From the NCBI GenBank assembly GCA_029213065.1, contig JARGPH010000042.1, forward strand, positions 1 through 44,130: a DNA stretch of 44,130 nucleotides, written 5' to 3'. The position numbers were made by a program, and so were the translations under genes. Shown here one piece after another: positions 1 through 44,130 of the stretch; the first letter of the stretch is position 1; the number at the start of each line of letters is the position of its first letter. The stretch is from Verrucomicrobiales bacterium (GTDB lineage Bacteria; Verrucomicrobiota; Verrucomicrobiia; Verrucomicrobiales; DEV007). The notes below the pieces were generated by a model. The model worked only from the letters and a program-made list of their open reading frames with translations. It was not told where the DNA came from and made no database searches.

Positions 1-855
1 GGTCCAATGCCACAAACTCGTGAGCACATCCTTCTTGCACGTCAGGTGGGTGTTCCAGCGATCGTTGTTTTCCTCAATAAAGTTGACCAGGTTGACGATG
101 AGGAGCTTCTTGATCTCGTTGAGATGGAGATTCGTGAGCTTCTCAGCATGTATGAGTTCCCCGGTGACGATATTCCAATCGTTCGTGGTTCTGCTCTCAA
201 GGCACTTGAAGGTGACGAAGCGCACAAAGAAAACATCCTCAAGCTCATGGAAGCTGTTGATGAGTATATCCCACTTCCAGAGCGTCCTATCGATGGTGAT
301 TTCCTTATGCCTGTTGAGGACGTGTTCTCAATTGAAGGTCGTGGAACTGTTGCTACCGGTCGTATCGAGCGTGGCATCATCAAGAAGATGGAAGAAGTTG
401 AAATCGTTGGTATTCGCGACACGCAGAAGACTACGATTACTGACATCGAGATGTTCCGTAAGTTGCTCGACGAAGGTCGTGCCGGTGATAACGTAGGTCT
501 CCTCGTTCGTGGTCTTAAGAAAGACGACATCGAGCGTGGTCAGGTTATCGCGAAGGTGGGCAGCATTACTCCTCACACGAAGTTCAAGGCGGAAGTTTAT
601 GTTCTCAGTAAAGATGAGGGTGGCCGTCACACGCCGTTCTTCAATAACTATCGTCCTCAGTTCTACTTCCGTACCACGGATGTGACTGGTTCTTGTCAGC
701 TTCCTGATGGAGTTGAGATGGTTATGCCTGGTGACAACGTTGCTATGGAAGTAACGCTCATCACTCCTGTTGCTATGGAGAAGACGATCCGTTTCGCGAT
801 TCGCGAAGGTGGCCGTACCGTTGGTGCTGGTCGTGTCGGTGAAATCATCGAGTAG
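1..855 (+). CDS. tuf: Elongation factor Tu, 5'-truncated by window edge
   Basis: GTPase that delivers aminoacyl-tRNA to the ribosomal A site in the cytoplasm. The frame is open from base 1 (Gly-Pro-Met-Pro-Gln-Thr-Arg-Glu), so the first ~110 residues, including the P-loop, lie outside the window. Visible are the G4 motif NKVD, the G5 segment GSALKAL, domain II ([13 protein letters not shown]) and domain III ([18 protein letters not shown]), ending with the usual [14 protein letters not shown]-type C-terminus. The remaining 284 residues align with bacterial EF-Tu without gaps that I can see. It is followed by a hairpin with a T-run and then by tRNA-Trp, secE and nusG, an arrangement known from many bacteria. 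An internal ATG at base 7 is not a real start. Confidence 0.98.
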
Positions 856-864
856 TAAACGAAT

Positions 865-921
865 TCAGGTTTTTATTCGGATTGATTTCTTCGGGAGCAG
901 TCCGATAGCCTGAGATTTTTT
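865..921 (+). terminator. Probable intrinsic terminator after tuf
   Basis: TCAGG at 865-869 pairs with CCTGA at 909-913, enclosing a second stem TCGGA/TCCGA. A run of six T follows at 916-921. It begins 10 nt after the tuf stop. Stem lengths are modest, so it may be leaky, with read-through into the tRNA and secE. Confidence 0.5.
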
Positions 922-962
922 GGCGGAGGGAATTCGAATATTCGGATTCCCTCTTTCCGCCA
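921..962. other. Long near-perfect palindromic hairpin between tuf and tRNA-Trp
   Basis: TGGCGGA at 921-927 pairs with TCCGCCA at 956-962. Inside this, GGGAAT pairs with ATTCCC and CGAATATTCG is itself palindromic. There is no T-run directly after it, so it may be a processing or stabilising structure for the tRNA precursor, or a second barrier to transcription. The function is inferred only from its position. Confidence 0.5.
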
Positions 963-991
963 CTAAGACGTGAAGTCTGATTTTTAGTTAA

Positions 992-1067
992 AGGGTAGTA
1001 GCTCAATTGGTAGAGTAGCGGTCTCCAAAACCGTTGGTTCTGAGTTCGAGTCTCAGTTACCCTGCCA
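992..1067 (+). tRNA. tRNA-Trp (anticodon CCA)
   Basis: A full cloverleaf can be folded by eye. The acceptor AGGGTAG (992-998) pairs with TTACCCT (1057-1063), the D stem is GCTC/GAGT, and the anticodon stem GCGGT (1018-1022) pairs with ACCGT (1030-1034). The loop CTCCAAA carries CCA at 1025-1027. The T stem CTGAG/CTCAG encloses TTCGAGT. Discriminator G1064 is followed by an encoded CCA tail at 1065-1067. Its place between tuf and secE is common in bacteria and supports the identity. Confidence 0.97.
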
Positions 1068-1117
1068 CTTCAGGGGTTAGCCTGAAGAATTTATACCGGT
1101 AGGTAATCGCAAAGAAG

Positions 1118-1330
1118 ATGAAGATTGGAAAGTATTTCGGAGAAGTTCGTACGGAGCTCAAAAAAGCAACCTGGCCTTGGGATCCCAAGGAGAAGGGGTT
1201 GAAGAAATACAAGCAACTCATTGATTCGACCGTTGTGGTCCTGATTGCGATGGTTCTTCTGGGAGCGTTTGTTGCGACGATCGATTTTGCGATGCGCAAC
1301 GTGATGACGTTTCTCACCACCGGGTTTTAG
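1118..1330 (+). CDS. secE: Preprotein translocase subunit SecE
   Basis: Small clamp subunit of the SecYEG channel in the inner membrane. The 70-residue product is the short, single-membrane-span form, not the three-span form of enterics. Residues ~8-22 carry the conserved amphipathic segment EVRTELKKATWP, followed by one hydrophobic helix at ~38-58 (STVVVLIAMVLLGAFVATI). It lies between tRNA-Trp and nusG, its usual location, with a 65-nt gap to nusG. The start at ATG 1118 gives the expected N-terminus. Identification rests on both the motif and the neighbours. Confidence 0.95.
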   Translation: MKIGKYFGEVRTELKKATWPWDPKEKGLKKYKQLIDSTVVVLIAMVLLGAFVATIDFAMRNVMTFLTTGF

Positions 1331-1395
1331 TCGACTGGATTGAGCTGGTATTATTCCCCTCACTTCCAATTTTATTTTTTTACACTTTTTAAGCA

Positions 1396-1965
1396 ATGGC
1401 AACGATTCCCGCACCGAACGATCAATGGTATGTGATCCACGTTCTCTCCGGCCAGGAGCTGAAGGTTCGTGACAGTATTGAGCGTCGCATTGCCGCCGAG
1501 GAGATGAGTGATGTCATCTTCGAGGTTCTCGTTCCTCAGGAAAGGGTTTCCGAGGTTAAGGCCGGTAAGAAGCGCGAGGCAAATCGCAAATTCTATCCCG
1601 GTTACATCATTATCAACATGCACCTTCTGCATGAGGATAACACGCTCGTTGACCGGACCTGGTATTTTGTTCAGGAAACGGACGGCGTAATCAATTTTGC
1701 CGGATCGAAAGACCGGCCGATGCCGATGCCTCGCAGTGAGGTGGAGGGTATGCTTAATCAGATCAAAGAACGCGAGGGGTCGATCAAGCCTGCTGTTGCG
1801 TTTGAAGCAGGTGATACCGTGGTCGTTTCTGATGGTCCTTTCGAAGGGCAGAACGGAGTCGTTGCTGAGGTTAACGAAGAGAAGGGCGAGGTTATGGTTT
1901 CTGTGAATATCTTCGGTCGTGAAACGCTGGTGCCGCTGGAGTACTGGCAGGTCGAGGTTGGATAA
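1396..1965 (+). CDS. nusG: Transcription termination/antitermination factor NusG
   Basis: Binds RNA polymerase clamp helices, raises processivity and links to Rho or to ribosomal S10. The product is 189 residues, slightly longer than the ~181 of E. coli. The NGN domain starts at residue ~8 (QWYVIHVLSGQE) and contains the family signature FYPGYIIINM. A KOW domain occupies the last ~55 residues (GDTVVVSDGPFEGQNGVV). The ATG at 1396 follows a T-rich leader. Gene order secE-nusG-rplK is the standard bacterial arrangement. The KOW sequence is canonical, so this is the housekeeping NusG and not a specialised paralogue such as RfaH. Confidence 0.97.
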   Translation: MATIPAPNDQWYVIHVLSGQELKVRDSIERRIAAEEMSDVIFEVLVPQERVSEVKAGKKREANRKFYPGYIIINMHLLHEDNTLVDRTWYFVQETDGVINFAGSKDRPMPMPRSEVEGMLNQIKEREGSIKPAVAFEAGDTVVVSDGPFEGQNGVVAEVNEEKGEVMVSVNIFGRETLVPLEYWQVEVG

Positions 1966-2053
1966 GGGTGAGAGAAAAAATTTGTGGCCGGTGCGCGATG
2001 TCAGCGCGGCGGTTATGGCTGAGAAGCAATATTGAATTAAACAACAAAGCACG

Positions 2054-2479
2054 ATGGCAAAAGAACTAGTAAAACAACTTAAGCTTCAGATCCCTGCGGG
2101 TCAGGCGAATCCGTCTCCTCCGGTAGGTCCTGCGCTTGGTCAGGCAGGTCTGAATATCATGGAGTTCTGTAAGGACTTCAACGCACGCACTCAGGAGAGC
2201 GCCGGGGACATTCTCCCTGTTGTCATCAGTGTCTATGCTGACAAGAGTTTCACTTTCGTAACCAAGAAGCCACCAGCGGCTGTGCTTCTTAAGAAGGCGG
2301 CAAAGATCGCTTCCGGTTCAGGTGAGCCGAACAAGAAGAAGATTGGATCAATTTCCAAGGCTCAGCTTCTTGAAGTCGTGAAAGTTAAGATTGAAGACAT
2401 GAATACTGACGATGAGGAAGCGGCTTGCCGTATTCTTGCGGGAACCGCGCGTCAGATGGGTCTTGAGATCACTGATTAA
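2054..2479 (+). CDS. rplK: 50S ribosomal protein L11
   Basis: Component of the GTPase-associated centre of the large subunit, binding 23S rRNA next to the L10/L7-L12 stalk. The 141-residue product has the usual length. The N-terminal domain shows [18 protein letters not shown], which includes the proline-rich segment of the thiostrepton-binding region. The C-terminal RNA-binding domain ends in [15 protein letters not shown]. It is followed after 84 nt by rplA. I saw no obvious L1-binding mimic in the 88-nt leader between nusG and rplK, although L1 autoregulation of this pair is common. Confidence 0.98.
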
Positions 2480-2520
2480 TTTCGAACCTGGCAGGGGCTG
2501 TTCCCTGCTTGTTCAAAACT
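2480..2520 (+). other. Hairpin in the rplK-rplA spacer
   Basis: GCAGGG (2491-2496) pairs with CCCTGC (2503-2508). An outer arm TTTCGAAC pairs with GTTCAAAA with one mismatch. There is no T-run, so it is not a simple terminator. It could affect translation of rplA or mRNA processing; this is inference from position. Confidence 0.35.
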
Positions 2521-2563
2521 GAAAGCAGGAGGGATTGCTCCCGATTGAACTGCAACTGAAAAC

Positions 2564-3259
2564 ATGGCTAAAAAAAGAAGTAAACGATACTTGCAGGCAG
2601 CTGAGATGGTCGATTCAACGACCCTCTACTCATTTGAGGATGCTGTCGCGCTGGTGAAGAAATTCCCGGCTCCTAAATTTGATCAGTCGGTGACGATCAC
2701 ATTTCACATGGGTGTAGATCCCCGTCAGTCGGATCAGATGGTTCGCGGATCCTGTCCTCTTCCCAATGGAAGTGGTAAAGATGTTCGTGTCCTCGTCTTC
2801 GCTGAAGGTGATGCTGCAACGGAAGCTAAAAATGCAGGTGCTGAGCACGTGGGTTTTGAGAATCTTATCAAAGAGGTTCAGGGTGGAATGATGGATTTTG
2901 ACGCGGTGATCGCGACTCCGGCAGCGATGTCTGAAGTTCGTAAGCTTGGACGTCAGTTGGGGCCGCGCGGTCTCATGCCAAACCCGAAGACAGGAACGGT
3001 TACGGACGACACTGCAGCTGCTGTTAAGGCGGTTAAAGCAGGTCGTGTCGATTTCCGGCTTGATAAGAACGGCAATATCTCGGTTCCAATCGGGAAAGCA
3101 TCGTTCACGGATTCGGATCTCATTGAGAATGGGAAAGCGGTTGTTGATTCCATCGCAGGGGCCCGCCCTGCAGGCGCTAAAGGCGATTTCATTCAGACCG
3201 GCACAGTGGCTGGAACGATGACTCCCGGCGTATCGGTTGATATCAGTGCCTGGAAATAA
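2564..3259 (+). CDS. rplA: 50S ribosomal protein L1
   Basis: Forms the L1 stalk that helps release deacylated tRNA from the E site. It commonly acts as a translational repressor of its own operon. The product has 231 residues, close to the ~234 typical. Recognisable segments are the N-terminal [14 protein letters not shown], the signature [15 protein letters not shown] near residue 128-142, and the C-terminal part starting [18 protein letters not shown]. It lies 84 nt after rplK and 49 nt before rplJ, as expected for an rplKAJL cluster. Confidence 0.98.
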
Positions 3260-3308
3260 TTAAGGCGGTAAGAGAAACAAGAATTCAAAACCAGACCCAT
3301 CCAATAAG

Positions 3309-3821
3309 ATGAAAGAATTTAAACAGGTCATTATTGACGATATTGTTGACCGCATTAACGAGTCACCTTTCCTGATTGTTGCTGATTACAGCGGCATGAC
3401 AGTGCCCGAGTTTGCTGAAGTTCGCACTCAGCTCAAGGCAGCCGGCGCCAAGTTTCGCGTTGCGAAGAACACTTTCGTGAAGCGCGCAGCTAATTCCGCT
3501 GAGTATCCTGAGCAGCTTGCTGCTGAACTCAGTGGTCAGACCGCCGTTGTTACCGGTGAAAGCGATGTCTGTGCGGCGGCGAAAGTTCTCAAGGACTTCG
3601 CTAAAGCAGCTAAGCGACCACAGATGAAGTGCGCCATCCTCGATGGCGAGTTTCTTGATGCTGAGCAAGTGAAGGCTCTCGCTGAGCTTCCACCAAAAGA
3701 AGTTCTTCAGGCCCAGTTCCTCGGAGTGCTTACTTCACCGGCTTCCAAGTTGGTGCGCACCCTCAACGAGCCCGGAAGCAGTCTTGCCCGCCTTTTGCAG
3801 GCCAAGGTAGATCAGGGTTAA
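3309..3821 (+). CDS. rplJ: 50S ribosomal protein L10
   Basis: Anchors the L7/L12 dimers to the large subunit stalk base. The product is 170 residues, near the usual 165. The N-terminal rRNA-binding domain shows DRINESPFLIVADYSGM and the conserved segment AKFRVAKNTFVKRA. The C-terminal helix, which binds L7/L12, is ALAELPPKEVLQAQFLGVL and following. The leader to rplA is only 49 nt, so there is little room for the long L10 leader structure known from E. coli. Any L10 autoregulatory site would need to lie upstream or inside rplA. Confidence 0.97.
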   Translation: MKEFKQVIIDDIVDRINESPFLIVADYSGMTVPEFAEVRTQLKAAGAKFRVAKNTFVKRAANSAEYPEQLAAELSGQTAVVTGESDVCAAAKVLKDFAKAAKRPQMKCAILDGEFLDAEQVKALAELPPKEVLQAQFLGVLTSPASKLVRTLNEPGSSLARLLQAKVDQG

Positions 3822-3838
3822 TCGATTTATACAATTTG

Positions 3839-3862
3839 AGCGTCGGGGAAGTTCCCGGCGCT
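3839..3862 (+). other. 10-bp hairpin in the rplJ-rplL spacer
   Basis: The left arm (3839-3848) and right arm (3853-3862) pair over 10 bp, including two G-U pairs, around a 4-nt loop. It lies in the 139-nt spacer before rplL and lacks a T-run. It may set RNA stability or the L10:L12 expression ratio, since L12 is made in excess. The role is inferred. Confidence 0.4.
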
Positions 3863-3960
3863 TGGAAAACAAAAAACAAAACCGGGTTCCTTTCCGGGTG
3901 CTTAGCGAAGCATCTTAAATGTCGAAACGCTCTTCGACGCGGAGACACCCATCCAAAAAT

Positions 3961-4338
3961 ATGGCAGATACAAACGCATTAGTTGATCAACTGAGTGAAT
4001 TGACAGTTCTTGAGGTCGCAGACCTCGTGAAAGCACTGGAAGAAAAGTGGGGTGTTAGCGCAGCAGCGCCGGCAGCCGTAGCCGCAGCTCCTGCAGCTGG
4101 TGGTGGAGAAGCAGCAGAAGAGAAAGATTCCTTCGACGTTGTTCTCAAGTCTTTCGGTGGTAACAAGATTGCTGTTATTAAAGCAGTTCGTGAAGCGATC
4201 TCAGGTCTCGGACTTGCTGACGCCAAGAAATTGGTTGAAGACGCTCCTACTAACCTTAAGGAAGGCGCAGCTAAGGCTGAAGCCGAAGACATCAAAGCCA
4301 AGCTTGAAGAAGCTGGTGCTGAAGTCGAACTCAAGTAG
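3961..4338 (+). CDS. rplL: 50S ribosomal protein L7/L12
   Basis: Mobile stalk protein that recruits and activates translational GTPases. With the start at ATG 3961 it has 125 residues, close to the 121 typical, and begins [19 protein letters not shown]. The N-terminal dimerisation domain leads into a flexible Ala/Gly/Pro hinge at ~38-58 ([20 protein letters not shown]). The C-terminal domain then shows [20 protein letters not shown] and ends [10 protein letters not shown]. An in-frame ATG at 3919 would add 14 basic residues not seen in the family, so I reject it. It is the last gene before a 320-nt spacer carrying an attenuator-like hairpin. Confidence 0.98.
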
Positions 4339-4350
4339 TAGATACACTTT

Positions 4351-4403
4351 GGAATATTCCGGTCAGATGAGCGTCTTTCGTTCGCTGGCCGGGATATTTT
4401 TCC
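4351..4403 (+). terminator. Attenuator-like terminator between rplL and rpoB
   Basis: The arm at 4352-4366 pairs with 4385-4399 over about 14 bp with a few G-U pairs. The core is CCGGTCAG with CTGGCCGG, plus an inner GAGCG/CGTTC stem. Five T (4397-4401) sit at the 3' edge. In E. coli a partial terminator in the same place reduces rpoBC relative to ribosomal protein genes. The same role here is inferred from position and shape. Confidence 0.6.
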
Positions 4404-4451
4404 AAATATACTAAGATTTTCCTTGATTTAAACGTATTCTGTATAACCAAG

Positions 4452-4481
4452 TTGCTATCCGCCCGCCCATTTCTCTAAACT
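4452..4481 (+). promoter_or_regulatory. Possible sigma-70 promoter for rpoBC
   Basis: TTGCTA (4452-4457) and TAAACT (4476-4481) are separated by 18 nt. Each matches 4 of 6 consensus positions. It lies after the attenuator hairpin and 178 nt before the chosen rpoB ATG. The match is weak and the verrucomicrobial consensus may differ. Apart from this and the hairpin, I see no gene in the 320-nt rplL-rpoB gap. Confidence 0.25.
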
Positions 4482-4658
4482 AGACGTCGAATCCTGGTTG
4501 CTTAGATGCATTCAGGCTTCGTCGTCTCGCGATTTGACGACCGGCTTTTTGAGCAAATTGCGCTAACCCCTGTACACCTGTGTCGGGTGGGGTAGCGCTG
4601 TTTACTGAGAAAGCTACAGATCGCGTTGGCGTTGTCAGACCATTATATCAGAGCGAAT

Positions 4659-7600
4659 ATGTCAGCACGAGCTAAGAAACTTGAACGTATTTACTTCGGG
4701 AAGATTGAAGAAGCAATCGAGACCCCGAATTTAATCGAAGTCCAACTGGATTCATACAAGGAGTTTCTTCAGGAGGAAACTGCTTCCGATGACCGTCTCG
4801 CGACAGGACTTCAGTCCGTGTTTCAGGAGGTTTTCCCCATTCAGAGCTATGACGAAAAGTTCACGCTCAGTTTTGTAAAGTATGAAGTGGGTGAGCCAAA
4901 GCTTACCGCTCTCGAGTCACTCCGCGATGGTGAGACCTTCAGTGCGCCGCTTTATGTAACCTTTGCTCTTACTGATGAGAGCGGAACGAAAGAGGAACGC
5001 GTCTACATGGGCGAGCTTCCAATGATGACTCAGCGCGGAACCTTCGTGGTTAACGGTGCTGAGCGTGTTGTCGTCAGCCAGCTTCACCGCTCACCGGGTG
5101 TTTGTTTCGAAACGAATCTTCACCTCAACGGTAAAACGCTCTACGGATTTCGCATCATTCCCGACCGCGGTTCATGGATGGAAGTGCAGTTCGATACGAA
5201 CGATCTTCTTTATGTTTACCTCGATCGTCGCCGCCGCCGTCGTAAATTCCTCGCGACCACTTTCCTTCGTGCGATCGGTTACGCGACTGACGAAGAGATC
5301 ATCGAGCAGTTCTACGAGATCGAGAAACTCAAAATCGATCCGAAGATGGACGAGGCCGAGCTTCAGAACAAAGTTATCTTTGAAGACGTACTCGACGGAG
5401 AGATGGTCGTTGCAAAAGCTTACGAGCCACTCACGCTTGCTACAATCACTCAGCTTCACGCTCTCGGTGTGAAATCTGTTCCAGTGGTGACCGCTTCTCA
5501 CGATGATCTTCTTGTGAAGTCTCTCAAGAAGGATCCTGCTACAAACGAAGAGGAAGCGCTTAAAGACATTTACCGTCGCCTCCGCCCCGGTGATCCACCA
5601 ACGGTTGCGAATGCACGCGCGCTTCTTAAGCGTCTCTTCTTTGATCCCAAGAAATATGACCTCACTCGCGTGGGTCGTTACAAGATCAACCAGAAGCTCG
5701 GTCTCGATATTGATGACAACGAGCGCGTCATCACTCCTGACGATTTCCTCGTAGCGATGGGCTACCTTTTCGGTCTTCGTCGCGGTGAAGGTGTTCTCGA
5801 TGATATTGATCACCTCGGTAGCCGTCGTATTCGTGCGGTAGGCGAGTTGCTCGCAAACCAGTGCCGCGTCGGTCTTGCCCGCACAGAGCGCCTTGTTAAA
5901 GAGCGCATGACTTTGTTTGATATCAATCTCGATGGCATGACTCCATCGAAGCTCGTGAACCCGAAAGCACTCGCTGCTGTGGTTCGTGACTTCTTCGGTC
6001 GTTCGCAGCTTTCGCAGTTCATGGATCAGATTAACCCTCTTTCCGAGCTGACTCACAAGCGTCGTCTTTCAGCCCTCGGGCCCGGCGGTCTTAACCGTGA
6101 TCGTGCAGGATTCGAAGTTCGAGATGTTCACCCATCCCACTACGGACGTATTTGTCCGATTGAGACTCCGGAGGGACCAAACATTGGTCTGATTAACTCG
6201 ATGAGCTGTTATGCTCGAATCAACGAGTTCGGATTCATCGAGACGCCTTACCGCCGGATCATCAAAGGCAAGGTAAGCAAGAAGATCGAGTATCTTACTG
6301 CCGACCAGGAAGAGGGATACCTCATTGCTCAGGCCAATAACCCGATCGATGACAAAGGTGTTTTCCAAACCAAGCAAATCACAGTGCGTCACCTCGGTGA
6401 ATTCATCGAAGTTGACCCGAACGAGGCGACCTACATGGACGTTTCTCCGAAACAGCTTGTTTCGGTTGCTGCTTCCTTGATTCCTTTCCTTGAGCATGAT
6501 GATGCGAACCGCGCACTCATGGGGTCAAACATGCAGCGCCAGGGCGTGCCGCTTCTGATTTCTGATTCTCCTTATGTGGGAACCGGAATGGAAGCCAAGG
6601 TCGCCCGCGACTCACGCTCTGTTGTTATAGCTGAGGGTAACGGAACGGTTGCTGCGGCAACGGCTGAGATCATCGTCATCACCAAGGATGGCGAGCTTCC
6701 CTGCTCCGAGGCTCAGTTTCTCACGAATCCTTTCAAGCTGAAGAGTGACAAGGAAAACGGCACCTACGTTTACCCTCTCCGTAAGTTCATGCGTTCCAAT
6801 GCCGGAACTTGTATTAACCAGAAGCCGATCGTGCTTCGCGGTGAGAAAATCAAAGCGGGCCAGATTCTCGCTGACGGACCGAACACGGAATACGGTGAGC
6901 TTGCTCTCGGACGTAACGTGCTCGTCGCGTTCATGCCTTGGAACGGTTACAACTTTGAGGATGCTATCGTCATCTCCGAGCGAATCGTTAAAGAGGATGT
7001 TTATACCTCGATCCACATCGACGAGTTCGATATCGGTGCCCGTGACACGAAGCTCGGACCTGAGGAGATCACCCGTGATATTCCCAACGTCGGTGAGGAA
7101 GCGCTTAAGGACCTCGGTCCTGACGGTGTTATCCGTGTCGGTGCTGAGGTTAAGCCCGGTGATATTCTCTGCGGTAAGATTACTCCGAAGAGCGAAACGG
7201 AGCTGGCTCCAGAAGAACGACTCCTTCGCGCGATTTTCGGTGAGAAAGCCGCTGATGTGAAAGATACTTCGCTCCGCGTCCCTTCCGGTTGTGTCGGTAT
7301 CGTCATGGATGTTCGTGTATCGAGTCGTAATGCGAGTAGCAAAGAGAAGCTCGATCCCAAGGAGCAGCAGAAGCAGCAGAAGCAAATCATCGACGAGCAC
7401 CGCCGCCGTCATGAAGAGCTCACTGAGCAGCTCACGGAGAAGCTTTCCGACATTCTCCTCGGAGAGAAGATTCCTCTCGATGTCGTCAACGGCCGCACCG
7501 GTGAAATCATCATCCCTGCGAACCGTAAGATCACGAAGACCCTTCTTCGCAAGCTTGCGGATAACTACTCGAACATCGAAATTGATCCGAGCCCGATTCG

Positions 7601-8510
7601 GAACAAGATTCTCGACATCATTTCCAGCTACGAGCAGAAGTTCGCCGACGTGGATATGGAGCGGGAGCGTCAGTTGGACCGTATTGAGTCCGGTGATGAA
7701 GTCGATCCGGGTGTTATCAAGCAGGTTAAAGTTTATGTCGCCAAGAAGCGTAAGCTCTCGGTTGGTGATAAAATGGCGGGACGTCACGGAAACAAAGGGG
7801 TGGTTGCGACCATCGTTCCTGAAGAGGACATGCCTTATCTCGAAGACGGAACGCCGGTTGATATCTGTTTGAACCCACTCGGTGTTCCATCTCGAATGAA
7901 CGTCGGACAGGTTTTGGAAACGCACCTCGGTGTCGCTGCAAGAGCGCTCGGCTTCAAAGTGGCTACTCCGGTGTTTGACGGAATTCCTGAATCACGAATC
8001 GTCGAATACCTCGAAGAGGCGAAGGCGAAACCCGGATTCGAGTGGATCGGAACGAACGGTAAGTCTCAGCTTTATGACGGCAGAACCGGTGATCCTTTCT
8101 ACCAGACTGTTGTCGTCGGTGTCATTTACATGCTCAAACTCGGTCACCTCGTGCAGGATAAAATCCACGCACGTGCGGTTGGTCCTTACTCGCTGGTTAC
8201 GCAGCAGCCGCTGGGTGGTAAAGCCCAATACGGTGGTCAGCGTTTCGGAGAGATGGAGGTCTGGGCGCTCGAGGCTTATGGAGCGGCTTACATGCTTCAG
8301 GAGCTTCTCACCGTGAAATCGGATGACGTCCAGGGACGTACCCGAATTTACGAATCAATCGTCAAGGGTGACAACACCCTCGACGCCGGCACGCCGGAAT
8401 CATTCAACGTCCTTATCAAGGAGATGCAGAGTCTGGGACTCGACGTTCGCGTCGGTTCCTCGGAACGCTCTCCTGAAGAAATCCTCGCCGACAGCCTTGC
8501 AATAGGTTAA
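4659..8510 (+). CDS. rpoB: DNA-directed RNA polymerase subunit beta
   Basis: Forms half of the catalytic cleft of RNA polymerase and binds rifampicin. From ATG 4659 the product has 1283 residues, starting [24 protein letters not shown] at 4626 in the same frame would add 11 residues; I prefer the ATG because the family normally starts shortly before the FGKI segment. Landmarks are [13 protein letters not shown] (~387), the rifampicin cluster [20 protein letters not shown] (~447-466) followed by [32 protein letters not shown], and [14 protein letters not shown] (~1036). The Asp, His and Ser positions tied to rifampicin resistance are wild type. It lies 42 nt before rpoC. Confidence 0.98.
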
Positions 8511-8552
8511 TCCACGATCCATCCAGCATTCGAACCTTAGCCAACTACTACT

Positions 8553-11500
8553 GTGTCTGTTCCATCTTTAAGTTCTGAAACCCATCTGGACGAAATCTTC
8601 GGCCTTGAGCGCAAGTCCGACAGTTTCGATCACGTTCGTATTACCGTTGCCAACCCCGAGACAATCCGTTCATGGAGTCAGGGTGAGGTTAAAAATCCGG
8701 AGACGATCAACTACCGAACCTTCAAGCCTGAAAAAGGCGGTCTCTTCTGTGAGCGAATTTTCGGTCCTACCAAGGACTGGGAATGTGCCTGCGGAAAATA
8801 CAAGCGTATCAAGCACAAGGGTACCGTTTGTGACCGTTGCGGCGTTGAGGTGACCCTGAGCCGCGTCCGTCGTGAGCGCATGGGCCACATCGAGCTCGCT
8901 GTTCCGGTTTCCCACATCTGGTTTTACAAGTGTATGCCTTCACGCATCGGTCTCATGCTCGACATGAGTGCCCGTCAGCTTGAGCGCGTCATTTACTACG
9001 AAGACTACATCGTCATCGAGCCCGGCAACACGCCGCTTGAGCCCGGACAGCTTCTCACCGAACTCGAATTCCGCGATGCGGAGGAAGAGTATGGTAACGA
9101 AGGTTTTCAGGCTGGAATGGGTGCCGAAGCGGTTCGTGACCTCCTTTCCCGCACCGATCTTCTCAAGGAAATCGAAGAGCTCGAAGAGGCCATGGGCAAA
9201 ACACGCTCGAAGCAGGTTCGTAAGAAGCTTGCGAAGCGTCTTAAGCTTGCTCAGGGATTCCATTATTCGAAGACTCGTCCCGAGTGGATGATCCTCGAAG
9301 TGCTTCCTGTGATTCCACCGGATCTTCGTCCGCTCGTTCCTCTTGAAGGTGGTCGTTTCGCGACTTCCGATTTGAATGACCTCTACCGTCGTGTCATCAA
9401 CCGGAACAACCGACTCAAGAACCTTCTTCAGCTCAAAACGCCTGACGTTATTATTCGTAACGAGAAGCGTATGCTCCAGGAAGCGGTTGATGCGCTTTTC
9501 GATAACGGACGTCATGGACGCGCTGTTACCGGAGCCGGAAACCGTGCTCTGAAATCACTTTCCGACATGCTCAAGGGTAAAGGTGGACGTTTCCGTCAGA
9601 ACCTTCTCGGTAAGCGTGTTGATTACTCAGGACGTTCCGTCATCGTGATTGGACCGGATCTTAAACTCCACCAGTGCGGTCTTCCCAAGAAGATGGCTCT
9701 CGTGCTGTTCGAGCCGTTCATCATCCGCCGACTCAAAGAGCTTGGCTACGTTCACACCGTTCGTAGTGCGAAGAAACTTATCGAGCGCAAGACTTCAGAA
9801 GTCTGGGATATTCTCGAAGAAGTGACGAAAGGGCACCCCGTTCTTCTGAACCGTGCACCTACGCTTCACCGACTTTCGATTCAGGCATTCGAGCCTGTTC
9901 TCATTGAGGGATCTGCGATCCGCGTTCACCCCCTCGTTTGTACTGCGTATAACGCTGACTTCGATGGTGACCAGATGGCGGTTCACGTGCCTCTTTCAGT
10001 TGAGGCGCAGATGGAGGCCCGCATGCTCATGCTGGCTCCGAACAACATCTTCACCCCTTCGAGTGGTAAGCCAATCACGACGCCTTCTCAGGATATTACC
10101 CTCGGGTCATACTTCCTGACATACTGCCGTCTCATTCCGCTTCGTGATCCTGAGATGGAGCCTAAGCTCTCTCTCTTTGCTGACACGACTGAGGTTGAGT
10201 TTGCTGTCGCGAACCGTTCGATCGACATGCACGATCCGATTCGTGTGCGTAACCCCGATTTCGGTTCAGAAGGCCGTGCTTACGGTGATCCTGAGAAGAA
10301 GGTTATCATCACCACTGCCGGACGGGTTCGTTTCAACGAAATCTGGCCTGATGAGCTTGGCTTCTTCAATGAGAACGTCGGCAAGAAGCAGCTTTCTGAT
10401 CTTATTTGGCGCTGTTACCAGGCCGTTGGTCAGGATGGCACCGTGAAATCTCTCGATTTGCTGAAATCTCTCGGATTCAAAGAGGCGACTCGCTCGGGAA
10501 CATCAGTCGGAATTTTCGACATGATCATCCCGCCTGAGAAACAGATCGAAGTCGACTCCGCTACCGAAGAGGTGCAGAAAGCGAATGATCAGTATCGTTC
10601 CGGTGTTATCACCAACAAGGAGCGTTACAACAAGATTGTTGATATCTGGACCCACGCCGGTGACGAGATCACGAAAGCACTTTTCCGCACGATTGAGCAC
10701 AACGAAGGTGGAGACCTTCCGAGCCCGCTCTTCATGATGGTCGATTCCGGTGCCCGTGGTAACCGTCAGCAGATTAAGCAGCTTTCCGGTATGCGTGGTT
10801 TGATGGCAAAACCTTCCGGTGAGATTATTGAGCGTCCGATTATTTCGAACTTCCGTTCAGGTCTTTCCGTTCTGGAATACTTCATCTCCACTCACGGTGC
10901 CCGTAAAGGACTTGCTGATACCGCGCTTAAAACGGCTGACTCAGGTTACATGACCCGTAAGCTCGTTGATGTCGCGCAGGACGTTATCATCACTGAAGAG
11001 GATTGTGGAACCGCCAACGGTATTGTCGTTAAGTCGATTTACGAAGGTGACGAAGAGGCAGTCGATCTGAAGACTCGTATTTACGGTCGTGTTGCCGCTG
11101 AGAAAGTCGTTAACGGCGAGGAGACGATCGTCAAGCCGGGTGAGATGATTGATGAGCAAATCGCTCTCAACCTCTACAACATCGGTCACGAGCAGCTCAA
11201 GATTCGCTCCGTTCTCACCTGTGAGAGCCGACGCGGTTGTTGTGCCCGTTGTTACGGCATGAACCTCGCTACCAATGCGATGGCGAAAATCGGTGAGGCT
11301 GTTGGTATTGTTGCCGCGCAGTCAATCGGTGAGCCCGGAACACAGCTTACGATGCGTACTTTCCACGTTGGTGGTGTTGCTTCGGGAACGTTCAAGCAGC
11401 CTATCATCAAGGTGAAGGCTAAAGGTGTTGTTCACTACAACGATCTTAAGACAGTTGAGACGGCTAACGGAACCTTCGTTGCTCTCAACAAGAACGGAAC

Positions 11501-12743
11501 GATTTCGATTCACGACAAAGACGGTCGCGAGCTTGAGATGTATAACGTTGTCAGTGGTTCGGTCATCGAGATCCCTGATAATGGTGAAGCCAAGAAAGGG
11601 CAGACCCTTGCAACGTGGGATCCATACAGTGTTCCCGTGATCACAGAGAAGTCCGGTAAGATCAAATTCCGCGACATGCTTCAGGGCATTACGCTGGATA
11701 CCGAGATCGATAAAGAAACGAACACGAAAGGGTTGGTCGTTATTGAACACAAAGAGGATTTGCACCCGCAGATTCTCATCGTGGACAAGAAGGGCAACGA
11801 GCTCGCTACTTACTCGATTCCTACCGGTGCTCACCTCTCGGTGACTGAAGGTCAGGACGTGCAGGGTGGTGATCAGCTCGCGAGAACGCCGCGTAAAGTT
11901 TCCGAGACAAAAGATATTACCGGTGGTCTTCCCCGTGTTGCCGAGCTCTTCGAGGCTCGTAAGCCGAAGGAAATCGCTGAGATCGCGAAGATCGACGGTG
12001 AAGTTTCCCTCGGTGGAACGATTCGTGCGAAGCGTAAGTTGATCGTGACTGACGCCGATACAGGTGAGCAGGAAGAGCATCTTATCCCACTTGGTAAGCA
12101 TTATCTCGTTCAGCCCGGTGATACGGTTCATAAAGGACAGAAGCTCACCGAAGGTGCCGTTGTTCCTCACGACATCCTCGATATCCTCGGGCCACACGCG
12201 CTCATGGAGCACCTCGTTAGCGAGGTTCAGGACGTTTACCGTCTCCAGGGTGTTGAAATTAACGATAAGCACATCGAGATCATCATTCGTCAGATGCTTC
12301 GTAAAGTTCGCATTACCGATCCGGGTGATACTCAGTTCCTCTGGGGTGATCAGGTCGAGAAAACGACATTCGAAGCGATCAACGCGGATATGGAAGAGCA
12401 AGGTGGTAAGCCGTCTGAAGGCGAGCCCGTTCTCCTCGGTATTACGAAGGCATCTCTTGAGACCGATTCCTTTATCTCTGCGGCATCTTTCCAGGACACG
12501 ACACGTGTTCTCACCGAAGCGTCTACGCTCGGACGGATTGATTACCTCCGCGGATTCAAAGAAAACGTCATCATGGGGCACCTTATTCCTGCCGGAACCG
12601 GTTTCCACACCAACCGCAACATGGGTGTGGTTGAAAACGTGGATCCAGCTGAGCTTGAAGCGGCTCGTGCCGCTGCGGCCGAAGCCAAAGAAGCCGCCGC
12701 TGCGGAAGCAGAGGAGGAAGATACGGTTGAAGAAACAGCTTAA
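8553..12743 (+). CDS. rpoC: DNA-directed RNA polymerase subunit beta'
   Basis: Carries the catalytic magnesium site of RNA polymerase. The product has 1396 residues from a GTG start. The N-terminal zinc site is C78, C80, C93, C96 ([20 protein letters not shown]). The active-site loop [12 protein letters not shown] begins at N467, with D469, D471 and D473 as metal ligands. The second zinc site is C818, C890, C897, C900. The C-terminus is an Ala/Glu-rich tail (roughly the last 35 residues), more acidic than the E. coli end. The gene ends before a strong terminator at 12762-12801, so rpsB is probably transcribed separately. Confidence 0.98.
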
Positions 12744-12761
12744 GGCTTAATTCAAAATTCC

Positions 12762-12801
12762 AAACACCCCGTCAGGTAACCATTCCTGTCGGGGTGTTTT
12801 T
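12762..12801 (+). terminator. Intrinsic terminator after rpoC
   Basis: AAACACCCCG (12762-12771) pairs with CGGGGTGTTT (12790-12799), with further pairing CAGG/CCTG inside after one mismatch. Five T (12797-12801) end the structure. It starts 18 nt after the rpoC stop. Confidence 0.85.
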
Positions 12802-12866
12802 GGTTTCAGGGGAGAGGCGAAAGTAGAGAGGAGAGAGAATCTCGATCCTAGAGATGGTCAGCCTGT

Positions 12867-12936
12867 CTTCCGTAGCTTTAGCGAAGGAGGCACCTTTTAC
12901 CTTTAACTTTTTACCTTTCACGGCGCGAAGCGCCAT
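12867..12936. repeat. Low-complexity, GC-palindrome repeat-like segment upstream of rpsB
   Basis: The segment has three parts. CGTAGCTTTAGCGAAGGAGG is at 12871-12890. A pyrimidine-rich run of three related TTTACCTTT/TTTAACTTT units is at ~12893-12919. A perfect stem GGCGC-GAA-GCGCC is at 12922-12934. The composition is unlike the surrounding operon, and no open frame here looks like a protein. I suspect an interspersed intergenic repeat, but only a genome-wide search can show copies. The remainder of the 352-nt rpoC-rpsB gap holds the rpoC terminator and a small GAAA-loop hairpin, TGCTC/GAGCA at 13014-13027, near rpsB. Confidence 0.4.
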
Positions 12937-13095
12937 TCCAGCCTTGCAATCCGCTGAATTCAGCTTTTATTCCCGCCCCTCCCGATCCATCACAGAAATT
13001 GATGAAAGGCGAATGCTCGAAAGAGCAGGGAGGCAAAGTAAAGATGGCGCCTTTCACCCCCCGGGAATACCTGCAAAAAGGGTCCCCTCTAAAAT

Positions 13096-13773
13096 ATGTC
13101 AAACGAACTCATCACTGAACTCGTCGAAGCCGGAGCTCACTTCGGTCACCAGTCACGCAAGTGGAATCCGAAGATGAAGCCTTATCTTCTCGGATCAAAG
13201 AACGCCGTTCACCTTATCGATCTTGAGCAGACCGTTCTCCAGCTGGATGAAGCAGGAAAATTTCTCGCCGATCTCGTTTCCAAAGGAAAGAAAGTTCTTT
13301 TCGTAGGTTGTAAGCGCCAGGCGCAGGATGCTGTTCGCGAAGCCGCAGAGGCAACCAATCAGTTTTACGTCAACCACCGCTGGTTGGGTGGCACGCTCAC
13401 CAACCTTGAGACAGTTCGTCGCAGTGTTGGCCGCATGGAAATGCTCGAGAACCTTGAGAAGTCACCTGACTTCAAGAAAATGAGTAAGAAGGAGATCGCC
13501 TCCCTCGGTCGTGAGAAGCTTAAGCTCAACCTTCGTCTTTCCGGTATTCGTAAGATGGAGCGCCAGCCTGATGCTATCGTTGTCGTTGATTCCGCTCGTG
13601 AATACAACGCAATCAACGAGGCTCGTAAGCTCAAGATTCCAATCGTCGCTCTCGTTGACTCCAATGCAGATCCCGATTTGATCACGTATCCAATCGTTGC
13701 GAACGATGACGCGATTCGCTCCATTCGAGTGATCCTCAAGAAGCTCATCGATCCTGTTGTAGGAATCGCTTAA
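13096..13773 (+). CDS. rpsB: 30S ribosomal protein S2
   Basis: Small-subunit protein needed for S1 binding and mRNA recruitment. The product has 225 residues, slightly shorter than the 241 of E. coli. The N-terminus shows LITELVEAGAHFGHQSRKWN and then KNAVHLIDLEQT. The core has FVGCKRQAQDAV, NHRWLGGTLTN and the C-terminal IPIVALVDSNADPDLITYPI. It has no C-terminal extension. The gene is paired with tsf 169 nt downstream, the usual rpsB-tsf association. In many bacteria S2 represses this pair through an upstream RNA structure; I see small hairpins in the leader but cannot match them to a known motif. Confidence 0.98.
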   Translation: MSNELITELVEAGAHFGHQSRKWNPKMKPYLLGSKNAVHLIDLEQTVLQLDEAGKFLADLVSKGKKVLFVGCKRQAQDAVREAAEATNQFYVNHRWLGGTLTNLETVRRSVGRMEMLENLEKSPDFKKMSKKEIASLGREKLKLNLRLSGIRKMERQPDAIVVVDSAREYNAINEARKLKIPIVALVDSNADPDLITYPIVANDDAIRSIRVILKKLIDPVVGIA

Positions 13774-13804
13774 TCTTCTCCGGGGAATCCCCGCTGAAGA
13801 CCTG

Positions 13805-13840
13805 ACAGGGTTGGGTCATCGACTTAACCCTGTTTGATTT
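13805..13840 (+). terminator. Weak terminator or attenuator between rpsB and tsf
   Basis: ACAGGGTT (13805-13812) pairs with AACCCTGT (13826-13833) over 8 bp, followed by TTGATTT. The broken T-run suggests a partial terminator. Partial termination here would lower tsf relative to rpsB; this is inference. Confidence 0.4.
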
Positions 13841-13878
13841 GCCCATGGGGCATTTCCGACACACAACCCGAACCTATT

Positions 13879-13902
13879 TGCCACCTGCACTTTGAGGTGG
13901 CA
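13879..13902 (+). other. Perfect 8-bp hairpin in tsf leader
   Basis: TGCCACCT (13879-13886) pairs with AGGTGGCA (13895-13902) around an 8-nt loop. It ends 40 nt before the tsf ATG. It may control translation initiation or RNA stability. No known motif is recognised. Confidence 0.35.
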
Positions 13903-13942
13903 TTCATTTCTAAATTAACACTTTTTAACCAACTGAATTATT

Positions 13943-14836
13943 ATGGCTGAAATTACTGTTTCCCTTATTAAGACACTTCGTGACAAAACCAACGGCGGCA
14001 TGATGGACTGCAAAGCAGCGCTTGTCGAAGCTGACGGTGACCTCGAAGCTGCAGAGACTATTCTCCGCAAAAAAGGCATCGTTGATGCCGACAAGAAGGC
14101 CGGACGCGCGGCATCTGAGGGCGTTGTTGCTTCCCGTATTCTTGCTGACGGCAAGGCTGGAATTCTCGCGGCTGTGAACTGCGAGACTGACTTCGTTGCC
14201 AAGAACGACAACTTCCGCGACTTCGTCGAGGCGATCCTTGATCACATCGAAGCAAGTCCTTCCGTCGACAGCGTTGAGGCGCTTCTCGCTCAGGACTACG
14301 CAGGTGACGCCGCAACACTCGAGGAGTTCATCAAAATTAAAGTCGGTGAACTCGGCGAGAACATGGGCCTTGCCCGTTTCGCAAAATACGAAGTTTCCGA
14401 AAACGGTGGTGTAGGAACCTACATTCACATGGCGGGTCGTGTTGGCGTGCTTGTTGAGCTTACCTGTGAGAATGCAGCGACTGCATCAACTCCTGAGTTC
14501 GGCGCACTTGCTAAAGACATCTGCATGCACATCGCAGCGGCTCAGCCGATCTGTGTTTCCTCCGACGAAGTTCCTGCCGATCTCGTTGAAAAAGAGAAAG
14601 ACATTTTCCGCGAGCAGATGAAGGACAAGCCGGCTGAAATCATCGAGAAAATCATCGGTGGTAAAATGGGCAAATTCTATGCAACGAACTGCCTTCTCGA
14701 CCAGGCTTTCATCAAGGATGGTGATAAGACGGTTCAGGGCCTCATCGACGAAGTCAGCGCAGCAGCCGGCGACAAAATCGCAGTGGCACGTTTCGATCGC
14801 TTCGGCGTTGGCGAAGAGGTGGAAGCTGAGGCGTAA
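13943..14836 (+). CDS. tsf: Elongation factor Ts
   Basis: Guanine nucleotide exchange factor that recycles EF-Tu. The product has 297 residues. The N-terminal UBA-like domain shows LIKTLRDKTNGGMMDCKAAL, where the family usually has TGAGMMDCKKAL. It is followed by the EF-Tu contact segment CETDFVAKNDNFRDFV. Two dimerisation-type subdomains follow, with MHIAAAQPICVSSDEVP and a C-terminal helix pair ending FDRFGVGEEVEAEA. It is the last gene of the core cluster and is closed by a strong terminator. The pyrH and frr genes often found after tsf are absent. Confidence 0.98.
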   Translation: MAEITVSLIKTLRDKTNGGMMDCKAALVEADGDLEAAETILRKKGIVDADKKAGRAASEGVVASRILADGKAGILAAVNCETDFVAKNDNFRDFVEAILDHIEASPSVDSVEALLAQDYAGDAATLEEFIKIKVGELGENMGLARFAKYEVSENGGVGTYIHMAGRVGVLVELTCENAATASTPEFGALAKDICMHIAAAQPICVSSDEVPADLVEKEKDIFREQMKDKPAEIIEKIIGGKMGKFYATNCLLDQAFIKDGDKTVQGLIDEVSAAAGDKIAVARFDRFGVGEEVEAEA

Positions 14837-14863
14837 GCCCCGGTTGCTACTTAAAGCTTTGAG

Positions 14864-14894
14864 AAAGCCCGGTTCGAAAGAGCCGGGCTTTTTT
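14864..14894 (+). terminator. Intrinsic terminator after tsf
   Basis: AAAGCCCGG (14864-14872) pairs with CCGGGCTTT (14883-14891), with possible extra pairs inside, and a run of six T spans 14889-14894. It marks the end of the translation gene cluster. Confidence 0.9.
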
Positions 14895-14964
14895 GTTTTC
14901 GGCGGTAGGGGATTTCGGCCAGCTTCTTCTTTCCGGAGTTTGGAAACGTGGTATTTTTGCCGAT

Positions 14965-17556
14965 ATGATTCACGCGAAGAAATTTCTCTCCCTTCTTGCG
15001 GCACTGGTCGCTCTTTCGCCGGTGGCGAACGCTCACCGCACCGCGACGCCTCCTGATAAGATTCGATTGCCTGAGGGCTTTGCAATTGAATTGCTCTATT
15101 CAGTGCCCCGCGATGATCAGGGGTCCTGGGTGGCGATGTGTCAGGATGACAAAGGGCGTCTCATTGTAAGCGATCAGTATGGCGGGATCTATCGCTTTCC
15201 AATCCCTGCACCGGGTCAGTCTGTTGACCCTGCCTCAATTGAGGCGATTACTTATTCGGCGGATGAGTCTTCGGTGCGTAAGGGCGAGAAGAAACCTGAA
15301 GCCAAGCCGGTTAACCCTGAATTGCTGAAACTTCCCAACATCGGCCATGCGCAGGGACTTTGTTATGCCTTTGACAGCCTTTACGTGGTTGTGAATTCAA
15401 AATCCAGTGCGACCGGCTCCGGGGTTTTTCGTCTCCTTGATACCGATGGTGATGATCAGTTCGATGAGATCGTCACCATTAAGATGCTGACGGCCACGGG
15501 TGGAGAACACGGGCCTCATGCTATCGTTCCGGCCCCCGACGGGAAACACCTCTATGTGGTCATGGGAAATCAGACCCAGCTTCCGGATGATTACACTCAC
15601 TCCCGCGTTCCGGAGGTCTGGGGCGAAGATCAGCTTCTCCCTTCGCTTCAGCATTTCATGGTCGGGGCGGAGGCACCGCTCGGTCATGTCGCGCAAATTG
15701 ATCCCGAAGGAAAAAAATGGGAGATCGTCGCTACCGGTTTCAGAAACCAGTACGATCTTGCAATTAACCGCGAGGGGGAGCTGTTCACTTACGACGCGGA
15801 CATGGAGTGGGATTTGAACACGCCCTGGTATCGCCCGACCCGGATTAATCACATCATTGACGGAGCAGAGTTCGGTTGGAGAACCGGTTCGGGAAAGATG
15901 ATGGAATATTGCAGTGACACCTTCGGTGCGGTCGTCGACATCGGTCCGGGATCTCCCACCGGAGTAGCCTTTGGATATGGCGCAAAATTTCCTGCCAAAT
16001 ACCAAAACGCGCTCTTCGTCTGTGACTGGTCCTACGGAAAGCTCTTTGCGGTCCATCTCGATGAGAACGGGTCGACCTACTCCGGCAGTTTTGAAGAGTT
16101 CGCCGGAGCGCAGCCATTTCCGCTTACTGATCTGCTCGTGAATCCTCATGACGGGGCGATGTATATCACGGTGGGAGGGCGCCGTGTGCAGTCCGGTCTC
16201 TACCGTGTTACCTACACCGGTGATGAATCGACCGCGCCTGTTGAAGCGAGCGGCAGCGAAAATGAGGCCCGGGAAAAACGCCATGCGCTGGAGACCTTTT
16301 TACAGGCCGGTGCGGCGGAAGCGTCCAGCGGAGAGATCGACACGATCTGGACGGCGCTGGGATCCTCCGACCGCGGGATTCGACACGCCGCCCGCGTCGC
16401 ACTTGAGAAACAGCCGGTTGCGAATTGGAGTGATCGGCTTTCGAAGGAGGAAAATCCTGTCATCGCCACCGCTGCCATGATTGCCCTTGCCCGGGTAGAC
16501 GGAAAACAATCGGGCAGTGAGATTTTAGAGAAGGCGATGAGCTTTGATTATGCTTCATTAAAAAATCGTCAGGAACGCCTCGATGTGCTGCGCAGTATCA
16601 CGCTGGCTTTGACGCGGGGAGGGATGCCTTCGGAGGCGCTGAAGGGTGAACTTATCACCTGGCTCGATCCTGTCTATCCAGCGCGCACGCCGGAAGAGAA
16701 TCGTGACCTTTCTGCGATCGCGGCTTATCTTGAGGCACCTTTCGCCGTGGAGAAAGGCATGGCGCTTTTGATGGGGGCTTCGGGACAGGAGGAGCAAATC
16801 GGCTACGCCTTGAACTTGCGTCATCTCAAGCAGGGATGGACTCCGGAACTGCGTGAGCAGTATTTCAAATGGTTCGTTCTCGCGGGCAGTTACCGCGGTG
16901 GGGCGCGTCTTGCGAATTACCTCGCGGACATTAAGAAGCACGCCATTGCAGCGATTCCTGAGGGCGAGATGACTCCTGCCCTTACTGAACTCATTGAGAC
17001 AGCACCAAAGAGCAACGACCCGCAGTTCACGCTTGAGCCCCGCAATTTTGTGAAAATGTGGACGATGGAAGATCTCACTCCTTTGCTCGGCGCCGGCCTC
17101 GAAGGGAATCGGGATTTCAAAAACGGTCGCCAAATGTTCGGTGCTGGAACCTGCTATGTCTGTCACCGCTTCAATGACGAAGGCGGTGCGGTTGGTCCTG
17201 ATCTTACTTCGGTTGGCGGTAAATTCAGTCCTCACGATCTACTGGAGGCCATTGTTGATCCCGGTAAAGAGATCAGTGATCAATACGGTGGCAGTATTTT
17301 CAAAATGAAAGACGGCACCGAGGTGGTTGGTCGCATCATGAACATGAAGGGGGATAATTACTGGGTGAACACCGACATGATGACACCGAGCACGATCACT
17401 CAAGTGAACGCGGATAAACTGGAATCGGTTGAGCCGTCACCCATTTCAATGATGCCTGCCGGACTGATCGCGACAATGAATGAGGATGATATTCTCGATC
17501 TCCTCGCCTACCTCATTTCCGGTGGAAACCCTGATCACGAGCTGTTCGATAAGTGA
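14965..17556 (+). CDS. Exported heme-binding beta-propeller/HEAT protein (TIGR02604/TIGR02603 type)
   Basis: Predicted periplasmic c-type cytochrome of the class called membrane-bound dehydrogenase or heme-binding protein in planctomycetes and verrucomicrobia. From ATG 14965 it has 863 residues, with a Sec signal (KKFLSLLAALVALSPVANA). The open frame extends upstream to 14893 but that part lies in the tsf terminator. The N-terminal ~400 residues form a propeller-like region (LPEGFAIELLYSVP, GEHGPHAIVPAPDGKHLYVV, GFRNQYDLAINREGELFTYD). The middle is helical and HEAT-like. The C-terminal heme domain has C730-Y-V-C733-H734 and VGPDLTSVGGKFSPHDLLEAIVDP. The substrate is unknown; sugar or polyol oxidation is only a guess from propeller relatives. 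It appears monocistronic. Confidence 0.9.
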   Translation: MIHAKKFLSLLAALVALSPVANAHRTATPPDKIRLPEGFAIELLYSVPRDDQGSWVAMCQDDKGRLIVSDQYGGIYRFPIPAPGQSVDPASIEAITYSADESSVRKGEKKPEAKPVNPELLKLPNIGHAQGLCYAFDSLYVVVNSKSSATGSGVFRLLDTDGDDQFDEIVTIKMLTATGGEHGPHAIVPAPDGKHLYVVMGNQTQLPDDYTHSRVPEVWGEDQLLPSLQHFMVGAEAPLGHVAQIDPEGKKWEIVATGFRNQYDLAINREGELFTYDADMEWDLNTPWYRPTRINHIIDGAEFGWRTGSGKMMEYCSDTFGAVVDIGPGSPTGVAFGYGAKFPAKYQNALFVCDWSYGKLFAVHLDENGSTYSGSFEEFAGAQPFPLTDLLVNPHDGAMYITVGGRRVQSGLYRVTYTGDESTAPVEASGSENEAREKRHALETFLQAGAAEASSGEIDTIWTALGSSDRGIRHAARVALEKQPVANWSDRLSKEENPVIATAAMIALARVDGKQSGSEILEKAMSFDYASLKNRQERLDVLRSITLALTRGGMPSEALKGELITWLDPVYPARTPEENRDLSAIAAYLEAPFAVEKGMALLMGASGQEEQIGYALNLRHLKQGWTPELREQYFKWFVLAGSYRGGARLANYLADIKKHAIAAIPEGEMTPALTELIETAPKSNDPQFTLEPRNFVKMWTMEDLTPLLGAGLEGNRDFKNGRQMFGAGTCYVCHRFNDEGGAVGPDLTSVGGKFSPHDLLEAIVDPGKEISDQYGGSIFKMKDGTEVVGRIMNMKGDNYWVNTDMMTPSTITQVNADKLESVEPSPISMMPAGLIATMNEDDILDLLAYLISGGNPDHELFDK

Positions 17557-17686
17557 TTGTGACGGGGCGCTTTGATGCGCTTTTGTTCAGAGCGCGGTAA
17601 GAAATTTCAGCTCCGCTGGCAACGACGGGGCGAAATTCCCGACCTTTTACGAAAGACAGATCAGTTCTCTTTCGTATCATCGGGTT

Positions 17687-19414
17687 GTGCACCAGCTCGC
17701 AAAAGAGGAAAAACCGACTCTGTTCCAGGCGATTGCCTTTGGTTTTAAGGCGTCGTGTTTTCGAACACGGCGTAGTCTTCAGAATCTGGGTGGCGGTCTG
17801 GAACGTTTTCCTCGTGTCTCTGTTGATGATCGCAGCCCGGTGATCGCGGAGTCCCGGTCTCTACTTTATTCGAGTGGTTCCCGTGCGGAGTTCGCGCTCC
17901 AGTCGGGGAAAGTTCACAACCTCCGGATCGCAGCGCGGTATCTGAATGGGATCCAGGTCGATGCGGATAAGGTTTTCAGTTTCTGGAAGCATCTTCCCCG
18001 TCCCGGCCGGTGGCGGGGTTTTTCAAAAGGACGCGAGTTGCGGGAGGGCTGTATTATTCCCAGTGTCGGCGGGGGGCTCTGTCAGCTGTCCAACGCTCTC
18101 TACGATTGTGCTCTGAAGGCTGACCTGGAGATTGTCGAGCGTCATGGGCATTCGCGTGTTCTCCCGGATTCGATGGCGGAGCAGGGGAGGGATGCGACGC
18201 TTTTCTGGAACTACGTCGATCTTCGGTTCCGATTCAGGCTGCGGTTTCAAATTGAGGTCATACTCGGTCGGGGAGAGTTGGTGGTTCGCTTCCGGGGCGA
18301 TAAAGGTGAGTTCCCTCCAGCTTCGCAGAGAACGGGAGGCGATTCCCGGGACCTCATTTCTGAATCCAACGTTCCTGCAGGCGATCCGGTTGAGAGTTGT
18401 GAAACGTGCGGGGTGACAAGTTGCTTCCGACACCCCGAAACGCTCGGGCTTCCCGAGACCTCTCTCACTGCCTGGTTGGTCGATGCCTACTGGCCTGAAT
18501 ACGATCTCTATCTCACCGGAAACTCGCGGGAAGGAGATTGGCTTTTCACTCCCATCTCTGGCCGAAACTACCGGTGGAATCGAGACGGTTTTTCCCGTGT
18601 TCTCCAATTTCCGCGGCTTGCGATGAATCGCTCGATTGCCTCCCGTCGTCTCGCTCAGCAGGGGGCTGCGCGACAGCGGGCTCTCCTCGAGTTTGACCGG
18701 AAGCTGGCCAACGGTTACGCCACGCGGATTCCGGCATCGGCGCTACATCTTGTTGTCAGTCAGAATCTACTGCCCTTTCTCTGGCGCTCGGGAGCGCTGG
18801 GAGGGCGCACCTTTGATGTTCTCATGACCCGCCTGCCTCTCACGCATTTGGAGGACACCCTGGATCGTGCCGCCCGTCGCTGGCCGGAGAGTGAGACCCT
18901 ATCGGATTTCCGCGCTGATCCCGAGTTACTGAAGGATGAAACGGATGCCCTCGCGGAGGCGGACCACTGGATCACTCCGCATTCCGGGATCGCAGAGATT
19001 GCCGGTGACCGCGCCATCAAGTTGGATTGGGAGATTCCCCGGCCGTCCGGGGGCGGAGAGGCCGGAGCGCGACTGCTGTTCCCCGCTTCAACACTGGGGC
19101 GGAAAGGTGCGTGGGAGCTTCGTTCGATCGGCCTGCCCTTGACTCTTACCGGCCCGGTAATTGAGTCTCCGGACTTCTGGTCAGGTGTGGAAGTGGAGCG
19201 ACGCGATTTCTCGCTTGAGGGCGTTGCCGTCGCGGTGCTTCCCGCCTGGGTTGAGAATCAGCCTCGACGGCTTTTGGAGGCGGTTGCTGCGGGTATCCCG
19301 GTGATTGCGACAGACGCTTGTGGTCTGGGCGGCGTTGACGGCGTCACGGTTGTCGAAGCTGGCAACACGGAGATGCTTGAAGCGGCGATTGATCGCTTCG
19401 CAGGTGTGAAATGA
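17687..19414 (+). CDS. VanW domain protein fused to glycosyltransferase-like region
   Basis: A 575-residue product from GTG 17687. Residues ~75-200 match VanW (IPSVGGGLCQLSNALYDCAL, followed by HSRVLPDS and a DLRFRFRL strand). VanW occurs in some vancomycin-resistance clusters, but its reaction is not settled. The ~120 residues after it contain CETCGVTSC, a possible metal site. The C-terminal ~230 residues resemble a GT-B glycosyltransferase: RLLFPASTLGRKGAWELR, then VLPAWVENQPRRLLEAVAAG and IPVIATDACGLGG, the usual nucleotide-sugar half. No signal peptide or membrane helix is visible, so it is probably cytoplasmic. A role in cell-surface glycan assembly is inferred. It ends 11 nt from the convergent SUI1 gene. 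Confidence 0.8.
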   Translation: MHQLAKEEKPTLFQAIAFGFKASCFRTRRSLQNLGGGLERFPRVSVDDRSPVIAESRSLLYSSGSRAEFALQSGKVHNLRIAARYLNGIQVDADKVFSFWKHLPRPGRWRGFSKGRELREGCIIPSVGGGLCQLSNALYDCALKADLEIVERHGHSRVLPDSMAEQGRDATLFWNYVDLRFRFRLRFQIEVILGRGELVVRFRGDKGEFPPASQRTGGDSRDLISESNVPAGDPVESCETCGVTSCFRHPETLGLPETSLTAWLVDAYWPEYDLYLTGNSREGDWLFTPISGRNYRWNRDGFSRVLQFPRLAMNRSIASRRLAQQGAARQRALLEFDRKLANGYATRIPASALHLVVSQNLLPFLWRSGALGGRTFDVLMTRLPLTHLEDTLDRAARRWPESETLSDFRADPELLKDETDALAEADHWITPHSGIAEIAGDRAIKLDWEIPRPSGGGEAGARLLFPASTLGRKGAWELRSIGLPLTLTGPVIESPDFWSGVEVERRDFSLEGVAVAVLPAWVENQPRRLLEAVAAGIPVIATDACGLGGVDGVTVVEAGNTEMLEAAIDRFAGVK

Positions 19415-19425
19415 GCGATTCCCGG

Positions 19426-19818
19426 TTAGCCGCCCGCGAATTTGGGTTGGAAGCCGGCCTCCTCGAGGATCACTTTTATTTCCTCGCGAAGATCGCCGCG
19501 GATTTCGATTCGCCCGTCTTTCACGGTTCCGCCGACACCATGAGATTTCTGGATTTTCTTGGCGAGCGCCTGCTTCTCCTCCTGGCTGATTCCCTGAAAA
19601 TTGCTCACCACGGTCACGATTTTTCCGCCACGATGAGCGAATTCGCGAGTGATGTTGAGACGTCCCCGGGTGGTGTTTTTCCGGTCGCGTCTTGAGGTAG
19701 GTCTCGGCGGCTCAAGGCTTCCTTCGGGCAGGCCGCTCAGTTCATTCAGAGCGCTGAAGGGCGTCGGGAGCTCGTTGCCTCCCTGCTCTTTTGATCGGCG
19801 ATTTTTCTTTTTGCTCAT
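19426..19818 (-). CDS. SUI1/YciH family translation initiation factor-like protein
   Basis: A 130-residue protein with a basic, low-complexity N-terminus (MSKKKNRRSKEQGG) and a SUI1 domain at ~55-130. The domain shows GKIVTVVSNFQGISQEEKQ, then KKIQKSHGVGGTVKDG and IEIRGDLREEI, the hallmark GGTVKDG...IEIQGD pattern of eIF1-like proteins. Bacterial members (YciH) can affect start-site fidelity in vitro, but their cellular role is unclear. It converges on the VanW gene. The ATG start lies 60 nt from the end of the next minus-strand gene, so the two could be co-transcribed. Confidence 0.92.
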   Translation of the reverse strand: MSKKKNRRSKEQGGNELPTPFSALNELSGLPEGSLEPPRPTSRRDRKNTTRGRLNITREFAHRGGKIVTVVSNFQGISQEEKQALAKKIQKSHGVGGTVKDGRIEIRGDLREEIKVILEEAGFQPKFAGG

Positions 19819-19878
19819 GGACTTAGTCTAATCCCGGATCGCGGCGTGTCTGCAGTGTTTTCTACCATTGCTCGAAGA

Positions 19879-20628
19879 CTAGCGCTCTTTCGCTTCCAAA
19901 TTGGACTCGATCGACTTCGCGACGGCAGCGGCCAGCAGTGCCGATCCCTCCTTCGTGAAATGAACGTCCCCGGCTGCTCTTCCATAGCGATCCATTTTTC
20001 CTTTCATGATCGAGTGAAGATCGGTGATGGCGATCTTGTGTCGTTTCGTGACCTCCAGCGCGGCGTTATTGTAGATTTCATCATCGCCTACTTTGCGCCC
20101 TGCCTCGCCTTCAGGAACAGGGGTGGTGGTCGCGAATACGAGAATGGCTCCCGTCTTTTTCAGTTCGGTGATGATTTCCTCTAGGTTGGCGGCATAGACC
20201 TCAGGTGTGAATGTCAGGGTTCCTTTCTCCTTATCGCGCCTGCCCTGGTTTTTGGACTGAGGGTGTCGGTAGCAGAGATCCCAGAGTCCCCAGTTGAAGT
20301 GGATGAGGTCCCATTTTCCCTTTTTGGGGTCGAGCCATTTACTGAGCCCGGCCAGTCCTATTCCGGTGTCTCCGGCATTGCCGGGAACTCGATGAAGGTT
20401 CACTTTTCCGGCCAGTAGTTCCCGTGTCCCTGCCGTGTAGCCGATTGAAATGGAATCACCAATAATGAGAACTCGCGGAAGGGTCGGGTCATCGATCACT
20501 TTGGCAAAAGCGGAATTCGTTTTGCGGGTCTCTTTTGAGGCCTCGCCGGGTGTGATTACGCCGGTTTGGCTCCGGGCGAAACCAGCGAGAAAGAGGAGCG
20601 TAAATACAACGGTGATCTTGAATTCCAT
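19879..20628 (-). CDS. Secreted SGNH/GDSL hydrolase
   Basis: A 249-residue esterase-like protein with a Sec signal peptide (KITVVFTLLFLAGFARS). Block I is VLIIGDSISIGY with the nucleophile Ser, block II the Gly in HRVPGNAGDTGIG, block III the Asn in HFNWGLWDL, and block V DVHF carrying the catalytic Asp and His. These blocks define the SGNH fold. Typical substrates are acetylated polysaccharides or small esters; which applies here cannot be told. It is divergent from the orphan lipoprotein at 20785, with a 156-nt gap. It is unlike the other two SGNH genes in the window outside the motifs, so they are not recent duplicates. Confidence 0.9.
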   Translation of the reverse strand: MEFKITVVFTLLFLAGFARSQTGVITPGEASKETRKTNSAFAKVIDDPTLPRVLIIGDSISIGYTAGTRELLAGKVNLHRVPGNAGDTGIGLAGLSKWLDPKKGKWDLIHFNWGLWDLCYRHPQSKNQGRRDKEKGTLTFTPEVYAANLEEIITELKKTGAILVFATTTPVPEGEAGRKVGDDEIYNNAALEVTKRHKIAITDLHSIMKGKMDRYGRAAGDVHFTKEGSALLAAAVAKSIESNLEAKER

Positions 20629-20784
20629 TCGATAGTCATAGCTCAGAATTTGAGTTCCTGCGAACAGGAAGGTCCCTCTTCCCTCGTGCCTGCGTATACG
20701 GAATTCCGTCGATTCGATTTTTGCAACGTATTGATCCGGATGGTTTAATGAAAGATTCTTTGATCTCGATCTTGTTTGCCCGTG

Positions 20785-21558
20785 ATGGTTTCAGACCCAC
20801 ATCGCTTCCAACCGGTTGCTGCTTCTCCCCGATTCTTTCAAGGCACAGGTATTTTGGCAGGGGTGTTGTTGCTTGTGTCGGCATGTCCGGCGCAGCGAGG
20901 GGCAACTGGCGGGAGCTCTTTCCTTCCCGAGCCGGTCACGGATGAAAACGTGGCGATGCTCAAAGAACGTTCTCCTTTTCTCCGGTCGATTGGTCTTTCC
21001 GAAGCCATCGTTGTTACAGGGATTGCTCAGATCGACGACGGTGTGTTTGCCTCCCTGTTCAATATGGAAACGCAGGAGTCTTTTCTCGTTGGTAAAAAGG
21101 CGAACTCTGAGGGATGGCAGTTGGTCGGGATCAAAGGAGACCAGTCAGACCTCGAATCGGTCACTGCCCGTATCAAGGTGGCGGGCAGCGAAGTCGTTTC
21201 GATCCGTTATGAAAAGTTGCCTTCGGGGGCCTTCAGACGCGGTCCGGTCAGTAAGAAGCGCAGCAGCAGTGGCGGCGGAACGGGGCCGCACGGGGGACCG
21301 GATCCACGAGTCTTGACTGATGATCAGATGGACGATGCGAAACGGGGCGCGCACAATTATCGTGAGGGGTTTCTCGCTGACGGATATCCTGACAAACCAC
21401 CACCGGAAACGGTTGCAAAATTGTCGCGGTTATCGACCAAACAACGGGAAGCGATTAACATCAAAATGTATGAATATCGCAACCGCGGTCTCGGTCTTCC
21501 CGAGCGTGCCAGAATTTATGAAGGCATTCTCGACAAAACTCTCCGGGGCGGGCCTTGA
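20785..21558 (+). CDS. Putative lipoprotein of unknown function
   Basis: From ATG 20785 the product has 257 residues (a TTG at 20776 would add three). The N-terminus has a hydrophobic stretch ILAGVLLLVSAC with a lipobox-like VSAC, so C34 could be lipidated. A ~100-residue globular part follows (EAIVVTGIAQIDDGVFASLF, then NMETQESFLVGKKANSEGWQ), which may be a small beta-domain. Next comes a basic Ser/Gly linker (KKRSSSGGGTGPHGGPD). The C-terminal part is helical and charged (MDDAKRGAHNYREGF ... LSTKQREAINIKMYEYR). I do not recognise the family. It converges with the lactonase gene 3 nt away. Confidence 0.7.
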   Translation: MVSDPHRFQPVAASPRFFQGTGILAGVLLLVSACPAQRGATGGSSFLPEPVTDENVAMLKERSPFLRSIGLSEAIVVTGIAQIDDGVFASLFNMETQESFLVGKKANSEGWQLVGIKGDQSDLESVTARIKVAGSEVVSIRYEKLPSGAFRRGPVSKKRSSSGGGTGPHGGPDPRVLTDDQMDDAKRGAHNYREGFLADGYPDKPPPETVAKLSRLSTKQREAINIKMYEYRNRGLGLPERARIYEGILDKTLRGGP

Positions 21559-21561
21559 GTA

Positions 21562-22680
21562 TTACTCGTTCCCTTTCACGAAGCGAACGCAGACCGGGCT
21601 GTCGATTTTCACCTGATTTCCGGAATAGGTCAGTTCGCCGCTCGATGGATCGATCGCGAAAATGGATGCGGTGTGTGAACTTTGGCCTGCGGCAATGAGC
21701 CATTCCCCGTCGGGGCTAACCGCAAAGTTTCTGGGCACTTCACCCCGGATGGGTTCGTTTTCGACGTAGCTCAGCGTCCCTGTCGTGGTATCGATTTGAA
21801 ATACGACGATGGTGTCATGACCCCGATTTGAACCGTATAGAAATTTTCCGGAGGGATGAGAGATGACCTCAGCGGTTGATCCCTGTTTGGGGGCGTCGGC
21901 GGGGAGAGTGCTTACGGTTCCCAGAGAAATGAGATCGCCGGTTTTCGGGTTCACTGAAAAGGCTTCAATGGTCAGGGCCATCTCGTTGATCACGTAGGCA
22001 AAATTCCCACTGGTGTGGAAGGTGAAGTGGCGCGGCCCCGAGCCCGGCTTGATAACGGTTTCCCCGGAGGCGGTGAGAGTTCCTTTGTCCGGATTGACTG
22101 AGTATCGATAGATGCGATCTGTTCCGAGATCCGCCGCGTAGGCAAAGCGGTTATCGGGTGAAAAGTTGATTGAGTGCGCGTGAGGGGCTTTTTGCCGCGC
22201 GGGGTCGATGCTGCTGCCTTCGTGCTGAATGATCGTAACCGGCTCTGAGAGTGATCCGTCTTCCTTGATTTGGTAACTCGCAACGTTGCCTCCCATGTAG
22301 TTGGCGGCCGCGAGGATCTTTCCATTTTTCGATATGGAGAGATGGCAGGTGGCTCCTCCGTTCGCCGGTTGTTCATTGATCAATTCCAGAGTTCCATTGT
22401 CGAGTACGCGGAAGGATTTTACGGAGCCCTCTCCCATCTCTGAGACGGCGTAGAGAAATTTTCCGTCACTGCTCAGTTCCAGAAATGAGGGGTTTTCGGT
22501 CTCTGCGGCGAGTTCCGGTTTCGAGAGCGTTCCGTCTTCGGAATTCCATTCGGAGACATAGATCCCTTTGGAATCCGCTTTGGTATAGGTGCCGAAATAA
22601 ACCCTATCAGTGGCGCCTGAGAGGGTTGAATTGGTGAAAAGAAAAGCAAAGAGGAGGATGAAAAATGAGAGGGGGCGCAT
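21562..22680 (-). CDS. Exported lactonase / 6-phosphogluconolactonase-like beta-propeller
   Basis: Member of the YkgB-type lactonase family with a seven-bladed propeller. From ATG 22680 it has 372 residues and a signal peptide (RPLSFFILLFAFLFTN). An upstream in-frame ATG at 22707 would add nine residues and cannot be excluded. Family signatures are VYFGTYTKADSKGIYV at the start, NPSFLELSSDGKFLYAV, APHAHSINFSPDNRFAYAAD, GSGPRHFTFHTSGNFAYVIN and PRNFAVSPDGEWLIAA. The signal peptide argues against a role in the cytoplasmic pentose phosphate pathway. Periplasmic hydrolysis of sugar lactones is more likely, matching the oxidative-cytochrome theme of the window. Confidence 0.88.
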   Translation of the reverse strand: MRPLSFFILLFAFLFTNSTLSGATDRVYFGTYTKADSKGIYVSEWNSEDGTLSKPELAAETENPSFLELSSDGKFLYAVSEMGEGSVKSFRVLDNGTLELINEQPANGGATCHLSISKNGKILAAANYMGGNVASYQIKEDGSLSEPVTIIQHEGSSIDPARQKAPHAHSINFSPDNRFAYAADLGTDRIYRYSVNPDKGTLTASGETVIKPGSGPRHFTFHTSGNFAYVINEMALTIEAFSVNPKTGDLISLGTVSTLPADAPKQGSTAEVISHPSGKFLYGSNRGHDTIVVFQIDTTTGTLSYVENEPIRGEVPRNFAVSPDGEWLIAAGQSSHTASIFAIDPSSGELTYSGNQVKIDSPVCVRFVKGNE

Positions 22681-22773
22681 CCCCCTACTGTTCCAAAAAT
22701 CCCGCATTCGAAAAGAGGATAATGAGACGGGAATGCGACTTAAAAACCGCTGTGAGCTTCGCGTCTGCGATGA

Positions 22774-23778
22774 TTATTTTACTCTCACCAGCTTCATGAT
22801 TCGACCGTCGATGTTCCAGTCCTGGATGTAAAGATTGCCGTCTTTGTCCCAGTAGGAACCATGGGTGCCACTGAAAATCCCTTCGATCCAGTCGGCCTGT
22901 TTTACTCCGTGAGCGCCGCGGGTTTTCGGATCGGGATTGTGCCCGAGAACCGCCATGATCGTGTTGCTCTTATCGAGGATAACCACCCTGCCGTGAAGAT
23001 CGGGAACGGAAACATAGTCTCCCTGAATCGCGACTGAGGTGGGCATCCCGAGTCCTGTGATGACTTCTTCGATGAAGTTTCCTTCGAGATCGTAGTGGAG
23101 GAGACGTCCTTTCGGTTTGTGGTTGCGATCGCAAATGAGGAGGCGGGGCGGCTCGTAGCGTGAGTCGAGGGTCATGCCGTGAGCGGTGTTGAACTGTTTG
23201 AGTTCATTTCCTTTTTTCCCGAAGTGACTGAGATACTTCCCGTCTTTATCAAAGCGAAAGACAATGTTGCTGGCGTAACCGTCGGAAAGATAGATGTCTC
23301 CATTCGGGGCCACCGTGATGGCCGTGGGGTTGAAGTTGAGAGGATTTGCTCCGGATGCTTTTGGAAAGGGGAGACGTAAGACGACCTCCCCGTCGCTGGC
23401 GCGAAATTTGATTCCCTCGCGATCTTTGTTGCGAGCGGCATAGATGTATTCGACGCCGTTCTCGTCACGAATCTCAATGTCGTGCATGTTGGAGTGCTCA
23501 GGGCCGACGAATGAGCGGACCACTTTTCCATCAGGAGCGAAGACGACTAACCCTTTGTTGGCGCTTACGTAAATGTTACCTGTTTTGTCAATGACGACAC
23601 CGCCGTGAGTGGCTCCAAGAACGGATTTACCTTCCTCGTCGAGGCCCCAGCCGGGAACCGTGTCAAAGGTCATCAATCCGCACCCCATTCGGACAGGGGC
23701 CGGTTGTTCTGCGAAGGTGACGGAGGTGAGCAGGCACGACAGTAGTGCGATTGTCAGGGTTTTGAATGGGGATTTCAT
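22774..23778 (-). CDS. Exported NHL-repeat beta-propeller protein
   Basis: A 334-residue protein with a Sec signal (KTLTIALLSCLLTSVTFAEQ). Repeats of the type HGGVVIDKTGNIYVS, NPTAITVAPNGDIYLSDGY, AHGMTLDSRYEPPRLLICD and GTHGSYWDKDGNLYIQDW form an NHL six-bladed propeller, resembling peptidyl-hydroxyglycine lyase-like or SMP-30-like proteins. Several repeats carry His-Gly at the blade start (GATHGG, TAHGM, GTHGS), which could bind metal or ligand. It lies upstream of the lactonase gene on the same strand with 93 nt between them, so the two may be transcribed together. The substrate is unknown. Confidence 0.85.
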   Translation of the reverse strand: MKSPFKTLTIALLSCLLTSVTFAEQPAPVRMGCGLMTFDTVPGWGLDEEGKSVLGATHGGVVIDKTGNIYVSANKGLVVFAPDGKVVRSFVGPEHSNMHDIEIRDENGVEYIYAARNKDREGIKFRASDGEVVLRLPFPKASGANPLNFNPTAITVAPNGDIYLSDGYASNIVFRFDKDGKYLSHFGKKGNELKQFNTAHGMTLDSRYEPPRLLICDRNHKPKGRLLHYDLEGNFIEEVITGLGMPTSVAIQGDYVSVPDLHGRVVILDKSNTIMAVLGHNPDPKTRGAHGVKQADWIEGIFSGTHGSYWDKDGNLYIQDWNIDGRIMKLVRVK

Positions 23779-23931
23779 AGCAACAATATGGGGGATTGCG
23801 TTGAGGAAACGGCAACGGTTGAACGGAGTTCCCTTTTCCAGAGTTCCAGAAAAGCAGAGATGATGAATCTAAACAAGATCCATATCGGTCGTGAACGTGT
23901 CCCGCAGCGAAGCGGTAGCTGCCCCGCGTGA

Positions 23932-24819
23932 TCACGCGCGAAGCGATCCGTCCTGCCCTGAATCGGGGCGTGCAAGGCGCCTGAGAATCAGTCCGGCCCC
24001 GAGAAGGATCGGCAGCTGTGCCATGAACATGGTCGTGGCAAAGAGTGCGAATTCTGTTTCCTGTAAAATGCTGACGGCGATAGCAATGGCGACACCGAAA
24101 TTTTTGACGGGGGAGATAAGGAGCAGGGTAATGGAATCGGGCCGGTTGAGTCCGAAGAACCGCGAGACGATATACCCGGCGGCCATGCCGGCGAGTGTGA
24201 GAACGAGGGCGGCTGTTATCGTTGGACCTAATCCGGAGGCGAAACCCTGACGGTCACTGAAAATGATATAACCGCCGAGGGTGGCGACGCAAACCAGCGC
24301 GATCCGTTTCAGGAGACGATGGAATCTTCGCTCAAGTCCGGGATATTGTGAGCGGACCCACATGCCGACGGCAATAGGAAGTGCGAGGACAAAAAAGAGG
24401 CGCACGAGGAGCATCGAGGCGGGAATCTGAAAATCAAAACTGTCTTCAAGAATGATGCCGTAGAATTGAATCCACAGGGGCATCGTGATGAAAGCGAGGA
24501 GACCGGTCGCGATGGCAAGCGTAATCGCGAGGGCGAGATTTGCACGCGCCACAGAAGTGTAGAGATTGGCGATGCTGCCGGTGGGGCAGATCGCAAGGAG
24601 TAGAATTCCTGCGTCGAGATAACCCGGTAGATTGGTGAGTTGAACGAAGGCGATCGAGATCGGAACGAAAAGGGTCAGGGTGAGCAATCCGGTCAGGACC
24701 GGCTTCGGTTCCTTCAAGAGATTTTTGAACTCCTGAAGGGTGACATCAAGGCCGACGATGACCATGGTGATGACAATGATTCCGTTGATGCCGGAGCTGA
24801 TAATCTGATTCTGATCCAC
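23932..24819 (-). CDS. Bile acid:sodium symporter (BASS) family transporter
   Basis: A 295-residue inner-membrane protein from a GTG start, with about nine to ten hydrophobic segments and no signal peptide. Features are GLDVTLQEFKNLLKEPKPVL after the first span, then ILLLAICPTGSIANLYTSVA (discontinuous helix with the Pro-Thr-Gly-Ser sodium-binding-type motif) and LLLISPVKNFGVAIAIAVSI (second crossover, VKNFGVA). These match BASS carriers, which move bile acids, pantoate, keto acids or other organic anions with sodium. The natural substrate here cannot be told. It is divergent from a Fur-family regulator, which may control it. Confidence 0.87.
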   Translation of the reverse strand: MDQNQIISSGINGIIVITMVIVGLDVTLQEFKNLLKEPKPVLTGLLTLTLFVPISIAFVQLTNLPGYLDAGILLLAICPTGSIANLYTSVARANLALAITLAIATGLLAFITMPLWIQFYGIILEDSFDFQIPASMLLVRLFFVLALPIAVGMWVRSQYPGLERRFHRLLKRIALVCVATLGGYIIFSDRQGFASGLGPTITAALVLTLAGMAAGYIVSRFFGLNRPDSITLLLISPVKNFGVAIAIAVSILQETEFALFATTMFMAQLPILLGAGLILRRLARPDSGQDGSLRA

Positions 24820-24980
24820 TGCTTTTTGTCTCTAAGGCTCGTGAACGCCGCCGTTCCGGTTGTACCGCTTCGGAGGGTGATGACCACGGAAACGAAATTG
24901 GTTTCATAGTTTAGGTCAGAGCGAACGCATCGCAATGATGCGGTTTCCGGAAAGTCTCAATTTGATCCCCCTTCCTTTAT

Positions 24981-25006
24981 CTGAATTGGTATTGATCTTG
25001 ATTCAG
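24981..25006. promoter_or_regulatory. Candidate operator in the BASS-Fur intergenic region
   Basis: CTGAAT (24981-24986) and ATTCAG (25001-25006) form an inverted repeat with 14 nt between, in the 213-nt divergent spacer and 27 nt before the fur-like start. It does not resemble the classical Fur box. Autoregulation is an inference from position. Confidence 0.35.
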
Positions 25007-25032
25007 TCCAGATTAGGGGGTAATCTCTTTGA

Positions 25033-25446
25033 ATGATCGAACCTGCCTTCCTTCTCCGGGAAAAAGGAGTTCCCGTTACCGCACAGCGTATCGCCGTTCT
25101 TAATGCTGTTTCTGAACTGCCCCACAGCACCGCTGATGCCATCGCGGGAAGAGTCCGCGACACAATCGGGGCGATATCCAAACAGGCCGTCTATGATGCG
25201 CTTGGCATGTTGACCTCGAAAGGACTGGTTCGACGCATTCAGCCTGCAGGATCTCCGGCGCTCTTTGAAAATCGGGTCGGCGACAATCACCACCACGTCA
25301 TTTGCCGCAGCTGCGGTAAAACTGCCGACGTTGATTGTGCTGTCGGGAAGCGTCCCTGCCTTACGGCTGCGGACAACTCGGGATTTGTGATCGACGAGGC
25401 CGAGGTCATTTACTGGGGGCGGTGCCCCGACTGCATCGCGAAGTAG
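25033..25446 (+). CDS. Fur family metal/peroxide-responsive repressor
   Basis: A 137-residue DNA-binding regulator. The N-terminal winged helix shows [20 protein letters not shown] and the recognition segment [20 protein letters not shown]. The dimerisation and metal part begins at [19 protein letters not shown] (~85-102). C91/C94 and C131/C134 form the two CxxC pairs of the structural zinc site. The NHHH segment supplies regulatory-site ligands. It could be PerR-, Fur- or Zur-like; the YDALGML helix and NHHHVICR segment look nearest PerR/catalase-peroxidase-type regulators, but I would not assign it. No catalase or iron uptake gene is next to it; the neighbour is a BASS transporter. Confidence 0.88.
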
Positions 25447-25575
<129 letters not shown>

Positions 25576-25726
25576 TGAGTTGAATCATCGGGTTCGATTT
25601 TCAATGCCTCCCGGGAGATTCCGGGTGGGTCTTTTTGCGCTCCTCTTCGGTTCGCGGCTGCTTTTGCTGTCGGCAAGTGTGCCGAAATTGCCACGTTTTA
25701 AGACTGACGTTTTGTGAAGTTTTGTC

Positions 25727-26641
25727 ATGTTAATGGCTATGTTTAAATCAGACGATTTTGCCCGTATTCGTGATGAGTATCTCGACACCTTTGATGAGGA
25801 ACTTGAGATGGAGCTGCACGATTTTTCGGAGGAGAATCCCTCCGATGAAGTGGCTAGCGATGATCCGATCGCATTTCGCCGGCAGTACTTTCGCGAGCTT
25901 CACCGGCTGCAGGTCGAGCTGGTGAAGCTCCAGGATTGGGTCGTGGCCCATAAGAAGAAGATTGTCGTAATTTTTGAAGGGCGCGACTCAGCGGGAAAAG
26001 GCGGCGTTATCACGCGGCTCACCCAGCGTCTCAATCCGCGGGTCTGCCGGGTTGCCGCGTTGCCTGCGCCGAATGACCGGGAGAAAACGCAATGGTATTT
26101 TCAGCGCTACGTCAGCCATCTTCCGGCCGGCGGGGAAATCGTTTTGTTTGATCGCAGCTGGTACAATCGCGCCGGAGTGGAGACGGTGATGGGCTTCTGC
26201 ACTGACGAGGAACGCGAGGAATTTTTCCGGACTGTCCCGGAGTTTGAAAAGATGCTGATCGGATCCGGGATTCAGTTGATTAAATACTGGTTTTCGATTC
26301 AGGACGAGGATCAGCAATTCCGGTTTCATGCGCGGATTCACGATCCTCTGAAGCGTTGGAAATTGAGCCCGATGGACCTGGAGTCGCGGAAGCGATGGGA
26401 GGACTACACCGCGGCAAAAGAGGTCATGCTCGAGCGCACCCATATCCCGGAAGCCCCCTGGTGGATTGTTCCTGCCGAGAACAAAAAGCAGGCGAGGCTC
26501 AATTGCATCAGCCATCTTCTCAGTCAGGTTGAGTACGGCGAGATCGAGCACGATCCGGTGGATCTTCCACCCCGCGTTCATCACGAGGATTACGTTCGTC
26601 AGGATGTGCCCGAAGAGATGATTGTCCCGCAAAAGTATTGA
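25727..26641 (+). CDS. ppk2: Polyphosphate kinase 2 (class I type)
   Basis: Phosphotransferase using polyphosphate to phosphorylate nucleoside diphosphates or the reverse, in the cytoplasm. The product has 304 residues, the single-domain length. Walker A is FEGRDSAGKGG (~83-93), Walker B and lid FDRSWYNRAGVE (~141-152). Further family segments are FEKMLIGSGIQLIKYWFSI, RIHDPLKRWKLSPMDLESR and APWWIVPAENKKQARLN. The N-terminal ~45 residues are acidic. Three in-frame ATGs lie within the first five codons; I took the first. The 280 nt before it hold no convincing gene. It ends 9 nt from the convergent zinc-ribbon gene. Confidence 0.93.
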   Translation: MLMAMFKSDDFARIRDEYLDTFDEELEMELHDFSEENPSDEVASDDPIAFRRQYFRELHRLQVELVKLQDWVVAHKKKIVVIFEGRDSAGKGGVITRLTQRLNPRVCRVAALPAPNDREKTQWYFQRYVSHLPAGGEIVLFDRSWYNRAGVETVMGFCTDEEREEFFRTVPEFEKMLIGSGIQLIKYWFSIQDEDQQFRFHARIHDPLKRWKLSPMDLESRKRWEDYTAAKEVMLERTHIPEAPWWIVPAENKKQARLNCISHLLSQVEYGEIEHDPVDLPPRVHHEDYVRQDVPEEMIVPQKY

Positions 26642-26650
26642 GGGGGCGCA

Positions 26651-26911
26651 TTAGAGCATCTTCGTTGTTTCTCGCGTAACGGCTTCTTTGAGCGGATCCT
26701 CACCCAATTGATGATACCAGCTCCGGTGAGGTGAATAGCGGTGACAGCTCAGGCACTGGGTTTCGGCCCATGCTTTTCCACACTCCGGGCAGACACCGCC
26801 GGTGTCGAAGGTGTTCCAGACGCATCCGCAGGAATCCCGGCACCACCAGCGATCCGCAGGGCGGGGCTCCCACTTGCATTCAGGACAGTAAATCCGAACT
26901 TCACGAGCCAT
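26651..26911 (-). CDS. Small multi-CxxC zinc-binding protein
   Basis: An 86-residue protein. The Cys pattern is C9/C12, C24/C28/C30, C41/C44 and C53/C56 with H57 and H62, enough for two zinc sites. Tryptophans are frequent (KWEP, RWWC, VWNTF, KAW, SWYHQ). The sequence is neither a known ribosomal zinc ribbon nor rubredoxin. Similar small proteins occur as uncharacterised conserved genes in Bacteroidota and PVC bacteria, as far as I recall. It probably acts in the cytoplasm; a nucleic-acid or protein-interaction role is only a guess. It converges with ppk2. Confidence 0.8.
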   Translation of the reverse strand: MAREVRIYCPECKWEPRPADRWWCRDSCGCVWNTFDTGGVCPECGKAWAETQCLSCHRYSPHRSWYHQLGEDPLKEAVTRETTKML

Positions 26912-26970
26912 TGTTTAATCTAGCTCGTGAACCCGTTCGCGACAACTCGCGATCGGGGCGGTTAGATTGG

Positions 26971-28434
26971 CTATTTTAGACGATTCACCGTGTAGCAATA
27001 GACCTGACTCCGAAGACCTTCGATCCCGACGTTGAGTTCGTAGACATGGCCGCCATCTTTGATGTCTTCGATCGTCAGTTCGACTGTTTTGTCGTCAACC
27101 CGTGATACCTCTGTCATCGGGATCGCCGTGATATCGAGTTGATCGCCGCCATATGTGGGGCCGTCTTCATAGCGGTAGCGCTGCATTTCGTACTTTGATG
27201 GGTCGAGTGCACTGTCGGCGACGGGCTGGGTGAAATGGAGACGGAATCCGTTTTCGGTCAGGGTCATCGTGAGGACATCAAACACATCAGAGTCTGTTCT
27301 GATAATGCGCTGCAGGCCCTCGGCGAGATTACCCCAGCCACGTGAGGTCTGTCCGACGTATAGAGTGGTTTTGTCAGGACTGAACGCGCCCCGGTTGTTA
27401 CCGAGATTGAGACCGTTCTCATTCCAGAAATGGGTGCAGGCTCCCTGAAACTGTCCGTCGACCTTCTCAAGCATGATCCGGCTGATGCGATTCCCGTTGT
27501 TGTCGGGAAGGAGGATTTGTCCACCGTAGGGGCCAAAGGCGGTGTCCGGAATCTGGATTGGCTCGGAGGCGGAGCGGTTCATGATCTCATGCGGGAGCAA
27601 CACTGCAGCCGGGGTTCTCATTTCATTGATCTCAGCCAGCGGCATTTTGAGTGGGTCGCGGGTTTGGTCCCATTCCGGATCCCAGACGAGGCTGCTCGGG
27701 TGGCCGTAGAAATGATCTTTCTGCAAATGATAGAATGGTGTCGTCGCGCGCCAGTCTCCCTGATTGTCACCGGCCCAGAGATTCCCGTCGCGGTCCTGCA
27801 GGATTCCGTTGTGCATCCGGAAGCCCTTGCAGAAAGGTGTCATATTCCCTTCGGCGTCGACGTGCAGAACCCAGCCCTTCCATGAGGCGGCGGAAAAGTT
27901 CCGGCCCCGGCGTCCCGTCTTGGAGTATTCGCCGCGTACGTTGTAGAAGACAGGACCGTTGTGGGAGGCGGTCCCGATCGCGAGGTAGTAGCCGCCCTTG
28001 CCGTCGGGAGTGAGGTGGTTGGTCTCGTGGTAGTTTCCGCTCATACCCCATGAGGCGTTGATGGTTTCGTAGAGATCCGCGGAACCGTCGCCGTCGGTGT
28101 CAACGATGCGAGTGAGTTCGGGCATTTGGCTGATGATGATCTCGGTGTCGCTTACTACATGAATGCCGCATGCGTTGTGCAGCCCGCTCGCGAAGAGACG
28201 CCACTCAAACTTTGTTGGATCGTCGGTTGGCTTGGCGATGAGAACGTCGCTGCGGCGAAGCGCCACGACAATTTCCCCCGATGGAGTGAATCCGACTGCT
28301 CCCACTTCCGGGGGGACGCCTTCCGGAAAAGGAATCGACTCAAGCTTGTAGCCTTCGTCTGCGAATGTCAGGCTTCCTGCGAAGACGGTGCAGACAGCGA
28401 GAGCGGTAAATAGAAAAAGGATGGGTGATTTCAT
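26971..28434 (-). CDS. Exported PQQ/sorbosone-dehydrogenase-like beta-propeller protein
   Basis: From ATG 28434 the product has 487 residues with a Sec signal (KSPILFLFTALAVCTVFAGS). The open frame runs further upstream but that part encodes Arg/His/Pro-rich sequence antisense to nothing useful and overlaps the upstream gene. Propeller segments include PPEVGAVGFTPSGEIVVALR, TRIVDTDGDGSADLYETI, YHETNHLTPDGKGGYYLAIG, FRMHNGILQDRDGNLWAGDN and AFGPYGGQILLPDNNGNRIS. The last ~100 residues form a separate beta-domain (LTENGFRLHFTQPVADSALDP). Its start overlaps the stop of the upstream cytochrome gene as ATGA, so the two are translationally coupled. It likely receives electrons from a sugar-like substrate and passes them to that cytochrome; this is inferred. 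Confidence 0.85.
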   Translation of the reverse strand: MKSPILFLFTALAVCTVFAGSLTFADEGYKLESIPFPEGVPPEVGAVGFTPSGEIVVALRRSDVLIAKPTDDPTKFEWRLFASGLHNACGIHVVSDTEIIISQMPELTRIVDTDGDGSADLYETINASWGMSGNYHETNHLTPDGKGGYYLAIGTASHNGPVFYNVRGEYSKTGRRGRNFSAASWKGWVLHVDAEGNMTPFCKGFRMHNGILQDRDGNLWAGDNQGDWRATTPFYHLQKDHFYGHPSSLVWDPEWDQTRDPLKMPLAEINEMRTPAAVLLPHEIMNRSASEPIQIPDTAFGPYGGQILLPDNNGNRISRIMLEKVDGQFQGACTHFWNENGLNLGNNRGAFSPDKTTLYVGQTSRGWGNLAEGLQRIIRTDSDVFDVLTMTLTENGFRLHFTQPVADSALDPSKYEMQRYRYEDGPTYGGDQLDITAIPMTEVSRVDDKTVELTIEDIKDGGHVYELNVGIEGLRSQVYCYTVNRLK

Positions 28435-29504
28435 TCGTTTTTCAGGGTCTGGAGGAAGAGGACGAGTGATTGGATCTGTTCGTCGGGAATGGGATAAGGG
28501 GGCATGTAACCGGGAGGGAAGCCGTCGACGACTTTCGCCATGGGATCTTTGATTGATTCGACGATGTAGGTTTCGTCGGCGAGGACTGGCTCTTCGAGTC
28601 CGGTGATTTTTCTCTTCGAACCGAAGGTGCCGGCAAATGAGGGGCCGTGTCCGCGGGTGCCGTCGGTGGAGTGGCAGGCAAGGCAACCAAGCTGGGTGTA
28701 AAGCGCTTTGCCCCATTCCAAATTGGGTTTTTCGGTCGAGTAATCCGGAGCCAGTTCCCCGCTTTCGGATTCAGAGAGAAGTCGTCCTGTAACGGTGACT
28801 GAAAAGTTGAGCGGGTCTTTGCTTTCCACTTTCTGTTTGTAACCGGATTCCAGGTAGGCAACCTCTTCGACTCCGCTGATAGAATACTGTTTCACGAAAG
28901 TCATCGGTTCACTGCCGGGAACGATGCGAACACGAATGTGAGCTTTACCCTGAGTGTATTCGAATTCGGGGACGTTATCGATGAGACGGTAGCCTTTGAA
29001 TACAGGGCTGTTGCTCTCGACGAAGTCGTCAAATACCGCGAGAGGGTGAGAGCCCCGGGCAAGGTAGATAAGCGGTCCGACGAGGTCGGGAATGTATCCG
29101 TTCGACTTGCGGCGCCCGCTTTCAGGATCACCCCAGTAATTCAGCATGTCGAGAAAGCCACCCTGCCAGGCAAATAGAAGCCGGCATTCGGTAGCGTCCC
29201 AGCAGTAGGAGAGTCCGGCACCGAAATTGACGCCGATCGCACCGGGGATTCCCCTGATGGGGTCCTCGAGTCCTTCGACGTCTCCTTTACCGGGGCTGTA
29301 TTTCCTGGCACGGAAACCGAGATCGTGATTGGCAAGGACCTCACGACCGAGACCGGGATCGGGAAAGTAGGTTCGGAGCACAAGTGGCTTCTCCGGTGTG
29401 CCGAGAGGTTTGTTGTCGAGCGTTATGTAGCGGTCTTCAGCCATCAGGGAATGGCTTCCGAAGAGCGCGAGCATAGCCAGCGCGAAAAGTATTTTGCTTT
29501 TCAT
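28431..29504 (-). CDS. Exported c-type cytochrome with DUF6797-like region
   Basis: From ATG 29504 the product has 357 residues with a signal peptide (KSKILFALAMLALFGSHSLMA). Residues ~25-250 are a beta-rich region with FGAGLSYCWDATECRLLFAW and QGGFLDMLNYWGDPES, which I associate with DUF6797-type verrucomicrobial proteins. The C-terminal heme domain has C274-L-A-C277-H278, a downstream GHGPSFAGTFG and the probable axial Met in GYMPPYP (~M334). It is the first gene of a two-gene unit, coupled to the propeller gene, and divergent from an XylR-like regulator 74 nt away. The frame stays open to 29624, but that would overlap the regulator and lacks a signal peptide. Confidence 0.87.
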   Translation of the reverse strand: MKSKILFALAMLALFGSHSLMAEDRYITLDNKPLGTPEKPLVLRTYFPDPGLGREVLANHDLGFRARKYSPGKGDVEGLEDPIRGIPGAIGVNFGAGLSYCWDATECRLLFAWQGGFLDMLNYWGDPESGRRKSNGYIPDLVGPLIYLARGSHPLAVFDDFVESNSPVFKGYRLIDNVPEFEYTQGKAHIRVRIVPGSEPMTFVKQYSISGVEEVAYLESGYKQKVESKDPLNFSVTVTGRLLSESESGELAPDYSTEKPNLEWGKALYTQLGCLACHSTDGTRGHGPSFAGTFGSKRKITGLEEPVLADETYIVESIKDPMAKVVDGFPPGYMPPYPIPDEQIQSLVLFLQTLKNE

Positions 29505-29530
29505 TGCTCTAACAAAGCGGTGAAATTTCA

Positions 29531-29574
29531 GCGCACAATAGACATTTTTTTGCAAAAGAGTGCATATTTGCGCA
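29531..29574. promoter_or_regulatory. Candidate operator of the XylR-type regulator
   Basis: GCGCACAATA (29531-29540) and TATTTGCGC (29565-29573) are inverted with one extra base. Between them lie TTTTGCAAAA (29547-29556) and TGCA at 29561. The AT-rich 74-nt divergent spacer must hold both promoters, so a regulator bound here could affect both directions. Confidence 0.5.
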
Positions 29575-29578
29575 TAAA

Positions 29579-30751
29579 ATGGCGCTTGCGACGAAGAACA
29601 GACGGGAGGAAGTGGCTCTGGCAATCCGTGTCGGGGTGCCCCATCTCGGTCGTGTCGCGCAGGGGATTCGGGATTTCGCCGACGCGGAGACTGACTGGCG
29701 ATTTCTGATCAGCCCGGAGACTCACGATCTTCCGCCGCGATCGCTGGAGGGCTGGAGAGGCAGCGGGGTGATCGCTCAGTGCAACACACCGGAAGAGGTG
29801 CGCATTCTCAGTGCTTTGAAGTGCCCGGTGGTGAACATTTCAGGGGCCTTGCGGGAAACGCCGTTCCCACGGGTGATCAATGACTATCGTGAGATTGGGC
29901 GTCGGGCTGCTGAGTTTTTGCGTGAGCGCGGTTTCCGGCGCTTCGGGTTCTACGGGGTTGCCGATGTCTGGTATTCATCGGAAATTGAAGAGGGTTTTTG
30001 CAGCGCGATTCAGAGTCAGGGGTTGCAGGTAGAATTGCTTCACAGCGCCAGTACGATGGAGGCAGTGCCGCGCTGGGATCACGGTCAGGAGGAACTGGAA
30101 GAGTGGCTCCTCTCGCAGCAACCGCCCTTTGCGGTGATGGCGGCCCATGATCCTCGCGCGACGATGGTAATCCGGGCCTGTGAGAAGGTCGGGCTGCAGG
30201 TGCCGTCAGATGTGGCCGCGATAGGGGTAAATGATGACACCATCACCTGCGAGACCTCGCGCCCGACCCTGACAAGTATACGGCGGAGCGGGCATCTTGT
30301 AGGGCGGCTTGCCGCGGAGGCGCTTTACAGGCTCATGCGCGGGGAAGCGGTGGAAGCGGAGACCGTTATCGTGCCGGGGCGGTTCATGGAGCGGGAGTCG
30401 ACGCGGACGCTTGCGATTGACCACCCTGCGCTGGCGGCGGCGGTGGATTTTGTTCGCTTGCACTACCACGAGGCGGTCGGAGTTGAGCAAATCGTGGCTG
30501 CCTCGGGCCAGTCACGCAGATGGCTCGAAGAGGCTTTTCGCCGTGAACTGAGTTGTTCGCCCGCCGGGTTTCTCAAGCGGGAGCGAGTCAAGGCCTGCCA
30601 GCGGGCGATCCGCTCAAAGCCTGCCATTGGGCCTGGAGAGTTGGCCATAAGATGCGGCTTCAGCGGAACACGACAACTTAATGCAGTGTTCGAGCGCGAA
30701 ACCGGAGTGAGTGTGAAGGCCTTTCAGGAAACGGTTCGCGCTTCCCGTTAA
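29579..30751 (+). CDS. XylR-type transcriptional regulator (LacI-like sensor plus AraC HTH)
   Basis: A 390-residue activator/repressor. Residues ~14-275 form a periplasmic-binding-protein-like sensor (VAQGIRDFADAETDWRFLI, PRVINDYREIGRRAAEFLRE, FAVMAAHDPRATMVIRACEK, VPSDVAAIGVNDDTITCETS). The C-terminal ~105 residues are an AraC double HTH (VEQIVAASGQSRRWLEEAFR and ELAIRCGFSGTRQLNAVFE, close to the family signature). This layout is that of E. coli XylR and is very common in verrucomicrobia, where it senses sugars. It is divergent from the cytochrome/propeller pair, so a sugar or sugar derivative probably induces that pair. The ligand is unknown. Confidence 0.92.
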   Translation: MALATKNRREEVALAIRVGVPHLGRVAQGIRDFADAETDWRFLISPETHDLPPRSLEGWRGSGVIAQCNTPEEVRILSALKCPVVNISGALRETPFPRVINDYREIGRRAAEFLRERGFRRFGFYGVADVWYSSEIEEGFCSAIQSQGLQVELLHSASTMEAVPRWDHGQEELEEWLLSQQPPFAVMAAHDPRATMVIRACEKVGLQVPSDVAAIGVNDDTITCETSRPTLTSIRRSGHLVGRLAAEALYRLMRGEAVEAETVIVPGRFMERESTRTLAIDHPALAAAVDFVRLHYHEAVGVEQIVAASGQSRRWLEEAFRRELSCSPAGFLKRERVKACQRAIRSKPAIGPGELAIRCGFSGTRQLNAVFERETGVSVKAFQETVRASR

Positions 30752-30785
30752 AGCGGAAAGCGCGACTCTGAGAAGCGACGGGCCA

Positions 30786-31517
30786 CTAAATGCCGACCAC
30801 TTCCCGCCAGGTCTTCGCCATGAGAGCGTGTCCTTCTCCGGTTGGGTGGACACCATCCTTCGCCCATTTCTCGGGTTCCGTTCCCGCAGCGACAGCCTCA
30901 TCGAACATATCCTGAAACGGAACCCAGAGCGTGTCAGCTGCCTTCGCGACTTCTTTTGCGTAGGCTCTGCGGGTGTCAAAATCGGGGAACCATTCGCCTT
31001 TAAGCACGGCCCCGCATTTCAAGACAAACGGTTCGCAGACAACAATGGTCGTGTCGGGAAGGGCTTTCCGGGTTCGCTCAAGAAGGGCCGCAAAACCATC
31101 GCGGTAGACTTCAGCGGTCCCGTCGTAATTTCCATTCAGTTTGTGCCAGATGTCGTTCACGCCGATCAGAATACTGAGAACGTCCGGTTTCAAATCGATG
31201 CAGTCCCGGTCCCAGCGCTTCGCGAGGTCGGGCACTTTGTGTCCTGAAATGCCCCGGTTGTAAACTTGAAGGTCGAGATCAGCGTGGTCGGCGAGCAATC
31301 CAGCTCCGATGACGGCTGGATAACCGTGTCCGAGGCTGGCTTTCTCGTTGGCGACCTGGTTTTTCTTGTCGCGACCCGCGTCGGTTATGGAGTCTCCCTG
31401 AAAGAGGATCACGCTTCCGGATTCTAAAGTCGGCTTTTCAGCGGCGATGCCAGCAGAAGTGAAAACGCCGGCGGCGGCAGCTGAGGTTCCGGTGCGAATA
31501 AAATTTCGTCGATTCAT
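30786..31517 (-). CDS. Tat-exported SGNH/GDSL hydrolase
   Basis: A 243-residue esterase-like protein. The N-terminus MNRRNFIRTGTSAAAAGVFT is a twin-arginine signal. Block I is ILFQGDSITDAG, block II NRGISGHKVPDLAKRW, block III LIGVNDIWHK and block V DGVHPTGEGHALMAKTW, so all four catalytic positions are present. The layout matches rhamnogalacturonan acetylesterase-like or related carbohydrate esterases. Its 3' end lies 34 nt from the convergent regulator gene. It likely works on acetylated polysaccharide or glycoside in the periplasm. Confidence 0.92.
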   Translation of the reverse strand: MNRRNFIRTGTSAAAAGVFTSAGIAAEKPTLESGSVILFQGDSITDAGRDKKNQVANEKASLGHGYPAVIGAGLLADHADLDLQVYNRGISGHKVPDLAKRWDRDCIDLKPDVLSILIGVNDIWHKLNGNYDGTAEVYRDGFAALLERTRKALPDTTIVVCEPFVLKCGAVLKGEWFPDFDTRRAYAKEVAKAADTLWVPFQDMFDEAVAAGTEPEKWAKDGVHPTGEGHALMAKTWREVVGI

Positions 31518-31580
31518 GATCCCGTCGTTCTAGGATGATTTCCCGGCTTTGACAAGCGAATGCGAATACGGAATTCCCTC

Positions 31581-31946
31581 TTAGTTGGAGAAGGGATTGC
31601 CCTTTTCCTCTTTGCCGGCACCGATCATTTCGACTTCGACATTCTCTTCGTAGTCCTCCTGGAGGGGGGCAAAACGTTCCGAGCGAAACCCCAGCTCCTG
31701 TTCAATGCTGGAATGAGGATCGTTGGGATTAACCAGTTCTTTAAGGAGAATCAGAATGTCGAACTCGGCGGCACCGATCGAAAGATTGGCGTCATCGTCG
31801 ACGACGAATTGCGGGTTGGAGCGGCCGGATTTCACCGCCCGGACCGTATAGATATTGTTTTTCTTAGGCAGATCCTGGAAAAGATCGAAAACCCAGGGTT
31901 CGAAAGAATCGTCGATGCAGACAACGCGTTGGCCATTTTGGAACAT
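31581..31946 (-). CDS. Small conserved hypothetical protein (RVVCIDD...ELGFRSERF)
   Basis: From ATG 31946 the product has 121 residues; a TTG at 31979 is the only upstream alternative. Recognisable blocks are QRVVCIDDSFEPWVFDLF, LPKKNNIYTVRAVKSG and ELGFRSERFAPL. I recall this combination from small proteins in phages and verrucomicrobia, where the function is unknown. The C-terminal ~30 residues are acidic. No signal peptide is seen. The + strand frame over the same bases has no such pattern and is taken as a shadow. Confidence 0.7.
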   Translation of the reverse strand: MFQNGQRVVCIDDSFEPWVFDLFQDLPKKNNIYTVRAVKSGRSNPQFVVDDDANLSIGAAEFDILILLKELVNPNDPHSSIEQELGFRSERFAPLQEDYEENVEVEMIGAGKEEKGNPFSN

Positions 31947-32085
31947 GGGGAATAATCGGGCCAAGAGGCGGGGAATCAAGCGCGGAGAATAAATCCGCGG
32001 GCGTTCGATTCTGAAAGTGTAAAGATTGTGTCACCCAAACTCAATTGACGAGAGGACGGTGAGATCTTACGAAGTGCTCAGTCTC

Positions 32086-32355
32086 ATGAGCAACCCGATT
32101 CCACCTACCTCAACCGCACAGCGTCTCACCGCTTATTCGTTTCTCGCCGTTTTTGCGGATGACGGAACGATCGACGAAGGTGAGCTGGCTATGCTCGAGA
32201 AAATTGCGCTCGAAGACGGACAGGTGGACGATGATGAACGCCGCGTCCTCGGCTACCTTTTCGGCCGTGTCAGTGAGGATACAGTTTCTCCGAAAGTCTG
32301 GCAGGAGATTGCCCGTCTCCGCGCTGAATACAATATCGTCCAGCCGGAAGATTAG
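32086..32355 (+). CDS. Small TerB-like/helical protein
   Basis: From ATG 32086 the product has 89 residues (a TTG at 32026 would add 20 residues that look non-homologous). It is all-helical and acidic: LTAYSFLAVFADDGTIDEGE, LAMLEKIALEDGQVDDDERR, VLGYLFGRVSEDTVSPKVWQ. The pattern of an acidic Asp-Gly-x-Ile-Asp loop before a helix resembles the TerB/DjlA-N fold, where such loops can bind metal. At 89 residues it is shorter than TerB. Function unknown. It converges with the coiled-coil gene at 32439, 83 nt away. Confidence 0.65.
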   Translation: MSNPIPPTSTAQRLTAYSFLAVFADDGTIDEGELAMLEKIALEDGQVDDDERRVLGYLFGRVSEDTVSPKVWQEIARLRAEYNIVQPED

Positions 32356-32423
32356 GGTTGAGGGCTCAGTTAGGGCGATGACCTCCCTGAGTGTTTAATT
32401 CCCCGGCTCCTGCTTCAGGCGAC

Positions 32424-32432
32424 GGGGGGGGG
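32424..32432. repeat. Homopolymer of nine G
   Basis: Nine consecutive G bases, seven bases beyond the stop codon of the minus-strand gene at 32439-33056, in a convergent intergenic gap. Such tracts slip easily in replication and sequencing. Here it lies outside coding sequence on either strand, so no phase variation is expected. Confidence 0.6.
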
Positions 32433-32438
32433 ACTGGA

Positions 32439-33056
32439 TTAACCACCGGTTCCGGAGTTGGGGTGCGGACTCGCCACGTCGGGATGTTGGAAAAAGCCTT
32501 TGAGCCAACGGGTAAACATGGTGCGCGAAGATTCCCCGGAATCGTGTCCGATCGCATCGTCTTTCGAATCGTGGGAGAAAAGGTTCATCATCGCGGCTTC
32601 CAGTTTCTGAAAGGCCGTTTCCTCTGCTGAGTTAAAATTGTCTCGGGCGCTCTCGAAGATTTCTTTCACTTCGAGCCAGGGCTCCGCATGCCCCTGCTCA
32701 GCAAGTCTTGCCGAGGACTGAATGACCTCGGTCAGTTCGCGTTCGACATGCCGGGAATCGTTCCTGAGCCGGATTAGGTGTTCCTGCAGTTTTTCGAAGT
32801 CAGATGTCGGCTCTGAAACGAGCTCGATGTTCCAACTTCCAACGGATTCCTGGAGGCTTTCAATCGCATTGGAAACTCTGTCCACGAATGTGGAGACAGC
32901 GACATGCCCGGCAACCTCGTTTGCCTGGTCAATCACCGGCTCTTCTTCGCGAACGTCTTTACACGCGCTGACCAGCTTTTCCCTTTCGCTGAGAAATGCC
33001 CTCTCGAAATCCCGCAGCGGATTGATGATGTCTCTATTGTCCTGTTCATGGTTCAT
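32439..33056 (-). CDS. Hypothetical coiled-coil protein
   Basis: From ATG 33056 the product has 205 residues. The start is preceded by AGGGAG at ideal spacing, while the longer open frame to 33386 encodes Arg/Ser-rich sequence with no family look. The protein is mostly helical with heptad-like stretches (PLRDFERAFLSEREKLVSA, SDFEKLQEHLIRLRNDSRH, VERELTEVIQSSARLAEQ, NSAEETAFQKLEAAMMNLF). No signal peptide or membrane helix is visible. The C-terminus is disordered-looking (HPDVASPHPNSGTGG). Function unknown. It is divergent from the ECF sigma gene, with a 373-nt gap between starts. Confidence 0.6.
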   Translation of the reverse strand: MNHEQDNRDIINPLRDFERAFLSEREKLVSACKDVREEEPVIDQANEVAGHVAVSTFVDRVSNAIESLQESVGSWNIELVSEPTSDFEKLQEHLIRLRNDSRHVERELTEVIQSSARLAEQGHAEPWLEVKEIFESARDNFNSAEETAFQKLEAAMMNLFSHDSKDDAIGHDSGESSRTMFTRWLKGFFQHPDVASPHPNSGTGG

Positions 33057-33429
33057 GCTCCCTTTAAACCGCAGAAATGATTCCAAGCTGACACAGGAGT
33101 GAATTTGAGGTTCGAGTGAGTCTCTAAAGAGCTGGCTGTTGCTGCATTGAAGGCGAATTTCGCCCCGGATGGTGGCGGTGCGCTCACAGCGGGCCCTGCG
33201 GTGTTGAAGTGAAAGGATTGCAATATGCGGTGAGGTCTCATTGGCGACTATTGCGGAGTGCAATGGGGCGCTACCAGGGAACCGCAGAGAAATGATGCGC
33301 TCCGGGCCCCGTGATTCTTGATCAGCCTCCCCGGGGGGAGATTTTCTCCGCTCGCATTCGAGCGGGCCATGGTAGAAGCGACGCAAAAAGATCGGCAGGT
33401 TTCTTTAAGATTGGTAGTAAGAAGGTGAA
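33057..33429. other. Intergenic region between coiled-coil and ECF sigma genes
   Basis: No convincing gene in either strand; open frames here are shadows. It contains a perfect 7-bp stem CCGCTCG-CATT-CGAGCGG (33348-33365) and a CTCCCC/GGGGAG palindrome (33327-33340). The promoter of the sigma gene is expected in the last ~60 nt, where the sequence is AT-richer (TTTCTTTAAGATTGGTAG). An autoregulated ECF-type promoter cannot be defined without a consensus. Confidence 0.4.
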
Positions 33430-33975
33430 ATGCCCAACGAACAACCAACCGAGGAGACCTTTTTGCGGGTTTTTCTTCGTAGTGAAGACGACCTTCGTGC
33501 CTATGCCCGCGCCCTTCTGCCAACCTGGGAAGTGGTCGACGAGGTGATGCAGGAAGCCAGTCTCGTGATGTGGCGGAAGCTGGATCAGTTGCGGGATGAA
33601 AGTGAGTTTCTTCCCTGGGCCAAGGTCATCGTGCGGTTTGAATCGCTCAAAGCACGTCGCACTTTTGCCCGGGACCGGCATCAGTTCGGAGATGATGTGT
33701 TCGAACTGCTTGCCGCAGAGGATGAGTCAAATGACGAGGAGGTCTGGCAGCGTGAGCGACTCGCGATGACTTCGTGTCTCGGGAAGTTTGAGCCGGCGCA
33801 ACGCGATCTTGTTTTGCTTCCCTACCGCGGTCACGGGGCCGTCGTTGAGCTTGCCACTGATTCGGGAAAAACGGTGAACAGCCTTTACAAGAAAATTGGC
33901 CGCCTCAGAGAGAAACTAACCGTGTGCATCGAACACGAGATGGCCCGTTCGGGAGCCAATCGAGAATTGTTATGA
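33430..33975 (+). CDS. ECF sigma factor (Rhodopirellula/Verrucomicrobium type)
   Basis: Alternative RNA polymerase sigma subunit of 181 residues, sigma-2 plus sigma-4 only. Region 2 shows LRAYARALLPTWEVVDEVMQ, EASLVMWRKLDQLRDESEFL and PWAKVIVRFESLKARR. Region 4 is less typical: LAMTSCLGKFEPAQRDLVLL, PYRGHGAVVELATDSGKTVN and SLYKKIGRLREKLTVCI, corresponding to the TIGR02989-like planctomycete/verrucomicrobial subfamily. AGAAGGTGAA precedes the start. Its stop overlaps the FecR start as ATGA, a usual sigma/anti-sigma pairing. The next two genes are a cytochrome and a DUF1552 protein, which may be its targets or merely co-transcribed. Confidence 0.92.
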   Translation: MPNEQPTEETFLRVFLRSEDDLRAYARALLPTWEVVDEVMQEASLVMWRKLDQLRDESEFLPWAKVIVRFESLKARRTFARDRHQFGDDVFELLAAEDESNDEEVWQRERLAMTSCLGKFEPAQRDLVLLPYRGHGAVVELATDSGKTVNSLYKKIGRLREKLTVCIEHEMARSGANRELL

Positions 33976-35351
33976 GTGAAACGGATCAATATCATCGGCT
34001 CATTGCTGACTATCAAACGGGTCAGATCTCTGATGAGGACTTTGCGAAGCTTGAGGCTGCCTTGCGCGATTCTGAGGATGTCAGGAACTTGTTTCATCGT
34101 GCCTGTCGAGTCGACTCCCGTTTGCGTCGGATAGCGGAGAATCTCACCGTCGATCAAGAGGCCGAAACTCAGCGCGAGGAATCCAAGGTCGTGTCGATTG
34201 CATCGGGAGACGGATTTCGGAAACAGCCGTTTTTTAAACCGGTTGCGGCGGCGGCAGCGGTTGTTCTCCTGTCTGCCCTGACCTGGACGATTGCAGCTCA
34301 AAAACGAGTCGTCGCGAATTTGGTGTCGAGTGAGGATGCGGTGTGGGAGCGGGGCGCTCCGACAGAGTCAGGGCTATCTTTGACGAGAGGCTCATTGAGA
34401 TTATCCTCTGGAATCGCAACGATTCGATTCGTGTCAGGGGTCGAGATGACACTTGAGGCTCCGGTGCGGTTGTATCTCAAGGGACCGGTCCGGGCTACCC
34501 TGGTTTCCGGGACAGTGGTGGTGAAGTCAGACAGAGAAGATGATTTTGTTCTTGAGACGGAGTTCGGACAGGCGGTCGCTCACGAAGGTGAATTCGCTGC
34601 ATTTGGGGGAACCGGAGAATCGGGAACCGATTTCGAGGCGATCTCGGGGAAGGTGATCATCAGTCATGATTTCTCGCGGGAGGTTACTCAACTGACAGGC
34701 GGCGCTACCGCGACGATGTCGGCGGACCGCCTCGACTCCAGTGAGGAGAGAAGAATCGAGCCGCCCTTTGAGCGGTTTGATAAACGTGCTCGAATCCGGA
34801 CGGATGGACGGGCCGCCACATTCATTCGGAACAACCGGGTTCGCAAATGGACGCGACCTGAGTTCCTGACTTTGAAAACGTCGACTCATGGAAACGGTTT
34901 TGATCAGCGGTCCGTGATTGGATTCGATCTTACGGCTGTCGAATCCGCGGAGATCGAGGCAGTCAGTTTGCGTCTCAATGTGGTGCACAGTGGTCGTGGC
35001 CTCATCAGTCGACTCCCGAAAATGAATCGTTTTGCCGTGTATGGCGTTGTGAATCCTGCGAAGGAAGACTGGTTGGTGGGGGATCTCTGGGAGGAAGCAC
35101 CTGCTCCGGACGACGGGGTTTTTCTCGCCCGGTTTGAGATTCCACGGAGTCAGACCAGCGGTGAGATTGATCTCACTAGTGAAGCCATATCAGATTTTGT
35201 TCGAAAGAAGGCGGGGCACTCCGTCTCGTTTGTGATTGTTCGTGAGACCGCGAATCGCGATGGAGACGGGCCGGGATACACTCATGCGATTGCGAGTGAT
35301 TCCCATCCGGAGGTGTCGGGACCCATGCTCGAAATGGTGCTTAAACAGTAA
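33972..35351 (+). CDS. FecR-like membrane protein with C-terminal DNRLRE/CBM96-like domain
   Basis: From ATG 33972, overlapping the sigma gene by ATGA, the product has 459 residues; the earlier in-frame ATG at 33924 lies inside the sigma gene. Residues 1-85 are an acidic cytoplasmic helical part (IADYQTGQISDEDFAKLEAA), which may bind the sigma factor. A membrane helix follows at ~90-108. The FecR domain spans ~118-240 (GSLRLSSGIATIRFVSGVEM, VRLYLKGPVRATLVSGTVVV). Residues ~280-459 resemble a DNRLRE/CBM96 beta-sandwich (SVIGFDLTAVESAEIEAVSL). Many relatives carry a LamG domain here instead. The external domain could sense a carbohydrate; this is inferred. Confidence 0.88.
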   Translation: MSETDQYHRLIADYQTGQISDEDFAKLEAALRDSEDVRNLFHRACRVDSRLRRIAENLTVDQEAETQREESKVVSIASGDGFRKQPFFKPVAAAAAVVLLSALTWTIAAQKRVVANLVSSEDAVWERGAPTESGLSLTRGSLRLSSGIATIRFVSGVEMTLEAPVRLYLKGPVRATLVSGTVVVKSDREDDFVLETEFGQAVAHEGEFAAFGGTGESGTDFEAISGKVIISHDFSREVTQLTGGATATMSADRLDSSEERRIEPPFERFDKRARIRTDGRAATFIRNNRVRKWTRPEFLTLKTSTHGNGFDQRSVIGFDLTAVESAEIEAVSLRLNVVHSGRGLISRLPKMNRFAVYGVVNPAKEDWLVGDLWEEAPAPDDGVFLARFEIPRSQTSGEIDLTSEAISDFVRKKAGHSVSFVIVRETANRDGDGPGYTHAIASDSHPEVSGPMLEMVLKQ

Positions 35352-35357
35352 TTTTCA

Positions 35358-37940
35358 GTGAAGACTCTTATCCTTATGCAAAACCAAATTGCCGGTTGGC
35401 TCGCTCTTTTCGGGTTCGCAATGAGTTCATTTTTGTCCTGCGCTCTCGCCGAAGAGGATGAGAGAGCGGGACTCGAAGCGGAAGCGGAAATGCCCGAAAT
35501 TCATTTTGATGTTCTCGATAAATACTGCCTCGAATGTCATGATTCCCTCACGGAAAAAGGGGAGGTGAATCTGGAGGATCTTTCATTTTCTCTCGTCAAA
35601 AATATCGAAACAGCAGAGACCTGGAACAAAGTGCTCAATGCGATCAATTCGGGAGAAATGCCGCCGGAGGATGAGCCCCAGATCAGCGCGAATGAGAAAA
35701 CCGAATTCCTCCGCGACCTTTCGGAGAGAATGGTAATCGCTCGCAGCGTTCTGAGCGACAGTGGCGGAGTGATCGAGATGCGGCGTTTGAATCGGCGCGA
35801 GTATGCGAACACTCTTGAGGATCTTTTGGGAGTTCGCCCCGATGTTTCATTGTTGCCCGATGACCAGGCGAGTTCGGAGTTCGATACGATGGGAGCGTCG
35901 CTCTTTTTCTCGAGTGATCAGTTGGAGCAATACCTCAAGACTGCGCGAAACACTCTGGAGTTGGCTCTCAATGCAAAGGCACCGGCGGAGTCGAAGACGG
36001 TTCATATTGAGCCGGAGGACATTTTTGTTCCCTTGTATGCCGACCTTGCAGTGAAAAGACTGGATACCGCGTCGCGCTATTACCAGTGGCGGGCAAACGG
36101 TGGCTCTGATGACATTGCTAAAGAGCATGGATTTCTCGACGGATGGCAGGCCGAACGAAGTATAAACTCTTTTAAATCGAGTTATCTTCCGCTGGAGAAG
36201 TGGCTCACGGCTCCAGAGAATCGAAGCGGCGCCGCGATGATGGTGACGATTAAAAGTGGATTCACTTCAATGAAGTTGCCTCAGGTGAGAGCGTGGCAGC
36301 CGGGGAGATATCTCATCAGACTTCGTGCCGGCGCCTATGAAGATGATCCGGAGCGTTTCCGCTTTCTTGAATTTGTTCGAAAAGAAGGGCAAAACTCGAC
36401 TCGACTCGGTTGGCGAAAGGTGAATGCCGCTTTGAAGAATCCTGAAATTATAGAGTTTGAAATCGATCATGCACCGGGAGTAGACGCCATCTATCAAGTG
36501 CAGAAACGTTCCCATATGGATCGGGGGGATAAGAACCTCGAGGCGGTCTATCGGAAAGAAAATACGTATGGAACACCCTGGGGCATTTGGATCGATTGGG
36601 TGGAACTCGAAGGACCGTTACCTGTAGAGCCGAATGAATCCTCTCCTTCTATCATTTCGGAGAAGCCAAAAGATCAAAGTGACGATGACTATGTAAGGGG
36701 AGTGTTGAGAGACTTTGCTGTAATTGCTTTTCGAGGCGAAGCGCCGGGCGGGGAGTTTCTTGAAAAGCTCTTTGCCCGTTATTCGGCGAATCGTAAGAAA
36801 GGGCAGGAAATGAAGGATGTATTGATCGGGCCGCTCGCGATCGTTCTTTCTTCGCCGAGTTTTCTATACATGGTAGAGTCGGCTGAGAGCGATGAATCCA
36901 GGGATCTTACCGGGAACGAATTGGCAGTCCGTCTCGCTTATTTTCTCTGGAGTTCGCCCCCGGATGCTGAATTACTCAGTCTTGCCAGAGAAGGTAAATT
37001 GAAGAAGCCCGAAGTGTTGGCAGAGCAAACGGGCCGACTACTCTCCGATCCCCGCTCGGATCGATTCGTTCGCAGCTTTGCCTATCAGTGGTTGGAAATG
37101 CATCGACTCGGGATGTTTGCTTTTGCCGGTCGCGACTTTCCCACTTTCGACAACGCGGTTCGCGATTGTGCGGCGGAAGAAATCTACGAGACGTTCTCCA
37201 CCCTCATGCATGAGGGGCTTTCACTGAAAAATTTTCTGAAGTCGGACTTCGTCGTCGTGAACGATGTGCTGGCCGGTTATTACGGGCTTGATGGAGTCGA
37301 TGGTCATCACTGGCGCAAAGTGGCTCTTCCGGCCGATTCGCCCAGAGGGGGATTGCTTGGTTCGGTGGCGGTCGCGGCGATGGGATCGGACGGGCAGCGT
37401 TCCTCTCCTGTCGAGCGCGGAGCCTGGGTTCTTCGGAAACTCCTTAATGATCCGCCACCTCCGGCTCCGCCGAATGTTCCGATGTTGAGTCGGTTTGAAG
37501 ACGAGATTCTCTCAGTGCGCGATTTACAGAAAGCGCATCAGGAGCAGCCGCAGTGTGCTCAGTGTCATGAGAAAATTGATCCGATCGGATACGGAATGGA
37601 AAACCTCGATGCTGCCGGCATGTGGCGGGATATCGAAGTGGTGACCTCAGGGAGAAAGGGATCGACGAAAACTGAGTTCGCGATCGATCCTGCAGGTAGT
37701 TTTGGACAGGGGAATGATTTTTCAAACTTCTTCGAACTGCGGGACGAAGTCGCAGAGGAAATTGACGGCTTTGCCATGAGCATGACCGAAGCGCTCATTA
37801 CCTACGGATTGGGAAGGCCATTCGGGTTTACCGATCACGATCTCGCTCACGAGATCGTTTCTCACGCAAGTGGGCATGACTACAAAATTGAAGAGTTCAT
37901 CCACGCCCTCATTCAATCGAAAGCCTTTCAATCTAAATAA
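35358..37940 (+). CDS. Large exported PSCyt cytochrome protein (DUF1587/1592/1588/1585/1595)
   Basis: An 860-residue protein from GTG 35358, 6 nt after fecR; an ATG at 35376 is an alternative. The signal region is WLALFGFAMSSFLSCALA. The PSCyt1-like heme site is C57-L-E-C60-H61. Domains in order are DUF1587 (RRLNRREYANTLEDLLGV), DUF1595 (FRGEAPGGEFLEKLFARY), DUF1592 (GNELAVRLAYFLWSSPPDAE), DUF1588 (SPVERGAWVLRKLLNDPPPP) with a second heme site C733-A-Q-C736-H737, and DUF1585 at the end (SMTEALITYGLGRPFGFTDH). These families are typical of planctomycetes and verrucomicrobia and have no proven reaction. It is followed by the DUF1552 gene at 5 nt. Confidence 0.93.
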   Translation: MKTLILMQNQIAGWLALFGFAMSSFLSCALAEEDERAGLEAEAEMPEIHFDVLDKYCLECHDSLTEKGEVNLEDLSFSLVKNIETAETWNKVLNAINSGEMPPEDEPQISANEKTEFLRDLSERMVIARSVLSDSGGVIEMRRLNRREYANTLEDLLGVRPDVSLLPDDQASSEFDTMGASLFFSSDQLEQYLKTARNTLELALNAKAPAESKTVHIEPEDIFVPLYADLAVKRLDTASRYYQWRANGGSDDIAKEHGFLDGWQAERSINSFKSSYLPLEKWLTAPENRSGAAMMVTIKSGFTSMKLPQVRAWQPGRYLIRLRAGAYEDDPERFRFLEFVRKEGQNSTRLGWRKVNAALKNPEIIEFEIDHAPGVDAIYQVQKRSHMDRGDKNLEAVYRKENTYGTPWGIWIDWVELEGPLPVEPNESSPSIISEKPKDQSDDDYVRGVLRDFAVIAFRGEAPGGEFLEKLFARYSANRKKGQEMKDVLIGPLAIVLSSPSFLYMVESAESDESRDLTGNELAVRLAYFLWSSPPDAELLSLAREGKLKKPEVLAEQTGRLLSDPRSDRFVRSFAYQWLEMHRLGMFAFAGRDFPTFDNAVRDCAAEEIYETFSTLMHEGLSLKNFLKSDFVVVNDVLAGYYGLDGVDGHHWRKVALPADSPRGGLLGSVAVAAMGSDGQRSSPVERGAWVLRKLLNDPPPPAPPNVPMLSRFEDEILSVRDLQKAHQEQPQCAQCHEKIDPIGYGMENLDAAGMWRDIEVVTSGRKGSTKTEFAIDPAGSFGQGNDFSNFFELRDEVAEEIDGFAMSMTEALITYGLGRPFGFTDHDLAHEIVSHASGHDYKIEEFIHALIQSKAFQSK

Positions 37941-37945
37941 TTATC

Positions 37946-39253
37946 ATGAGAAAGAATCTAACACGCCGCGCCGTTCTCCGAAGCAGTACCGCCACGATAG
38001 CACTGCCGTTTCTTGAGTCATTTGGATTTCGAAAGTTCGCTTCCGCTGCAGAGCAGGTGAAGAGTCCCAAGCGAATGATTTGGATGGGGATGGGGTTTGG
38101 TGTCACTGCTGACAAGTGGTTTCCGAACAAGGAAGATACCGGCACTGACTACGCTTTTCCCAGTATTCTCAAGCCTCTCGAAAAGCATCGGGATGACCTG
38201 AGCTTTATTCAGCATTTGATGCATAAGGATTCTCAGGATGGTCATAGTGGCAGTACGTTCTGGCTAACCGGTGCCAATCGCTATGCTGTTCCCGGACAGA
38301 GCTTTCACAACTCGATTTCAGTTGATCAGCTTGCTGCCGAAACTCTGGGGCAGGATACCAGGTTTACCTCGATCCAACTTTGTGCGAGGGAGGCTGCTGA
38401 TTCCGGTAGCAGCGGTCACGGGCCGGGACTCTCACTCGCCTGGAACCGTCAGGGTAAGCCTGTCTCTGGATTGGGAAGCCCTGTTGAGGCGTTTCACCGT
38501 TTGTTCTCAGACGAAAGCACTCCGCTTGCTGAACGCCAGGCCCGCCTCAATGAGCAGCGAAGCGTTCTCGATACGGTGATGTCTGACGCGAAGTTCGTGC
38601 AGAAGAAAGTCAGTCAATCGGACAACGAAAAGTTGGACGAGTATTTGCAGTCGGTCAGGGAAATCGAAGTTCGATTATCAAAGGAGGAGCAGTGGCTCGA
38701 TGTCGAGAAAAAGCAGCCTGACCCTGCAGTGATTGAACCGGGGGAATCTCTTGTCGGTTACGAAGAAATGGGAGTCATGGCCGATCTTATGGTGGCGGCG
38801 ATGCAGGTGGATGCCACCCGTGTTCTTACCTATCGCATGCCTGTGGATACGATGATTGCAAGTCTCGGCGCGGGTATCAGCGCCCACACGATGAGCCACT
38901 ATTCTCATGGAGAACGTCGCGACGTATCTGAAATGAGGGATCTGTACAACGCAAAGTTTCTCGCGAGGTTTATAGATAAGCTCAAAGCGTCAAGAGAGGC
39001 GGATGGCTCTACTCTCTTCGATAATACCACTCTTACGATGGGGACAAATCTGTTCTCGGTTCACACTTTGAGGAATTGCCCGACTCTCGTTGCCGGTGGC
39101 GGATCGGGGTTTGTTCACGGTCGTCATCTCGTCATGGGCGACGAGAAAACGCCGCTTTGCAATTTATGGCTGTCCCAATTGAAAGGCTCGGGCATTGATG
39201 TGGAGTCATTCGGTGACTCGACAGGCGTGATTGACGAATTGGTTGAGGCATAG
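37946..39253 (+). CDS. DUF1552 Tat-exported protein (copy 1)
   Basis: A 435-residue protein starting MRKNLTRRAVLRSSTATIAL, a twin-arginine signal. Family landmarks are KRMIWMGMGFGVTADKWFPN, HRDDLSFIQHLMHKDSQDGH, TLGQDTRFTSIQL, a central SVLDTVMSDAKFVQKKVSQ helix and LVAGGGSGFVHGRH near the end. The name-giving HXXSHH motif appears as HTMSHYSHG, with Tyr at the last position. The fold is related to sulfatase/alkaline-phosphatase-like proteins by family annotation, but no reaction is proven. It is probably co-transcribed with the PSCyt gene upstream (5-nt gap). It is followed by a repeat island. Confidence 0.93.
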   Translation: MRKNLTRRAVLRSSTATIALPFLESFGFRKFASAAEQVKSPKRMIWMGMGFGVTADKWFPNKEDTGTDYAFPSILKPLEKHRDDLSFIQHLMHKDSQDGHSGSTFWLTGANRYAVPGQSFHNSISVDQLAAETLGQDTRFTSIQLCAREAADSGSSGHGPGLSLAWNRQGKPVSGLGSPVEAFHRLFSDESTPLAERQARLNEQRSVLDTVMSDAKFVQKKVSQSDNEKLDEYLQSVREIEVRLSKEEQWLDVEKKQPDPAVIEPGESLVGYEEMGVMADLMVAAMQVDATRVLTYRMPVDTMIASLGAGISAHTMSHYSHGERRDVSEMRDLYNAKFLARFIDKLKASREADGSTLFDNTTLTMGTNLFSVHTLRNCPTLVAGGGSGFVHGRHLVMGDEKTPLCNLWLSQLKGSGIDVESFGDSTGVIDELVEA

Positions 39254-39310
39254 GTGCTATTTACGCAGAGCGGAGTGGAGTTAGATTGTTGATTCGACCG
39301 TTTTGGATAC
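39254..39310. other. Spacer between DUF1552 copy 1 and the repeat island
   Basis: Short AT/GC-mixed spacer with no gene or clear terminator. It is followed directly by palindromes. Transcription from the first module may end within the palindromes. Confidence 0.3.
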
Positions 39311-39398
39311 AACCCCGTTGGGGTTGGATGATTTTAACGTCCAATTCCCGGGGTTCCTGAACCCCGGGCTTGGATACGAATCCCCGTTGGGGATGGTT
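39305..39398. repeat. Cluster of three palindromes resembling a REP/REPIN-like element
   Basis: AACCCC-GTT-GGGGTT (39311-39325) and TCCCC-GTT-GGGGA (39381-39393) flank a perfect 22-nt palindrome with arms CCCGGGGTTC/GAACCCCGGG (39347-39368). Each outer palindrome is preceded by TTGGATAC, so two similar half-elements surround the central one. Palindromic intergenic elements of this look are dispersed in many environmental bacteria. No transposase gene is in the window. Confidence 0.7.
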
Positions 39399-39420
39399 GT
39401 TCCGTTGTCATAAGTTAAGC

Positions 39421-39469
39421 GCCACGAGCCACGAGCCACGAGCCACGAGCCACGAGCCACGAGCCACGA
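39421..39469. repeat. Seven tandem copies of a 7-bp unit (GCCACGA)
   Basis: Seven exact copies of GCCACGA in 49 nt, directly downstream of the palindrome cluster. In one minus-strand frame they read as a repeating WLVARGS-type peptide, which is a translation artefact. There are no spacers, so this is not a CRISPR array. Copy number probably varies between strains. It is followed by an A/C-rich stretch with two short CCAA/TCAAAATCC-like repeats. Confidence 0.9.
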
Positions 39470-39570
39470 GCTCCAAAATCCAAGATTCAAAATCCCGCAG
39501 CAGAACGTCCTGAAACTTTTTTCGGCAGGTCTGGAAGCGACCGGCAGTAAGTGTGTAAGCTAACTACAAG

Positions 39571-40821
39571 ATGAAGACCGATAGACGCAATTTTATTAAG
39601 GGCCTTGGAGGAGCGCTCACGCTTCCTTTTCTGGAATCGACGGCTTTTGCGGGGCAGAAGTCTGCGACTCGTTTCCTCGTTGTCGGGAATCCTTTTGGAA
39701 TGCATCCCGAGCATTTCTTTCCAAAGGATTTTGGCAAAGACTTTACGGTTTCACGAACTCTCAAATCTCTCGATTGGGTCAAGGATCGCACAACAGTCCT
39801 GTCGCATACCGATCACAATATGGTGAGTGGTCACGGTCGTGAAGTTGCCTTTCTCAGCGGAGTCCTCCCCACCGATGCGCAGGCATTTCCTGAGAAAAAC
39901 ATGTCAGTCGATCAGGCGGTTGCCCGACATACCGGAGCACAAGTTCGATACCCTTCGCTGAATGTAGGGCTTAACAGTGGCGTCCGTATGAGCTGGACTG
40001 CCAACGGCGTTGAAAATGAATTGATCACTGATCCGGAGAAACTCTTTGATCATCTGTTCCTGAATCTCACTGAGAAGGAAAAAGAACAGCGCCGGCAAAT
40101 GTTGAGCCGTAATGGAAGTATTCTCGACACGGTCGGCGATCAGTTCGCCGACGTGATCAAAAACGGAAGCAAGAGCGATGCCGAGCGGATTGATCAGTAT
40201 CAGACTTCGGTCCGCGAATTGGAAGCCACTTTAGCGAATCGCACGCACTGGATTGGTCTGGATAAACCTGAATTTGATATCTCCGATCACTACTCCGGTG
40301 AGGTAACAATCGAAAACGAATACAACGCGATTTTCGATATGATCTCGTTCGCGTTTGAAACCGATTTGACTCGCGTTGCGACGGTCGCTTTTCCTACTAA
40401 TCTTGGTTATACAGATGTCCCCGGTGTCACTCGCAGCTATCACGGATGCACGCACAACGGCAAGATGGAGGACGTCACTGACGAACTTGTCGCAATCGAA
40501 TCTTTCCAGGTTCAACAGCTTTCCCGCTGTATGCAAAAGCTGGATTCCATCCCCGAGCCGAATGCTGAAGGGAGCATGCTGGATCACACCGTTGTTCTAT
40601 TCGGAAGTGGCATGGGCTATGGCGGAACCCACTCGAACCGGGACCTTCCGATCTTTGTCGCAGGAGGTGGCTTCAAGCACCTCGGGCATGTTGATACAAG
40701 AAATGACGCCGGAGAAAATATGCCGCTCTGCAATCTCTATCTCACGCTCATGCAGCGATTTGGTATGGAGAGAGACGAGTTCAATATCAGCACGGGAGCT
40801 TTTGATTTGAGCTATGCGTAA
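39571..40821 (+). CDS. DUF1552 Tat-exported protein (copy 2)
   Basis: A 416-residue protein starting MKTDRRNFIKGLGGALTLPF, a twin-arginine signal. It shares the family plan with copy 1: RFLVVGNPFGMHPEHFFPKD, RTTVLSHTDHNMVSGHGREV, the central NGSILDTVGDQFADVI helix, and VLFGSGMGYGGTHSNRDLPI before IFVAGGGFKHLGHV. The HXXSHH block is degenerate here (TRSYHGCTHNG). Sequence identity to copy 1 looks low outside the motifs, so the two diverged long ago or were acquired separately. The last 8 nt overlap the following PSCyt gene, showing translational coupling. Confidence 0.93.
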   Translation: MKTDRRNFIKGLGGALTLPFLESTAFAGQKSATRFLVVGNPFGMHPEHFFPKDFGKDFTVSRTLKSLDWVKDRTTVLSHTDHNMVSGHGREVAFLSGVLPTDAQAFPEKNMSVDQAVARHTGAQVRYPSLNVGLNSGVRMSWTANGVENELITDPEKLFDHLFLNLTEKEKEQRRQMLSRNGSILDTVGDQFADVIKNGSKSDAERIDQYQTSVRELEATLANRTHWIGLDKPEFDISDHYSGEVTIENEYNAIFDMISFAFETDLTRVATVAFPTNLGYTDVPGVTRSYHGCTHNGKMEDVTDELVAIESFQVQQLSRCMQKLDSIPEPNAEGSMLDHTVVLFGSGMGYGGTHSNRDLPIFVAGGGFKHLGHVDTRNDAGENMPLCNLYLTLMQRFGMERDEFNISTGAFDLSYA

Positions 40822-43354
40822 ATTTCAGAGCACCGCAAAGAATCCAATTCTGATGGGCGTTGGCTTAAACAGAGTTAGGTCAGTGATCGTACCCTGTTGG
40901 GTGATGATGTCGACCCTGTTTGGACCGGTGGGTATGGCCGATCAAGCGCTCATGAAAGAGCATTGCTTTGATTGTCATAGTGCCGACAAAACCAAGGGTA
41001 AATTTGAACTGAGTTTTCTCGGTGATGGACCTGATGTCGATAATTTGGAGCGTTGGCTCGATTGTCTCGATCTCGTGACGGCCGAAGAAATGCCTCCGGA
41101 GGATGACAGCCACCTTGCTGCTCCGGATCGTGAAAAAATCATCGCCTACCTGGATGAGAAAGTGCGTGCCTTCGAAAAGAGCGCCAATCTCACTTCCTCG
41201 CCGAAACCGCGTCGCCTGAACAATCGCGAATTCGCCAACGGCGTTCGTGACGTGCTTTTACTTGAAGATATCGGAACGAATCTGCCGATGGATAATCTGA
41301 TAGGCGATGCCTTGCATCATGGATTCGATACACATGGAGATACTCTGAGCTTCAGCCGGTTTCATTTGGAGCAGTATGTGGAAGCGGTCCGGAAAGTCGT
41401 TGATGCGACCGTGTTTTCCGGTGAGCGCCCCGAATCCAAACGTTACGAGATTCCAGCAGAGCGGATTTTTCGTCAGCAGTTGAGTCAAAATAATTCGCGT
41501 GCTATTGAAAAGGGAGAGAACGGGGTATTCGATTTTCTTGATCCGAAGTTAGCAGGCTATTTTCCGGATTTTGAAGAAGCGCCTGCATCCGGTCGATACT
41601 CGATCAAAATCAGCTGTATGGGAAAAGATCGCGGTATCTATGATGTGGAGGAAACCGGATACTATCACGATGATCCTGTTCAGCTTTCTGTTCACATGGG
41701 TGACCGGGTGAAGACATTCGATCTTCCGGATGAGAAAGTGATCGAGCTGGAACTCGATGAGTGGATCGACGCCGGAACTCGTGTCGAAATGCATTTCCCG
41801 ACCGATGCTTATACGATCCGGGGTAACGGCAATTTTAAATTTCAATACGGGATCACACCGACGCATCTCAAAAAATACGATCCGGAGCGCTACGATGAGC
41901 TCGTTTCGGCGATCGAGAAATCGCCAGGCAGAAACAAACGGAAGAGGATCGACACCTGGCATAATTGGACGGATTACTGGATGGGTGCCCGCCCGCAGGT
42001 TTTCAGTGTCGAGATCGAAGGTCCTCTCTATGAGGCCTGGCCTCCGAAACGTCAGGTGGCATTGTTAGGAGATAGCCCCGTCGCCGCAAATGCCGCGGAT
42101 ATCCTGCGTCCGATCGCGAACAGGGCATGGCGTCGGCCCGTGAAGGACGGAGAACTCGAGAAGATCGTCGACATGGTCAAGGAAGAGGCGAAGACGATGG
42201 GAGATATTGTAGCGTTGAAAGAAGGGATCGTAGCTGTTCTTGTTTCGCCCGCTTTTCTCATGGCCAATCTGGAGGCGAATGAACCCGCGAGCCGTTTTGC
42301 TTCAAAGCTCAGTTTTTTCCTCGAGAGCACCATTCCCGACCAGGAACTGCGTGACGAGGTAGGCGCAGGAAAACTGGATTCGTTTGAGGCGGTTCAGAAG
42401 CTCATTCAATCGGAGATTGAAAAAGGAACCGCTGATACGTTTCTTCGTGAGTTTCCTTTTGCCTGGCTCGAGCTGAATGATATCAACTTCATGGGGCCGG
42501 ATCCGGAGCACTATCGTTTCTATCATAAGAAGCGTCTCAGCGAGGACATGGTCGACGAAGTGCTGGAATTCTTCCGGTATGCAGTGACTGAAAACCGGCC
42601 CGTTCCCGAACTTCTTTCTGCCGACTACAGTTTTATCAATGCCGACCTTGCGAAGATATACGGAGTCGAGGATGTCCCGGGCGATTCGAAGTTCCGCCGC
42701 TACACATTTAAGGACGGTCGTCGCGGAGGGCTGCTCGGAATGGGGGCTTTTCTGACTTCGACTGCAGACAGTCTCGCGACATCTCCGATTCATCGGGCCG
42801 TGTATGTGATGGAAAACATGATGGGGATTCATCCAACGCCACCTCCGCCCAATGTGGTGATCAAGGAGCCGGATGTCCGCAAGGCGAGTACGATCAAAGA
42901 AATTCTTGCCGCTCACGTTTCGGATGAAAATTGTGCAAGCTGTCACGAGGCGATCGATCCCTGGGGATATGCCTTTGAAAATTTTGATCCGACCGGGGCG
43001 TGGCGCGATGTTTACGTGGTTCCTGTCATTCTTGAAACGGACGAAAACGGGGATCCGATTCCGAGCAAAAAAAAGGACGTCACGATCCCGATTGATAGCA
43101 GTGCCAAATTCAGGAACGGCTTCAAATATCAGGACATCACGGAGTTTCGAAATGAAATCCTGACCGATACGAATCGCGATCGATTTGTGAAGTGCTTCAT
43201 CGAAAAGCTCCTCACCTACGCGAATGGCGCGGAGCCGGAGGAGTCTGACTTCGTGGCGATCGACGATATCCTCACGAAGTCAGCGGAGCACGACTACCGG
43301 ATCGTCGAAACAATCGCGGCAGTGGTGAACAGTCCGCTTTTTCGCGGAAAGTGA
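40814..43354 (+). CDS. Large exported PSCyt cytochrome protein (copy 2)
   Basis: An 846-residue protein starting 8 nt before the end of the DUF1552 gene. The N-terminus has a weak signal (IVPCWVMMSTLFGPVGMA). The heme sites are C51-F-D-C54-H55 and C707-A-S-C710-H711. Domains are DUF1587 (PRRLNNREFANGVRDVLLLE), a carbohydrate-module-like middle with FPDFEEAPASGRYSIKISCM, DUF1595 (ANRAWRRPVKDGELEKIV), DUF1592 (SFFLESTIPDQELRDEVG), DUF1588 (SPIHRAVYVMENMMGIHPTP) and DUF1585 (CFIEKLLTYANGAEPEESD). It has the same architecture as the 860-residue copy at 35358, but the pair order is reversed. Function unknown. Confidence 0.93.
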   Translation: MRKFQSTAKNPILMGVGLNRVRSVIVPCWVMMSTLFGPVGMADQALMKEHCFDCHSADKTKGKFELSFLGDGPDVDNLERWLDCLDLVTAEEMPPEDDSHLAAPDREKIIAYLDEKVRAFEKSANLTSSPKPRRLNNREFANGVRDVLLLEDIGTNLPMDNLIGDALHHGFDTHGDTLSFSRFHLEQYVEAVRKVVDATVFSGERPESKRYEIPAERIFRQQLSQNNSRAIEKGENGVFDFLDPKLAGYFPDFEEAPASGRYSIKISCMGKDRGIYDVEETGYYHDDPVQLSVHMGDRVKTFDLPDEKVIELELDEWIDAGTRVEMHFPTDAYTIRGNGNFKFQYGITPTHLKKYDPERYDELVSAIEKSPGRNKRKRIDTWHNWTDYWMGARPQVFSVEIEGPLYEAWPPKRQVALLGDSPVAANAADILRPIANRAWRRPVKDGELEKIVDMVKEEAKTMGDIVALKEGIVAVLVSPAFLMANLEANEPASRFASKLSFFLESTIPDQELRDEVGAGKLDSFEAVQKLIQSEIEKGTADTFLREFPFAWLELNDINFMGPDPEHYRFYHKKRLSEDMVDEVLEFFRYAVTENRPVPELLSADYSFINADLAKIYGVEDVPGDSKFRRYTFKDGRRGGLLGMGAFLTSTADSLATSPIHRAVYVMENMMGIHPTPPPPNVVIKEPDVRKASTIKEILAAHVSDENCASCHEAIDPWGYAFENFDPTGAWRDVYVVPVILETDENGDPIPSKKKDVTIPIDSSAKFRNGFKYQDITEFRNEILTDTNRDRFVKCFIEKLLTYANGAEPEESDFVAIDDILTKSAEHDYRIVETIAAVVNSPLFRGK

Positions 43355-43360
43355 GGGTGA

Positions 43361-44104
43361 TCAGTCAGCCATCAGTTCTTTCACTTTCGGCTGAATCGCC
43401 TTGGACCAGATTTCGTATCCCTCAGCGTTCGGGTGAAGGAGGTCCGGCATGATATCTTTGGAAAGAGTGCCGTCTTTTTCGAGGAACTGGTCGTTGATGT
43501 CCATGAAGAAGACTTTTTTGTCGTCGGCGAGCTTGGCGATCATTTGGTTCACCTTCTCGTTTTTCAGGCGTTTCGGGTCGTTGTCGTCAGCGCCACGGGG
43601 GAAGATCGCAAGGATGAGGATTTTCATCTGCGGCTGCATCGCCTGAAGTTTGTCGACAATCGCGGTGACGCCTGCAGCGGTTTCTTCGGCGCTGCTTGAA
43701 TAAACGGCCCCACCGTGCTCGGCCATTTCGCGGCCTTCGTGACCGGTGTTGTTCGTTCCGATCATGAGGACGGTGAGTTTCGGCTTGAGGCCGTCGTAGT
43801 TGCCGTTTTCGAGACGCCAGAGGATGTGTTCGGTGCGGTCGCCGCCGATGCCGAAGTTGGCTGCACCCATGGGGGCCCAGTAGGTTTCCCAGGCAGCTTT
43901 GCCACGACCGCTCCAGCCCTGTGTGATCGAGTCACCGAGGAAGACGAGAGGCGCTTCGCCCTCCTTCGAAATCTCGTTGAACGATGCGTGCAGTTTTTCC
44001 TTACCCGGATGCGGGGCAGGGGTGAGGGCGAGTGGCTTAGGGGTGTCTTTCGCAATAGCGAGTGAGGTGAATGCAATCACGGTGGTAAGCAGAATATTTC
44101 TCAT
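43361..44104 (-). CDS. Exported SGNH/GDSL hydrolase (PAF-acetylhydrolase-like)
   Basis: A 247-residue esterase-like protein with a signal peptide (RNILLTTVIAFTSLAIAKDT). Block I is VFLGDSITQGWSG, block II FGIGGDRTEHILWRL, block III MIGTNNTGH and block V DLLHPNAEGYEIWSKAI. The GGDRTEHILWRL segment is typical of the platelet-activating-factor acetylhydrolase-like branch found in polysaccharide-utilising bacteria. An ideal GGAG box lies upstream of the ATG at 44102-44104. It converges with the PSCyt gene 6 nt away. It likely removes acetyl groups from periplasmic carbohydrates; the substrate is not known. Confidence 0.92.
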   Translation of the reverse strand: MRNILLTTVIAFTSLAIAKDTPKPLALTPAPHPGKEKLHASFNEISKEGEAPLVFLGDSITQGWSGRGKAAWETYWAPMGAANFGIGGDRTEHILWRLENGNYDGLKPKLTVLMIGTNNTGHEGREMAEHGGAVYSSSAEETAAGVTAIVDKLQAMQPQMKILILAIFPRGADDNDPKRLKNEKVNQMIAKLADDKKVFFMDINDQFLEKDGTLSKDIMPDLLHPNAEGYEIWSKAIQPKVKELMAD

Positions 44105-44130
44105 AAAGTGTTCTCCTATTGTCTTGGGAT

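Follow-up and report, generated by a model that had tools for sequence, protein, structure and literature searches.

The two adjoining PSCyt3-DUF1552 modules on a contig of an uncultured Verrucomicrobiales bacterium are associated with matching promoter-like sequences, one before the operon that carries the first module and one before the second, which suggests that a single regulator turns on both. We give somewhat better than even chances to a reading in which one ECF regulon comprises two ancient exported redox pairs that perform an electron-yielding step on esterified carbohydrate.

The window, that is the whole 44,130-nucleotide stretch analysed, carries the genes concerned on its + strand. 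An ECF sigma factor gene of the gvs1 type (33430-33975; matches to TIGR02989 and Sigma70_r2) shares an ATGA overlap with the gene of a FecR-like membrane protein, likely an anti-sigma factor or sensor (33972-35351). The module 1 PSCyt3 gene follows after 6 nt (35358-37940; GTG start, with an alternative in-frame ATG at 35376) and, after a further 5 nt, a DUF1552 (HXXSHH) gene whose product has a twin-arginine leader (37946-39253; PF07586, 248.9 bits). Module 2 is composed of a DUF1552 gene, also encoding a twin-arginine leader (39571-40821; PF07586, 205.3 bits), and a PSCyt3 gene with two CXXCH motifs (40814-43354) that overlaps it by 8 nt. This order and all of these spacings had been described in a sequence-only reading of the window, and both were recovered. 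Among the Pfam families named there, PF07586, PF07626, PF07627, PF07631 and PF07624 were over cut-off in both modules, and PF07637 was confirmed in module 2 but scored 34.1 against a cut-off of 34.2 in module 1. For PSCyt1 (PF07635), module 1 passed the cut-off of 22 with 33.5 bits, and module 2 narrowly missed it at 21.3. Both modules correspond to the definition PSD3-PSD5-PSD4-PSCyt3-PSD2 plus two CXXCH, with the PF07637 match of module 1 falling 0.1 bit short. A GDSL/SGNH esterase gene lies beside module 2 on the - strand (43361-44104; PF13472, 115.4 bits); the contig has just 26 bases upstream of it, and its membership of the regulon is no more than a candidate one.

The promoter-like motif, CGGCAGGT-N15-[AC]GTA[AG]G, was initially noticed by eye on the window and on the related locus L011, and the later scans alone test it. 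The first site, CGGCAGGT-N15-AGTAAG (33393-33421, + strand), stands 8 nt upstream of the ATG of the sigma gene, so close that the mRNA would have almost no leader unless the assigned start codon or -10 is misplaced. The second copy (39523-39551, + strand) stands 19 nt upstream of the module 2 start. The generalised motif gave these two sites in the window versus 0.00 expected from 100 shuffles. A matrix trained solely on the sigma upstream regions of L011, L105 and L108, from three other genomes, excluding both window sites and run with one fixed spacer of 15 bases, ranked the sigma site first and the module 2 site second of 2,415,944 positions of the genome's own DNA (25.4 and 21.6 bits, the next best scoring 17.8); the scans took in roughly 1.2 of 5.9 Mb, some one-fifth of the genome. 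At the sequence level, a common -35/-10 site thus precedes the sigma operon and a target, as in an ECF regulon. The sequence-only reading had placed only one module under the sigma factor and had left module 2 with no regulator of its own; the former is not supported, and the latter, contradicted at sequence level by the site at 39523-39551, is probably wrong. Among relatives, motif or matrix finds a site before module 2 and before a sulfatase gene in L011, and before the PSCyt gene and a sulfatase gene in L172 (genome G023), a locus with a FecR-like gene yet no sigma gene found adjoining. In relatives, module 1 and two sulfatases are so preceded by the motif.

The window sigma factor scores 148.8 bits for TIGR02989 (curated cut-off 124.55). 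Nine of the 17 gvs1 factors over cut-off in the genome sit upstream of PSCyt3/DUF1552 (three) or DUF1501/PSD1 genes (six; in one, C67, a distance of 4-5 kb separates the pair), an association with a uniform-placement P of 7e-9 for 63 modules. The label 'FecR' given earlier to the adjacent protein was retained in part only: PF04773 had no match in the window protein, even at E 10, while proteins at the equivalent position in relatives match PF04773 and align with it, and we therefore call it FecR-like. It has a single strong hydrophobic segment in a hydropathy scan (residues 91-109) and a C-terminal part that is weakly DNRLRE-like (19.4 bits, below the cut-off of 34); LamG-type sensor C-termini occur in its relatives. 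To judge from other loci, module 1 does not always come with this sigma factor. In L009, whose PSCyt and DUF1552 are 91% and 95% identical, the sigma factor is a distant one and the FecR is of the LamG type, and L015 gave no sigma or FecR match. A sigma factor dedicated to its module was rejected, as the sigma tree requires 5 label changes (shuffled mean 8.0; 7 of 500 shuffles as low) with 25 of 49 rows labelled, the others having too little downstream DNA to be counted; the sigma factor therefore looks exchangeable.

Pairing of the two families was observed throughout the genome. Nineteen of its 20 PSCyt3 genes adjoin a DUF1552 gene on one strand, as do 19 of its 21 over-cut-off DUF1552 genes with PSCyt3, and of the two DUF1552 genes left over, one reaches the end of its contig. 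The opposite gene order of the window's modules, presented earlier as remarkable, is ordinary here, since 11 of the 19 pairs are PSCyt-first and 8 are DUF-first. Among 96 genomes sampled from the phylum, this one included, the two families share one set of six, with DUF1552/PSCyt3 copies of 21/20, 10/10, 7/7, 1/1, 1/1 and 1/1; beyond this genome, 4 of 20 DUF1552 genes in the sample are without an adjoining PSCyt3. The tree comparison called for by the sequence-only reading found the partners congruent: the Spearman coefficient was 0.882 for the 19 own pairs and 0.935 for all 61 (0 of 5000 permutations as high), and 37 of 58 splits were common to both trees versus a permuted mean of 0.22. The 61 pairs exclude six planctomycete DUF-PSC-DUF triples, incomplete genes and loci L001-L008, which are repeats of the genome's own DNA. 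Taken together, tree congruence and co-occurrence support the earlier proposal of a paired exported system, likely under extracytoplasmic control.

The modules adjoin in two of the six genomes of the genus found with both and are apart in four; G022, whose module 1 copy (L059) is cut off, lies outside these six, and L011/G011, L059/G022, L015/G029 and L010/G005 each seem to be one record and were counted once. The separation in four genomes would fit a sigma factor governing module 1 only, module 2 being an unrelated neighbour with an ordinary promoter and its motif a matter of chance or a repeat. The 317-nt gap between the modules indeed holds repeats and a terminator-like hairpin of 7 pairs (39310-39326, + strand), a kind of element with little excess in the region (19 versus 12.4 +/- 3.4 by chance in the scan). 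Likewise, motif or matrix scans found a site upstream of none of the eight module 2 orthologues that lie away from this sigma gene. In G005 and G006, which have this sigma factor, module 2 is located elsewhere and has no such site. We nevertheless hold this explanation to be quite unlikely, given two sites where none was expected and their first and second ranks with a held-out matrix. By eye, moreover, L011 keeps the site before module 2 though the remainder of the gap differs, and the 15-base spacers of the window's two sites agree at only 5 of 15 letters, which rules out a copied repeat. A local duplication that inverted the gene order would account for the same families adjoining, but it is hardly credible here: the two DUF1552 copies are about 30% identical, and in each tree the modules belong to separate deep clades, their closest kin being in other genomes. 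The earlier statement that simple tandem duplication does not explain the arrangement thus stands, and by these comparisons modules 1 and 2 are anciently separate members of a single module family, which the shared promoter-like site would bring under one regulator.

The module 1 cytochrome has, in order, a Sec-like leader, a PSCyt1 haem domain, PSD3, a CBM-like domain and PSD5-PSD4-PSCyt3(haem)-PSD2. Two haem sites per protein had been claimed, and of 72 family sequences aligned, 71 carry two CXXCH; Met101 is also conserved in the alignment. A cryptic domain of the CBM6/35/36-like jelly-roll type is predicted within it (35985-36623, + strand; model residues 178-390). The AlphaFold2 model of this region (pLDDT 86.5) resembled the XynJ structure 2dcj (VIA Z 9.6, rmsd 2.8 over 108 residues) and the CBM6 structure 2cdp (VIA Z 9.5, rmsd 3.6 over 124 residues), and no Pfam CBM family matched it at E 0.001. 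No known haem-protein fold was among the matches for the C-terminal half of PSCyt, a part barely covered by the fold search, and sequence searches of solved structures with PSCyt and DUF1552 profiles returned nothing usable. Export of one partner by Sec and of the other by Tat, as proposed earlier, agrees with the leaders read from the sequence and the hydropathy scan, the twin arginines of the DUF1552 leader being kept in 88 and 87 of 89 proteins.

DUF1552 is predicted to adopt an alkaline-phosphatase/sulfatase fold. The module 1 model (pLDDT 81.5, pTM 0.82) matched PafA 5too with a VIA Z of 16.7 (rmsd 3.8 over 264 residues), and superfamily members among the best 50 matches listed gave Z 14.9-16.7 over 229-265 residues; the best Foldseek E value was 2.5e-4. 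A direct comparison with the sulfatase profile reached just 0.35% probability, and the sequence link passes through DUF1501. H100, D127, H314 and H318 were found in 89 of 89 DUF1552 proteins and H373 in 87; such invariant His and Asp residues suggest a site for metal, which would be loaded in the cytoplasm. In a by-eye alignment at LTG via DUF1501, the Cys/Thr/Ser nucleophile of the superfamily appears to be replaced by His.

Carbohydrate esterases are suggestively enriched beside the modules. BD-FAE (6), SASA (5) and GDSL (3) together make up 14 of 99 immediate neighbours versus at most 3 of 103 distal genes (at most one for each family; upper bounds taken from the top 25 families; p 0.005), and collapsing the four of six BD-FAE neighbours that look orthologous gives p 0.025. 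Sulfatases, which occur in the module loci of relatives, showed no such enrichment as immediate neighbours (7 of 99 versus 7 of 103 distal genes, Fisher p 1.0). A sulfatase neighbourhood was also rejected for this genome on comparison with random sites drawn on 16 contigs: 4 of 19 modules had a sulfatase within 5 kb versus 25% of random sites, and widening the distance to 10 kb gave 5 of 19 versus 41%. No sulfatase matched on the window's contig or among the window proteins scanned, and the locus falls outside the definition of a sulfated-polysaccharide utilisation locus. In L170, DUF1552, PSCyt and sulfatase genes follow one another on one strand; a PSCyt-sulfatase fusion there was discarded, its reading frame crossing gaps (N runs read as X). 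A lactonase beside modules, present at L011 and L164, was likewise dropped, as the genome's six lactonases by their coordinates adjoin no module.

In the mechanism that we propose, the FecR-like protein would sense an extracytoplasmic cue and free the gvs1 sigma factor, which would read its own promoter, before the sigma-FecR-module 1 operon, and the second copy before module 2. Each module would supply two exported proteins functioning only together, possibly as a complex: a c-type cytochrome with two haems and a carbohydrate-binding-like domain, sent by the Sec route and receiving its haem outside, and a Tat-exported partner of predicted alkaline-phosphatase/sulfatase fold whose metal would be loaded in the cytoplasm. 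Both pairs would most likely perform an electron-yielding step on sulfated or acylated carbohydrate, the electrons going via the haems to the respiratory chain. A bolder version, in which PSCyt3 and DUF1552 form a new two-part oxidative carbohydrate enzyme, is put forward as speculation that we think unlikely to hold. In it, a His-rich metal site in place of the nucleophile of the sulfatase-fold partner would oxidise, or open by oxidation, a sugar bound to the CBM-like domain of the cytochrome; as many as about twenty paralogous pairs in a genome would each suit a different decorated sugar, some of them under dedicated ECF promoters.

The predicted fold (Z 16.7) and the carbohydrate esterases (BD-FAE, SASA, GDSL) among the immediate neighbours could also indicate a hydrolytic system, with DUF1552 an active phosphatase- or sulfatase-like esterase and the cytochrome merely an anchor or sensor. 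This is a minority possibility in our estimation, since the superfamily nucleophile is apparently lost, two haem motifs in nearly all partners are hard to account for without redox work, and most of the BD-FAE neighbours look orthologous. Slightly less probable still is that the modules deal with envelope stress or dispose of electrons instead of serving carbon use. Support for this comes from Rhodopirellula, where the ECF factor RB10049, a suggested PSD1/PSC2 regulator, is described as induced by three stresses (PMC2754498), but the CBM-like domain of the cytochrome, the promoter-like site at sulfatases in two relatives, and sensor C-termini that are LamG-type in relatives and weakly DNRLRE-like in the window point elsewhere.

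Some PVC bacteria carry numerous copies of the uncharacterised PSCyt, DUF1552 and DUF1501 genes (in this genome 20 PSCyt3, 21 DUF1552 over cut-off and about 49 DUF1501). Strict co-occurrence, a predicted partner fold and a concrete predicted promoter make the question of their function testable, and the promoter-like site would link the modules to sulfatases in relatives through regulation, not neighbourhood, as a tie to sulfated glycans.

The pairing of PSCyt3 with a neighbour has already been published: in freshwater Verrucomicrobia, a PSCyt3 gene stands beside a conserved gene of an unknown family, in many copies, with function unknown and carbohydrate-binding modules in some members (He et al. 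2017, PMC5615132). Cytochrome family, conserved unknown neighbour and high copy number are as here, whereas the sulfatase neighbourhood reported there is not enriched in the present genome, neither 'sigma' nor 'FecR' appears in the main text of that paper, and its passages on the gene describe no partner fold. Searches of open-licence PMC papers turned up no description of the shared promoter. In Rhodopirellula baltica, RB10049 was suggested to control the PSD1/PSC2 protein RB10051 (PMC2754498, citing Studholme et al. 2004), which resembles the window in placing an ECF sigma factor over a planctomycete-type cytochrome gene. RB10051 differs in belonging to the sister family PSD1/PSCyt2, with a DUF1501 partner by the present census, and the description of RB10049 in that article includes no second module and no promoter. 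PSD1-PSCyt2 and DUF1501 modules of the present genome likewise combine a cytochrome-type gene with a partner, here distantly related to DUF1552, and 44 of 49 DUF1501 genes have a same-strand PSD1 gene near; their order is almost fixed (41 versus 3), whereas that of PSCyt3/DUF1552 is free (11 versus 8). DUF1552 is like the alkaline phosphatase/NPP/sulfatase superfamily (PafA, ENPP, S1 sulfatases) in predicted fold and unlike it in its twin-arginine leader, its H100/D127/H314/H318/H373 set and the apparent loss of the nucleophile. In FecI/FecR-type ECF systems, a sigma factor gene is followed by that of a FecR protein and then by targets, with TonB receptors. The window cassette differs from these in having no receptor gene and in the C-termini of the FecR-like proteins, weakly DNRLRE-like in the window and LamG-type in relatives. 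It is alike in its order of sigma factor, FecR-like protein and targets, and at L037 a TonB plug protein is placed between sigma and module.

The window makes up one entire contig (44,130 bases) of a draft genome of 5.9 Mb. The sequence-only reading had placed sigma, FecR, PSCyt and DUF1552 in module 1, and DUF1552 and PSCyt in module 2; gene calls and domain searches agreed with its gene limits, spacings and domains throughout 33430-43354, giving the sigma gene (33430-33975, +), the FecR-like gene (33972-35351, +), PSCyt (35358-37940, +) and DUF1552 (37946-39253, +) for module 1, and DUF1552 (39571-40821, +) and PSCyt (40814-43354, +) for module 2. The closest named record of module 1 is L009, a locus of an uncultured Verrucomicrobiales bin (DUF1552 95% identical). 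The label FecR was borne out in part. Relatives in the same position match Pfam FecR (loci L039, 7.8e-10, L040, L009 and L012), but the window protein gave no match to it even at E 10. A profile seeded with the window protein recovers these FecR-matching relatives, and on this likeness the gene is called FecR-like. Its C-terminal part weakly resembles DNRLRE, where L009 and L012 carry a LamG-type domain. Between the modules lie two copies of the palindrome-like CCCCGTTGGGG (39313-39323 and 39382-39392), against an expectation of 0.03 for the window, and the 7-base unit GCCACGA repeated perfectly in tandem 7.3 times (39421-39471). At L011, the palindrome-like element is absent and the inter-module gap has, by eye, no such repeat.

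The same contig carries a housekeeping block (EF-Tu, NusG, ribosomal L1, L10, RpoB, S2 and EF-Ts; 1-17500) and a possible sugar/ester island (19879-31514), composed of GDSL esterases (19879-20625, - and 30786-31514, -), a lactonase (21562-22704, -), an NHL-like protein (22774-23775, -), an SBF symporter (23932-24816, -), a weakly matching PVC-type haem-binding/DUF7133 protein (26971-28713, -) and a LacI/AraC hybrid regulator (29579-30748, +).

A duplication origin of the two modules was rejected, since their DUF1552 copies share only about 30% identity and the modules fall into different clades of both the DUF1552 and PSCyt trees; the earlier view that simple tandem duplication does not explain their gene order held. 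Orthologues of module 1 (at least 78%) occur in 6 of 33 genus genomes, with a cut-off copy in genome G022 (L059), and those of module 2 (at least 63%) in 9 of 33, own genome included in both counts. By these searches six genomes hold both modules, side by side only in the own genome and G011; in G005, G006, G023 and G029, genes other than module 2 come after module 1.

The two proteins had been read as partners, and their trees proved congruent. Tree distances correlated over 61 pairs (Spearman 0.935) and over the 19 own paralogue pairs, a test free of species history (0.882), with 0/5000 partner permutations reaching the observed values. The trees share 37 of 58 splits against a permuted mean of 0.22, single nodes being unreliable because the PSCyt tree is a quick one and both have long branches. 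Within one gene order, permutations were as high in 6/5000 (own DUF-first pairs, n=8) and 2/5000 (own PSCyt-first pairs, n=11). DUF1552 was found in 6 of 96 phylum genomes and PSCyt3 in the identical six (21/20, 10/10, 7/7, 1/1, 1/1 and 1/1 copies), a coincidence of probability 1e-9 if kinship is ignored, with the own genome, bound to hold both families, among the six. The other five genomes of this sample contribute 20 DUF1552 genes, of which, by coordinates, 16 adjoin PSCyt3 and four do not. The 21 DUF1552 and 20 PSCyt3 genes over cut-off in the own genome form 19 adjacent same-strand pairs, leaving unpaired the DUF1552 of L070 (which reaches the contig end), that of L060 and the PSCyt3 of L075.

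These own pairs comprise 11 PSCyt-first and 8 DUF-first arrangements. On the 61-pair trees only 5 (DUF1552) and 6 (PSCyt) order changes were needed, against about 15.6 when shuffled; order is therefore inherited, yet flips repeatedly, and either order is found in each of two large clades. Behind the sigma cassette we found both PSCyt-first modules (window, L009, L011, L012, L037, L072) and DUF-first ones (L039, L040, L073, and L051-L053 with a more distant sigma). The partnership is fixed and gene order is free. At L062 of the own genome two further modules of opposite order share a strand, separated by about 6 kb, and a planctomycete variant, DUF1552-PSCyt-DUF1552, flanks the cytochrome with two unlike partners (L035, L036, L038, L043, L054, L057).

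The sigma cassette itself appears to be exchangeable. In the sigma tree the window sigma clusters with those of L105, L108 and L011, next to a group mostly preceding sulfatases, and the L009 sigma falls outside its group. L009 reads sigma, FecR/LamG, sulfatase, sulfatase, PSCyt, DUF1552; at L037 a TonB plug protein separates sigma and module. Among the 17 gvs1 (TIGR02989-type) sigmas over cut-off in the own genome, nine are encoded upstream of either a PSCyt-type module or the DUF1501 partner of one, three with DUF1552 and six with DUF1501/PSD1 (7e-9 by chance under uniform placement).

An exact promoter-like site, CGGCAGGT-N15-AGTAAG, precedes both the sigma gene (33393-33421) and module 2 (39523-39551); 0.00 occurrences of the generalised CGGCAGGT-type motif were expected (100 shuffles). 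The site was spotted by eye in comparison with L011 and was therefore tested on other data, using a matrix built solely from the sequences ahead of the sigma genes in L011, L105 and L108. Over 1.21 Mb of own DNA (2,415,944 positions) the top score fell on the window's sigma site (25.4 bits) and the next on its module 2 site (21.6), with 17.8 in third place. In other loci, beyond the training sites and window copies, matches were a sulfatase of L011, module 2 in L011 and L155, and, in L172, a sulfatase and the PSCyt of module 1 (site in the FecR-PSCyt gap); next came the sister-clade sigma of L138 (18.0), then background. In a further 400 kb of G011 only the sulfatase site found before exceeded 20 bits, and the next scores were 19.5 and 16.7. 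At L172 the FecR-like gene before module 1 (2769-4346) has no sigma gene found beside it. The site is absent from all 8 module 2 orthologues not beside this sigma, two of which (L139, L170) are close to a different gvs1 sigma, and two of which come from G005 and G006, genomes holding the window-type sigma elsewhere. In a different sigma clade (L115-L133), TTGTCCAA...CCGGACCTT is, by eye, common before the start of many gvs1 sigma genes, and promoter specificity therefore seems to follow sigma clade. The A/C-GTA box presumably resembles ECF -10 elements. The site ends 8 nt before the sigma gene, whose transcript would be nearly leaderless.

PSCyt proteins carry two CXXCH motifs in 71/72 and Met101 in 72/72, this methionine likely being a ligand of the first haem. 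In a predicted model the middle region forms a jelly roll resembling those of CBM6, CBM35 and CBM36 (Z 9.6, 108 residues, rmsd 2.8), with no Pfam CBM match; since unrelated proteins, as the fold-search tool itself notes, often reach Z 7 to 8, this is moderate evidence for a CBM-like domain. The predicted DUF1552 fold (pLDDT 81.5, pTM 0.82) resembles that of alkaline phosphatase, of NPP and of sulfatases (VIA Z 16.7, rmsd 3.8 over 264 residues; Foldseek best E 2.5e-4). Profiles link DUF1552 to DUF1501 (86% probability, E 5e-6) and DUF1501 to sulfatases (96%), while direct comparison of DUF1552 with sulfatases gave no link (0.35%). H100, D127, H314 and H318 are invariant (89/89) and H373 nearly so (87/89); by eye, H100, before an LTG motif, lies within a residue of the sulfatase Cys position.

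The use of Sec for PSCyt and Tat for DUF1552 would make sense if haem were attached outside and the partner carried a metal loaded inside. The likeliest job of a module is an electron-yielding step on a decorated carbohydrate. Against this carbohydrate reading, sulfatases are not enriched beside PSCyt3/DUF1552 modules in the own genome, and the esterase signal beside modules is weak. Sulfatase loci in the own genome (5.9 Mb) number about 141 and DUF1501 genes about 49, DUF1501 lying downstream of its PSD1 gene in 41/44 paired cases.

In open-licence papers we found no report of the promoter-like site, the second module or the DUF1552 fold. He et al. 2017 (PMC5615132) describe PSCyt3 genes with a conserved unknown neighbour and offer a carbohydrate guess, and PMC2754498 connects an ECF factor with PSCyt in the sister family.
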